From NCBI RefSeq assembly GCF_041381155.1, contig NC_091147.1, positions 36,980,553-37,044,552 on the forward strand: DNA of 64,000 nt. The letters are read 5' to 3'. The notes beneath the pieces were generated by a model. It had not been told where the DNA came from. It did not search any database and saw only the letters and a list, made by a program, of their open reading frames with translations. The position numbers were made by a program, and so were the translations under genes. Of this stretch, positions 1 to 64,000 are shown piece after piece (the first letter of the stretch is position 1; each line of letters starts with the position of its first letter). Origin of the DNA: Argopecten irradians (taxonomy: Eukaryota; Mollusca; Bivalvia; Pectinida; Pectinidae).

Positions 1-738
1 CATCTGAAGATGACTAGAAATGAAATTGTATTCAATCCGATTGATCGAGTACATGTCTGGCCGGTATGTAAAAAGGCAATGACACATTCGCTTCAACCTT
101 AACAGGATATAGACTAATATGGTGCACACACAACCTACATCTGAAGGTCCAGGTTTTGAAATACATTTAATTCTTCTTGAGTACTTTCAATAGAATAAAA
201 AGGACATAAGAGAACACGTGAAGCTTTACATAAGAGTACATATATTTGTCTTACCTGTTCAGAACCTTGCTGTGTCTTCTTTTGTTTTTACCTGTAGGAA
301 CATGCGCACGTCCAAGCAGTTGGTATTTAGTTCCGTGTGTCCTGCCCATAGTTGTAGAAAATTCGGGCGAATCCGACACAGGTAGCTGATGTTAGGTGAT
401 TCCCAGTCTGGCTTCCTAACGCTAACTACACGGAAATCATGTAAGATTAAGGTCTATTCCTCAGGTTCATGCTACCAGCCAATGGCGTGAATTACATTGG
501 CGAAGAAGTGTCGCCCAAGGGAGACCCTGGGGCAGTTTTATTTGACAGCCGTGATCTGTATGGCAGGGCCCCGATGTCATTACTAACAGAATGAGTAAAC
601 TTTAAAAAGTAAAAACGTATCAACTTCGTGTCCCGAATAAATGAATATATGATTTTAATGAAATGACGTAAGATTTATTTTCTTTGATGAGTTCATCAAA
701 CAATTTATGAAAATGGGTGTTAGCATATGCAGTCTGTA
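1..738. other. Non-coding stretch, nothing recognised
   Basis: All frames are closed by frequent stops and I see no exon with matched splice sites. The sequence may hold fragments of old repeats, but none could be paired with another copy in the window. Confidence 0.5.
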
Positions 739-746
739 TTTAGGGG

Positions 747-1188
747 CACAGGGACCTGGCACGATTTTTTTTACTAACAGTATACATATATATATTATAG
801 TATCAAGGGTATGAACTCGGCGGTCGAGAAAAACGGACCTATTTTCTTAAAACCGTGATTATTTTAATAAATTGGTTATATACAACATTGACGGATATCT
901 TACCTTAAAGAGAAATAATTCATCTTTCCATTGAGTGCTTGATGAACAAAATTGGCCAAGTATTGACGAAGTTATGGTAGGATGAATCGGGAAATTTACG
1001 AAAAATATGCTAGGTAGACATTTCCCTGTCCGGTCGAAATGTCGTCTCGGCTCTAATGGGTACCTCAAAAACCAAGCCAAAATCACAATAGATAGGTCCG
1101 TTTTTCTCGACCGCCGAGTTCATACCCTTGATATTATAATATATATATGTATATTATTGGTTAAAAATTTTCGTGCCAGGTCCCTGCG
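747..1188. mobile_element. hAT-like non-autonomous TIR element (MITE)
   Basis: A 442-bp element whose two ends are inverted copies over roughly 95 bp, beginning CACAGGGACCTGGCACGA on the left and with the matching inverse on the right. It is flanked by a perfect 8-bp direct repeat TTTAGGGG (739-746 and 1189-1196). An 8-bp target duplication with CAGGG-type ends is characteristic of the hAT superfamily. There is no transposase; the short open frames inside (859-1086 minus, 1007-1201 plus) are by-products of the inverted arms. Confidence 0.85.
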
Positions 1189-1196
1189 TTTAGGGG

Positions 1197-1288
1197 TATG
1201 AAATAAATTTTGTTTGCAAACCTTTGTGAGAATACGCTAGGCGGATCTTTCATACCCCTATAAAGTTAAAAATAGTAACATCAATGCT
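1197..1288. mobile_element. Truncated foldback element, host of the hAT-like insertion
   Basis: This sequence matches the foldback element at 38228-38384, sharing 'atgaaataaattttgtttgc' and the terminal 'gtaacatcaatgct'. The left arm is cut at the 8-bp duplication of the neighbouring hAT-like element. That element therefore probably inserted into this older palindrome. Confidence 0.55.
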
Positions 1289-1810
1289 TAAATGTTAACT
1301 CGCTTATCGCCTATATGACTCTGTCTATACTACATTTTGTCCCACCAAGTAGAAGTAGTTAAGACCTAATTGACCCAATAGATATATACGGACACCTCTT
1401 ATGCATTACTATGACACAGTATTACATATACGCATGATATATAGAAGGGTCCTATAGAGCCAAAGGCTTGTGGTTAAAACGTCTTGTCACACTAATTCTT
1501 CTCTATAACCCGACATCAACTGATTCAACTCTGGCCTGCGAGTGTGCAACCGCCAGGGACTGACTGTAGGTCGGTGTTTTCTCCCATAGTACTACCGTAT
1601 ACGATCAGTTCTGATATAAAGTTGCTGGGCTATACGCAATCAGACCTTACACAGTCGAACAAGGGATATTTGATCTTCGCTGTGTCTACAAATTTTATTT
1701 ACATTGGTAATGGTTCACACGGTTAGGAGGACCGAATAACAAGCTAAGTATGTAAAAATACTCCACTCAAAAGTTGGTGGGTCAAATAAAAATTTATAAA
1801 ACAATATCTT
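1289..1810. other. Non-coding stretch, nothing recognised
   Basis: There are no long open frames and no motif I can support. A 60-codon open frame at 1544-1726 has no family resemblance and no splice context. Confidence 0.4.
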
Positions 1811-2216
1811 AAAGGCCCACTACCTTTCAGGAGCAAAATTTAAATGTTTCTTAAAAGCGTTAATAACATCAGAAAATACATATCGATGGCCTAATATGAG
1901 GTTAGAAAAACAAAAATATGTAAGATTTCCTGCGTAATATATGATAACAGTGGAGATTCATTTCGCTTTTTGCCGTCTGGTGCAATGATAGTCAACTACC
2001 GCGCGGTATTTAGGACGACGGGGATAACATAAGACGACTCGCGTTATGAAAATTAACATTTTATTTATTTTCATTAAATTATTGAGAAGGTCTTGATAAA
2101 TGTAGTTTTAAAGCTAAGCAAATAACTTTTGCGACTGTGCAAAATTACCAATCATGTTTAACATTCCCATTTAAAAAAAAAAATAAAAAGCCGTTTCGGA
2201 AAGTTAATGGGGTTGA
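1811..2216 (+). mobile_element. TIR element, family 'AAAGGCCCACTACCTTTC', copy 1
   Basis: An element of about 405 bp starting AAAGGCCCACTACCTTTC and ending in a degenerate inverse of the same motif (about 2190-2216). Its interior, including 'gccgtctggtgcaatgatag' and 'cggtatttaggacgacg', matches 10342-10754 in inverse orientation. It has no coding capacity. The superfamily is not assigned because no target duplication is clear. Confidence 0.6.
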
Positions 2217-2963
2217 GAACAGAAGCCATTTCAGAAAACAGAAGCCAAGCGTTTTGTGCTTCCATTGAAAACAGAATATGCAGTTTTTTATTATCTTCGG
2301 ATGCAATACAAAATTTGCACTTTTCCCATTATTGTTAATTAGTTCCCTTTACATACGCTAATTAATAGGAATATGTATTTATTGAAGTTGTGCAGTGCTG
2401 AGAGAACGTTTGTAAAACGTAATAAAACGACCGTTTGTTTGAAAACATTACTAATATCTTTCCCAGGGATGGAATCCCGTGTTTAGATCATGATGTCATC
2501 GGGCGATATCAAAGAAGATGTTCATGTCTCACATCGTATAGCAGGAAATTTCAATTCGTGTTTCACATGCTGTCAGCCAGTAATAACATTGTCAATTTTA
2601 TTGTAAACCAATTCATGGGAGACAATTATCACATCATCATGTATGTATAAAGCGAATGCACACTGATAGTTTATAATGGTCTCGATTTTCCGGTAAGTTT
2701 ATTCTCGGAAGTCACAGATACAACGAACAACTTAATCGCTTGTTACAATTCCACATGACATCCGCGGCTTGTCTCTATTCAGATATCATTTTATTTTTAA
2801 AAAACACCCGAGCATAAACACGATTAATCGCCGAGTTACCGACATAATTATCTTGGAATCATTATGTGGACAGCCTACATGTGGTAAGTCGACATATTCT
2901 TCTGTTTATGTCGACATCTTCATATATGATGTCAACATAGTGCCTTAGTTATGTCGACATCAT
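2217..2963. other. Non-coding stretch with GTCGACAT words
   Basis: No gene is visible. Between about 2887 and 2960 the word GTCGACAT and variants recur four times in both orientations, suggesting the edge of an old palindromic repeat that continues into 2964-3015. Confidence 0.4.
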
Positions 2964-3015
2964 TAAGTCGTAAGTCGGACAACTCGATGGCAGAAATATG
3001 CCACCATAGTTATTA
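2964..3015 (+). repeat. Dispersed repeat shared with 47932-47982
   Basis: About 50 bp including 'aactcgatggcagaaatatg' recurs almost unchanged in inverse orientation at 47932-47982. It is a short interspersed fragment of unknown family. Confidence 0.65.
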
Positions 3016-3308
3016 CTAGAACATATGTCTTTTTATTGCCGATTACGCCCAGTCGGTAACATATTGTGATAATAACAATGCAAGTGTTGTTCTAATATTC
3101 AAATCAATTTTCACGTCAGGATCGAGATTTGAAAAGGAAAATGAAGTTGTGTCGTGCATGTATAACGAGGTGAGCATGGGGGAGGGAAAACGTCGAAGGA
3201 AAATGAAGACATTCTATGAATACCATGGTCAAATTCAAATGCATGATTGCCTGGGTAGATATATCTAGATATGGTTCACATTATTACGAGTACATAGGGA
3301 AATCATTG

Positions 3309-6300
3309 TCTAGTTCACATGACAACGGTTGTCTAGGAACATCGTGGTCTATCTAACTAGTTCACATGACAGCGGTTGTCTAGGAACATCGTGGTCTATA
3401 TAACTAGTTCACATGGCAGCGGTTGTCTAGGAACATCGTGGTCTATCTAACTAGTTCACATGACAACGGTTGTCTAGGAACATCGTGGTCTATATAACTA
3501 GTTCACATGACAACGGTTGTCTAGGAACATCGTGGTCTATATACCTAGTTCACATGACAGCGGTTGTCTAGGAACATCGTGGTCTATATAACTAGTTCAC
3601 ATGACAACGGTTGTCTAGGAACATCATGGTCTATATAACTAGTTCATATGACAGCGGTTGTCTAGGAACATCGTGGTCTATATGACTAGTTCACATGACA
3701 ACGGTTGTCTAGGAACATCGTGATCTATATAACTAGTTCACACGGCAGCTGTTGTCTAGGAACATCATGGTCTATATAACTAGTTCACATGACAACGGTT
3801 GTCTAGGAACAGCATGGTCTATATAACTAGTCATTGACACGGTTGTCTAGTGACAACTGGGTCACATGACACGGTTGTCTAGTGTCTATAAAATCGGTTG
3901 TGGAACCTGGTCTATATAACTAGTTCAAGACCGGTTGTCTAGGACATCGGTCTATATGACTAGTTCAATGACAACGGTTGTCTAGGACATCTGGTCTATA
4001 TAACTAGTTCAATGACACGTTGTCAGGAACCGGTCTATATACTGTTCACAGACACGTTGTCTAGGAACATGGTCTATATAACTAGTTCATATGACAACGG
4101 TTGTCTAGGGACATCATGGTCTATATAACTAGTTCACATGACAACGGTTGTCTAGGAACATCGTGGTCTATATAACTAGTTCACATGACAACGGTTGTCT
4201 AGGAACATCATGGTCTATATAACTAGTTCACATGACAACGGTTGTCTAGACAGATGACACGGTTGTCTAGGAACATCGTGGTCTATATAACTAGTTCACA
4301 TGACAACGGTTGTCTAGGAACATCATGGTCTATATAACTAGTTCACATGACAACGGTTGTCTAGGAACATCGTGGTCTATATAACTAGTTCATATGACAA
4401 CGGTTGTCTAGGAACATCATGGTCTATATAACTAGTTCACATGACAACGGTTGTCTAGGAACATCATGGTCTATATAACTATTCATACACACCTGTCTAT
4501 ATAACTAGTTCACATGACAACGGTTGTCTAGGAACATCGTGGTCTATATAACTAGTTCACATGACAACGGTTGTCTAGGAACATCATGGTCTATATAACT
4601 AGTTCACATGACAACGGTTGTCTAGGAACATCGTGGTCTATATAACTAGTTCACATGACAACGGTTGTCTAGGAACATCGTGGTCTATATAACTAGTTCA
4701 CATGACAAACGGTTGTCTAGGAACATCATCTGGTCTATATAACTAGTTCATATGACAACGGTTGTCTAGGGACATCATGGTCTATATAACTAGTACACAT
4801 GACAGCGGTTGTCTAGGAACATCGTGGTCTATATAACTAGTTCACATGACAACGGTTGTCTAGGGACACCATGGTCTATATAACTAGTTCACATGACAAC
4901 GGTTGTCTAGGAACATCGTGGTCTATATAACTAGTTCACATGACAACGGTTGTCTAGGAACATCGTGGTCTATATAACTAGTTCACATGACAACGGTTGT
5001 CTAGGAACATCGTGGTCTATATAACTAGTTCACATGACAACGGTTGTCTAGGAACATCATGGTCTATATAACTAGTTCACATGACAACGGTTGTCTAGGA
5101 ACATCGTGATCTATATAACTAGTTCACATGACAACGGTTGTCTAGGAACATCGTGATCTATATAACTAGTTCACATGACAACGGTTGTCTAGGAACATCG
5201 TGATCTATATAACTAGTTCACATGACAACGGTTGTCTAGGAACATCGTGATCTATATAACTAGTTCACATGACAACGGTTGTCTAGGAACATCGTGATCT
5301 ATATAACTAGTTCACATGACAACGGTTGTCTAGGAACATCGTGATCTATATAACTAGTTCACATGACAACGGTTGTCTAGGAACATCGTGGTCTATATAA
5401 CTAGTTCACATGACAACGGTTGTCTAGGAACATCGTGGTCTATATAACTAGTTCACATGACAACGGTTGTCTAGGAACATCGTGATCTATATAACTAGTT
5501 CACATGACAACGGTTGTCTAGGAACATCGTGGTCTATATAACTAGTTCACATGACAACGGTTGTCTAGGAACATCGTGGTCTATATAACTAGTTCACATG
5601 ACAACGGTTGTCTAGGAACATCGTGGTCTATATAACTAGTTCACATGACAACGGTTGTCTAGGAACATCGTGATCTATATAACTAGTTCACATGACAACG
5701 GTTGTCTAGGAACATCGTGGTCTATATAACTAGTTCACATGACAACGGTTGTCTAGGAACATCGTGGTCTATATAACTAGTTCACATGACAACGGTTGTC
5801 TAGGAACATCGTGATCTATATAACTAGTTCACATGACAACGGTTGTCTAGGAACATCGTGGTCTATATAACTAGTTCACATGACAACGGTTGTCTAGGAA
5901 CATCGTGATCTATATAACTAGTTCACATGACAACGGTTGTCTAGGGACATGACACGGTGTCTAGGAACATCGTGATCTATATAACTAGTTCACATGACAA
6001 CGGTTGTCTAGGAACATCGTGATCTATATAACTAGTTCACATGACAACGGTTGTCTAGGAACATCGTGATCTATATAACTAGTTCACATGACAACGGTTG
6101 TCTAGGAACATCGTGATCTATATAACTAGTTCACATGACAACGGTTGTCTAGGAACATCGTGATCTATATAACTAGTTCACATGACAACGGTTGTCTAGG
6201 AACATCGTGATCTATATAACTAGTTCACATGACAACGGTTGTCTAGTGAAATCGTGGTCTATATAACTGTAGTTCATATGACAGCGGTTGTCTAGGAACA

Positions 6301-6392
6301 TCGTGGTCTATATAACTAGTTCATATGACAGCGGTTGTCTTGTGAAATCGTGGTCTATATAACTAGTTCACATGACAACGGTTGTCTAGGGA
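3309..6392. repeat. 47-bp satellite array, about 65 copies
   Basis: Tandem copies of a 47-bp unit fill 3.1 kb. Each unit carries two dyads: GACAACGGTTGTC (6-bp arms around one base) and AACTAGTT. Most units read 'atcgtggtc', while runs of units at about 5100-5370 and 5960-6230 read 'atcgtgatc', showing local homogenisation of a variant. Units at 3820-4080 are riddled with small deletions. No frame is coding. Confidence 0.97.
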
Positions 6393-7794
6393 CAAAAATG
6401 AAAACGTTCCTAGTTTCGTAAAAAAAATGGCGAGGTGATCCGATTGTGTGCCCGGCATTACATAAATCCTCATTAGGTGTTATACGATGTAGTTCAGGTA
6501 CTGATTACAGTTTTTTTCTTCTTTCTTTTATCTATAATGAGCAGATACACCACGCTCATAAAAACAAATAAAAATCATAAATTTATTTTGTTTTTGATAT
6601 TTCTTCTTACAATGCTACAGAATATGTTTACTGATTTATTAATGTCCTTTCATAACAAAACTAAAGTGACATCATAAAATTTCTTGTATACAATTCTTTC
6701 CAAAATCAAATTTAACAAAATAAGTTAGTGTAGTAATTTTCATAATAACGAAAGTTACTATAAATGTCGATCGTGACGTGTTGGCGAAGAAATGACACCC
6801 ATTAAAGACACTGTATGGTCGTGTAATTGATCGTGTAGAACAGATATTTCTGGTAGAACAATTCATTTCTACTTTGAGATATCTACGACGGTATGATGTT
6901 TGAGGGAAATGATTATATACATAGTATTTTTGGCTTGAAAACTGATAATTGGAATAATTACTTTGACATTTCACCTCGCTGTGATTAGCAGTAATAGCCT
7001 TCCTATTCGAAGATACGATTCACACATCTTTAGTGGAGGAATATTAATGATGGTGGTAATTGCCATGCATATATAAACATGTATATATATATGTTGGCTC
7101 TGGAAACAAAGAGCGCTGAATTTTAATAAGTCAAAACTAAGTCTGTATGCTAAAAATAAACCTATTGAGATTGATTACATTTACATCTATATGTAAATGA
7201 TAAGGTTAACTCGGAAGTCGTATAACTCGAATGTCTAATTGTTGCGACACCAAACGTTTTCCGCATATTCCAAGTACATTCTACCATCATTATCCTACCG
7301 ATCTCGAGTTAACAAAGATTGATCTAAGTTCATTTGATCACAGGAAGTTATATAATCCGTGAGTTTACATTTTTATAATATTGCCAAATGTCAAGCATAC
7401 ACTGTACATGGTACAAATGATGTTTACATAAAATCTCAAAATCTCTTTAAATGTGAAGATGTATATAAACATGCCTACTGCCAAAATCCAGTTTGAAAGG
7501 TCTTCACTTATTTCTTTTGCTTTGTTGAAAATAAACTGTCTGAAAACATCAATTGGCAGTGTCTCATAGATTGTTTAGCGATCTTCAAAAGTATAGTAAA
7601 AGGGACGGTTATCTCCCTTTAGCCATTGCTCCAACTTCAGACGGATCGGAGTGAAGCGCGTTATAAGGCTTGCAAAATGAAAATTTCTTAAGACTCGTTT
7701 CAAAAGTACACGTGACATTGATGAACGAGACACTTCTGAGTCTACAATTCAGTATCTGATGTACATTGTATTACCTAAATCACACAATGGTAAA
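6393..7794. other. Non-coding AT-rich stretch
   Basis: The open frames at 6477-6677 (plus) and 6672-6974 (minus) are 66 and 100 codons. They have low-complexity compositions, no family resemblance and no usable splice sites. I see no gene here. Confidence 0.45.
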
Positions 7795-7925
7795 TTAATT
7801 TGCCTATTGGTTATTGACAAAAAGTCATTTAAAGATTTTAGCCTATTTGAGCCCTGTGACCTTGAATGAGGGTCAAGGTAATTCATCCCAGCATGCTACA
7901 AGTCAAATATCTGGGTTTATTCTAC
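7795..7925 (+). repeat. Dispersed repeat with AGGTCA-like half sites, copy 1
   Basis: This copy of the family centred on 'tgaccttgaatgaaggtcaa' reads 'gtgaccttgaatgagggtca' at 7855 and is followed by 'cccagcatgctacaagtc'. Related copies lie at 13858, 38395, 40720, 41000, 54040, 54590 and 56056. The family is about 150 bp per unit and is sometimes tandem. Confidence 0.7.
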
Positions 7926-7941
7926 ATGTATTTAAATATAA

Positions 7942-8120
7942 AGGGGCTACAGTGGACTAGTGATTCAGTTGTAGCGACATATTCACCTCAGGGTTGGGAG
8001 CTCGAAACTCAAATTGTACTGAACGCTGGTTGGTGGTTTTTCTCCGGGTACTTAGGTTTTCCTCCACTATCAAGAATGACCCTGGCTGTTGATAAGACAT
8101 AAACTAAACAAACCAAACCA
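7942..8120 (+). mobile_element. SINE-like element with tRNA-derived head, copy 1
   Basis: The order is a degenerate tRNA-like head with a B-box-like 'gggagctcgaaactc', then 'tttttctccgggtacttagg' and 'tttcctccac', and an A-rich 'aaaccaaacc' tail. A second copy at 53595-53755 shares this order. The layout is that of a tRNA-derived SINE with a conserved central domain. The 78-codon open frame over it is not a gene. Confidence 0.65.
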
Positions 8121-8324
8121 GATGTTTCGGGGCTTGAATACATTTGAAAAGTTACCAGTGTAAATGAAACACACAAAATACTTATTGTCATTTTTTTTAA
8201 TATTTATTAATAATGTACCAAGCACACTTATTGATCTTATTAACTGACAAAACTTACCAATGAAATGATATTTCGTGTACAGCGTATCAAAAATTATCTT
8301 TCTGGTTCCTAAAATATCCATTCA

Positions 8325-9256
8325 CAAGAGGCCCATGGGCCTTAACGGTCACCTGAGTTCATGCAGATACAGAATGAAGCAAAGATATATAAACACTATA
8401 TATTGGCCCATCAGGCCCTTGAAGTCAGTCAGTGATTTTATAAATTTGACTTTTTAATCTATGATGAGTATTTGCTTCCATCAAATATGTGTTTTCAGAT
8501 GAAAGATTTTTGAAATGTTCTTCATTTTGACCCCTTTTGGCCCCGTCCCTCTGGCCCCTGGGGGTCGGCCAGGACCAATATGGATATAATGTTAAAATGC
8601 AATCTCAGGCTAATAAATCGAACCCAGATTATTTATTTCCTATGAAAACTAAGCAAATATGTTCATAAATGTGTTTTTCCTATATAAACAATAGTAAATT
8701 TGACCCACTCTCCAGGGGAAAATCTGAAATCCCAGGGCCATGAAATTTGCTGGCCTTAAGACCTTCCAATCTATGAAGAGTGTCTGGTTATATCAAATCT
8801 GTGAATTCAGAGAAGATTTTTGAAATTTTAATCATTTTGACCCATTTTGGCCCCACCCCTCTGGCCCCTGCATGGGGGTCGGCCAGGGCCAATATGGATA
8901 TGGTGTTAAAATGCTATTTCAGGCTAATAATTCTAACCCAGTTTGACTAATTTCCTATGAAAAATAAGCAAATTATGTTCATAAATGTGTTTTTCCTATA
9001 TAAACTATAGTAAACTTCCCAGGGGAAACACGAGACCCCAGGGTCATATGGAAAATTTGTTAATAGGATTCAATTGCCATCTCATAGGGGTAATTCTGAC
9101 AACATTTGACTAATTTCCTATTATAAATGACCAAATTTAATCAAAAATTTGTTTTCCACTCACGATACATGACAGACTACGGACGAAGCATGATGACGGA
9201 CGTAAGGCGATTAGAATAGGTCACTTAATTAGACTTCGCCTCAGGTGACCTAAAAA
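8325..9256. mobile_element. Non-autonomous element bounded by GGTCACCTGAG / CTCAGGTGACC
   Basis: The left boundary GGTCACCTGAG (8347-8357, after 'caagaggcccatgggcc') is inverted at the right boundary (9240-9250). The interior contains a roughly 310-bp direct duplication: the 'ttttggccccacccctctgg' block at about 8530 recurs at about 8840. The right end has the 'gacggacgtaaggcgatt' segment typical of a bivalve repeat family I recognise by its ends. There is no transposase. Confidence 0.7.
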
Positions 9257-9496
9257 TTGCATTGGGTGAAAATATGCTTGGTTTTTTTTGTTTTGTTCTT
9301 AATAATATTTTAACTAAAAAATTTTTTTTTCATTTCTAAATTCTAAAAATCTGAATATAATTATGCCTTTAGATACTTGACTAGAATCTAACACATGCAT
9401 ATATACATGTACAAATAAATATATGTAATTTCTATGCTTTAGGGACACTGCTGCATTTAAAACATGAAACAACCCTAATTATATCATATATTGATA

Positions 9497-9912
9497 TACC
9501 GTATTTGCCGTAATTAACGCCCCTTCCCTTTTCTGGAAAGGAGTTGAAGTTGTATAAAGGCCTCCCTTCCATGGATTTAACACTGCTTTTCAACATGTGA
9601 AACCCTTAATAGGAGCATTGTATACCATATTATATGAACTTGCAAGTCTTTTACATGTGAATCATGATATTATAATGCGTCTCAAAGGATAAAAGGCATA
9701 TAAATGTTTACTGTAACAGATTAATGTGCCATGATTATAGAAATAGATAAAATATTGGTGATTTTTTTTTCGTCCACAACTTTCATTTTGGTTCATTGAT
9801 AAGCGATTTACCTCTATTTCCCCACTATTTGCGAGCCCCACCCGACCTAGCCCCCCTTTGTTGTAATAATTTAAAATAAAGCGTCTGGGCGATAATTACG
9901 GCAAATGTGGTA
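9497..9912. mobile_element. MITE with TACCGTATTTGCCGTAATTA ends
   Basis: A 416-bp element whose left end TACCGTATTTGCCGTAATTA is answered by an inverted end 'taattacggcaaatgtggta' (9893-9912). The interior is AT-rich and non-coding. Related 'ccgtattt' ends occur at 32259 and 43675, so the window holds several members of one superfamily. No target duplication is evident. Confidence 0.75.
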
Positions 9913-10341
9913 CATGTCTATTTGAAGAACAATGAAAAGTCTTAATTTTGTTCACAGGCATCATAACATTATTATATTATCTGAATTTTGTAGTATCGAG
10001 GGATTGTCCCCTTCAACTAAATGTAAACATTGAACTCACACACACCTGAAAATTCAAAATGAACTCTTCCAACCTTTATAAAAGGAAAATTCAAATGTGA
10101 TTTTAGGTGTAAATGAATTAATAACATGCACCATAAAAATAATATCTTCTAAATTTCAGAACTTATTTCCCCTTAAGCAGCAGACGCACTAGATCAACAA
10201 GAAAATAATTAATAAACAAGTACACTGTACATATATTAAATATTAAAATGTGACATTATCATAAATAATTTGAAATGGAATAGAGATATCAATATTCTCC
10301 CCAAAAGACAAAAATACACTTATTATAATAACAAAACTATT
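9913..10341. other. Non-coding stretch, nothing recognised
   Basis: AT-rich sequence with no open frame of note and no recognised repeat. Confidence 0.4.
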
Positions 10342-10754
10342 AAAGACCCACTACCTTTCCGAGACGGCTTTTAATTTTTAAAATGTGAATGTAAAACGAG
10401 ATCAATAATTTTGTATAGTTGCAAAGTTATTAAATTATTATTAATATTACACTCATCATCATCTCCTAAACAATTTGATTAAAATTATAATAAATAAAAT
10501 GTAATTTTCATAACTCGGGTCTTCTAGCTGTTTCCCGACGTCGTCCTAAATACCGAGCGTTAGTTGCAATTGACTATCACTGTGCCAGACGGCAAAACAG
10601 CGAATTGAATCTCTAGTTATCATATATTACACAGGAAATCTCAAATTTGTTTGGTGTTGTAACCTCATCTTAGGCCATCGGAATATATTTTCTGTTCTTA
10701 CCATTATTTTTAAGAATCATTTAAATTTTGCTCTGGAAAAGTAGTTGGCCTTTT
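10342..10754 (-). mobile_element. TIR element, family 'AAAGGCCCACTACCTTTC', copy 2
   Basis: A 413-bp element in inverse orientation to the copy at 1811-2216. Its ends are AAAGACCCACTACCTTTCC on the left and the inverse of AAAGGCCAACTACTTTTCC on the right. The internal 'gccagacggcaaaacagcga' block is shared between copies. It is non-coding. Confidence 0.7.
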
Positions 10755-11149
10755 TTAATTAACAGATATCTTGACAACAAAAGAGCTTCATGAATTCACT
10801 ATAAAGCTATTTTTGACAAAAACCCTATTCCCCTTGAAACAAATTTTTTTTTAGTCAACAAAGAAGGATCTGACAGCTAGAGTATAAAAATCTTAGAATC
10901 AACCAACCACCAAAATTATATTATCAACCATTTTCCAAAACCCCTGATTTAATGTAAAACTTAATAAAACATAATTATCAATGAAATGTATTGAATCTAA
11001 AATACTGAAGGTAAATACCCAGTAACCTTCACCACGATGAAATGCTCATTTCTGATCAGTTATAAAAGTATTAGTGTTGAGGCATTACTGGCCTCTGCTT
11101 CACAAATATTTCTCAACTTCAAGAAACTCAAATTTTTCCATAGGAAAGC
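10755..11149. other. Non-coding stretch, nothing recognised
   Basis: AT-rich sequence without exon-like frames. An open frame beginning at 11037 runs into the repeat at 11150 and is not supported as a gene. Confidence 0.4.
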
Positions 11150-11500
11150 TTTTGCAAAAGTTCTGGAAAAAAACCAAGAGATCACAGAGGGATCTTGGCA
11201 CCAACCATTGAATGATCTTTGTAGGTCAAATGACAGGTGTAACAAACTTCAACTATCAAAATCCAAGATGGCTACTTGTCGGTCCCAAAATGTAACAAGG
11301 ACCCAAGGAGAATCCATGAATGATATTTGAGAAAGATCCCTTTAGTACTTTCAGGGAAATAGCAGTACAATGTACCAAACTTCAACAATCAAAATCCAAG
11401 ATGGCTACCTGTCAAAATACAAATGTTTAACAATAGTACCCCCACAAGGGATCTTTGTGTCAACTTAGAAAAGGATCCCTTCTGTACTTTCTGAGAAAAG
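11150..11500 (+). repeat. Dispersed 'ccaagatggctacctgtc' repeat, partly duplicated
   Basis: The word 'atcaaaatccaagatggcta' occurs at about 11260 and again at about 11390. Each copy is followed by a block resembling 'gatccctttagtactttcag'. A related fragment lies at 31746-31960. This resembles a high-copy bivalve repeat with no coding capacity. Confidence 0.6.
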
Positions 11501-11519
11501 GTTACCATCGCACCAGTTT

Positions 11520-11844
11520 TACAGCTCTATGGTATATCTTAACCTGCATGTGAAATTGTCTGTAGAAGCTGTACTTCTACAACAGGACAGACCAGTAGAA
11601 TATGCCACAAAAACTCTCAACAAAACACAGCAAGGGTACACACAGATAGAAAAAGAGTTATTAGTTTATGATTGTGAATGTTATCATCTGTATGTTAAAC
11701 AGATCATAAACCTCTGGTGACTATAGTGAAAAAGAGCATAGGGGAGACAACTCCTAGACCAAAATGACCAATGATGAGAAGATATCAACTCTACTTTACT
11801 AACCAGGCAAGGAAATGCATATTGCGGATCAGCTTTCAAAATAA
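11520..11844 (+). pseudogene. Ty3/gypsy-type retrotransposon RNase H fragment
   Basis: One frame gives a stretch containing AVLLQQDRPVEYATKTLNK and the following QIEKELL, which matches the RNase H region of Ty3/gypsy LTR retrotransposon polyproteins. Further on, another frame gives PGKEMHIADQLSK followed by a stop, matching the conserved segment at the end of that domain. The reading frame is broken between the two parts. No LTRs, protease, integrase or the rest of the reverse transcriptase are seen nearby, so this is a short decayed remnant. Confidence 0.75.
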
Positions 11845-12721
11845 CCACTGTTTTCTAGTAAGTGAAAATTAACTTACAGAGGATGTTGGGACAAAAATTC
11901 ATCTTGTCAACAATTAAGTTTAGCTGTCACATTTATCACAAGTACACGAAAACATTCATCAGCATCTACGGTACATATTTTTTATCAAGAGTTGTCTGTT
12001 CTTGTTACATAAAGCTAATTGTTAAGTGATCAGTTAATCACAAGAAAAAGCAATCTCTTTTCAAAAATCATTTCTGTACCAAACAATAATTATCTCCTAT
12101 AATTCTGCATACAATAACAATATATAATATATAGTCTATTCAGGCTAATTAATAAATACTATTTTATTGCAAATGGAGACCATTAGCCTAACGGAAGAAA
12201 GAAAATGAGGGGTCAAAAATATGGTCATGGACCCTTGCACCTCACTAATTCTATAGCTGACAACTGCATGGTTCATTTGTCTAAAAAGAATACTGTTCAA
12301 ACGTAAGATTATCATAACTGACGTATGCAACAAAAGATGGTACAGTATATTGGTTTTGCCAACAAAAATCATCAAAAATGTACAGGCTAAAAAAAATCAG
12401 TGGCCCAGTGGGCCCGTTGCAACACAAAATCTGAGGGCATGTCAAGAAACTTTGGGACCACAGGCACTTAATATTACATAAATGTTAAAGGCTGATTATT
12501 AAATGTTCCCCGATAATGTATTTGAGTGGTTTAATTAATATACATCAATGATAAATAATTTCAGATATGTATGCATCTTATAAATAAGTATAAAAATATC
12601 TATATGGCTTTGCAGTCTCTATCTTCTGTATAAAAATATCTACCGGTATATGGCTCTGTAGCATCTATCTTCTTAGATATACATTGTATGTGACTAAAAT
12701 CCTTTGTCTCAGTCCTCCTTC
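11845..12721. other. Non-coding stretch
   Basis: AT-rich with scattered short open frames. A minor direct repeat 'tataaaaatatcta' occurs twice near 12590-12640. No gene is visible. Confidence 0.4.
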
Positions 12722-13056
12722 CATCCACGATACTCCAGGGGTTCCGATCAGTTACAATCCCTACACCTCTGGACTATCACATAGTAAAAAGGGAGGCAAC
12801 AGAATAGAACAGGTAATTTAGTCCTTTGATTTACATCAAAAGAGCCGTATGACGGTACACTGTGGTTGACTGCGTGCATGGCTTTGAAGTTGGGCGTTGC
12901 TCTCTCTACATGCCAGTCTTCAAAGGATAATTTCATTGGCCTGTGATTGGTTCAGATTTTTTCCTCTAGCTGAGCTGCCTTCAGTTTTACTATGAGATAA
13001 TCCAGGGGTGTAGAGATTGGTTGTAAGTGATTAGAACCCCTGGAATATCGAGGATG
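12722..13056. mobile_element. TIR element, family 'CATCCTCGATACTCCAGGGG', copy 1
   Basis: A 335-bp element with inverted ends of about 50 bp: 'gatactccaggggttccgat' on the left and the inverse of 'gatattccaggggttctaat' on the right. Relatives at 51615-51712, 51749-51812 and 52501-52715 consist almost only of the ends. It lies immediately downstream of the gene 1 polyadenylation signal. Confidence 0.75.
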
Positions 13057-13161
13057 TCCTCCTTCTGACCAATCATCATTGCCGATCTGAACTGAAATAA
13101 AAACTTCATTTCTAGATACAGTCATATTTTCATCCTAAATTTTCCAGACTCAAGAATTCTC

Positions 13162-13167
13162 TTTATT
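13162..13167 (-). terminator. Candidate polyadenylation signal of gene 1
   Basis: AATAAA on the minus strand, 40 nt past the stop codon of the last exon (13207). It is a perfect hexamer at a short but workable distance. No cleavage site was identified. Confidence 0.5.
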
Positions 13168-13206
13168 CCTCTGATCACAGATCCCAAATGACACATAAAT
13201 GATTCA

Positions 13207-13383
13207 CTAATGCCGTAATGTGTTTTGTTTGGAGTTGAATAAATCCTCTATATTTTCGTACGACACCTCACTAATCCGTTTATTTGCCAATTGCATACCA
13301 GTATAACGTAGCTTTATTAGGTAGTCTGAATGGAATTTCCCATCGGTATAGTTCATAAAACGTCGGTAGTCGTCTTGAAGTCC
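13207..13383 (-). CDS. Gene 1 exon 6 (terminal coding exon)
   Basis: 177 bp with a good acceptor 'cattttcag', residues 247-304 and stop TAG. It encodes GLQDDYRRFMNYTDGKFHSD and ends SKQNTLRH. The mixed aromatic and hydrophobic composition suggests a small capped end after the coiled coil. The terminus is followed by a polyadenylation hexamer. Confidence 0.85.
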   Translation of the reverse strand, partial: GLQDDYRRFMNYTDGKFHSDYLIKLRYTGMQLANKRISEVSYENIEDLFNSKQNTLRH

Positions 13384-16300
13384 CTGAAAATGAAAATATT
13401 AGATATTAGTTTTGGTTAAATTCTGATAGGAACAACAACAAAGGACCTTGCGGTAGATTAGCCTTTGGCTAAGCATGTTATCCTCTTAGAATAAAATTTT
13501 ATTATTTTTATTTCAATATTAAATTATTTCTGCAGGGATATTTTTTTACAAGGTCGTGAAATATAATAAAACTAACTTGTGTTGAACACCTAGCTTGAAT
13601 CAGATGAGTGAAATGTTTTGTCAGGTCTGGAGTTTTGCTCCTCTTAAACACAGTTGATTCATACAAGGTAGAATCAAATACTGTGGTTATGTGTTAAATA
13701 GGTTTCTTTGTCCAGCGTTTATAAGATATACAAATTACCATTCTTGTATTATACATTGAGGCATCATGCTGTCTCGGGTAAAACAACATCAGTCATTTTA
13801 ACAAACTTTAACGTTGTTCTTTATCCAAGCATGTCATGGCCAATATCAGGTCTATAGACATCCTAGTTATTAACAAGTGATTTAAAGGTTTTAGTCTATT
13901 TGAGCCATGTGACTTTAAATGAAGGTCAAGGCCATTCATTTGAACAAACTTTGTAGCCCTTCATCCCAGCACACTTTAATAGGCCCAATATAGGATCTCT
14001 AAGCCTTCTTTTGGAGAATATGTTGTTTAAAGAGGAACAATGTTTGCCATACTGATGCCCATCACTCGCTGCATGCATATCATAGTCACTAGCCCTTTTT
14101 ATATATAATCGCAAAATTAAAAAAAAAAAATCAAAATAAAAAAAAAATCTTGAAATTTAGCATGATTATCCAGGTAAGAAACCTGTTTACTAGTCATTAC
14201 AAAATGTATTGTTTTTTTACTGGCAAATCTCAAATAGATTCCTGTACAATTAGAACACTGATCTTCTTACCCTAAAATCATTCTCCAGTCTATTCTTGTG
14301 GTCCAGTTCCTTCAGATACTTCTTCTCCAGAATATCATACCTGGGAAAATATGAAAGTCAGAATATCATACCTTGGGAAATACAATATACCAGAATATCA
14401 TACCTTTGGGAAATATAATATACCAGAATATCATACCTTGGGAAATATAATATACCAGAATATCATACCTTGGGAAATATAATATACCAGAATATCATAC
14501 CTTGGGGAAATATAATATACCAGAATATCATACCTTGGGAAATATAATATACCAGAATATCATACCTTGGGAAATATAATATACCAGAATATCATACCTT
14601 TGGAAAATATAATATACCAGAATATCATACCTTGGGAAATATAATATACCAGAATATCATACCTTGGGAAATACAATATACCAGAATATCATACCTTGGG
14701 AAATATAATATACCAGAATATCATACCTTTGGAAAATATAATATACCAGAATATCATACCTTGGGAAATATAATATACCAGAATATCATACCTTGGAAAA
14801 TATAATATACCAGAATATCATACCTTGGGAAAAATATAATATACCAGAATATCATACCTTGGGAAATATAATATACCAGAATATCATACCTTGGGAAATA
14901 TAATATACCAGAATATAATATACCAGAATATCATACCTTGGGAAATATAATATACCAGAATATCATACCTTGGAAAATATAATATACCAGAATATCATAC
15001 CTTGGGAAATATAATATACCAGAATATCATACCTTGGGAAATATAATATACCAGAATATCATACCTTGGGAAATATAATATACCAGAATATCATACCTTG
15101 GGAAATATAATATACCAGAATATCATACCTTTGGGAAATATAATATACCAGAATATCATACCTTGGGAAATATAATATACCAGAATATCATACCTTGGAA
15201 AATATAATATACCAGAATATCATACCTTGGGAAATATAATATACCAGAATATCATACCTTGGGAAATAATATATACCAGAATATCATACCTTGGGAAATA
15301 TATATACCAGAATATCATACCTAGGGAAAAATATAATATACCAGAATATCATACCTTGGGAAATATAATATACCAGAATATCATACCTTGGGAAATATAA
15401 TATACCAGAATATCATACCTTGGGAAATATAATATACCAGAATATCATACCTTGGGAAATATAATATACCAGAATATCATACCTTGGGAAATATAATATA
15501 CCAGAATATCATACCTTGGGAAATATAATATACCAGAATATCATACCTTGGGAAAATATAATATACCAGAATATCATACCTTGGGAAATATAATATACCA
15601 GAATATCATACCTTGGGAAATATAATATACCAGAATATCATACCTTGGGAAATATAATATACCAGAATATCATACCTTGGGAAATATAATATACCAGAAT
15701 ATCATACCTTGGGAAATATAATATACCAGAATATCATACCTTGGGAAATATAATATACCAGAATATCATACCTTGGGAAATATAATATACCAGAATATCA
15801 TACCTTGGGAAATATAATATACCAGAATATCATACCTTGGGAAATATAATATACCAGAATATCATACCTTGGGAAATATAATATACCAGAATATCATACC
15901 TTGGGAAAAATAATATAATATACCAGAATATCATACCTTGGGAAATATAATATACCAGAATATCATACCTTGGAAATATAATATACCAGAATATCATACC
16001 TTGGGAAATATAATATACCAGAATATCATACCTTGGAAATAAAATACGAATATATACCAGAAATAAATTATATACCAGAATATCATACCTTGGGAAATAT
16101 AATATACCAGAATATCATACCTTGGGAAATATAATATACCAGAATATCATACCTTGGGAAATATAATATACCAGAATATCATACCTTGGGAAATATAATA
16201 TACCAGAATATCATACCTTGGAAAATATAATATACCAGAATATCATATCTTGGGAAATATAATATACTAGAATATCATATCTTGGGAAATATAATATACC

Positions 16301-19300
16301 AGAATATCATACCTTGGAAAATATAATATACCAGAATATCATATCTTGGGAAATATAATATACCAGAATATCATACCTTGGGAAATATTATATACCAGAA
16401 TATCATACCTTGGGAAATATAATATACCAGAATATCATACCTTGGGAAATATAATATACCAGAATATCATACCTTTGGGAAATATAATATACCAGAATAT
16501 CATACCTTTGGAAAATATAATATACCAGAATATCATACCTTGGGAAATATAATATACCAGAATATCATACCTTGGGAAATATAATATACCAGAATATCAT
16601 ACCTTGGGAAATATAATATACCAGAATATCATACCTTGGGAAATATAATATACCAGAATATCATACCTTGGGAAATATAATATACCAGAATATCATACCT
16701 TGGGAAATATAATATACCAGAATATCATACCTTGGGAAATATAATATACCAGAATATCATACCTTGGGAAATATAATATACCAGAATATCATACCTTGGG
16801 AAATATAATATACCAGAATATCATACCTTGGAAATATAATATACCGGGAATATAATATGGAATATAATATACCAGAATATCATACCTTGGGAAATATAAT
16901 ATACCAGAATATCATACCTTGGGAAATATAATATACCAGAATATCATACCTTGGGAAATATAATATACCAGAATATCATACCTTGGGAAATATAATATAC
17001 CAGAATATCATACCTGGGAAATATAATATACCAGAATATCATACCTTGGGAAATATAATATACCAGAATATCATACCTTGGGAAATATAATATACCAGAA
17101 TATCATACCTTGGGAAATATAATATACCAGAATATCATACCTTGGGAAATATAATATACCAGAATATCATACCTTGGGAAATATAATATACCAGAATATC
17201 ATACCTTGGGAAATATAATATACCAGAATATCATACCTTGGGAAATATACCAGATATATACCATTGAAAATATACCGAATATCATACCTTGGGAAATATA
17301 ATATACCAGAATATCATACCTTGGGAAATATAATATACCAGAATATCATACCTTGGGAAATATAATATACCAGAATATCATACCTTGGGAAATATAATAT
17401 ACCAGAAATATCATACCTTGGGAAATATAATATACCAGAATATCATACCTTGGGAAATATAATATACCAGAATATCATACCTTGGGAAATATAATATACC
17501 AGAATATCATACCTTGGGAAATATAATATACCAGAATATCATACCTTGGGAAATATAATATACCAGAATATCATACCTTGGGAAAATATAATATACCAGA
17601 ATATCATACTTGGGAAATATAATATACCAGAATATCATACCTTGGGAAATATAATATACCAGAATATCATACCTTGGGAAATATAATATACCAGAATATC
17701 ATACCTTGGGAAATATAATATACCAGAATATCATACCTTGGGAAATATAATATACCAGAATATCATACCTTGGGAAATATAATATACCAGAATATCATAC
17801 CTTGGGAAATATAATATACCAGAATATCATACCTTGGGAAATATAATATACCAGAATATCATACCTTGGAAATATAATATACCAGAATATCATACCTTTG
17901 GGAAATACAATATACCAGAATATCATACCTTGGGAAATATAATATACCAGAATATCATACCTTGGGAAATATAATATACCAGAATATCATACCTTGGGAA
18001 ATATAATATACCAGAATATCATACCTTGGGAAATATAATATACCAGAATATCATACCTTGGGAAATATAATATACCAGAATATCATACCTTGGGAAATAT
18101 AATATACCAATAATATCATACCTTTGGGAAATATAATATACCAGAATATCATACCTTGGGAAAATAAAATTATACCAGAATATCATACCTTGGGAAATAT
18201 AATATACCAGAATATCATACCTTGGGAAATATAATATACCAGAATATATACCTTGGGAAATATAATATACCAGAATATCATACCTTGGGAAATATAATAT
18301 ACCAGAATATCATACCTTGGGAAATATAATATACCAGAATATCATACCTTGGAAAATATAATATACCAGAATATCATACCTTGGGAAATATAATATACCA
18401 GAATATCATACCTTGGGAAATATAATATACCAGAATATCATACCTTGGGAAATATAATATACCAGAATATCATACCTTGGGAAAATATAATATACCAGAA
18501 TATAATATACATACCTTGGGAAATATAATATACCAGAATATCATACCTTGGGAAATATAATATACCAGAATATCATACCTTGGGAAATATAATATACCAG
18601 AATATCATACCTTGGGAAATATAATATACCAGAATATCATACCTTGGGAAATATAATATACCAGAATATCATACCTTGGAAAAATATATATATACCAGAA
18701 TATCATACCTTGGGAAATATAATATACCAGAATATCATACCTTGGGAAATATAATATACCAGAATATCATACCTTGGGAAATATATAATATACCAGAATA
18801 TCATACCTTGGGAAATATAATATACCAGAATATCATACCTTGGGAAATATATAATATACCAGAATATCATACCTTGGGAAATATAATATACCAGAATATC
18901 ATACCTTGGGAAATATACAATATACCAGAATATCATACCTTGGGAAATATAATATACCAGAATATCATACCTTGGGAAATATAATATACCAGAATATCAT
19001 ACCTTGGGAAATATAATATACCAGAATATCATACCTTGGGAAATATAATATACCAGAATATCATACCTTGGGAAATAAATATACCAGAATATCATACCTT
19101 GGGAAAATAATATACCAGAATATCATATATTGGGAAATATAATATACCAGAATATCATACCTTTGGGAAATACAATATACCAGAATATCATACCTTGGGA
19201 AATATAATATACCAGAATATCATACCTTGGGAAATATAATATACCAGAATATCATACCTTGGGAAATATTATAATATACCAGAATATCATACCTTGGGAA

Positions 19301-22300
19301 ATAATTATAATATACCAGAATATCATACCTTGGGAAATATAATATACCAGAATATCATACCTTGGGAAATATAATATACCAGAATATCATACCTTGGGAA
19401 ATATAATATACCAGAATATCATACCTTGGGAAAATATAATATACCAGAATATCATACCTTGGGAAATATAATATACCAGAATATCATACCTTTGGAAATA
19501 TAATATACCAGAATATCATACCTTGGGAAAAATATAATATACCAGAATATCATATCTTGGGAAATATAATATACCAGAATATCATACCTTGGGAAATATA
19601 ATATACCAGAATATCATACCTTGGGAAATATAATATACCAGAATATCATACCTTGGGAAATATAATATACCAGAATATCATACCTTGGGAAATATAATAT
19701 ACCAGAATATCATACCTTGGGAAATAAATATACCAGAATATCATACCTTGGGAAATATAAAATATACCAGAATATCATACCTTGGGAAATATAATATACC
19801 AGAATATCATACCTTGGGAAATATAATATACCAGAATATCATACCTTGGGAAATATAATATACCAGAATATCATACCTTGGGAAATATAATATACCAGAA
19901 TATCATACCTTGGGAAATATAATATACCAGAATATCATACCTTGGGAAATATAATATACCAGAATATCATACCTTGGGAAATATAATATACCAGAATATC
20001 ATACCTTGGGAAATAAAATATACCAGAATATCATACCTTGGGGAAATATAATATACAGAATATCATACCAGAATATCATACCTTGGGAAATATAAATATA
20101 CCAGAATATCATACCTTGGGAAATATAATATACCAGAATATCATACCTTGGGAAATATATAATATACCAGAATATCATACCTTGGGAAATATAATATACC
20201 AGAATATCATACCTTGGGAAATATAATATACCAGAATATCATACCTTGGGAAATATAATATACCAGAATATCATACCTTGGAAAATATAATATACCAGAA
20301 TATCATACCTTGGGAAATATAATATACCAGAATATCATACCTTGGGAAATACAATATATACCAGAATATCATACCTTGGGAAATATAATATACCAGAATA
20401 TCATACCTTGGGAAATATAATATACCAGAATATCATACCTTGAAAATATAATATACCAGAATATCATACCTTGGGAAATATAATATACCAGAATATCATA
20501 CCTTGGGAAATATAATATACCAGAATATCATACCTTGTGGAAATATAATATACCAGAATATATATACCTTGGGAAAATATAATATACTAGAATATCATAC
20601 CTTGGAAATATAATATACCAGAATATCATACCTTGGGAAATATAATATACCAGAATATCATACCTTGGGAAATATAATATACCAGAATATCATACCTTGG
20701 GAAATATAATATACCAGAATATCATACCTTGGGAAATATAATATACCAGAATATCATTTACCTTTGGTCGAAATATAATATACCAGAATATCATACCTTG
20801 GGAATATATATATACCAGAATATCATACCTTGGAAATATAATATACCAGAATATCATACCTTGGGAAATATAATATACCAGAATATCATACCTTGGGAAA
20901 TATAATATTACCAGAATATCATACCAGAATATTAATTATACCAAAAATATGGCATAATATACCAGAATATCATATACCTTGGGAAATATTAATATACCTA
21001 GGAATATCATACCTTGGAAAAATATAATATACCAGAATATCATACCTTGCGGAAATATAATATATACCAGAATATCATACCTTGGGAAATATAATATACC
21101 AGAATATCATACCTTGGGAAATATAATATACCAGAATATCATACCTTGGGAAATATAATATACCAGAATATCATACTTGGGAAATATATATATACCAGAA
21201 TATCATACCTTGGGAAATATAATATACCAGAATATCATACCTTGGGAAAATATAATATACCAGAATATCATACCTTGGAAATATAATATACCAGAAAATA
21301 TCATACCTTGGTAAAATATAATATACCAGAATATCATACCTTGGGAAATATAATATACCAGAATATCATACCTTGGGAAATATAATATACCAGAATATCA
21401 TACCTTGGGAAAATATTAATATACCAGAATATCATACCTTTGGGAAATATAATATACCAGAATATCATACCTTGGGAATATAATAATATACAAGAATATC
21501 ATACCTTGGAAAAAATATAATATACCAGAATATCATACTTGGGAAATATACTTATACCAGAATATCATACCTTGGGAAAATATAATATACCAGAATATCA
21601 TACCTTTTGGGAAATATAATATACCAGAATATCAATACCTTGGGAAATATAATATACCAGAATATCATACTACTTGGGAAAATTCTTATATATCATTACC
21701 TTGGGAATATATGAATTATACCAGAATATCATACCTTGGGAAATATAATATACCAGAATATCATACCTTGGGAAATATAATATACCAGAATATCATACCT
21801 TTGGGAAATATAATATACCAGAATATCATACCTTCGGGAAATATATATATACCAGAATATCATACCTTGGGAAATATAATATACCAGAATATCATACCTT
21901 CGGAAATATAATATACCAGAATATCATACCTTGGGAAATATAATATACCAGAATATCATACCTTGGGAAAATATAATATACCAGAATATCATACCTTGGG
22001 AAATATAATATACCAGAATATCATACCTTGGGAAATATAATATACCAGAATATCAAAAAAAAAAAATACCTTTGAGAAATAAAAATATACCAGAATATCA
22101 TACCTTGGGAAATATAATATACCAGAATATCATACCTTGGGAAATATAATATACCAGAATATCATACCTTTGGAAATATAATATACCAGAATATCATACC
22201 TTGGGAAATATAATATACCAGAATATCATACCTTGGGAAATATAATATACCAGAATATCATACCTTGGAAATATATAAATATACCAGAATATCATACCTT

Positions 22301-25300
22301 GGGAAATATAATATACCAGAATATCATACCTTGGGAAATATTAAATACCAGAATATCATACCTGGAAAATATAATATACCAGAATATCATACCTTGGGAA
22401 ATATAATATACCAGAATATCATACCTTGGGAAAATAAAATATACCAGAATATCATACCTTGGGGAAATATAATATACCAGAATATCATACCTTGGGAAAT
22501 ATAATATACCAGAATATCATACCTTGGGAAATATAATATACCAGAATATCATACCTTGGGAAATATAATATACCAGAATATCATACCTTGGGAAATATAA
22601 TATACCAGAATATCATACCTTGGGAAATATAATATACCAGAATATCATACCTTGGGAAATATAATATACCAGAATATCATATCTTGGGAAATATAATATA
22701 CCAGAATATCATACCTTGGGAAATATAATATACCAGAAATATCATACCTTGGGAAATATAATATACCAGAATATCATACCTTGGGAAATATAATATACCA
22801 GAATATCATACCTTGGGGAAATATAATATACCAGAATATCATACCTTGGGAAATATAATATACCAGAATATCATACCTTGGGAAATATAATATACCAGAA
22901 TATCATACCTTGGGAAATATAATAATATACCAGAATATCATACCTTGGGAAATATAATATACCAGAATATCATACCTTGGGAAATACAATATACCAGGAA
23001 TATCATACCTTGGGAAATATAATATACCAGAATATCATACCTTGGGAAATATTATATACCAGAATATCATACCTTGGGAAATATAATATACCAGAATATC
23101 ATACCTTGGGAAATATAATATACCAGAATATCATACCTTGGGAAATACAATATATACCAGAATATCATACCTTGGGAAATATAATATACCAGAATATCAT
23201 ACCTTGGGAAATATAATATACCAGAATATCATACCTTGGGAATATAATATACCAGAATATCATACCTTGGAAATATAATATACCAGAATATCATACCTTG
23301 GGAAATATAATATACCAGAATATCATACCTTGGGAAATATAATATACCAGAATATCATACCTTGGGAAATATAATATACCAGAATATCATACCTTGGGAA
23401 ATATAATATACCAGAATATCATACCTTGGGAAATATAATATACCAGAATATCATACCTTGGGAAATATAATATACCAGAATATCATACCTTGGGAAATAT
23501 AATATACCAGAATATCATACCTTGGGAAATATAATATACCAGAATATCATACCTTGGGAAATATAATATACCAGAATATCATACCTTGGGAAATATAATA
23601 TACCAGAATATCATATGGGGAAATATAATATACCAGAATATCATACCTTTGGGAAATATAATATACCAGAATATCATACCTTGGGAAATATAATTATACC
23701 AGAATATCATACCTTGGGAAATATAATATACCAGAATATCATATTGGAAATATAATATACCAGAATATCATACCTTGGGAAATATAATATACCAGAATAT
23801 CATATGGGAAAATATACCAGAATATCATACCTTGGGAAATATAATATACCAGAATATCATACCTTGGAAAATATAATATACCAGAATATCATACCTTGGG
23901 AAAATATAATATACCAGAATATCATACCTTGGGAAATATAATATACCAGAATATCATACCTTGGGAAATATTATATACCAGAATATCATACCTTGGGAAA
24001 TATAAATACAGAAATATCATACCTTGGGAAATTAATATACCAGAATATCATACCTTGGGAAATATAATATACCAGAATATCATACCTTGGGAAATAATAT
24101 ACCAGAATATCATACCTTGGGAAATATAATATACCAGAATATATCATACCTTGGGAAATAAATATACCAGAATATCATACCTTGGGAAAATTTATATACC
24201 AGAATATCATACCTTGGGAAATATAATATACCAGAATATCATACCTTGGAGAAATATAATATACCAGAATATCATACCTTGGGAAATATAATATACCAGA
24301 ATATCATACCTTGGGAAATATTATATACCAGAATATCATACTTGGGAAAATTAATATACCAGAATATCATACCTTGGGAAATATTAATATACCAGAATAT
24401 CATACCTTTGAGGAAATATAATATACCAGAATATCATAACCTTGGGGAAATCATTAATATACCAGAATATCATACCTTGGGAAATATATATAATATACCA
24501 GAATATCATACCTTGGGAAATATAATATACCAGGAATATCATACCTTGGGAAATATAATATACCAGAATATCATACCTTGGGAAATATAATATACCAGAA
24601 TATCATACCTTGGGAAATATAATATACCAGAATATCATACCTTGGGAAATATAATATACCAGAATATCATACCTTTGGGAAATATAATATACCAGAATAT
24701 CATACCTTGGGAAATATAATATACCAGAATATCATACCTTGGGAAATATAATATACCAGAATATCATACCTTGGGAAATATAATATCAGAATACCAGAAT
24801 AAATATACCAGAATATCATACCTTGGGAAATATAATATACCAGAATATCATACCTTGGGAAATATTAATATACCAAATATCATACCTTGGAAAATAATAT
24901 ATACCAGAATATCATACCTTGGAAATATAATATACCAGAATATCATACCTTGGAAAATAATATACCAGAATATCATACCTTGGGAAATATAATATACCAG
25001 AATATCATACCTTGGGGAATATACCAGAATATCATACTTGGGAGAATATAATATACCAGAATATCATACCTTGGGAAATATAATATACCAGAATATCATA
25101 CCTTGGGAAATATAATATACCAGAATATCATACCTTGGGAAATATAATATACCAGAATATCATACCTTTGGAAAATATAATATACCAGAATATCATACCT
25201 TGGGAAATATAATATACCAGAATATCATACCTTGGGAAATATAATATACCAGAATATCATACCTTGGGAAATATAATATACCAGAATATCATACCTTGGG

Positions 25301-28300
25301 AAATATAATATACCAGAATATCATACCTTGGGAAATATAATATACCAGAATATCATACCTTGGGAAATATAATATACCAGAATATCATACCTTGGGAAAA
25401 TATAATATACCAGAATATCATACCTTGGAAAAATATAATATACCAGAATATCATACCTTGGGAAATATAATATACCAGAATATCATACCTTGGGAAATAT
25501 AATATACCAGAATATCATACCTTGGGAAATATAATATACCAGAATATCATACCTTGGGAAAAATATAATATACCAGAATATCATACCTTGGGAAATATAA
25601 TATACCAGAATATCATACCTTGGGAAAATATAATATACCAGAATATCATACCTTGGGAAATATAATATACCAGAATATCATACCTTGGGAAATATAATAT
25701 ACCAGAATATCATACCTTGGGAAATATAATATACCAGAATATCATACCTTGGGAAATATAATATACCAGAATATCATACCTTGGGAAATATAATATACCA
25801 GAATATCATACCTTGGGAAATATTATATACCAGAATATCATACCTTGGGAAATATAATATACCAGAATATCATACCTTGGGAAATATAATATACCAGAAT
25901 ATCATACCTTGGGAAATATAATATACCAGAATATCATACCTTGGGAAAATATAATATACCAGAATATCATACCTTGGGAAATATAATATACCAGAATATC
26001 ATACCTTGGGAAATATAATATACCAGAATATCATACCTTGGGAAATACCAGAATATCATACCTTGAATATAATATACCAGAATATCATACCTTGGGAAAT
26101 ATAATATACCAGAATATCATACCTTGGGAAATATAATATACCAGAATATCATACCTTGGGAAATATAAATATACCAGAATATCATCATACCTTGGGAAAT
26201 ATAATATACCAGAATATCATACCTTGGGAAATATAATATACCAGAATATCATACCTTGGGAAATATAATATACCAGAATATCATACCTTGGGAAATATAA
26301 TATACCAGAATATCATACCTTGGGAAATATAATATACCAGAATATCATACCTTGGGAAATATAATATACCAGAATATCATACCTTGGGAAATATAATATA
26401 CCAGAATATCATACCTTGGGAAATATAATATACCAGAATATCATACCTTGGGAAATATAATATACCAGAATATCATACCTTGGGAAATATAATATACCAG
26501 AATATCATACCTTGGGAAATATAATATACCAGAATATCATACCTTGGGAAATATAATATACCAGAATATCATACCTTGGGAAATATAATATACCAGAATA
26601 TCATACCTTGGGAAATAATTATAATATACCAGAATATCATACCTTGGGAAATATAATATACCAGAATATCATACCTTGGGAAATATAATATACCAGAATA
26701 TCATACCTTGGGAAATATAATATACCAGAATATCATACCTTGGGAAATATAATATACCAGAATATCATACCTTGGGAAATATAATATACCAGAATATCAT
26801 ACCTTGGGAAATATAATATACCAGAATATCATACCTTGGGAAAATAATATATACCAGAATATCATACCTTGGGAAATATAATATACCAGAATATCATACC
26901 TTGGGAAATATAATATACCAGAATATCATACCTTGGGAAATATAATATACCAGAATATCATACCTTGGGAAATATAATATACCAGAATATCATACCTTGG
27001 GAAATATAATATACCAGAATATCATACCTTGGGAAATATAATATACCAGAATATCATACCTTGGGAAATATAATATACCAGAATATCATACCTTGGGAAA
27101 ATATAATATACCAGAATATCATACCTTGGGAAATATAATATACCAGAATATCATACCTTGGGAAATATAATATACCAGAATATCATACCTTGGGAAATAT
27201 AATATACCAGAATATCATATCTTGGGAAATATAATATACCAGAATATCATACCTTGGGAAATATAATATACCAGAATATCATACCTTGGGAAATATAATA
27301 TACCAGAATATCATACCTTGGGAAATATAATATACCAGAATATCATACCTTGGGAAATATAATATACCAGAATATCATACCTTGGGAAATATAATATACC
27401 AGAATATCATACCTTGGGAAATATAATATACCAGAATATCATACCTTGGGAAAAATAATATACCAGAATATCATATCTTGGGAAATATAATATACCAGAA
27501 TATATATATCATACCTTGGGAAATATAATATACCAGAATATCATACCTTGGGAAATATAATATACCAGAATATCATACCTTGGGAAATATAATATACCAG
27601 AATATCATACCTTGGGAAATATAATATACCAGAATATCATACCTTGGGAAATATAATATACCAGAATATCATACCTTGGGAAATATAATATACCAGAATA
27701 TCATACCTTGGGAAATACAATATACCAGAATATCATACCTTGGGAAATATAATATACCAGAATATCATACCTTGGGAAATATAATATACCAGAATATCAT
27801 ACCTTGGGAAAATAATATACCAGAATATCATACCTTGGGAAATATAATATACCAGAATATCATACCTTGGGAAATATAATATACCAGAATATCATACCTT
27901 GGGAAATATAATATACCAGAATATCATACCTTGGGAAATATAATATACCAGAATATCATACCTTGGGAAATATAATATACCAGAATATCATACCTTGGGA
28001 AATATAATATACCAGAATATCATACCTTGGGAAATATAATATACCAGAATATCATACCTTGGGAAATATAATATACCAGAATATCATACCTTTGGGAAAT
28101 ATAATATACCAGAATATCATAAATATAATATACCAGAATATCATACCTTTGGAAAATATAATATACCAGAATATCATACCTTGGGAAATATAATATACCA
28201 GAATATCATACCTTGGGAAATATAATATACCAGAATATCATACCTTGGGAAATATAATATACCAGAATATCATACCTTGGGAAATATAATATACCAGAAT

Positions 28301-31300
28301 ATCATACCTTGGGAAATATAATATACCAGAATATCATACCTTGGGAAAATATAATATACCAGAATATCATACCTTGGGAAATATAATATACCAGAATATC
28401 ATACCTTGGGAAATATAATATACCAGAATATCATACCTTGGAAATATAATATATACCAGAATATCATACCTTGGGAAAATATAATATACCAGAATATCAT
28501 ACCTTTGGAAAATAATATACCAGAATATATAATATACCAGAATATCATATCTTTGGAAAATAATATACCAGAATATATAATATACCAGAATATCATACCT
28601 TTGGAAAATAATATACCAGAATATATAATATACCAGAATATCATACCTTTGGAAAATAATATACCAGAATATATAATATACCAGAATATCATACCTTTGG
28701 AAATAATATACCAGAATATATAATTACCAGAATATCATACCTTTGGAATATAATACCAGAATATATATTATATACCTGAATATTATTGGTCCTTTATTCC
28801 GATCCTTATTCAACAATTTATACTGTTCATTTCTGATGTGTTAGATTTTATCTAGACCAACAAAACATATCAATCCTTCGCCTAAATTTACTGTAGTACT
28901 CTGTCCAATATCGGTAATATACAGTAGTATTGTATGGTAAACATATTGGTTAATTCCTTTGCTCGGTTAAATGCCATTATAATCCCATTTTGTACTGGAA
29001 GTATATACATTAAGGTGATAATCCTCTTAACATGGATTAATTCAGTGTCATGTAACACCTAGAATAATATGTTTATTTAATTTATTGAACAGAAAAACGG
29101 TTAAGTTCCTGTACCAATATGAGCAGTAGGTAAACATAGTAGTACACCCCACAAAACTATCTTAGGTACCAACACCTTTCAAAACCATCTAAGGTACTGA
29201 CACCCTACAAAACTATCTAAGGTACCAACACCCTACAAAAACCATCTAAGGTACCAGACACCCTACAAAACTATCTAAGGTACCAACACCCTACAAAACT
29301 ATCTAAGGTACAGACACCCTACAAAACTATCTAAGGTACTACACCCTACAAAACTATCTAAGGTACTGACACCCTACAAAACTAATAAGGTACCTGACAC
29401 CCTACAAAACTATCTAAGGTACCGACACCCTACAAAACTATCTAAGGTACCGACACCCTACAAAACTATCTAAGGTACCGACACCCTACAAAACCATCTA
29501 AGGTACAGACACCCTACAAAACTATCTAAGGTACTGACACCCTACAAAACTATCTAAGGTACCAACACCCTACAAAACTATCTAAGGTACCAACACCCTA
29601 CAAAACTATCTAAGGTACCAACACCCTACAAAACTATCTAAGGTACCAACACCCTACAAAACCATCTAAGGTACCGACACCCTACAAAACTATCTAAGGT
29701 ACCAACACCCTACAAAACTATCTAAGGTACCGACACCCTACAAAACCATCTAAGGTACCGACACCCCTACAAAACTATCTAAGGTACCGACACCCTACAA
29801 AACTATCTAAGGTACCGACACCCTACAAAACTATCTAAGGTACCGACACCCTACAAAACTATCTAAGGTACAGACACCCTACAAAACTATCTAAGGTACC
29901 GACACCCTACAAAACCATCTAAGGTACTGACACCCTACAAAACTATCTGAGGTACCGACACCCTACAAAAAAACCGAAGGTACAGACACCCTACAAAACT
30001 ATCTAAGGTACCGACACCCTACAAAACTATCTAAGGTACCGACACCCTACAAAACTATCTAAGGTACCGACACCCTACAAAACTATCTAAGGTACCGACA
30101 CCCTACAAAACTATCTAAGGTACCACACCCTACAAAACTATCTAAGGTACCGACACCCTACAAAACTATCTAAGGTACGAACCCTACAAATATCCTAAAA
30201 AACTATCTAGGTACCGACACCCTACAAAACTATCTAAAGTACCGACACCCTACAAAACTATCTAAGGTACCGACACCCTACAAAACTATCTGAGGTACCG
30301 ACACCCTACAAAACTATCTAAGGTACCGACACCCTACAAAAACTATCTAAGGTACAGACACCCTACAAAACTATCTAAGGTACCGACACCCTACAAAACT
30401 ATCTAAGGTACAGACACCCTACAAAACTATCTAAGGTACCGACACCCTACAAAACTATCTAAGGTACCGACACCCTACAAAACCATCTAAGGTACCGACA
30501 CCCTACAAAACTATCTAAGGTACCGACACCCTACAAAACCATCTAAGGTACCGACACCCTACAAAACTATCTAAGGTACCGACACCCTACAAAACTATCT
30601 AAGGTACCGACACCCTACAAAACCATCTAAGGTACCGACACCCTACAAAACTATCTAAGGTACCGACACCCTACAAAACTATCTAAGGTACCGACACCCT
30701 ACAAAACTATCTAAGGTACCGCGACACCCTACAAAACTATCTAAGGTACCGACACCCTACAAAACTATCTAAGGTACCGACACCCTACAAAACTATCTAA
30801 GGTACCGACACCCTACAAAACCATCTAAGGTACCGACACCCTACAAAACTATCTAAGGTACCGACACCCTACAAAACCATCTATACACCTAAGGTACCGA
30901 CACCCTACTACAAAACTATCTAAGGTACCGACACCCTACAAAACCATCTAAGGTACCGACACCCTACAAAACTATCTAAGGTACCGACACCCCCTAAAAC
31001 CTATCTAAGGTACCGACACCTACAAAACATCTAAACACACCATCACTACAGGTACACACCCTACAAAACCATCTAAGGTACCGACACCCTACAAAACTAT
31101 CTAAGGTACCGACACCCTACAAAACTATCTAAGGTACCGACACCCTACAAAACCATCTAAGGTACGACACCCTACAAAACCATCTAAGGTACCGACACCC
31201 TACAAAACCATCTAAGGTACCGACACCCTACAAAACTATCTAAGGTACCAACACCCTACAAAACCATCTAAGGTACTGACACCCTACAAAACTATCTAAG

Positions 31301-34300
31301 GTACAGACACCCTACAAAACTATCTAAGGTACTGACACCCTACAAAACTATCTAAGGTACTGACACCCTACAAAACTATCTAAGGTACTGACACCCTACA
31401 AAACTATCTAAGGTACTGACACCCTACAAAACCATCTAAGGTACCGACACCCTACAAAACTATCTAAGGTACCGACACCCTACAAAACTATCTAAGGTAC
31501 CGACACCCTACAAAACCATCTAAGGTACAGACACCCTACAAAACTATCTAAGGTACTGACACCCTACAAAACTATCTAAGGTACAGACACCCTACAAAAC
31601 TATCTAAGGTACCGACACCCTACAAAACTATCTAAGGTACAGACACCCTACAAAACCATCTAAGGTACCGACACCCTACAAAACTATCTAAGGTACCGAC
31701 ACCCTACAAAACCATCTGAGGTACCAACAATCTACAAAACCATCAGAGGTACCTCTAATGTCATATTCAATATGGTCATTGCCTTCTGTGTTGTGTTTGT
31801 AAAAAGGTCAAAATCTAAGATGCCATTTGTGGCAGATCCCTTCAATACATTCTGAGATATAGCAGGAACAAGAATTATAAATTGAAGGATGGACGGAAGA
31901 ACAAGCGGACAGCAGACCATGAATAAAAGGCAATTTGAATTAGAATAGCCCATCATCTGAGAGCAGTCTAGAAAGACATCTTGACATATAAATTTACACT
32001 TAAAATCATTTTAAAAAGACTTTAAATTGCAAGCTCCTTATTAGCCTCAAACACTGTAAATGTACTTATTTTAGGGCATTTCAATTTTAGCGCTAATGCA
32101 AAAAAACTGTAAATTATGATTTATTAGCATGGACATAAATTTGCGCAATTATGTGGTTCATTACTTGAAATATTCTTTTACAAAATTTAGCTCTATGTAT
32201 GAATCTGGGTTTCAAAACAGTGTAGAAAGGGCTTATATAAAATTACCACTAAAACAAATTCCGTATTCAACCTTATAAGTGCCCATGTCCATATAAGCTC
32301 CCCTCCCTTTTTTGAGGCCTCATTTCAATTGCCTGGTCATAAGACCACAACTATCAAAACTGTATAAGTTTGCAACAATTTTGTCTAATAAGTGCTTTTC
32401 ATTGTTTCAATTTTTTTAAACACCCTGGGTGCTTATTGTGTGAAATAAGGTATATACAGTACGTTAAGGATGGTCTCCTTACTTGTGATTTAACCGGTCG
32501 ACTTCAGCCTGGTGTATCTTTGCTACCCTCATGGCTTCCTTCTTTGCTAACTCTTCACATTCCTTTATCGTTCTAGCTATTGTTTCTTGCTCTCGTTTAA
32601 GAAATCTCTCCTGAAAAATAAAGAAAAGGGATGCAATGTATGGTTCTCTGACTCCTTCCGGTATTTGTAGGAGCGTATGACAGGATTAGTCCTAACGTCA
32701 TTATAAGGACATGCCATTTTAGAAGGAAAGTCTGAGATGGAGAAAAACCAACTATCAGCAGTCAGTACCTGGGAACTGACCGACATAGGATTTGAACGAA
32801 CAACCCAGAAGTAGAGGGTTTGCAGTAATATGTCTGGACATATTAATACTCGGCCACTGCAGCTCGCCCCCTATTTCATAGAACGGGATTTGCCTCAGGG
32901 TTTCGGCTGGGTGCTCCATAAATTGGGTCCTCCTCAAATAAAATGGGGTCCCCTATTGAATGTAATTGGAATGGAATTCCAGGAAGAAAGGTGGTGTACA
33001 TTTTGATTTCCTAAGCTTAAAAATGATATGGGGATGGCTTAAATGCAAACCACGAACATGATATTAATTGTATACAGTTGTATCTCAAAGGTCCAAGATG
33101 ATATGAAATTTCCCAAGAATTCCTCTTAACTACTAAACTCGGATATCTACAGGTGTATGTCATGACTATCAAAAAATAGTCTGAATAACTACATTTCCAT
33201 AATTATCTCAAAGGTTATAAAAAAAAAATTGTAACCACCTTAGTCAGCTATCCAATAATCATCCATTCACCCCTGAAACACATTTAGGCACTTCTAAATC
33301 AAAGGCTAGATCAGTCCATTATGAAATTTCAAGGGTGACTGAGTTAACAGAACATTAGTATGGATGAGAAGGTGTTAAAACACACATAACTTAGAATATA
33401 AAGGTAACTGCAATTTAGAAAGAAATGTAAAAGTTAAAATTGCTAACCTTCTGTTCCTTTAATGCTGCAGCTATTGCCCGTTCCTTCTCTAACGTAAAGT
33501 CAAGTCGAAGTTTCCGTGTGAGTGCTTGACACGCTTCCTGTATGGCAATCTCCTTGAGTCGTTCACACTCTTCCCATTGTTCTCTCAGAGCTAATTCTTT
33601 CTCTCCATCCAGTTGTTTTGTTAGTTCTCTCTTCCTTTCTTCCTCCGCTGCATCTCTTTGCTCCTCAATTCTCTTAGCAAGTCGTTCATAATACTATAAT
33701 ATCAATATTTTACATATTGAAAATGTGATGTGATTGTTCATTCCCAAATCTCATACATACTTATATCATTTATTACTGAATATGGTGGTTTACCAACTAC
33801 AGCTAGGCCACCAAATATTTGTACGACTTGATAAGCAAAGTGAAATTGAGAAGGGACACTAAGCACTTTATGCAAAATGTAGAATTTTCACAAGATTATC
33901 ACACAATGTTAGCTGCAAATCCACAACATAATTATATATTACATAATGTAGAATTCATAATTATCATAATACAGATTTGTATTCAAAGTATGTGAACTTG
34001 AGACCTTCTATAATGGGAGGGTGCTTATTGGAATAGGGTAACTTATTGGGTCATGTGTACTTATAAGGACAGAAATGCTTATTGTCATGGGTTAGGGATG
34101 CTTACTGGGTTGAACATAGCCCGAGATACTCTGGCCCTGACAACAGACTTAGACATTATGGCAGATAGATGTCTGGTTTAGGGCCAGAGCGCAGTAGAAC
34201 TCGAAAACCTGGAATAAGCCGACACCGTTTGGTATCGGGTCAGGTACTCTCCGATTCAGACTACTTACAAAATATAACCACCGAGAATCGCCACTTACCT

Positions 34301-37300
34301 TGGTCTTTTCAACAAATGAATAATTTATCTACTCATAGCCATCCATTTCATCACGCATGCACGTTCTATTGTGTCAACACAGTAGTTTCTTTTCCTCAAC
34401 TTTAAATTTCCCTCGTCGTCGTTGCCATTTTCTCGTAGTATGCAAATCATCTTTGATATCGACAGATTGCTATATTTGGGTAGATATGATATCCATTTGT
34501 TGAATAGACTAAGGTTAGTGGTGCTTCTCGGTGGTCAGGCTAAATCGGAGATGACCTGGTCCGATACCAAACGGTGTCAGCTTATTCCAGGTTTTCGAGT
34601 ACTACTGCGCTCTGGCCCTAAACCAGACATCTATCTGTCATAATGTCTAAGTCTGGTGTCAGGGCCAGAGTATCTCGGGCTAGGTTGAACAATAAAACAA
34701 TGTAGTAGTATCTGAAGCTACATGTATGGCCACAAGCCAATAAATGTAAATATTGGCTTTCTAAGTTTCAGAAAATAATAGAAATGACTACCTTTGGTCT
34801 CAAGCCCCTGTGTATTACAGAACTTACTTGAGCATGCAACATTATGTTTTATCACTGAATATAAAGTTGAAATATTACAAAATATGTGAAGATGTAGACA
34901 AATCAACTAGTATTTGAATTTACATTGTGTTTCATAGTACAAGCTTACCTCTTGTTGTAATTGTAAAGCATTGCGCTTCTCCGCATCTTTTGAGTTTCGA
35001 AGCCTCTTTATGGCAGCACGGAGTTCTCTGGTAGCTCTTGCCTCAGCTGCATCGAGAGCCAACTGTAATTCTCTTTCTCTTTCCTCCTTAGAGTTGTCTG
35101 CTCGATTGTTTAGAAGGTAATCCCCAAGTTCTAAAATATTAAATTATGCATATTGACAGATCCTCAAAATTTACACAGCCAATTTCTGAGTACCTGAGGT
35201 CAAGGAATCTGAGGTATGATTTTATTTGTTGACCTGAAAATTATTCTCCTCTAATGGGGAATTTTAAACTATCCAAGGATATTGGATTCCTGAAAGATCA
35301 TGAAACTGCAGACTTAAGTCTAAAACAGTCATGTTTAAAGTTCTATACTTAGTCAGTCACGACTGGTGATATATAAAGCTTGTAACTTTTTGGCTTTGTC
35401 CAAAAAATATTTGCAATTCTGGAATTTGAACCTTCTTAACAGGATGTAAGCTCCTAATTAAATTAACTTATTCACCCCTGAAAATTCATAATGAACTTTT
35501 CTAGCCTTAGAATTAGAAAAGTTCAAATGTGTCTTCAGGGGTGAACGAGTCAAATGACAATTTCTAATTACACACTCATCAATGCACTTACCCTTTTTTC
35601 CCCTAAGGACATTGGCACTAAGTGGACGTCTGAACTTGGACAATATACCTGATTGTCCATAGACAACACTATCGGAATCACTTGTGCTAGTGGTTCTCAT
35701 TGTCAGTACACAGAGTAAAACATTAAATACACCGAAAACGTTTTGAGTGAAACTTGTAGCATGATACCACCAACCTCACCACTAAAACGCTGTAGTTCAA
35801 CCCTAACGATTCATCAGCTTTCTTTCAAACTCATGTGACAGATAATTCATGGGACAACGTTCAATTCAATAGATGTTTTAATATAAATTTGAAAATTCAT
35901 AATATTAATAAATGTGCCTTTAATCAATCTTCAGTTTGTTCTTTCATTATAATGTAAAACATATACTTTTATGGCTTACTAATCACTTTAACTAAAATGG
36001 ATTAGTTTCAGAAGTTGACAATACTTGTATTATGATGTTTTTCTCCCCCCTCTCCATGACTCCGGGTTACAGATAATATTCACCCACACACACCTTCTGT
36101 GTGTATAGGGTACCCTATAATACAGCACCTTAATAAATCATTAGTATCAGATAGGTAACTGCAATACAATATACAGGTTGTTTATGGAAAGGACTGTCGC
36201 TAAAGACCAGACATCACTGCATGATTATTTGCAGTAAACATATACAAGGTATTTCGTATATAGCACAGATTTTTCAACTTTATCATGTGCTTTTATATAA
36301 AATCTGATGTCCCAAAATGGAACTATTTTGGAAGGAAGAAAAAAATAATTGGTGCAAAGAAAACAAAATAAGTATGGCAGAAATTTATGATAATTAACAA
36401 AAATATGCAGAAATATATGCCATTTGACCGAGTATTGGTCAGTTGAATCAACATTTTAATTTCGAGCCTTTGGCCAAAATGAAATGATTACTATATGTAC
36501 TTTATGAATTAAGATCACAAAGATTATAAATTGAAGCTGACCATGAAGTTTGTTGGATTTTAATACACTTTTAGGGAAAACAATTACCACATCATTATTG
36601 AACAGCAACGTTGGGAGACCCTGTTGTATAGCATGAGAATTTATTGAGAATATTCTTTTGATACATAACTTCATGTGATTTAGGCCATGACCTTACAGTT
36701 GTCGAAGAAACAATATCATCATGTAGAATAACAGGAGAAAATTATAACACATGACTCATGTCAAGTGCCCTGACTAGCTAGGTATCAAACCGGGATCTCC
36801 AGTGCGAAAAACTATAATTTAACACTACACTTTATATGAACTAGCCACACCAAAACGCTTCTTTTACACTTACAATACATTTTCATTTCTACATCAACAT
36901 TGATCAAAATCTGTAATGGAATAGTATAACTACACACAAATACCTCCACACAAATGTACATACATGTTAAACACGCTTCTACAATGTATTTAGTATACAG
37001 TAGTAATTTATTTACATTTCACACAATGACATTTGAATAGAAATCCATCCACTATTTACTTTCTTTGATACAGGCCTACAATGAATCTTGATTTTGATAA
37101 CATGCTGTAAACTTTTAAAGGGACCCTTTCCATGTACACAATCTCGCTTTAGTTCAACTGTTGATAAGATTTATTCACATTTTATTGTTGAAAATACCGA
37201 TAGTTCATAAATTCTAATCAGCTAACGTGTCAATACAATTCAAAGGTTAGTAAGTAAATTAAATGACCCAATAACAGTTGATTCTTTGATTGAAAAGCCC

Positions 37301-37463
37301 AGTATCTTAGCTCTTATCAAGTGGGGTTTCAACAGTTCAAGGGGCACTCACCAACAATTTGCCGGTGCGCTACTCGTTGTGTTGATAGCGTTGTTTTGTT
37401 TAACATTCGTTCAATGGTTTCATGTGGATTTACTGGATTTTTCGACGTAGAAGGTCGCGACAT
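13207..37463 (-). CDS. Gene 1: coiled-coil protein, possibly C6orf163-like (spliced)
   Basis: The joined exons are 37352-37463 (1a) or 35592-35700 (1b), then 34949-35130, 33448-33693, 32483-32610, 14271-14340 and 13207-13383. All junctions are GT-AG and all phases agree, giving 304 residues with exon 1a and 303 with 1b. Residues from about 40 to 250 are rich in E, K, R, Q and A with heptad-like spacing and no proline, so they should form long coiled coils. The C-terminal exon is compact and contains the segment RRFMNYTDGKF. The length and the tail recall vertebrate C6orf163, an uncharacterised coiled-coil protein, but that link is from memory and is tentative. There is no signal peptide or membrane segment. 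Intron 4 (18.1 kb) is almost entirely satellite DNA. The molecular role is unknown. Confidence 0.85.
13858..13985 (+). repeat. Dispersed repeat with AGGTCA-like half sites, copy 2
   Basis: Lies within intron 5 of gene 1 and shows the core 'tttaaatgaaggtcaaggcc', then 'cttcatcccagcacact'. The preceding segment 'tttaaaggttttagtctatt' also matches other copies. Confidence 0.7.
14271..14340 (-). CDS. Gene 1 exon 5 (70 bp, abuts the 32-bp satellite)
   Basis: A short exon (residues 223-246) that completes the AA|G lysine codon and encodes KYDILEKKYLKELDHKNRL through NDFR. The acceptor is 'catattttcccag' with CTGAC 14 nt further upstream, and the donor is GTAAGA. Its first 14 nt (GTATGATATTCTGG) and the bases before the splice site are the same sequence that is repeated about 450 times in the adjoining intron. 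Confidence 0.85.
14341..28790. repeat. 32-bp satellite array derived from the exon 5 splice acceptor, about 450 copies
   Basis: A 14.4-kb array fills most of gene 1 intron 4 and ends exactly at the exon 5 boundary. On the + strand each unit contains CCAGAATATCATAC, identical to the first 14 nt of exon 5 in inverse, followed by CTTGGG and an AT-rich part. Units vary mainly by 1-2-bp indels in the A runs. At the distal end (about 28500-28790) the period changes to about 48 bp. Because 32 is not a multiple of 3, all three frames are sampled and open runs of up to 114 codons arise by chance on both strands; none is a gene. Confidence 0.97.
28791..29138. other. Unique spacer between the two intron 4 satellites
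   Basis: About 350 bp of AT-rich, non-repetitive intron sequence separates the 32-bp and 28-bp arrays. No exon or element is recognised. Confidence 0.6.
29139..31745. repeat. 28-bp satellite array with GGTACC in each unit, about 93 copies
   Basis: A 2.6-kb tandem array whose unit includes 'ctatctaaggtaccgacacc'. The KpnI palindrome GGTACC is present in most units. Two variable sites stand out: ctatc/ccatc, and the two bases before 'acac' read ccg, cca, cag or ctg. The ends (29139-29400 and 31250-31745) are richer in ctg/cag/cca variants, while the centre is nearly uniform ccg, a pattern of central homogenisation. It is unrelated in sequence to the 32-bp array in the same intron. Confidence 0.96.
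31746..31960 (+). repeat. Fragment of dispersed 'gatcccttcaatacattctg' repeat
   Basis: The words 'cagatcccttcaatacattc' and 'gagatatagcaggaacaaga', and the end 'gcaatttgaattagaatagc', correspond to the family at 11150-11500 and its usual 3' end. The minus-strand open frame here is not a gene. Confidence 0.5.
32259..32453. mobile_element. Short MITE of the 'ccgtattt' type
   Basis: The left end 'ttccgtattcaaccttataa' and the right end 'gtgaaataaggtata' are imperfect inverses, with internal 'ataagtgccc' and 'gggtgcttat' also opposed. It lies in intron 4 close to exon 4. Confidence 0.45.
32483..32610 (-). CDS. Gene 1 exon 4
   Basis: 128 bp, residues 181-222 plus two bases. It encodes ERFLKREQETIARTIKECEE and continues as coiled coil to DRLNH. 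The acceptor is 'tatttttcag' and the donor is GTAAGG. This is the 5' flank of the 18-kb satellite-filled intron 4. Confidence 0.88.
33448..33693 (-). CDS. Gene 1 exon 3
   Basis: 246 bp (82 codons, phase 0 at both ends), residues 99-180. It encodes an uninterrupted helix from YYERLAKRIEEQRDAAEEER through EQWEECERLKEIAIQEA. The acceptor is 'gatattatag' and the donor GTTAGC is non-optimal. Loss of this symmetrical exon would keep the frame. Confidence 0.88.
34117..34682. mobile_element. Mutator-like non-autonomous element with 9-bp target duplication
   Basis: A 566-bp element in gene 1 intron 2, starting TAGCCCGAGATACTCTGGCC and ending with the inverse. The inverted arms run for about 140 bp each. 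It is flanked by a perfect 9-bp direct repeat GGTTGAACA (34108-34116 and 34683-34691). Long arms with 9-bp duplications are the hallmark of MULE-type elements. The two 70-80-codon open frames inside come from the arms. No transposase is present. Confidence 0.88.
34949..35130 (-). CDS. Gene 1 exon 2
   Basis: 182 bp, acceptor 'aatattttag' and donor GTAAGC, residues 38-98 in the 1a isoform. It encodes ELGDYLLNN followed by a charged helix that includes EERERELQLALDAAEARATR, strongly coiled-coil-like. It is shared by both start exons. Confidence 0.88.
35592..35700 (-). CDS. Gene 1 exon 1b (alternative start exon)
   Basis: ATG at 35698-35700 in the context GACAATGA opens 36 codons beginning MRTTSTSDSDSVVYGQSG. 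One base before a strong GTAAGT donor gives the same phase as exon 1a, so it joins exon 2 equally well. No acceptor upstream keeps this frame after exon 1a: the only nearby AGs give the wrong phase. An internal promoter is the simplest explanation. The serine/threonine-rich N-terminus differs from that of 1a. Confidence 0.65.
35701..37351. other. Intron between the two start exons of gene 1, with probable internal promoter
   Basis: AT-rich sequence with no further exon. The first few hundred bases upstream of 35700 should hold the promoter and 5' UTR of the 1b transcript, but I see no clear TATA or initiator that singles out a start. Confidence 0.4.
37352..37463 (-). CDS. Gene 1 exon 1a (start exon, distal promoter)
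   Basis: ATG at 37461-37463 in the good context CAAAATGT. It encodes 37 codons beginning MSRPSTSKNPVNPHETIERM and one further base before a strong donor GTGAGT. With exon 2 this base makes a GAA codon and leads into ELGDYLLNN. The N-terminus is short, polar and proline-containing, unlike the coiled coil that follows. Confidence 0.85.
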
Positions 37464-37570
37464 TTTGATCCTGTCTTGATAAATATAATTGAACAACACA
37501 TCAGTTTGGCTTCAGTCAACTCTCCTTCCTCGATTGTAACCGGAAGTTTACGGTTGCTTAGCTCTGTTCG
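37464..37570 (-). promoter_or_regulatory. Gene 1 upstream promoter region
   Basis: The + strand holds ACCGGAAGT (37539-37547), a perfect ETS-family site, about 80 bp from the ATG. It is followed by GTTGCTTAGC, which resembles the left part of an RFX X-box. The position suits a TATA-less promoter. The X-box resemblance is partial. Confidence 0.4.
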
Positions 37571-38227
37571 GTAGAGTAAAATTACGGAACGCAAAATAAT
37601 GCGGACGATCATGGATTATTGTAGGCCTACATGTAACGTTACATGTAAGGGTGTTTATTTTTGCATGGATTTTATCAAATCCCCTTGATCGTTCAGTAGA
37701 ACGTATTAACTGGTTATACAAATGAAATGTAATTACCTTTTAGATCTCATTTGTCATCAACTTTTAAAATTTCATTTTTTAGGAGTAAGAAATATTTAAA
37801 ATTGTTCTCTCTGTTACTGTACTCAGTACAGTATTTGTATAACAGAAAAATTTTGACGTGAATATTCTTGTTTAGCTGATTAAGTTGACAATTCTTATTA
37901 CTTCTTTAGTTAGTTTTGCTACAAGTCTAACCAATAAGTGTAATTACCTGTCTCCTGTACATGTTGCCTTCAGTATAGTCCAATAATTAATTTTTTAAAT
38001 TTTTTTTTCATACTAAATCTAATTTTCTGATTGGCAGATACTTTTTCTTCATTTAATATAAAGAAAAAAAATCTGAAAATGGCGCGACAACCACACGTTA
38101 TCATGACATCACAATAGAGACGTTGATGTTACGTATTGATTTAGAAAAAATAATCCATTGGAAAGTCAATGGAATCGTACGTTTAAATGTGTTTTATGTT
38201 ATCAAGTAGTCTGAAAAATAAATTATT
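37571..38227. other. Intergenic AT-rich stretch
   Basis: Lies between gene 1 (start at 37463) and the 3' end of gene 2. No gene is visible; it presumably contains distal promoter sequence of gene 1. Confidence 0.4.
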
Positions 38228-38384
38228 AGCATTGATGTAACTATTTTTTTAACTTCATCGGGTTATGAAATAAATTTTGTTTGCAAACTTTTGTGAGAAT
38301 CCACTACGCAGATTCACACAGTTTGCAAACAAAATTTCTTTCATAATTAACCCGATGAAGTTAAAAAATAGTTACATCAATGCT
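38228..38384. mobile_element. Foldback element (157-bp near-perfect palindrome)
   Basis: The arms run from 'agcattgatgtaactatttt' on the left to its inverse ending at 38384. Both include 'tttgcaaacaaaattt' in opposite sense, with a loop of about 15 bp near 'aatccactacgcagatt'. A partial relative lies at 1197-1288. The RNA or single strand would form one long hairpin. Confidence 0.85.
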
Positions 38385-38394
38385 GAAGGGGTAG

Positions 38395-38760
38395 ATATAT
38401 TGACAGTGGTAGTAATCCCTGGGGCAATGAGATTGAACTCTGTGACCTTGTATGATGGCCAAGGTCATTCATTTAACCAAACTTGCTAGCCTTCACCCCA
38501 GCTTCCTACAGCTGGCCCAATATCAGATCTATAGGCCTTTTTGGTTATTGAAAAGAAGTCGTTTAAAAGATTTTAGCCTACAGATGTATTTGACCCTTGT
38601 GATCTTGAAAGGCAGTCAAGGTCATTCATTTGAACAAACTTGGTATCAATTCATCCCATCATGATACAGGCCCAATATAAGTACATGTATGGTCTATGCC
38701 TTTTCAGGTGTCCCTGAGAAGATGAAGTTGTTTGAAAATTTACTGACAGCACACTACATG
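38395..38760 (+). repeat. Dispersed repeat with AGGTCA-like half sites, two tandem units
   Basis: Two units with a period of about 157 bp: 'gatggccaaggtcattcatt' near 38454 and 'ggcagtcaaggtcattcatt' near 38611. Each contains CAAGGTCA, followed by 'caaacttg' and a 'cccaatat' segment. It lies just 3' of gene 2. Confidence 0.75.
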
Positions 38761-38898
38761 TAATATAGCATGATAACTATATAAGCCATACTGAACTTTT
38801 GTGTCAGATGACCTTAAAATGATGAACTGTAAATGACATTCTTTCCTCAAGGACAGATAACTCTGCAAAAAAACAAAATAACAAAAACGATAAAACAG

Positions 38899-38916
38899 TT
38901 TAATATAACCTTTAAT
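38899..38916 (-). terminator. Candidate polyadenylation signals of gene 2
   Basis: Two ATTAAA hexamers on the minus strand (38899-38904 and 38911-38916), about 110-125 nt past the stop at 39025. ATTAAA is the commonest variant signal. There is no independent support. Confidence 0.3.
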
Positions 38917-39024
38917 GAGAAATTTATAGAAAATATCATTAATTTGTCCTTCCCAAAATGTGAAATTCAATAACTATACATGACAAAGTTGAATTCTTAA
39001 CTGAACTCATTTTGTTTTGATAAA

Positions 39025-39583
39025 TTACTTTTTGACTATAGATTGCCAAACCCCCCCTACATGTTTCTTAGACACATACACCGACTGGTTCTCCAGCAAT
39101 TTACCAGGTTCAGGTACATGTGCCAAGTCCTTAAGGTCCAAGAATGCCAGGCTGGACATCCTGTCGGAGTCCGACAAATGACCACAACTTTCTGAGTTTG
39201 TAGACATAGCTTGATCCTCGTGAGCTTGTAATATACTAATTTCACGTTCTACACATCGTTTCACATTTTCTGACATTGTTTGTTGAATTCTCTTCTTTGT
39301 CACATCAAACGTGTCTAAGAAAAGATTTTTGGTCTTCACCGTCTTTTTTGATGCATCATTATCTTTCACATTCTTATAAACATGCTTTGTATTCCTTTTT
39401 GTTTTTACTTTAGAAGTTGCCGCTTGCACTGATTTTCCTGCCTTATCAGATTTACCACTCTTTGGTTTGTTTTTGTTTACTGTAGCCCTCCGGCTTCCCT
39501 TCACTGAATTATTTACACACTTCCCAGAACTCTGTGAATTGGAGCTCTTATCGTTGTTTGCTTCACTTGATCGTTTCTTACAA
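39025..39583 (-). CDS. Gene 2 last coding exon
   Basis: 559 bp, acceptor 'ttgttttcag', residues 578-763 and stop TAG. It begins SCKKRSSEANNDKSSNSQSS, passes through a long lysine-rich region and ends VGGVWQSIVKK. The helical segment around REISILQAHEDQAM and the SDSDRMSSLAFLDLKDL motif look conserved-like, with alternating acidic and hydrophobic residues. Confidence 0.88.
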
Positions 39584-42500
39584 CTGAAAACAATAAAGTA
39601 ATTTTTTTACAAATTACAATCCAGCCTGTCTATAAATTAGAGACTACTTATGGGACAAAGAACAAGAAGCCCATATGGCTTGTAGTGTTCATCTTGATAT
39701 TGCAATGATTATGACAAAATACTAAAGCAGTGACAGCCACCCTAATATAAATGAAATGCCCACATACTTACTAATACAAAATATCCAGGTGCATTCTTTG
39801 TATGAGGGGCCTGCGTTATGGATGAATTAATGTTGCCATCCCCAGGTATAAACCAGGGTTCCCTTTTATCCAATAATATATTATATTTTATGCCATAACT
39901 GGGCAAACATTTTAACACATCATTTTTTTCAGTTATATCATATCTATCAAGAAACATCAGGTTTTATAAATAAGCTGTGAAATTATTCAAATGGACAGAC
40001 AAACATGTATATGATACCTTATAAAACTTAATTAAAACTCAGAACTTATGCTTTATGTATCATTTTTGATGTAAAAACACTTAAGTCACTATAAATACAA
40101 GTAATAAATGTGAAATGATATTATAGATCACCACTTGCAGTTAGCTTTCAAGTCTGACTGTATGCACTAGTTCTCATTTCACTACACTGTGCATGTACAT
40201 ATGATAACTTTTGCCAGTACATATACTACAGCCAAAAACCATTCAAAAACCTATGCATGGTAAGAATTGTAATTCTTATAATGTTGGTGGTTCGTAACCT
40301 TGAGATTATGGCACATATAACTTTAATAATATTAGTCACAATGGTCCATTTTTGTTACCTGTTTTCATCCTGAACACTGCGTGACCTCTTCCTTTTTTGC
40401 TTAATATGACCTGTAATATAAACCAGAGATCCCAGAGCGATCTTGACTAGTGATAGATCTTTATTGATCTTTCCTCTACATTTCGATTCTTTAATTTTCT
40501 ATATAAAAACCATTGATAATAGAGAACTTTAAACACCAACAGGGCGCAGTGACAGAGATCTAAGTAATAAGGTGGCTATCGATGAATAGGAGATATTTTT
40601 TGAGGTGCTAGAAAACAAAGGTAACGAAAGATAAATGAAAGAATTTCAATTTTGCATGTTAAGCGATTATCAATTATTCGATAACAGGTGATAAATAAGT
40701 AACACAAAGACAAAAAGATTTCAGCCTACCTGTATTATAACTCCTGTGATTTTGAATGAAGGTCAAGGTAATTCATATTAACAAACTCATTTAGCCCTTC
40801 ATGCCAGCAACAGACACAATATTCATAAGAAGTTTTTTTTAGTAAGCTGGCCCAAAAGATGAGGATGACCTATATTCGTCGTGTTCCATTCATGTTGTTG
40901 TCCAATGAGTGCCGTCCGCAACTTTTCATTTAAATGACTTCTTCTAAATAACCGCAAGTCCAAGGGTACTAATATTTGGCCTTTGGTATGCTGATCTGAA
41001 TTAAGGGCTACCAAGTTTGTCAAATGAATGACTTTGACCTTCATTCAAGTGCACAAGTATCAAAAAGGCTAAAATCTTTATACAACTTCTTGTCAATATG
41101 TAATTAAAGAGGCCTAGGATATTAGGCCTGTAGCATTTTGTATGTTGATAAGATATACCTACCATGTTTGATGACAATGCCAGATTTACAACTCCCTCCG
41201 CTGTCGGTTTCTGCTCCCTCGTCCTGATCAGAGGCTCTGTTGTCCAGACCTGGAAGGGAGTGATCTCCCCTTTCCTGAATTGATGCCTTATTAAGCTGTC
41301 TCAGGTTTTCCCCTGTCAATGGAAGTACTTCTGGCTCAGTAATTGTGGCTGGAGAGACATTACATCGTTTTGGATGGACAGGACTTTCTGAAGCTTCAAC
41401 AGTTGATGAGGAAATAGGTGAAGCCACTGGTGACTTGGATGTTTTATTTTCTGTTGAATGTATTTCTGTCTTGTCTTCTGTCTCTGGGCTTTCTAAACCT
41501 GCATGAATACAAACACATCGATTTGTTGTAATTTACATTTTGATACATAAATATATAGAGCAAATAAAATATATGTCCCTCCAATTGCAAATGAAGTGAA
41601 AATTAAAGATATCAGAAAAATAACAATAATGACAAAATTTCTTGCTAGTGAGGAGGGTACAAAATGTATTCAACAGTGTTCTAAAGACAATAGTGAATAA
41701 CAAATTTGGAAATAGAATTGCGCATCAACACCAAGGATTTCATACAAAAAGACCCTGATGACAGCTTGCCTAGCCATCTGAAACATAAAAACGAAATAAA
41801 TTATTTTTGTACCGACTCCTTGGTATTGGTGCTCAATCATATTGCTCCATCCTGTTTCCATTTATAAAATATTTACAGTATGAATGAGACTCCGGTTCAG
41901 ACACTTACAATTATCATCAGTCGGAGACTGAACAGGGAGTGGTTCAGGTTCGATAGCTGTCTTTGTCGTCTCATATGGAACCAATAAATTGCCCTCTTTC
42001 TCCAATACACCTGCACATGGTTGAACTCTTTTATTGCAGCAGTCTTCAGAATTCAGGTTCACCATGTGCCTACCTCTCTTAGCATCAGAGCTTGAACAAT
42101 GGTTATTAGATTTTGTAATTAACAATGAAACAGCCTTGGAATTTTGTGCTCCCCTTGCCTCCAAAGAATTTTTCATCACAGATCTGTCTTTTGATACAGC
42201 AGATTGATGAAACTGTGTGTTCATGATATCACGAGGACAAGTTCTTTCGCTCCATCTTCTCTCCATTTTCTTGGATTCCCATTGTGGACGTACACTATCT
42301 GAGCACTTTTTCTCCGTCTCCATTTTCCTGGATTCCCATTTTGGACAGACACCATCTAGGCACCTTTTCTCTTTGCTGACAGACTTAACACTTTGACAAG
42401 GTGCTCCATTGGATCCCCACGCAATATGGACAGAATGTTCTGAATAAGCCTTAAGGTTACTTCCATCTTTATGACAAATTTCAGAATCATCTTTACTGAA

Positions 42501-43253
42501 TAACTGTTGATTTATCAACACATTGGTTCTATGTGGTAAGGCCGAGTGGCTAAACCAGTCCTTCTGACCTTGTCTCTGTGTTGGAAACTCATTTTCGTGA
42601 ATACCAAAACTACCGTTCCTCTTACAATCAGTTTGGCAATGTGAATGTGGCTGGTGAGTGGCAACATGACTCACAGAAGGTTTACTGATTCTACTGTCTT
42701 TCTGACAATCTCTCTGTCTATAAGGACCATCACTTGTATCAATTATAGGTGGGGTAATATTTCGCTCCAAACTGTCTTGGTGGAAGGTTTTAGTCAAATG
42801 CTGTCTACCTATATGATAGTTCCCTTTCACAAATACTTCTGGTTCACAGTCAGACACGTTCATGTTCAATGTGTTTCTACGTTCAGATAGAACTATGTTC
42901 ATGACATGTCTTGGATATGAGGTTGGTTGCTTTACAAACTTGTCTGTATTTTCATGAAAGTGCTTTTCTGAATTGAAAACTTCATCATCAATGTCAGATC
43001 TGTAAACGTTTACTGAACTCTGAGGATTTTTAGATGAAGGTCTTGCACACTTTGACAAACCACCGTTTACTGAAGATTTGCACACTTGCTTTTTGTCAAT
43101 ACTTTGATGGTGACCTTGATAGTGACCTTTGTGACCTTGACCTAAGATGGCTACTGATGTTTTCTCCTGTTGTAAACAATGATCCACTGCTTTCTTGTAT
43201 AGTTTATTGACATACCAGTCAAGTAGGTGTTCTTTAGCAGAAGGTTGCTCCAT
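39025..43253 (-). CDS. Gene 2: unrecognised 763-residue basic, mostly disordered protein (spliced)
   Basis: The joined coding exons are 41909-43253, 41163-41498, 40359-40410 and 39025-39583. All introns are GT-AG and the phases agree, giving 763 residues. The N-terminus MEQPSAKEHLLDWYVNKLYK is the only clearly helical, hydrophobic part. Residues 40-560 are S/T/N/H/Q-rich and low in hydrophobics, hence probably disordered. Residues of about 296-345 hold two imperfect copies of a motif with VCPKWESRKME and VRPQWESKKME. KQKRKRSRS (exon 4) looks like a nuclear localisation signal, and the last 190 residues are lysine-rich before an acidic-hydrophobic segment (SSLAFLDLKDL). I know no family for it. 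A nuclear or centrosomal scaffold role would be a guess. Confidence 0.85.
39772..39943 (-). other. Possible alternative exon inside gene 2's last intron
   Basis: 172 bp flanked by an acceptor-like 'gatgtttcttgatag' and a strong donor GTAAGTATG. It is open throughout in the frame delivered by the preceding exon (YDITEKNDVLKCLPSYGIKY and onward). Because it ends in phase 0 while the last exon needs one base, inclusion would place a TAA in the second codon of the last exon. It could be a truncating alternative exon or chance. Confidence 0.25.
40359..40410 (-). CDS. Gene 2 microexon with nuclear-localisation-like motif
   Basis: 52 bp with acceptor 'tatattacag' and donor GTAACA. It encodes GHIKQKRKRSRSVQDEN. 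The phase fits both neighbours only in the frame that gives this basic cluster. Its size and intron context support a real exon. Confidence 0.78.
40720..41110. repeat. Inverted pair of dispersed AGGTCA-like repeats in gene 2 intron
   Basis: The left copy is in + orientation ('gaatgaaggtcaaggtaatt', about 40754). The right copy is inverted ('aatgactttgaccttcattc', about 41024), with 'aagggctaccaagtttgtca' beside it. About 250 bp separate the two cores, so a folded-back intron RNA is possible. Confidence 0.65.
41163..41498 (-). CDS. Gene 2 exon encoding residues 449-560
   Basis: 336 bp, acceptor 'ttcatgcag' and donor GTAGGT. It encodes CLESPETEDKTEIHSTENKT and an acidic, serine-rich stretch to KSGIVIKH. 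A second possible donor 4 nt downstream (GTATAT) would break the frame and is less likely. Confidence 0.82.
41909..43253 (-). CDS. Gene 2 first coding exon (1345 bp)
   Basis: ATG at 43251-43253, five bases after the acceptor 'ctttctttcag', so the 5' UTR is completed from an upstream exon. It encodes residues 1-448 and ends DDN plus one base at a GTAAGT donor. The frame would stay open for 16 more codons without splicing, ending in intronic sequence. Confidence 0.88.
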
Positions 43254-43439
43254 GATTTCTGAAAGAAAGAAAAAATGTCATTACACTTTAACATGTACTG
43301 GTATTGTATACATTGAATAGAACTTTAGCTAAAATCTTTTTTGTCAACTATGCATATTTTCAAATGTTTCTGTTAATAGGATTGTTTCATGTAAGTTTCA
43401 GCTAAATCGCACTGGTAGAACTTGAGAAGAAGTATAAAA

Positions 43440-43545
43440 TGTGAAAAGATAACGCACGACGGACAGCGCACGGCGGAGGACAACAGACAAAACATGACGA
43501 CTATAGGTCATCTTGACCCTTTGGATCAGATGAACTAAAAATGTT
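43440..43545 (+). repeat. Degenerate 3' end of the GGTCACCTGAG-type element
   Basis: The block 'gcacgacggacagcgcacgg' followed by 'ataggtcatcttgaccc' resembles the right end of the element at 8325-9256. It is heavily mutated and lies in the first intron of gene 2. Confidence 0.4.
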
Positions 43546-43669
43546 ATTTAATTTGCTGTTCATAAATTTGCAAATCATTTGCATTTTTTTCAAACAACCA
43601 GCTGGGGCTAATTATATATATAATTAGATCTTATTTAGACTGGTAAGGCGGTAACATATGTGAGATATA

Positions 43670-43800
43670 CCGTATTTGACCGCAAATAAGACCTTTCCCG
43701 TAAAATAAGACCCCCACCTATTATGACACTTTTCCAGACTTAGGGGGGATATGTCTGCAAATAAGACCCCCCCCCCCCCACCTATTTTTCAGTTTACTGG
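43670..43800 (+). mobile_element. Fragment of a 'ccgtattt' MITE with a C tract
   Basis: 'taccgtatttgaccgcaaat' with repeated 'aataagacc' words and a tract of about 14 C residues near 43770. Only one end is recognisable. Confidence 0.45.
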
Positions 43801-44657
43801 ATGATGGCTTTGAGCAATGGAGTAATTAAAAATGTCACCAAAATGACTCTGTCTCGGGACTTCCTATTGTTTGTTTTGTCGACTAAGAAAAATTCAAACA
43901 TGTGTGTGTTCTGTGAGAGGTCCGTCATTACACCTGACTGTACATGTCCTGTACAGCGCAAAATGTTGACATGTGTCTTTGTTGTAGGTTTTTTTGTTCA
44001 TAATTAAAACAATTTAACATATTTTTGAAAACCCACTATCGTCTCATTTAATAATCAACAACCCAGTTAACTTTTTTGCCTACAACATTTTCTTGTGCTG
44101 AATTGATGTTAATTAATCTGGTCAAATTGTACTACAACAATACAATGCAAGCAATGCCTATCTAGGTTAGCATGAAAAAAATTCATGACCAAATGAGGTT
44201 TCAAAAAAATAATGCTGATTGAAGTAACTTCATTTGGGTAATGTAGTGGTACCGGTACAAAATGAAGTATTAATTGTTATATTTACATTTTACTTTCTAG
44301 TTCAAAGTAAAACATAATTTAGATGCAAGTGAACATTTGAATTTCCCGCTTCAGCCATTTAACCTTAACAGCCAAGTTCAATGTGATAAAAAATAGTCCC
44401 TATAAAAAATTGAAAAGATAACAAAATTTCAATGTTTTTTAATAGCTTTTCATAATCAGTTTACTTTCAATTATCCAGACATTTAAAAGATATTTTCATA
44501 AGCTTCATAACCAAAATGGTTCATTCAACTACAATGTCAATTTTCCTGCGTGGACTAACATGGTATCAGTAAACAAAACTCACATCCATTTATGTAGATA
44601 TTACTACACCAAGTCTAGACTGCATTTATTGGCTCATAATACAGATCATGATTATCA

Positions 44658-46060
44658 TTAGAGTAATGGGAGTCGCAGTGGCAAAATGTAAATATTAGAT
44701 AATATTAAACGTGTTCTTGTTCTGCGTGTTTGTAGTGAGGTCCAGTTGAGGTTTTCCATCATGTCTTGTACTGAACTTGTGTTGTGGTATCTGCTTGTTG
44801 TGTAGCGTGCTGCTCTACGTTGTGTTTTTTCTATTTGCATGATTTGATTTGTATGGTGAAGGTCCCATACGGAGGAGCAGTACTCCAGTTTGGGTCTGAC
44901 TATGGATTTGTAATCATGTTCTTTTATATGTTGCGAGTTTATCTGTAGATTTCGTTTCAAGAATCCTAGTGTCTTGTTAGCATTTGCAGTTATGTTGTTG
45001 ATGTGTGTGTCCCATCGTAAGTTATTTTGTATTTTGATTCCTAGATATTTGCAAGATGTTACTTGTTGTAATTTGTGGTCATGGAGTTTATATGTATAAT
45101 TGGTCTTTGTGTGTTTGTTTGAGATGCTGAGGACGTTACACTTGTCCGGGTGGAAGGACATTAACCAATCTTCCTTCCACCTACCTGCTGCGTCTAGATC
45201 TTCTTGTAATTAAAGTGCATCTTGTGTGTTATTTATGGTTTTGCATAATATGCATGTCATCTGCAAAGAGTCTGAGGGTGCTGTGTTTGATGTATTCTGG
45301 GATGTCGTTTATGTATAGAAGGAAGAGTATTGGCCCCAAACAGGTTTCTTGAGGTACTCCTGATGTAATTGCATGGAATTTTTGGTTTTCTTTCTGATTG
45401 TTTCCCTTCAAGTACAACTGTTTGTGTGCAGAGTGATAAGAAGTCTGTAACCCATGTAAGTGTTTGTCCTGTAATACCGTGATATTTGAGTTTGTATTTT
45501 AGGCGTTGATGCAGGACTTTGTCAAAGTCCATGATGATGATGTCTGTTTGTTTGTTGTTGTTATGGTTTTGTGGTTTAATTCATGCATAAAAGTGAGAAT
45601 GTTATTATTTTCAAGTGTTTCATTGTAGAGCTTGTTATAATATGTTCCATGAGTTTGCATGAAATTGAGGTGAGTGAGATGCTGCAGGTCTATAATTTGT
45701 AGGGTGTGAGCCTTCCAGTCATGAGGTAGTTTTCCTGTGGTGAGAGATGTTGTGAAAATTTTTGTGAGAATGGGTGCTGTTACGTCTTTTAGTTCTTTGA
45801 GTATTTTTCCAAGTATTTGGTCTAGCTAACCCTGAAGCTTTATGTGCATGGGTTTATGTTTTCTAAGAGTTTTGTAATTCCCAAGCATGTTATGTGTATT
45901 TGAGGCATAATTGAGCGTGGTGTTCTGTTGAATGGGAACGTTTGTTTTTGTAAATTGTAGTGGTGTCTGTTACGAGTTGACCATCTTAACGTAGGGCTGT
46001 GATATCAGTGTTTTCTTTTTGAGTTGTTTTAATGTATACGTAGCTAAATAATTTCTAATT
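44658..46060 (-). pseudogene. Non-LTR retrotransposon reverse transcriptase fragment 1
   Basis: Read on the minus strand, successive broken frames give KLPHDWKAHT, then [19 protein letters not shown], then [20 protein letters not shown], the catalytic-type FADD, and finally MSFHPDKCN through a YLGI...LRWDTHI region to QRRAARYTTSRYH. This order is that of the reverse transcriptase of Jockey/CR1-like LINEs. Several frameshifts separate the parts, the 5' portion with the endonuclease is absent, and the 3' end is cut. It lies in the first intron of gene 2, in the same orientation as the gene. Confidence 0.9.
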
Positions 46061-46141
46061 AGGGTTAATCATTTGTGTGTTGTTGGGTCGTTTGCTCGTC
46101 TGTAGGGAGTCTTTAATCATATTTTCTAAGTAAGAATATAA

Positions 46142-46290
46142 GACTCTTTCATATGTGGATATGAAGGATAGGGATATTCTACCCGAGGGTCACAAAATGT
46201 AGTAAAACCCGAGGCTTGCGAGGGTTTTGCAACATTTTGTGACCCCGGGGGTAGAATATCCCTATCCTTCATATCCACTTATGAAAGAGT
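46142..46290. mobile_element. Foldback hairpin element
   Basis: Two arms of about 68 bp are nearly perfect inverses: 'gatatgaaggatagggatat' on the left, its inverse on the right. They are joined by a loop around 'gaggcttgcga'. The next element begins 4 bp downstream. Confidence 0.85.
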
Positions 46291-46293
46291 ATT

Positions 46294-46636
46294 TTTCTTT
46301 CATACCTCAACGTTTTATTGAAATTTTACAACTAAAATATCCCGCCATTTTGAAATAAATTCGATGAAATCCACGACTGGAAGTCGTTTTCCCATACAAG
46401 AAAAATTACACGATACTTTCAACACAAATTCCGTTGTTTGCATCTTTTAGAGTAAAATTAAATCAGTCATATTTGTGAAAAAAAAAATGTTAAAATTTTA
46501 CCGAGGAAATAGAGATTTTGTTGACGCCGTGACGTCACGAGGCTTTATTGCATGGGTAGCCATGCAATACAGCCTCAGGCGACATGAGTGTATTGCCCTG
46601 GACCAGCCAGTATTACACATGTAGGTATGAAAGAAA
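46294..46636. mobile_element. MITE with 14-bp perfect ends TTTCTTTCATACCT
   Basis: 343 bp bounded by TTTCTTTCATACCT and its perfect inverse (46623-46636). The interior includes a small hairpin 'gcatgggtagccatgc' and no coding frame. The ATGAAAGA motif is also at the edge of the adjacent hairpin, so the two may be parts of one composite element. Confidence 0.7.
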
Positions 46637-46832
46637 GGTATGTATTGCATATCTGTTTTTGTACCTCTGCTTTTAGTGTATTGTATGTTTGTGTTAGTTG
46701 GTGATTTGAGCGACATTTGGCGTGAAGGATTTGTTGATGAGTCTATGTAGAGAGTTTGTTATCTATGGAAGTTTGTGTTTGTATGTTGAGTGTTTTTGGG
46801 GTATGTTCTTTTCCACTGATTTGTGTAGTGTA

Positions 46833-47170
46833 ACGTGACGCTACCCAAATTGGAACACTTTTTGAAGATAATTATAAAAAATTTCTTACTTGTGGTTGAA
46901 TCCAGATTATCAGTCAGCACCTTAATTTTTGTTCAGGACTAGTACTATCATTGTAAGTTTCATGCTATTAAGGATTTAAGCAATCTTTTTAATATTTTAC
47001 CATTATTGTAAATATCACTATACATCTTTACAAGCCGTTTGTGGCTTTCCAATGATGTTGGACTGATGAGAAACTGATGAGAAAGTTTAGATTGTAAACT
47101 GAAAATTCTGTATCACATATTTTAAAAGTGTTTCATTTTGGGTAGCGTTCCAAATTGGGTAGCGTCACGT
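46833..47170. mobile_element. MITE with ACGTGACGCTACCC ends and TA duplication
   Basis: 338 bp bounded by ACGTGACGCTACCC and its perfect inverse, with TA on both sides, as expected of Tc1/mariner-type insertion. Inverted similarity extends to 'caaattggaac'. The right end carries a second partial copy, 'gggtagcgttccaaatt'. It is non-coding. Confidence 0.85.
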
Positions 47171-47441
47171 TAGATTTGAATTTGTTCCATAATCAGTCCG
47201 CATGAGTTTCATTTGTTTGTTGCTCTATATATATATAGAATCTATATAGCTAGCTGATCATAACATTAAAAAAACATCATGATATAACGTAAAACATAAT
47301 ATCTATATATCTTTATATCAAAAGTGTCGGGACAACCCAGGAGATAAAGTATTTTACTTACCAATATTGACTAATCATTCAAAATCTGACATCGCCAAAT
47401 CAAACTAAAAATAGGCCTATTGCACAGTTTGTCACTTGGCT

Positions 47442-47547
47442 CACAGGCGTTTGTATATATAATGAATATTAATGATAATCAAAAATCGGATCGAATCATA
47501 TAGAAATCAATACGATTCGATCCGATTTTTGATTACAAACGCCTGTG
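47442..47547. mobile_element. Foldback element with 7-bp target duplication
   Basis: A 106-bp element CACAGGCGTTTGTA...inverse, with an inner perfect pair 'atcaaaaatcggatcgaatc' and its inverse around a 16-bp loop. It is flanked by CTTGGCT on both sides (47435-47441 and 47548-47554). It sits about 100 bp from gene 2's first exon. Confidence 0.85.
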
Positions 47548-47643
47548 CTTGGCTCGTACAAAGAAGAAAGCTGTTTAGCATATATGGAATAAATAGGAAT
47601 GCCATAAAACGTTTAAACAAATACATCAGTTTCAAATAATTAC

Positions 47644-47750
47644 CTTTCAATAATATCGTGTTGCCCACATCATTCTGTCACTCATCTGACAGTCTCGTCT
47701 GTTATTTGTTTACACTCTCCACCACACTTTTTGAAGAATCCGCCATTTTC
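47644..47750 (-). other. Probable non-coding first exon of gene 2
   Basis: A donor-like GAAAG|GTAATT at 47643/47644 follows a GC-richer stretch beside promoter motifs. Gene 2's coding exon begins five bases after an acceptor, so an upstream 5' UTR exon is required, and this is the best candidate. The donor is weak and the 5' end is set by the promoter motifs. The intron would be 4.4 kb. Confidence 0.5.
47702..47746 (-). CDS. Candidate upstream ORF in gene 2 leader (14 codons)
   Basis: The first ATG of the proposed leader lies within AAAATGGCGG and opens MADSSKSVVESVNK followed by TAA. If transcription starts upstream of it, ribosomes would meet this frame before the main ATG. Whether the transcription start includes it is unknown, since the same ATG is part of a YY1-like promoter motif. 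Confidence 0.3.
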   Translation of the reverse strand: MADSSKSVVESVNK

Positions 47751-47757
47751 TCGGAAG
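47740..47757 (-). promoter_or_regulatory. YY1-like and ETS-like motifs at gene 2 promoter
   Basis: AAAATGGCGG (YY1 consensus; 47740-47749 read on the minus strand) is preceded by CTTCCG (47752-47757), an ETS-type core. The pair is typical of TATA-less housekeeping promoters, with transcription starting near the YY1 motif. Confidence 0.55.
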
Positions 47758-47931
47758 TAGAAACCAATTTCTAAGAAGAGTTCGGTTTTATTATTTCCGG
47801 AAAAATGAAAAATACAGAACATTTTTTTCGTTCCGTCTATCCAAACATACTAAAATAATAGAACTAAATAGAAAATAATTATGGTGGACTTATGATATTT
47901 TTAGTTATTTATTTATGTTGATATTTGTTAT

Positions 47932-47982
47932 GTATGGTGGCATATTTCTGCCATCGAGTTGCCGACTTACGACTTAAAGAGG
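47932..47982 (-). repeat. Dispersed repeat shared with 2964-3015
   Basis: The inverse of 'aactcgatggcagaaatatg' and its flanks. It is followed at 47999-48027 by an A tract and a TAA microsatellite. Confidence 0.65.
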
Positions 47983-48040
47983 CAGTGTAATGTGTAAGCA
48001 AAAAAAAAAAAAATAATAATAATAATAAGATAACATATAT

Positions 48041-48965
48041 ATATGTGGTCTCCATGATAGTTTTGTATCTAAAATTATTCCTAAATATTTCACTACGGGA
48101 CCTAATTTGTTAACGTACTCGATGCTTGTCGCCAAGATATAGATCTGGTTTTCTAATTTTCCTAGAGAAGGACATAGCTACTGTTTTATCTTTAGAAATT
48201 TTAAAACCCCATTGATCAGCCAAGTCCTGGATTAAATTTAAAGTTCTTTGAATGACTCTACCATTCTGACATATGATGTTATTGGTGTTCCAAATACTGG
48301 TATCATCTGCGAACTGGGCTATGCTAGCTATCTGTTTATTTTTGGAGTGGTCAAAGTACTAGATGTTGATGTAACTTATTTATAAAGATGTTAAATAAGG
48401 TAGGGGAGATGACGCTACCCTGAGGGACCCCGTTATCTAGCAGTTTCTCCTCTGAATGGGAGTTATTTACTCTAACCTGAATTTTCCTATTTGTTAAGAA
48501 ATGGATGAGGAATCTTAGGATGTTACCAGATATACCTATTTTTTTAAGTGATAATAAAAGTCCTATATGCTAGACTAAATCATAAGCTTTCTCTAAGTCT
48601 AGAAATACCGCTATAACATGATAGTTTTTACTTAGCGAGTTTTTAACCTCTGACGTGAGCCTAACGAGCGAGTCTAGTGTAGGTGTAATATACATGTAGC
48701 CACGCCTCGCGCTCACAAACGCACGTATTTCTACATGTATTCAATGTCGGAGCAAACATCGTAGCACACACAATACAAAATGCAAAGTCACGCGCGGTTT
48801 GATTGACAGCTGGCGATCTGTCAATTCCTGCATTGAGAAGGGGTGGTTTAGAGTGGTATCGCTATTTCCAAAATCCCTAAGTTCCTCTCTAATGCTATCT
48901 ATGGTTCTGTCCTTATTGTACAGAAATTCCTCTGTACAGTTATCAAAACTACTGACTTTTTAAAA
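48041..48965 (-). pseudogene. Non-LTR retrotransposon reverse transcriptase fragment 2
   Basis: On the minus strand one frame reads IASIAQFADDTSIWNTNNII, with the FADD catalytic motif, and continues DQWGFKISKDKTVAMSFSRK, which is typical of LINE reverse transcriptases. The upstream sequence resembles the usual GVPQGS region but is broken. A GC-richer segment at about 48685-48840 appears inserted. It differs clearly from fragment 1 and so belongs to another LINE family. No 5' part is seen. Confidence 0.85.
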
Positions 48966-51614
48966 TTGATTGACCAAAATGTTAGCCTTTTCTACACTTG
49001 TCTTGCTCTCTGCGTTTGTACCCAATATAGCTCATTTCAGTTCATTATTTATACTAAAACAGTGCATATGTGCAAGTCAAAATGATGTAAATGCAATATT
49101 ATTAACATTTTGGAGTCTAAATATTTTCAAATGAATCATTTTTTCCGAAGAAATGGCAAGCAAACTATCACCATATTTGGAAGTAAACACACAATTACGT
49201 GATCATTAGTTACCCGGCCAATGGCATGAATGAGGTATAAGCACGTGACCTGTTTTACTATTTACTACAAAAAATAGATGCAGATGTATACCGAGTTTGG
49301 AGCTAAAACCGCGTCCCGGGAGGATTTGAGAAACGTTCCTGTCTTTAAAATTGTCCTTGTACATATAACATTGAGATATAAAAGTATATAAAAATCTGAA
49401 AATTGGACATGCTGGCTAATAAATAATGTTTCATACGTACATACAATATTAAAAAAAAAATTGACTAGTATTTTTACTGAGGAATGCAGCAGGTTCAAAT
49501 ATCGCTATCAGTTTTATAGACACGGTATCAGGCAAGAAAGATAACTCGTACGACCTTATTTCTATCCTCATACAGTGTACATGTTTTGCAGGTATTAAGA
49601 ACTTCGTTTACGGTGCATAGTGGAGAGCTGGACAGAAAAACGACCAAGCGACCAAGTTTAAAAAAAATATTTATCATTGCATGACAAGTCGATTTTTTAC
49701 ACATAAAATGTTTTTACTAAATTGTAGATTGACCTTTTCAACTTCATTAGCTTTAAACCCCGCCCATGTCTCAAAATCATACTGGCCGATGCTAACAATA
49801 TAGGTACCAAATAAATGTAATGAAGTTTTAATATTAAACTTGAATATTGGCCTCAAGGCAAAACCGGTCTTGCTAGCTTAATTAAGTAAGCATTTGATGG
49901 CGATTTTCAACTTATTGTTAAACCGTAGGGAAAAATCGTCAACAACTGAAATACCAGTTCCATCATATGTCCAAGAAATTCGATTCCATAATAATCCCAC
50001 CATTCCGAAAAACTACAGTTTTGGTATTTTGAGTACATTGTATTATCAATAAGCTTCCAACTTTCAGCTTTATGTAAATTTTCGACAGATCTAAACTAGC
50101 TCTGGTGAAAAGTCAAATTTTTCTGGGACTAACTTTTTTCTTTTGTAGAGTTTTGGTAATATGAGTTCATACAAAAGTTGAAAATTGAATAAAGATTAAT
50201 ATGGTGATGTGCTCAATTTTGAGCTACATATGTATTGAGTTGTGCATGATTTTACCGAAATTGCAAGTGTTATTTCTTACAATACACATAATTTAGTGCA
50301 GATAGCTCATGATAAATTTCCCCACGATAATTATAGTCCCCCAACACGTGTACTGTCCAATGATATGTCGGTATGTATCCAATCAGTTGGATGGGTTTTA
50401 AGAAGAAGATAGAATATGAAGAGCTCAGACACTTATTTTCTTTATTGATATATCCGGAACTTCCTCGTTTGACACTTATATTACATAGCTTTATCGCGAC
50501 AAGTGTTTCGAGTTTTACAGATGCTTTGTAATGATTGACAATCATTTCACAAAAGAATATTTTACACTTGGTAATACTTACCACATAATCCGCCCGATAT
50601 CTAGTGATTTTGCTCATGTGGTTTCTTCCATAAATTATGTCACCAGTGTAATATGACCTGGAGCGGTTTTCATTGACATGACAGAAACAATAAAATGACG
50701 TCAGGAAAAAGGACGTGACATCAGACGTCGGATTTTCACAATATATTTCGACGTGACATTTAATGAAACTCGTCTCGAAGTTTCAATTTTCGCAAAAATA
50801 AAAACTTCTTAGACTCGTTTCATAAAATTTCATTAGAAATGAACACTCATTTAAGATCTTGTATTAATGACAATATAATAAAAGAATAAAATGAAGATCG
50901 ATAAAACGAACAATCTTGACTTTACTGCTAAGGTAAATACGAGAACAAGGGAACGTCATTGCGTGGAAATATCCGAAGATGGCACTACACAATGTACTAT
51001 GGTATTATACTACATTAATTTTGATATTGTTTAAGTTGACATAACAATTTACGTTTTGTAGTTACCATTTTCTTATTCTCTCATGATCATTAATGGTTTA
51101 ATAATGGAGGACCAATGACCACTCCTTGTTGTACACCTTTGAATATAATTCTAAGGAAGGCGTACTATTAAGTGTATCTATGAGCATGTAATTTGTTAAA
51201 GCCATTTCGTTTTTGCTTTGGACTTGACTTATTTTTAATTAAACACCAAGAATCGAAAAAGAAAAAGAAAATGTATGACGAAGATCTAGCATTTCATTAC
51301 CGTACACAGACAGCACTGTACCACCATGAACAGCGTTACTGAAAATAAAATAATATATATTTTTAAAAACGTTTGCTTTCGAGTTAATAATACCCTACTA
51401 TACAAAGCACTCATCACTTATAAACCAGGAAGCTGTTGGTACAACATGCTGCAAATAGCAACAATTTATGTCCGTTCATCCATATAATTCTATTCATCAC
51501 ATGTAATACCAGTAACAGATAAACAAGCACATTTCATGCTCACATGTTTATGAGTACAATCAACATTACTGAAATACACAAAGGGATTTATATCAACACT
51601 AGTACTGGGAAACA
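48966..51614. other. Non-coding stretch
   Basis: I find no supported gene. A 115-codon minus-strand open frame at 50270-50617 ends upstream at a GTAAGT-like sequence but resembles nothing. TGACGTCA-type words occur near 50695-50740, and an imperfect hairpin with 'aaacttcttagactcgtttc' lies at 50761-50830. Confidence 0.4.
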
Positions 51615-51712
51615 CATCCTCGATACTCCATAGGTTCCGATCACTTACGATCTCTACACGAGCATGTAGAGATCGTAATTAAGTGATCGGAACCCCTGCA
51701 TTATCGAGGATG
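51615..51712. mobile_element. Foldback, family 'CATCCTCGATACTCCAGGGG', copy 2
   Basis: A 98-bp palindrome beginning CATCCTCGATACTCCATAGG and ending with the inverse CGAGGATG. The arms meet around 'cacgagcatgt'. It keeps only the ends of the family seen at 12722-13056. Confidence 0.85.
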
Positions 51713-51748
51713 CGGGAAACATTGACCACGAAGTGACAGTGACTCCTT

Positions 51749-51812
51749 CATCCTCGTTACTCCATGGGTTCCGATCACTTACGATCTCGGAACCCCTGGA
51801 GTATCGAGGATG
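51749..51812. mobile_element. Foldback, family 'CATCCTCGATACTCCAGGGG', copy 3
   Basis: A 64-bp palindrome, a further shortened relative only 36 bp from copy 2. The arms are CATCCTCGTTACTCCATGGG and the inverse ending CGAGGATG. Confidence 0.85.
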
Positions 51813-52500
51813 ACTTATTCATAATTTGAACGATGTGCGATGTACGAGGTTGTAGCTGAAGTATCGATAAACTTGAAGGACAACGAATCATTATTCATTT
51901 ACATAATATTTCATAAGTATACATTATTATATCAATCACGTTGTGTTTGTTTAAAGAAAAATACACGGAACCATCTTATCTAAAATGGCCGACCTCGACA
52001 TCTGATCTCGTCTGCTTCATTAGTTTACGCACGTGCCTGCTGAGTTATCGCCTACAAAAGATAAATATAAAAATACAAGCGGAAATGCTCCACTGGCCAC
52101 AAAGGAGGATTTGTTTATTCAGGACTCGACTGGCTACCCGCCAACAGCATTAGAAATATCCCTTTTAAATCAATTTTATATTCCAGGGACAGAGCACATC
52201 TTTACTTACTGACACGTCGAACAAAATGTTTTCCATCCAAGAATCAATGGAAGCTTTTCGTGAATGGATCTACAAATGTATAGGCATGCATGAAGATCGG
52301 TCGCTGCATGAGAGAATGGACAATGATAGTCACTTAGTGAGATTCAAATCTACAATCTACGTGTAATAAACCCTATCATGATCACTTGAAACATATATTT
52401 ATACAAAATGATCACCCATGTTCCTCTGGAAAAATATACCGCATGTAATTTATGCGATAAGCCATTCTACAACATAATAAGACTTTGTGTAATGACTCAC
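51813..52500. other. Non-coding stretch, nothing recognised
   Basis: A 70-codon open frame at 51941-52153 has no family resemblance. No other feature was found. Confidence 0.35.
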
Positions 52501-52715
52501 TGTCGTTATATCCACATCAGTGATGGTAAGTGTTATTAACCCCTGGAGTATCGAAGATTGTAGACCGAATATCGCAACCGAATGTCGTAGATGAACGCCT
52601 TATATGGGTCATTTAGACCTACATTCTTGATTCTCCAGGAGTTACTATCACTGTCGTTATATCCACATCAATGATAGTAAGTGTTAGTAACCCCTGTAGT
52701 ATCGAGGATGATAGA
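52501..52715. repeat. Tandemly duplicated relative of the 'CATCCTCGATACTCCAGGGG' family
   Basis: A segment starting 'tgtcgttatatccacatca' occurs at 52501 and again at 52652 (spacing 151 bp) with about 70 bp of close similarity each, both ending in 'cccctg.agtatcga.gat'. The inverse 'gattctccaggagttactat' lies between them. Confidence 0.7.
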
Positions 52716-53594
52716 CCAAATGTCGCAGCTAAATGGAAAAAGCATGCCTTTTTATACCAGCCCAATTCCCACACAAAAAGGTACATATACTCCTAAACTA
52801 TGGTCTATCCTAAATTGAGATGTCTGTATGAGACACATTAATATACATCTACAGGTATTCATTCTGCAAACATAAACAATATCTCTACTCTCAAATCTTT
52901 TACACAGTATACAATGTTCACATAAGATATGACATCGATATATTATAACTTAACGTTGGTGAAAGTAAGGGGAATTAATTCAAATAAAAATTGCCCACTA
53001 ATTAACAAATTAGCGTGCTAATTAGTGTACTAGTATGCACTGTAGATACACCCGATCGCTTACTTTCCCACACAGACACAACCTCTCCTATCAGCCAATG
53101 TCTGATGCTCTCATTCCAAGATGTCTAAAATGAGAACAAATTAAGCTGACAGGATGAGGCGAGTTTTATGGTAAGATGTGTAAGTAGGTCTCGACCCAGA
53201 CTAAACCTCTCGTCAGGTCGGAATGTTTACGTATTGGCGATGACTTCATACAGAACAACGTGTAGGGTTAATGCACTCAGATATACACCGATATCTTATA
53301 TCGTATAAAATACATTAGATTTAATACTGCAATATAACACTACGTACAGCACTACAACCAGACATGTTTCTCGATCTATCCACTCTCCACTTTTTTTTAA
53401 ATAAGACTGTCACAGATTCTGAACCTGAGCATTTCTATATACATGAACACACCTTCGCTGATATACACACAAATATCTTATCGGATACAGCACTACAATT
53501 TGGAATGTCTCTCGATTCTCGTTTTGTTTTTCAAATAAGACAGAGCCTGAACTTGAGCATTTGAATATCAAGAAGTCCAGATATATTATCACAA
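52716..53594. other. Non-coding stretch with an internal direct repeat
   Basis: Sequence near 53283-53400 ('atacaccgatatcttata', 'acatgtttctcgat') recurs imperfectly near 53459-53520. This indicates an old tandem duplication of about 175 bp. No gene is visible. Confidence 0.4.
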
Positions 53595-53755
53595 GCCCTC
53601 TACCACTGGGTCGCGAGTTCGAATCTCACTTGTACTAACCGGTTGTCGGTGTTTTTTCTCCGGGTACTCCGGCTTTCCTTCACAAACAACCCTAGCACGC
53701 CCTTCAATGACCCTGCATGTAAATAGGACGTTAAGTAATCAAACCAATGAACAGT
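53595..53755 (+). mobile_element. SINE-like element with tRNA-derived head, copy 2
   Basis: It has a clear B-box-like segment in 'gggtcgcgagttcgaatctc', the central 'ttttttctccgggtactccg' and 'gctttccttcac', then 'tgaccctgcatgtaaatagg' and an A-rich end. It is better preserved than the copy at 7942. The 5' part of the tRNA-like head is missing. Confidence 0.75.
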
Positions 53756-54257
53756 CTTAACAGCTGACTAAATGTCCGCAGCCTTTCATAATATTCTCAC
53801 TTATACAATGTTCTTATATATACGTCTGTATAAGAAGTCTAAGGTATTTCAATATCAAAATGCATATCGATTAGCAATACCATTGGCTCCTAATTTTAGT
53901 ATAATACTTGCATGAATCCGCTGTGTAAGACGTTCCCAGTGTTGTCTAGTTTCTTTAAAACAACGATTTTTAAGTGAGATTTTAACGTACTATGTTACCA
54001 TAAAAATAATACGCAATAACACATAGAAAACTAGTAATTGTCCTTGTCAAGGTAATTCATATTAACAAACTTGGAGGCCATTCATCAGCATGCTTCAGGT
54101 CCAATATCAGGTCCCTTAACCTTCCAGAACGTGACAGGAAATTATTCAAAGGTCTTTAGGTGTTTTAGCCCCTGTGACCTTGAATGAATGTCAAGGACAT
54201 TCATATCAACAAACTTGATAGTCTTTTACATCAGTATGTTACATGCTTAATTCCTAA

Positions 54258-54406
54258 TTTGCATATTACAGAGTTATCTGCCCTTGCGGGTAGGTATTGA
54301 TTGTGACGTCATACTTTTCGGAGAAAACGGCGTGAATAGCACTCATAAAATAATGACGTAACAATCGATACCTACCCGCAAGGGAGTTAACTCTGTAATA
54401 TGCAAA
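54258..54406. mobile_element. Foldback element 'tttgcatattacagagtta'
   Basis: A 149-bp palindrome. Both arms contain 'cccttgcgggtaggtat' and 'gacgtcat'-like ends in opposite sense, separated by a loop of about 35 bp. Confidence 0.85.
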
Positions 54407-54435
54407 GACGGAATACTAGGTCAATAGGCCTCTAG

Positions 54436-54537
54436 AACAACCCGATACAACTGGGGTTAGTCACTTCAATACTCAAAAGTATTAAAGTTAGTTGGTAAAT
54501 GCTCTTAAAACGACTAACCCCAGTTGTATCGGGTGTT
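54436..54537. mobile_element. Foldback element 'acccgatacaactggggtta'
   Basis: A 102-bp palindrome with perfect outer arms ACCCGATACAACTGGGGTTA and inverse. It lies 30 bp from the previous hairpin, in the same host repeat. Confidence 0.85.
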
Positions 54538-54786
54538 AGAACAGTCTCTAACTAGGTCTTCCAGAACTTTTCACATTTCATTTCACCAATTTAGTTTTTT
54601 TTGCCCCTATGACGTTAAATGAAGGTCAAAGTCTTTCATATTAACAAACTTGGTAGTCTTTTACATCAGCATGCTACAGATTTAATATTAGGTCTCTAGA
54701 TCTTATAGAACTACACATGAATGAACGTAACTATAACACCACATACTATCGTTAACCAATCTTTACATGCTCATTTTTGTCTCCAT

Positions 54787-54826
54787 AATACAAAAAAAAA
54801 AAAAAAAAAAAAAAACCCAAAAAAAC
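54787..54826 (+). repeat. Poly(A) tract
   Basis: About 24 A residues, then CCC and more A. It follows the interrupted repeat series at 54040-54720 and could be a retroposed tail, or simply low-complexity DNA. Confidence 0.5.
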
Positions 54827-56055
54827 CTGAGTAAATCGGCATATTTATTGATGTAAGCCATTTGAAGAGACATCTTCCATGATCGCCCGCAAAACAATTA
54901 ATTTTGGCGTCACAATGGAAATGACGTCAAAATAAGCGTATGACAGTTCATGGGCTGATGAACGCCAACTGTGCATGGTAAGGAAGTGAAAATGTAAATA
55001 TATCTGTATGTGTGTATACTGTTGAGTGATATTTAGCATATACTCCAACAAGACACACGAACATATCCCATGTTGTGGGTTTTTCCTTCTCGTGCTGTCA
55101 GTTTCAGTTCACAAGGAGTATCGAGTACATTGGAAGTATTCATTCAAGTAAGTAGGAACATTTTATTTATAATATAAGTTTGCTGAAAATTACTTTTGAT
55201 TCAATAGTACCAATCCGGATGTCAGTTTCATCTGTTTGTATAAATCTATAAATAGCTACAATCTTAAGGAACAGGTGGGATAAAAGCATTCAGAACCTGC
55301 TGGGATAACATACAAAGATACAGGCAGGTTCGAATTTCCTTATCTTATTTAAAGTACTTGAATCAGTGATAATTTAAATAATCTGTCATTAGAAATTTCT
55401 GAATTGAATTGTGTTATACATGCAAATAATTATATCAGCTATACAATATTTTCATTTCAAATTACACTGCTATCCAAAAGCTATGTTACACATGCATTTT
55501 TACAATTAATGTACATAAAATACAGAGATATGTAAGCCTTGTTAATACAGACATCAGTCAGTATATATTATTTATCAAATTATTTATCTTCTATATAACT
55601 CACTAATTGCTTTTTTCGAGAGATTTCTCAGTGATAAATTGTCAACAAGTTTTCACATATGTAACAAAACTTTTGAAGAGCAGTGTATATTTCATTAAGT
55701 CTAAAATTACTATTTGGCTACATAGGGCGTACGTATATCTAATCACTAGCCATTATAAGTATGCTAAACATGTTCTCGATATGAATATAAACATGTATTG
55801 GATTGTATTAAAACCTGCATCACCTAATACATACCATGTAGATATGTATATATATATGTACATACCATGTATATATCCCTGCATGATGTAAAACCTACAT
55901 CTGTGCACTGTCATACCGTGTATGAATGGAGCTAATTACATGTACCATGGTAGGACAGGTCATCTATCGATAAAGGTTATATAACGCCCTCACACCAACT
56001 TCTACGCAGCGATATTGTTTAAATGGAGACTGCTATCGAAAAGGAATATTCTCGT
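54827..56055. other. Non-coding stretch
   Basis: AT-rich, with a 94-codon low-complexity open frame at 55607-55891 and repeated 'accatgtatatat' words near 55840-55880. No exon is supported. Confidence 0.35.
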
Positions 56056-56530
56056 ATTATGCTGGGACGAAGGGCTACCAAGTTTGTTAAAATAAATGAC
56101 ATTGACATTCAATGTCTCAGAGTTAAATGGGCTAAGACCTTCAAAATACTTGTCAATAACTAAAATGTCTAGAAACCTTATATTGGGCCTGTAAGATGCA
56201 TGGATGAAGGACTAAAAAGTTTGTACAAATGAATGATATTGACATTCAGTTAATGTCGCAGGGGTTTAGAAGGCTAAATTCTTTAAATGACTTCATGTCA
56301 ATAACTAAGATGCCTAGAGATCTGCTATTGGTTCTGTAGGATGCTGAGGAAAAAGGGCTACACACTGTCATGGTCTCAAATACATAAAGATGAAACTTTT
56401 CTTCTCACTTCTCAGCATGTTAATGACCTCAAGTATTCATAAATTGGCCTAGCATGCTGGACGAAACACTCAAAATTTGTTCGATAGAATGACCTTGACC
56501 TACTTCAGAAAATACATGTATGTCAATAAC
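56056..56530 (-). repeat. Dispersed AGGTCA-like repeat, three degenerate tandem units, inverted
   Basis: Units begin at about 56067, 56205 and 56357 with 'gaagggctaccaagtttgtt' or close variants. Each contains 'gacattgacattca', a decayed version of the AGGTCA-like core, and 'gtcaataactaa'. Orientation is opposite to the 54040 group. Confidence 0.6.
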
Positions 56531-56586
56531 TGTATGACAATTTGCTTAGTATGCAATATTTCAATTGCTTATCAACGTGAAGGTAA

Positions 56587-57035
56587 GAATTTTAAACACA
56601 TATATAAACCTTAAACACATATCTAAACACATATAAAATGTATAAACGTTAACCGCATATCTAAACACACACATAAACGTAAAACGCATATTCAAACACA
56701 TATAAAAAACGTAAGCACATATCTAAACACATTATATAAATGTTAAACACATATCTTAACATATATATGCAAACGGTAAACGCATATCTAAACACATATA
56801 AAAACGGTAAACGCATATATAAACGGTAAACGCATATCTAAACACGTGTATAAACGGTAAACGCATATCTAAACACATATAAAAACGGTAAACGCATATC
56901 TAAACACGTGTATAAACTGTAAACGCATATCTAAACACATATAAAAACGGTAAACGCATATATAAACGGTAAACGCATATCTAAACACGTGTATAAACGG
57001 TAAACGCATATCTTAACACATATATAAACGCATCT
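56587..57035. repeat. 31-bp tandem array with 19-bp short units
   Basis: Tandem 'cggtaaacgcatatctaaac' units of 31 bp extend for about 450 bp and alternate with shortened 19-bp units. 'acacgtgtat' and 'acacatata' unit types alternate in a higher-order pattern around 56790-57000. The left third is more diverged. Confidence 0.9.
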
Positions 57036-57691
57036 CTGTCGACGCATTTAGAGTTCTGATGTAGAAATGTTACCGAAATTCTAACAAACAAAATTTACAT
57101 TCTACAATGAGTCATTCCTTATTGCCTTTCTTGTCAAATCTCCACATGTCCTGACCCTATGACTGACCAGGTTGGCATTACTCCCCACACGTGTGTTTAT
57201 GTGATTCGGTGGTGAATTGACACGTCCTGGTCTTACCTTAAATACCCTGCTGTTATCACCATATACAATATATAGTAAGGGAGTGAACGGTTTTGAATAT
57301 GCTGTGGCACATTTTCCTGTTCCAATACTTAAATCCTATAATTATAGGTCGATACGGGACATTGTTATCAGCATAAATTGTGAATTTTGTATTTTTTTTT
57401 GCTCTTTATCTTCAGCATCGTTGACCCTAAATTGTTTCATAAACTGTAGAGTGTAATATAATTGTTATAATATAATTGTTATAAATTTTGAAAAAAAAAA
57501 TAAATGAAATATCTTGGTCTATGCCTGATTAAACATGTATTTGCAGAAAGCAATATTTTTGCCAATTCCATTGGCATCATGATACACACACATGCAGGTA
57601 AAGATATGAGAATTTTTCTTACGTGTAGAAAATTTTTTGGAAAGTTCCAATTTGATATCAATTTTGTATTTCACTACATAGGTATTTCTAA
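57036..57691. other. Non-coding stretch, nothing recognised
   Basis: Open frames of up to 92 codons are present at 57217-57782, without family resemblance or consistent splice context. Confidence 0.35.
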
Positions 57692-57843
57692 CATTTGGAT
57701 ATTAAAAAAAACCACCACCAATACTACACAGGATATGGTACATGTAACTGCAAGTGATAAAACCTACCATTTGGATATTTAAAAAAAAACATCAGCAATA
57801 CTACACAGGATATGGTACATGTAACTGTAAGTGATACAAAACA
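57692..57843 (+). repeat. Tandem duplication, 76-bp period
   Basis: The block starting 'catttggatatt' at 57692 recurs at 57768. Both include 'tactacacaggatatggtac'. Two copies differ by few substitutions, so the duplication is recent. Confidence 0.8.
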
Positions 57844-58144
57844 TCAAGGCAAATGAGAAAACTATAGAGTTTATGGCATAGAATTTTTGGATTTATTATG
57901 ACAGAGCAGGAAGTATTCTTAACAAAAATAAGACAGCATTATATTGTTCAGCATACATATGCGTTTAGCAGGTATATTTGTACTGTGGCAGTGATAAAGA
58001 AAATATTAAAAACAATCGGAAACCGACTTTAGAAACAAATTACGTGTTAGTTATCTATGTGTTTTCACCAGATAATTTATTTGTGTATGTGTCGGTTTCT
58101 TCCTTTTCATTCTTCTTCGTCGTTTCTAAAGCTACAGTTATTTT
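57844..58144. other. Non-coding stretch before the 64-bp array
   Basis: No feature is recognised. The C/T-rich run near 58095-58130 may be a diverged first unit of the array. Confidence 0.35.
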
Positions 58145-60510
58145 TCTACTAAATATCTACAAAATGTTATAACAATGAATATATTTGTTTCATCCTTTAC
58201 TAACGCAATCTACTAAAGATCTACAAAATGTAATAATAATAAATACATTTGTTTTCTACTTTACCAACGCAGTCTAATAAAGATCTACAAAATGTCATAA
58301 AAATGAATACATTTATTTTCTTCTTTACCAACGCAGTCCACTAAAGATCTACAAAATGTAATAATAATGAATATATTTGTTTCATCCTTTACCCACGCAG
58401 TCTACTAAAGATCTACAAAATGTAAAAATAATGAATACATTTGTTTCATCCTTTACCCACGCAGTCTTCTAAAGATCTACAAAATGTAATAATAATAAAT
58501 ACATTTGTTTTCTACTTTACCAACGCAGTCTACTAAAGATCTACAAAATGTAATAATAATGAATATATTTGATTCATTCTTTACCAACGCAGTCTACTAA
58601 AGATCTACAAAATGTAAAAATAATGAATACATTTGTTTCATCCTTTACCCACGCAGTCTACTAAAGATCTTCTTTACCCACGCAGTCTACTAAAGATCTA
58701 CACAATGTTATAATAATAAATACATTTGTTTTATTCTTTACCCACGCAGTCTACTAAAGATCTACAAAATGTAATAATAATGAATATATTTGATTCATTC
58801 TTTACCAACGCAGTCTACTAAAGATCTACAAAATGTAAAAATAATGAATACATTTGTTTCATCCTTTACCCACGCAGTCTACTAAAGATCTTCTTTACCC
58901 ACGCAGTCTACTAAAGATCTACAAAATGTAATAATAATGAATATATTTGTTTCATCCTTTACCCACGCAGTCTACTAAAGATCTTCTTTACCAACGCAAT
59001 CTACTAAATACATTTGTTTTATTCTTTACCCACGCAGTCTACTAAAGATCTACAAAATGTAATAATAATAAATATATTTGTTTCATTCTTTAACCACGCA
59101 GTCTACTAAAGATCTACAAATTGTAAAAATAATGAATACATTTGTTTTATTCTTTACCCATGCAGTCTACTAAAGATCTACAAAATGTTATAACAATGAA
59201 TATATTTGTTTCATTCTTTACTAACGCAATCTACTAAAGATCTACAAAATGTAATAATAATAAATATATTTGTTTTATTCTTTACCCACGCAGTCTACTA
59301 AAGATCTACAAAATGTAAAAATAATGAATATATTTGTTTTATTCTTTACCCACGCAGTCTACTAAAGATCTACAAAATGTTATAACAATGAATATATTTG
59401 TTTTATTCTTTACTAACGCAATCTACTAAAGATCTACAAAATGTTATAACAATGAATATATTTGTTTCATCCTTTACCCACGCAGTCTACTAAAGATCTA
59501 CAAAATGTAGTAATAATGAATATATTTGATTCATTCTTTACCCACGCAGTCTACTAAAGATCTACAAAATGTAAAAATAATGAATATATTTGTTTTATTC
59601 TTTACCCACGCAGTCTACTAAAGATCTACAAAATGTTATAACAATGAATATATTTGTTTTATTCTTTACTAACGCAATCTACTAAAGATCTACAAAATGT
59701 TATAACAATGAATATATTTGTTTCATTCTTTACCCACGCAGTCTACTAAAGATCTACAAAATGTAATAATAATGAATATATTTGTTTTATTCTTTGCCCA
59801 CGCAGTCTACTAAAGATCTACAAAATGTAATAATAAAAAATATTTTTTTTTTCATTCTTTACCCACGCAGTCTACAAAAGATCTTCATTACCAACGCAGT
59901 CTACTAAAGATCTTCATTACCCACGCAGTCTACTAAAGATCTACAAAATGTAATAATAATAAATATATTTGTTTTATTCTTTACCCACGCAGTCTACTAA
60001 AGATCTACAAAATGTAATAATAATAAATATATTTGTTTCATTCTTTACTAACGCAATCTACTAAAGATCTACAAAATGTAAAAATAATGAATATATTTGT
60101 TTTATTCTTTACCCACGCAGTCTACTAAAGATCTACAAAATGTAATAATAATGAATATATTTGTTTCATTCTTTACCCACGCAGTCTACTAAAGATCTAC
60201 AAAATGTAATAATAATGAATACATTTGTTTCATTCTTTACCAACGCAGTCTACTAAAGATCTACAAAATGTAATAACAATGAATATATTTAGTTCATCCT
60301 TTACTAACGCAGTCTACTAAATATATTTGTTTTATTCTTTACCCAAGCAGTTTGCTAAAGATCTTCTTTACCCACGCAGTCTACTAAAGATCTACAAAAT
60401 GTAATGATAATGAATACATTTGTTTCATTCTTTACCAATGCAGTCTACTAAAGATCTACAAAATGTAATAATAATGAATACATTTGTTTTATTCTTTACC
60501 AACGAAATCT
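58145..60510. repeat. 64-bp tandem array, about 37 units, with short 29-bp units
   Basis: Each unit contains 'ctactaaagatctacaaaat' (with a BglII AGATCT), an AT-rich part, and a pyrimidine run ending 'ctttacccacgcag'. Shortened units of about 29 bp, as at 58660-58700, 58885-58920 and 59880-59940, join 'aaagatct' directly to 'tctttaccc' or 'tcattaccc'. Variants (gtaat/gtaaa/gttat; cccacg/ctaacg/ccaacg) alternate along the array. No frame is coding. Confidence 0.95.
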
Positions 60511-60915
60511 AATCTAAAAGTTCCCTTACCGTACCCAATTTTCACTTTGGAACATATTTACTTCATTCTATAATTATGGCGATTACACCAGAAAGTGTTC
60601 AATGTTCCGCACTGCCTATGGTTAAAACAGATCGTAACCAAAGAGACAAACACACAAACGATTCATATGGCTGAAACAAACGATTTAGCATTAAAAGTCA
60701 AGTTACCGAGCTAACAAAACAATACAATGAACATTTATTTAACCTTAGTTATTTCTTATTTCAACATATTATCCTTTAATCCCAATGCTATTTACTAATA
60801 CAAGTACTTAGCTTATGTTCTATTTTGACATAAGTATGAAATATACATATTTACATGAACAGCAGTTTGGATAAATAAAGTATAATACAAAAATCTTTGT
60901 AAAGTGAAACAAGTT
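60511..60915. other. Non-coding stretch, nothing recognised
   Basis: Stops are frequent in all frames and no repeat partner was found in the window. Confidence 0.4.
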
Positions 60916-61090
60916 GTCGTATAGCTGGCTATTTTCGAAGGGATGATATTTTCGCGATTTCGCGGGTCATAAACTTAGTTCCTAAATTTTGAGACAATTC
61001 GCGAAAATGTGATTCGCTGAAATTTTATTTTCTAATTTTGGATACAAATCGCAAACATTTTGGCCCGTGAAAATAGCCAGCTACACGGTT
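60916..61090. mobile_element. MITE with AGCTGGCTATTTTC ends
   Basis: About 175 bp. 'atagctggctattttc' on the left is inverted on the right as 'gaaaatagccagctaca'. The interior is rich in 'tcgcgaaa' words. It is non-coding. Confidence 0.75.
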
Positions 61091-61318
61091 TATATCAATT
61101 AGATCATTAACATGCATACACACGACTTCACTTAGTCATTCATTAGTGTGAAACCCACATTCCATGCACGACCATGCGGCGGTGTGGTAGCCAGTCATGT
61201 TATCGCTAATTATGATTATTCCCAAACCTTTGACAAGATTGGAAGTAATCAATTAGCTTGCCCCGTTTTACAGGAAAGTTCTCATCGTCACAAAAGTCCT
61301 TTGTACAGCATTCAAGTA

Positions 61319-61572
61319 CTGTATAGTTGTAAAATTTCGTGGTTATAAAATTTCGCGGGTGTAAAATTTCCGCGATTTATTGTTTTTAACTTATTCGCGG
61401 GAGTTCATTTTCACGATTTATCTTTCTAGCCTTTTAAAGCCCCTTCTTGTGACAGGCTATAATACGTGAAACCTTAATTTTGATAAAATTCTCGAGGTAT
61501 TCTTTTCGCGATTGTGGATGGACCAGCGAATTTAACGAAATAAAAAAACTTGCGAATATTAGCAACTACACA
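61319..61572. mobile_element. Related MITE with GTATAGTTG / CAACTACAC ends
   Basis: 'ctgtatagttgtaaaatttc' on the left is opposed by 'cgaatattagcaactacac' on the right. The interior has several 'tttcgcg' words like the neighbour at 60916, so it is probably a larger relative of the same family. Confidence 0.5.
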
Positions 61573-63407
61573 ATATGTAAATAAAGAAACAGCTTACGAT
61601 GTCCCTAATAACTGTACATTAACAAATAAGTATTAAATTACCATCAATATTCTCCACCTCTTAGGTTGCGAGTTCGAAACCCACGTGCGACATTTACACT
61701 GTTAAATTATTGTTTTTATGCCTTATGTATGTTAAGAGGGAAACATACTTGCAGAAACCACTTTACAATTACAAATAACACTGTAAAAATTTTAATTGAA
61801 ATAGTAGACCTCAGCTTAGCTTCATGGTATGACCTTATGTACTCATTTCCCTATGCTGTAAATGAAAATATAATGCTTTTTGAAAATACTGTCCAAAATC
61901 ATTAGCTGTTATTTGTACATGTAAATGTAATTCTTAACATATTGATAACTTGATTTTTGAGTAAGGAAATTACGGCCCATATAAACATGAATTACATCAC
62001 TGAATTTATGCACTGTAAAATTCTTGTTTATTATGCCTTATGCACATGTACATGAATAAATATCGTAATAACGTTAAAACACTTCTTGATTAATGAGGAT
62101 GAATATTATAGCATATATAACTTCAAAAGACTAATATATAAGTGCATTGTCAATCTTCAAAATAAGAATAGTTTCCAAATTGAAATATCCTATTTTTTAA
62201 CATGTTATGACGCATGTGGTATGTACCGAGCCTGTGCATTAATTCAGGCCACCACCTGCTACATCATATAACTGACCACTGGTCAGCTGATTATTGATGA
62301 CCTTATGTAACGAACACCATGAGTAGTACGTGTCGGTACGCGACCACGTATTGCATATAACATGTTAATGTACAAAAATACTTCTATATGGTTGTCAATT
62401 ACATGTTTACGGCAAGTTCGTTTTCATAATTTTCTCCGACAAACCCATTAAAAATACAATACTGTCAACGTGAACATTTGTAGCCAAACACTTAAATGTA
62501 AATCTATCGTGAAATGAAGTACTCGCGACAACATCCACTTTTTGCTGTGTGGTGTTATGGGAATTTTTGATAAATGTTCTCTTAGAATTAGAATAGTTGT
62601 AAATTTTGAAACAGTTAGGTTTAGGATCGTTTAAAAGCCCTATAAACTCATCATGCTCGTGACATTGGAAATTGACAATGGCATTGACAAGGAAAATTGC
62701 TTAAACAAAGTAAAATGAAAATAGCATGATTTTATCTGTAATAGATCTACAAAGTAACATTTATATTAACATTCATCCATAATCAACCCTTTATCAACTT
62801 TTTTTATAAATTATCAAATGAAAACACATGGACACAAAGTGATTTTGTAGCTGCCCGAGCATGAAATATGGATTTTTGTTTAAAGCATGATACAATAACA
62901 ACAAAAGGTGACTATCGCTATGTACATCTTGTATTTCGTAAAGATATGGTAGAATGCATTGATTTCTAAGTAATGACTAATTATTATATAATAGGTGGTT
63001 GTCTGTCTTTACATACGCATTGGATAATAGTGATATCGATGTATCACGCCAGATCGCTGTTCCATTTCATACACTCTTATCATATTATTTATTTAAAGAT
63101 AAGGATATATATTGTACGTATCACTTTTATTCACGTCCATGTCTAGATTGAGGATTTTTAATTAAACAATCTTTACGGTGAGACCTAACTGCTTACTTGA
63201 AAAATCTACACAAAAGAAAACGCTCTCATCTAGAATCTTTATTAGGATGAGTCTTTGTGTAAATAGAAACCTAGTGGTTTGATTGAAGATTAAACATATA
63301 TAGTGTAAAATATAGAAATATTTATTTTTGTATTCAAAATATTTTAATGTCAATAAACATAAATGTATTCATTTATACACAACAATGTAAATTTCTATTG
63401 ACAATAC
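61573..63407. other. Non-coding AT-rich stretch
   Basis: A tRNA-B-box-like 'ggttgcgagttcgaaaccca' at about 61664 may be the stub of a SINE head. Open frames up to 79 codons look like chance. No gene was found. Confidence 0.35.
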
Positions 63408-63494
63408 TGGGGGTTTCGGGATCCCAAAACGACGTGGGTAGAGTACTATTTACTGTCGATTAGTCCCACCTTCCTTCTGGGATCTCGAAACCGC
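63408..63494. mobile_element. Foldback element 'gggtttcgggatccca'
   Basis: An 87-bp imperfect palindrome, with 'gggtttcgggatccca' and its inverse 'tgggatctcgaaacc' enclosing 'gtgggtagag...tagtcccac'. Confidence 0.7.
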
Positions 63495-64000
63495 CGCATT
63501 GGATTAGACAACAGACTAGGCCTATACTAGTCATTCACGAAATTGTTATTTTCTTATGCTTTAAAATGATTTTGGGTTGATAATTAAAATATCAACATTA
63601 ATCCGATTCATCTGATTAGTAGCTTATATGAGCAATTACCTTTTCAACTACTGTAACATACAACGCACCTGTGATACTCTTTACCCAAGGTTTAACATAC
63701 ACAGAACACGAAGGGCATTGGTCCCAAAGGTATAACTTAAGCAATATCCTGATGGTCAAGCGACAGGTGTTCTGCTTAATGTTCCACTTTTCCAACCATC
63801 CAGCTAGCATACCATTCGTACAAGCAGTTGATATTACCTCGACCTTTCGGTGAACTATAGGCTATAGCAGATGTAAGATGTAGACATTTCATTTACAAAT
63901 AAAATAAACGATGGAATGACACGGTTTCCGTATGGTGCAGCCAATTATAAACAGTTGTTAGCGTTCAGAGGTCCGGAAGAGAGAAGTGTAGTTTTATTTG
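63495..64000. other. Non-coding stretch, nothing recognised
   Basis: Two overlapping 60-codon open frames on opposite strands (63616-63853) are not supported as genes. Confidence 0.35.

Follow-up and report, generated by a model that had tools for sequence, protein, structure and literature searches.

Minisatellites built of tandem repeats that span an intron-exon boundary have been described in amphioxus as "mirages", in Adh3, in the globin genes BflGb6 and BflGb9 and in troponin C, with similar repeats in PGBD5 (PMC3087553, PMC3902484). In these reports, mirage units measure 10-72 bp in Adh3, the 150-160 bp units of BflGb6 number 6 and 3, and length variation is described along with RT-PCR experiments on splicing (PMC3087553, PMC3902484). 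The boundaries of mirage clusters are described as more diverged, the boundary units escaping homogenisation (PMC3087553). Tandem repeats with an average unit of 30 bp and about 4 copies occur in human duplicated genes, some of them at exon-intron boundaries (PMC2812944), and in the potato RdRp gene an intron was gained via a tandem duplication across an intron-exon boundary (PMC4974935). Intron 3 of an abalone TSSK1-like gene contains a polymorphic minisatellite with a 27-bp unit, which the figure legend gives as repeated "62 times" (PMC6905558). The first-pass annotation of the locus presented here stated that no satellite originating from a splice acceptor had been described; the published amphioxus mirages and human boundary repeats show this statement to be wrong.

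The scallop array joins the mirage kind, and what is new is its occurrence in another phylum, the molluscs, and its very large size. It resembles BflGb6 in that the 3' end of an intron is repeated together with the 5' part of the following exon, and it resembles mirages in general in having many units with AG/GT signals (AGGT occurs 422 times in the array) and edge units that escape homogenisation. Unlike those mirages, it lies in a mollusc rather than a cephalochordate and has about 450 units as opposed to the 6 and 3 of BflGb6. With the human boundary repeats it shares a minisatellite-sized unit, but those repeats can form novel introns, whereas the scallop array lies inside an existing one. 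The potato RdRp case likewise involves a duplication across a 3' splice site; there, a single extra copy with CAG, a pyrimidine tract and a putative branch site led to a new intron, whereas the scallop units carry AAG and no CTRAY, and the protein model of the gene contains no new exon. The abalone minisatellite shares the location in a mollusc intron, but the available part of that report does not mention a link to a splice site. No mollusc mirage was found among the titles returned by a literature search, which is no proof of absence from the literature. The locus thereby extends boundary-derived minisatellites to a mollusc, in which 14.4 kb of an 18.1-kb intron are occupied.

The window, that is, the whole stretch of 64 kb that was analysed, contains a coiled-coil gene on the minus strand. 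When exons 2-6 were joined and prefixed with one G for the split first codon, they translated to a stretch within P0001, "calponin homology domain-containing protein DDB_G0272472-like isoform X2 [Argopecten irradians]", which a protein search with these exons returned at 100% identity over the 260 residues given; the window accordingly comes from the bay scallop or from a very close relative. All introns between exons 2 and 6 are GT-AG, and the NCBI protein model P0001 predicts splicing of exon 4 onto the authentic edge of exon 5. The sole Pfam match was sub-threshold (E 0.061), and a search of PDB by sequence gave no match. An open frame at 37329-37511 (MSRPSTS...RVAHRQIV) is similar to the initial exon seen in other scallop relatives (P0002 and P0004); P0001 uses a different first exon, in the open frame 35458-35775. 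The parts of the gene around the array are as follows, with a slash marking splice sites here and below.

32483..32610, minus strand: exon 4, 128 nt, 3' end ...AATCACAA
14341..32482, minus strand: intron 4, 18,142 nt, donor CACAA/GTAAGG, acceptor CCCAG/GTATGA
14271..14340, minus strand: exon 5, 70 nt, starting with GTATGATATTCTGG and coding for (K)YDILEKKYLKELDHKNRLENDFR, its translation lying within P0001
13207..13383, minus strand: exon 6 through the stop codon, from the joined-exon model

About 94% of intron 4 is tandem repeat, namely the 32-bp array up to 28783 and a 28-bp array at 29144-31753.

14327..14358, minus strand: terminal unit and probable founder, 18 intronic nt carrying the real CAG/ acceptor and then 14 nt of exon 5
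14359..28480, minus strand: homogeneous 32-bp array, unit TATATTATATTTCCCAAG/GTATGATATTCTGG, low divergence, AAG/ in most copies
28481..28783, minus strand: degraded far edge with 48-bp compound units, 25% edits over 303 nt, a 48-bp row in TRF
29144..31753, minus strand: second minisatellite of intron 4, 28-bp unit CCTACAAAACTATCTAAGGTACCGACAC, unrelated to the 32-bp array

The 32-bp array (14327-28783) comprises about 450 copies arranged head to tail over 14.4 kb of intron 4, each reading TATATTATATTTCCCAAG/GTATGATATTCTGG on the transcript strand. TRF reports a period of 32 with 18.4 + 430.6 copies in two overlapping rows covering 14327-28719, and the degraded 48-bp variants of a further row continue the array to 28783. 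The copy number of about 450 given in the first pass is matched by these values and by the 450 units, exon copy counted, that were cut when the anchor was allowed 3 edits; the array itself was also correctly recognised at exon 5, but its far edge lies at about 28783 and not at 28790. Exact matches to the 14-mer CCAGAATATCATAC number 403 on the plus strand, as compared with about 0.0004 occurrences expected by chance in 64 kb, and 430 copies match at no more than 2 substitutions, the exon copy being counted in both cases. Outside 14327-28790, and on the opposite strand of the window, the 14-mer is absent.

The terminal copy reads ACTTTCATATTTTCCCAG/GTATGATATTCTGG, where the slash is the real splice site. 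It differs from the consensus unit at 0/14 exonic and 6/18 intronic bases (Fisher p 0.024) and is in register with the array, as the next unit starts 31-32 bp off. When the unit was compared by BLAST with the window after masking of the arrays, it matched 14327-14352 (26 bp, 92%, E 7e-5), and elsewhere in the window only a single 12-bp match was obtained (E 0.27). Furthermore, a 24-mer spanning the exon 5 acceptor has 350 matching places at up to 4 substitutions; the stop end and the remaining 8 splice edges examined, all from exons 2-6, have no match other than themselves. The ungapped identity of 12/18 in the intronic part was equalled by 35 of 2,220 control 18-mers ending in AG and by 175 of 20,000 shuffles. 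That the repeat covers the acceptor of exon 5 and meets the exon without a gap, as had been noted from the letters alone, is thus borne out by identical exonic bases, by units in register and by an array that ends exactly on the 3' splice site; the accompanying description of the unit as the exon start continued by the intron is exact for the 14 exonic bases and holds for 12/18 positions in the intronic part. As in mirages, the units hold intronic and exonic bases of one boundary, and the array adjoins the authentic boundary, with the exon 5 edge as its terminal unit. From the sequence, the array is read as a mirage-type minisatellite that originated at the splice acceptor of exon 5, with a probability of roughly 85%.

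The interior of the array (14391-28480) deviates from the consensus by 0.65% substitutions and 2.4% indels (3.0% in total), corresponding to 92 substitutions and 335 indels. This excess of indels suggests uncorrected long-read error; the array is therefore possibly more uniform than it appears and its length is uncertain, and the copy number and the variants may in part reflect errors of the long-read consensus. The same resemblance to long-read error is what speaks for an assembly artefact, but the expectation of 0.0004 for the 14-mer, the register of the units with the exon and the presence of two distinct edges make an artefact, or a chance resemblance, a negligible explanation for the array as a whole. 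Towards the edges, edits increase to 12.5% at the exon end and 25% at the far end, as compared with 3.0% in the interior, so that the edges of this cluster, too, appear to escape homogenisation. The units nearest the exon had been expected to be closest to it in sequence, and this expectation fails: no gradient of similarity towards the exon is seen among 428 of the 449 non-terminal units, those 28-37 nt long (Spearman 0.03, p 0.48). Diverged edges together with an absent gradient are what is expected from unequal exchange with the edges excluded. Local waves of amplification are not visible, because variant sharing between units amounts to only 0-5% at the 11 lags examined from 1 to 100. Lower variation in the exon-derived columns was considered and rejected as too weak (Mann-Whitney p 0.03 for counts and 0.08 for kinds of change, in a test that shared variants inflate). 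RNA structure in the array was likewise discarded: a 256-nt piece reaches a z of -3.0 against shuffled sequence, yet periodic controls undercut the claim, as 25 of 200 shuffled units, when repeated periodically, give folds as good as or better than that of the repeated consensus.

The direction of derivation is indicated by the protein encoded at the exon edge. An alignment of 25 of the 32 protein matches (P0001 and 24 relatives) reveals residues that are largely kept not only across molluscs, gastropods as well as other bivalves, but also in an annelid and a brachiopod. At residue 1, K or R is found in 25/25; residue 2 is Y in 23/25 and residue 5 is L in 22/25, followed by E in 17/25; residue 3 is D in 14/25 and residue 4 is variable. 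The string KYDIL is identical in Lingula (brachiopod) and Littorina (snail), and the exceptions are RYLDM in the oyster-type proteins P0008 and P0015 and RCSVV in one Nucella copy (P0031). As proposed in the first-pass annotation, the founder is most likely the exon, since its edge residues are for the most part conserved beyond the scallops; the exon 5 edge would then be older than the array, which would derive from it. At residue 4 this scallop has Ile (ATT), whereas Ylistrum and Pecten carry Val and Mizuhopecten carries Gly; the ATT codon is found in 430/430 copies matched at up to 2 substitutions, exon counted. Since this codon is uniform in these copies but absent from the three other scallops, the array is probably young, and the simplest reading is that it arose after Ile had become fixed in the Argopecten line. 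Ile at residue 4 also occurs in distant relatives, which makes the polarity of this residue a matter of inference. The same Ile codon, common to exon and array and absent from the three other scallops, would also fit some conversion of the exon by the array, which is possible, and is thereby the point in favour of the reverse history, in which a pre-existing satellite from elsewhere was inserted at, or converted into, the exon edge and the exon captured satellite sequence. Such a capture is improbable: conservation in gastropods, other bivalves, the brachiopod and the annelid extends to most residues that the shared 14 nt encode, and an independent satellite would need to match them by coincidence. 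The viral and prokaryote collections, from which entries of the genome that contains the window may be missing, hold no exact copy of the unit, which is expected for a scallop sequence and says little about scallops.

If the array does derive from the exon edge, the 32-bp unit would have arisen when a short piece straddling the 3' splice site of intron 4 was duplicated in tandem; about 26 bp of the unit show clear homology (14 bp from the exon, about 12 from the intron), and about 6 bp are other sequence. Slippage or unequal exchange would then have amplified this unit to about 450 copies within the intron, while the exon edge, as the terminal unit, would have been held back from drift by protein coding and excluded from homogenisation. 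The unit that was amplified would be a weakened acceptor, with CCCAAG/ in place of CCCAG/ and with CTGGT between array units where the real acceptor is preceded by the branch-point-like CTGAC. AAG is a poor acceptor, and CTRAY is a branch-point consensus, although this may not be the consensus of the scallop. AAG/ precedes GTATG in 407 of 430 copies and CAG/ in 3, the true site among them; in the acceptors of exons 2-6 (n=5), AAG is found in none. CTRAY is missing from the consensus unit; across the 14.4 kb it is found 2 times, as opposed to 53 times expected from composition, and one of these occurrences, at -18, is the following motif.

14357..14361, minus strand: CTGAC, branch-point-like motif whose A (14358) lies 18 nt upstream of exon 5

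This CTGAC, the only one in 14341-28783, spans the junction of the terminal unit with the next one, where CTGGT is found between array units. It may not be the real branch point, because a CTRAY is expected by chance in a 26-nt stretch with P 0.09, none lies within 60 nt of the acceptors of exons 2, 3 and 4, and the looser YTNAY, although missing from the consensus unit, is found 32 times in the array region. That splicing still uses the real acceptor owing to the weakness of the array units (AAG/, no CTRAY) is a prediction with about even odds of being right. Use of any of the 402 exact pseudo-acceptors in intron 4 would bring the reading frame to a stop within the array, short of exon 5 (median stop at codon 65, counted from the start of exon 4), and selection for the true site is therefore expected. 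The intron thus offers a natural test of how the spliceosome chooses one acceptor among more than 400 look-alikes spaced 32 nt apart, and a simple reason why such arrays are tolerated could be that the unit which spread was a weakened acceptor.

A different use of the units would be a recursive-splicing ladder of about 400 steps, in which nearly every one of them serves as a zero-length exon (AG/GTATG) and wrong choices are re-spliced until exon 5 is reached. In fact, the array contains AGGTATG 412 times, each an acceptor directly followed by a donor as in a recursive site, and joining the intron 4 donor (CACAA/GTAAGG) to a unit would produce CACAA/GTATGA, which is again donor-like. If true, an intron would tolerate unlimited multiplication of its own acceptor. 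Such a ladder is nevertheless improbable, since AG/GT would simply have been copied from the exon edge and needs no selection, and since units with AAG/ and lacking CTRAY would, by the general rule, be poor acceptors for recursive steps as well.

Four other arrays accompany the splice-site array in the window; the 28-bp minisatellite is among them, and a founder copy of its unit was not found within the window. The 64-bp array at 58145-60511 has a plus-strand unit containing, by eye, an acceptor-like TTTCATTCTTTACCCACGCAG/TCTACTAAAG, and it, too, lacks a founder copy elsewhere in the window. Searches of the window for founders of these four arrays gave matches of 12-13 bp for two (E at least 0.14) and none for the other two. 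A 47-bp array with the inverted repeat ACAAC-G-GTTGT lies at 3310-6394, on the downstream side of the gene and about 7 kb from its stop codon. Upstream of the gene, at 39025-43277, there are long minus-strand open frames of 193, 136 and 471 aa, for the last of which a Pfam search at E up to 1 gave no match. Minus-strand open frames at 44658-48569 resemble, by eye, pieces of a reverse transcriptase.
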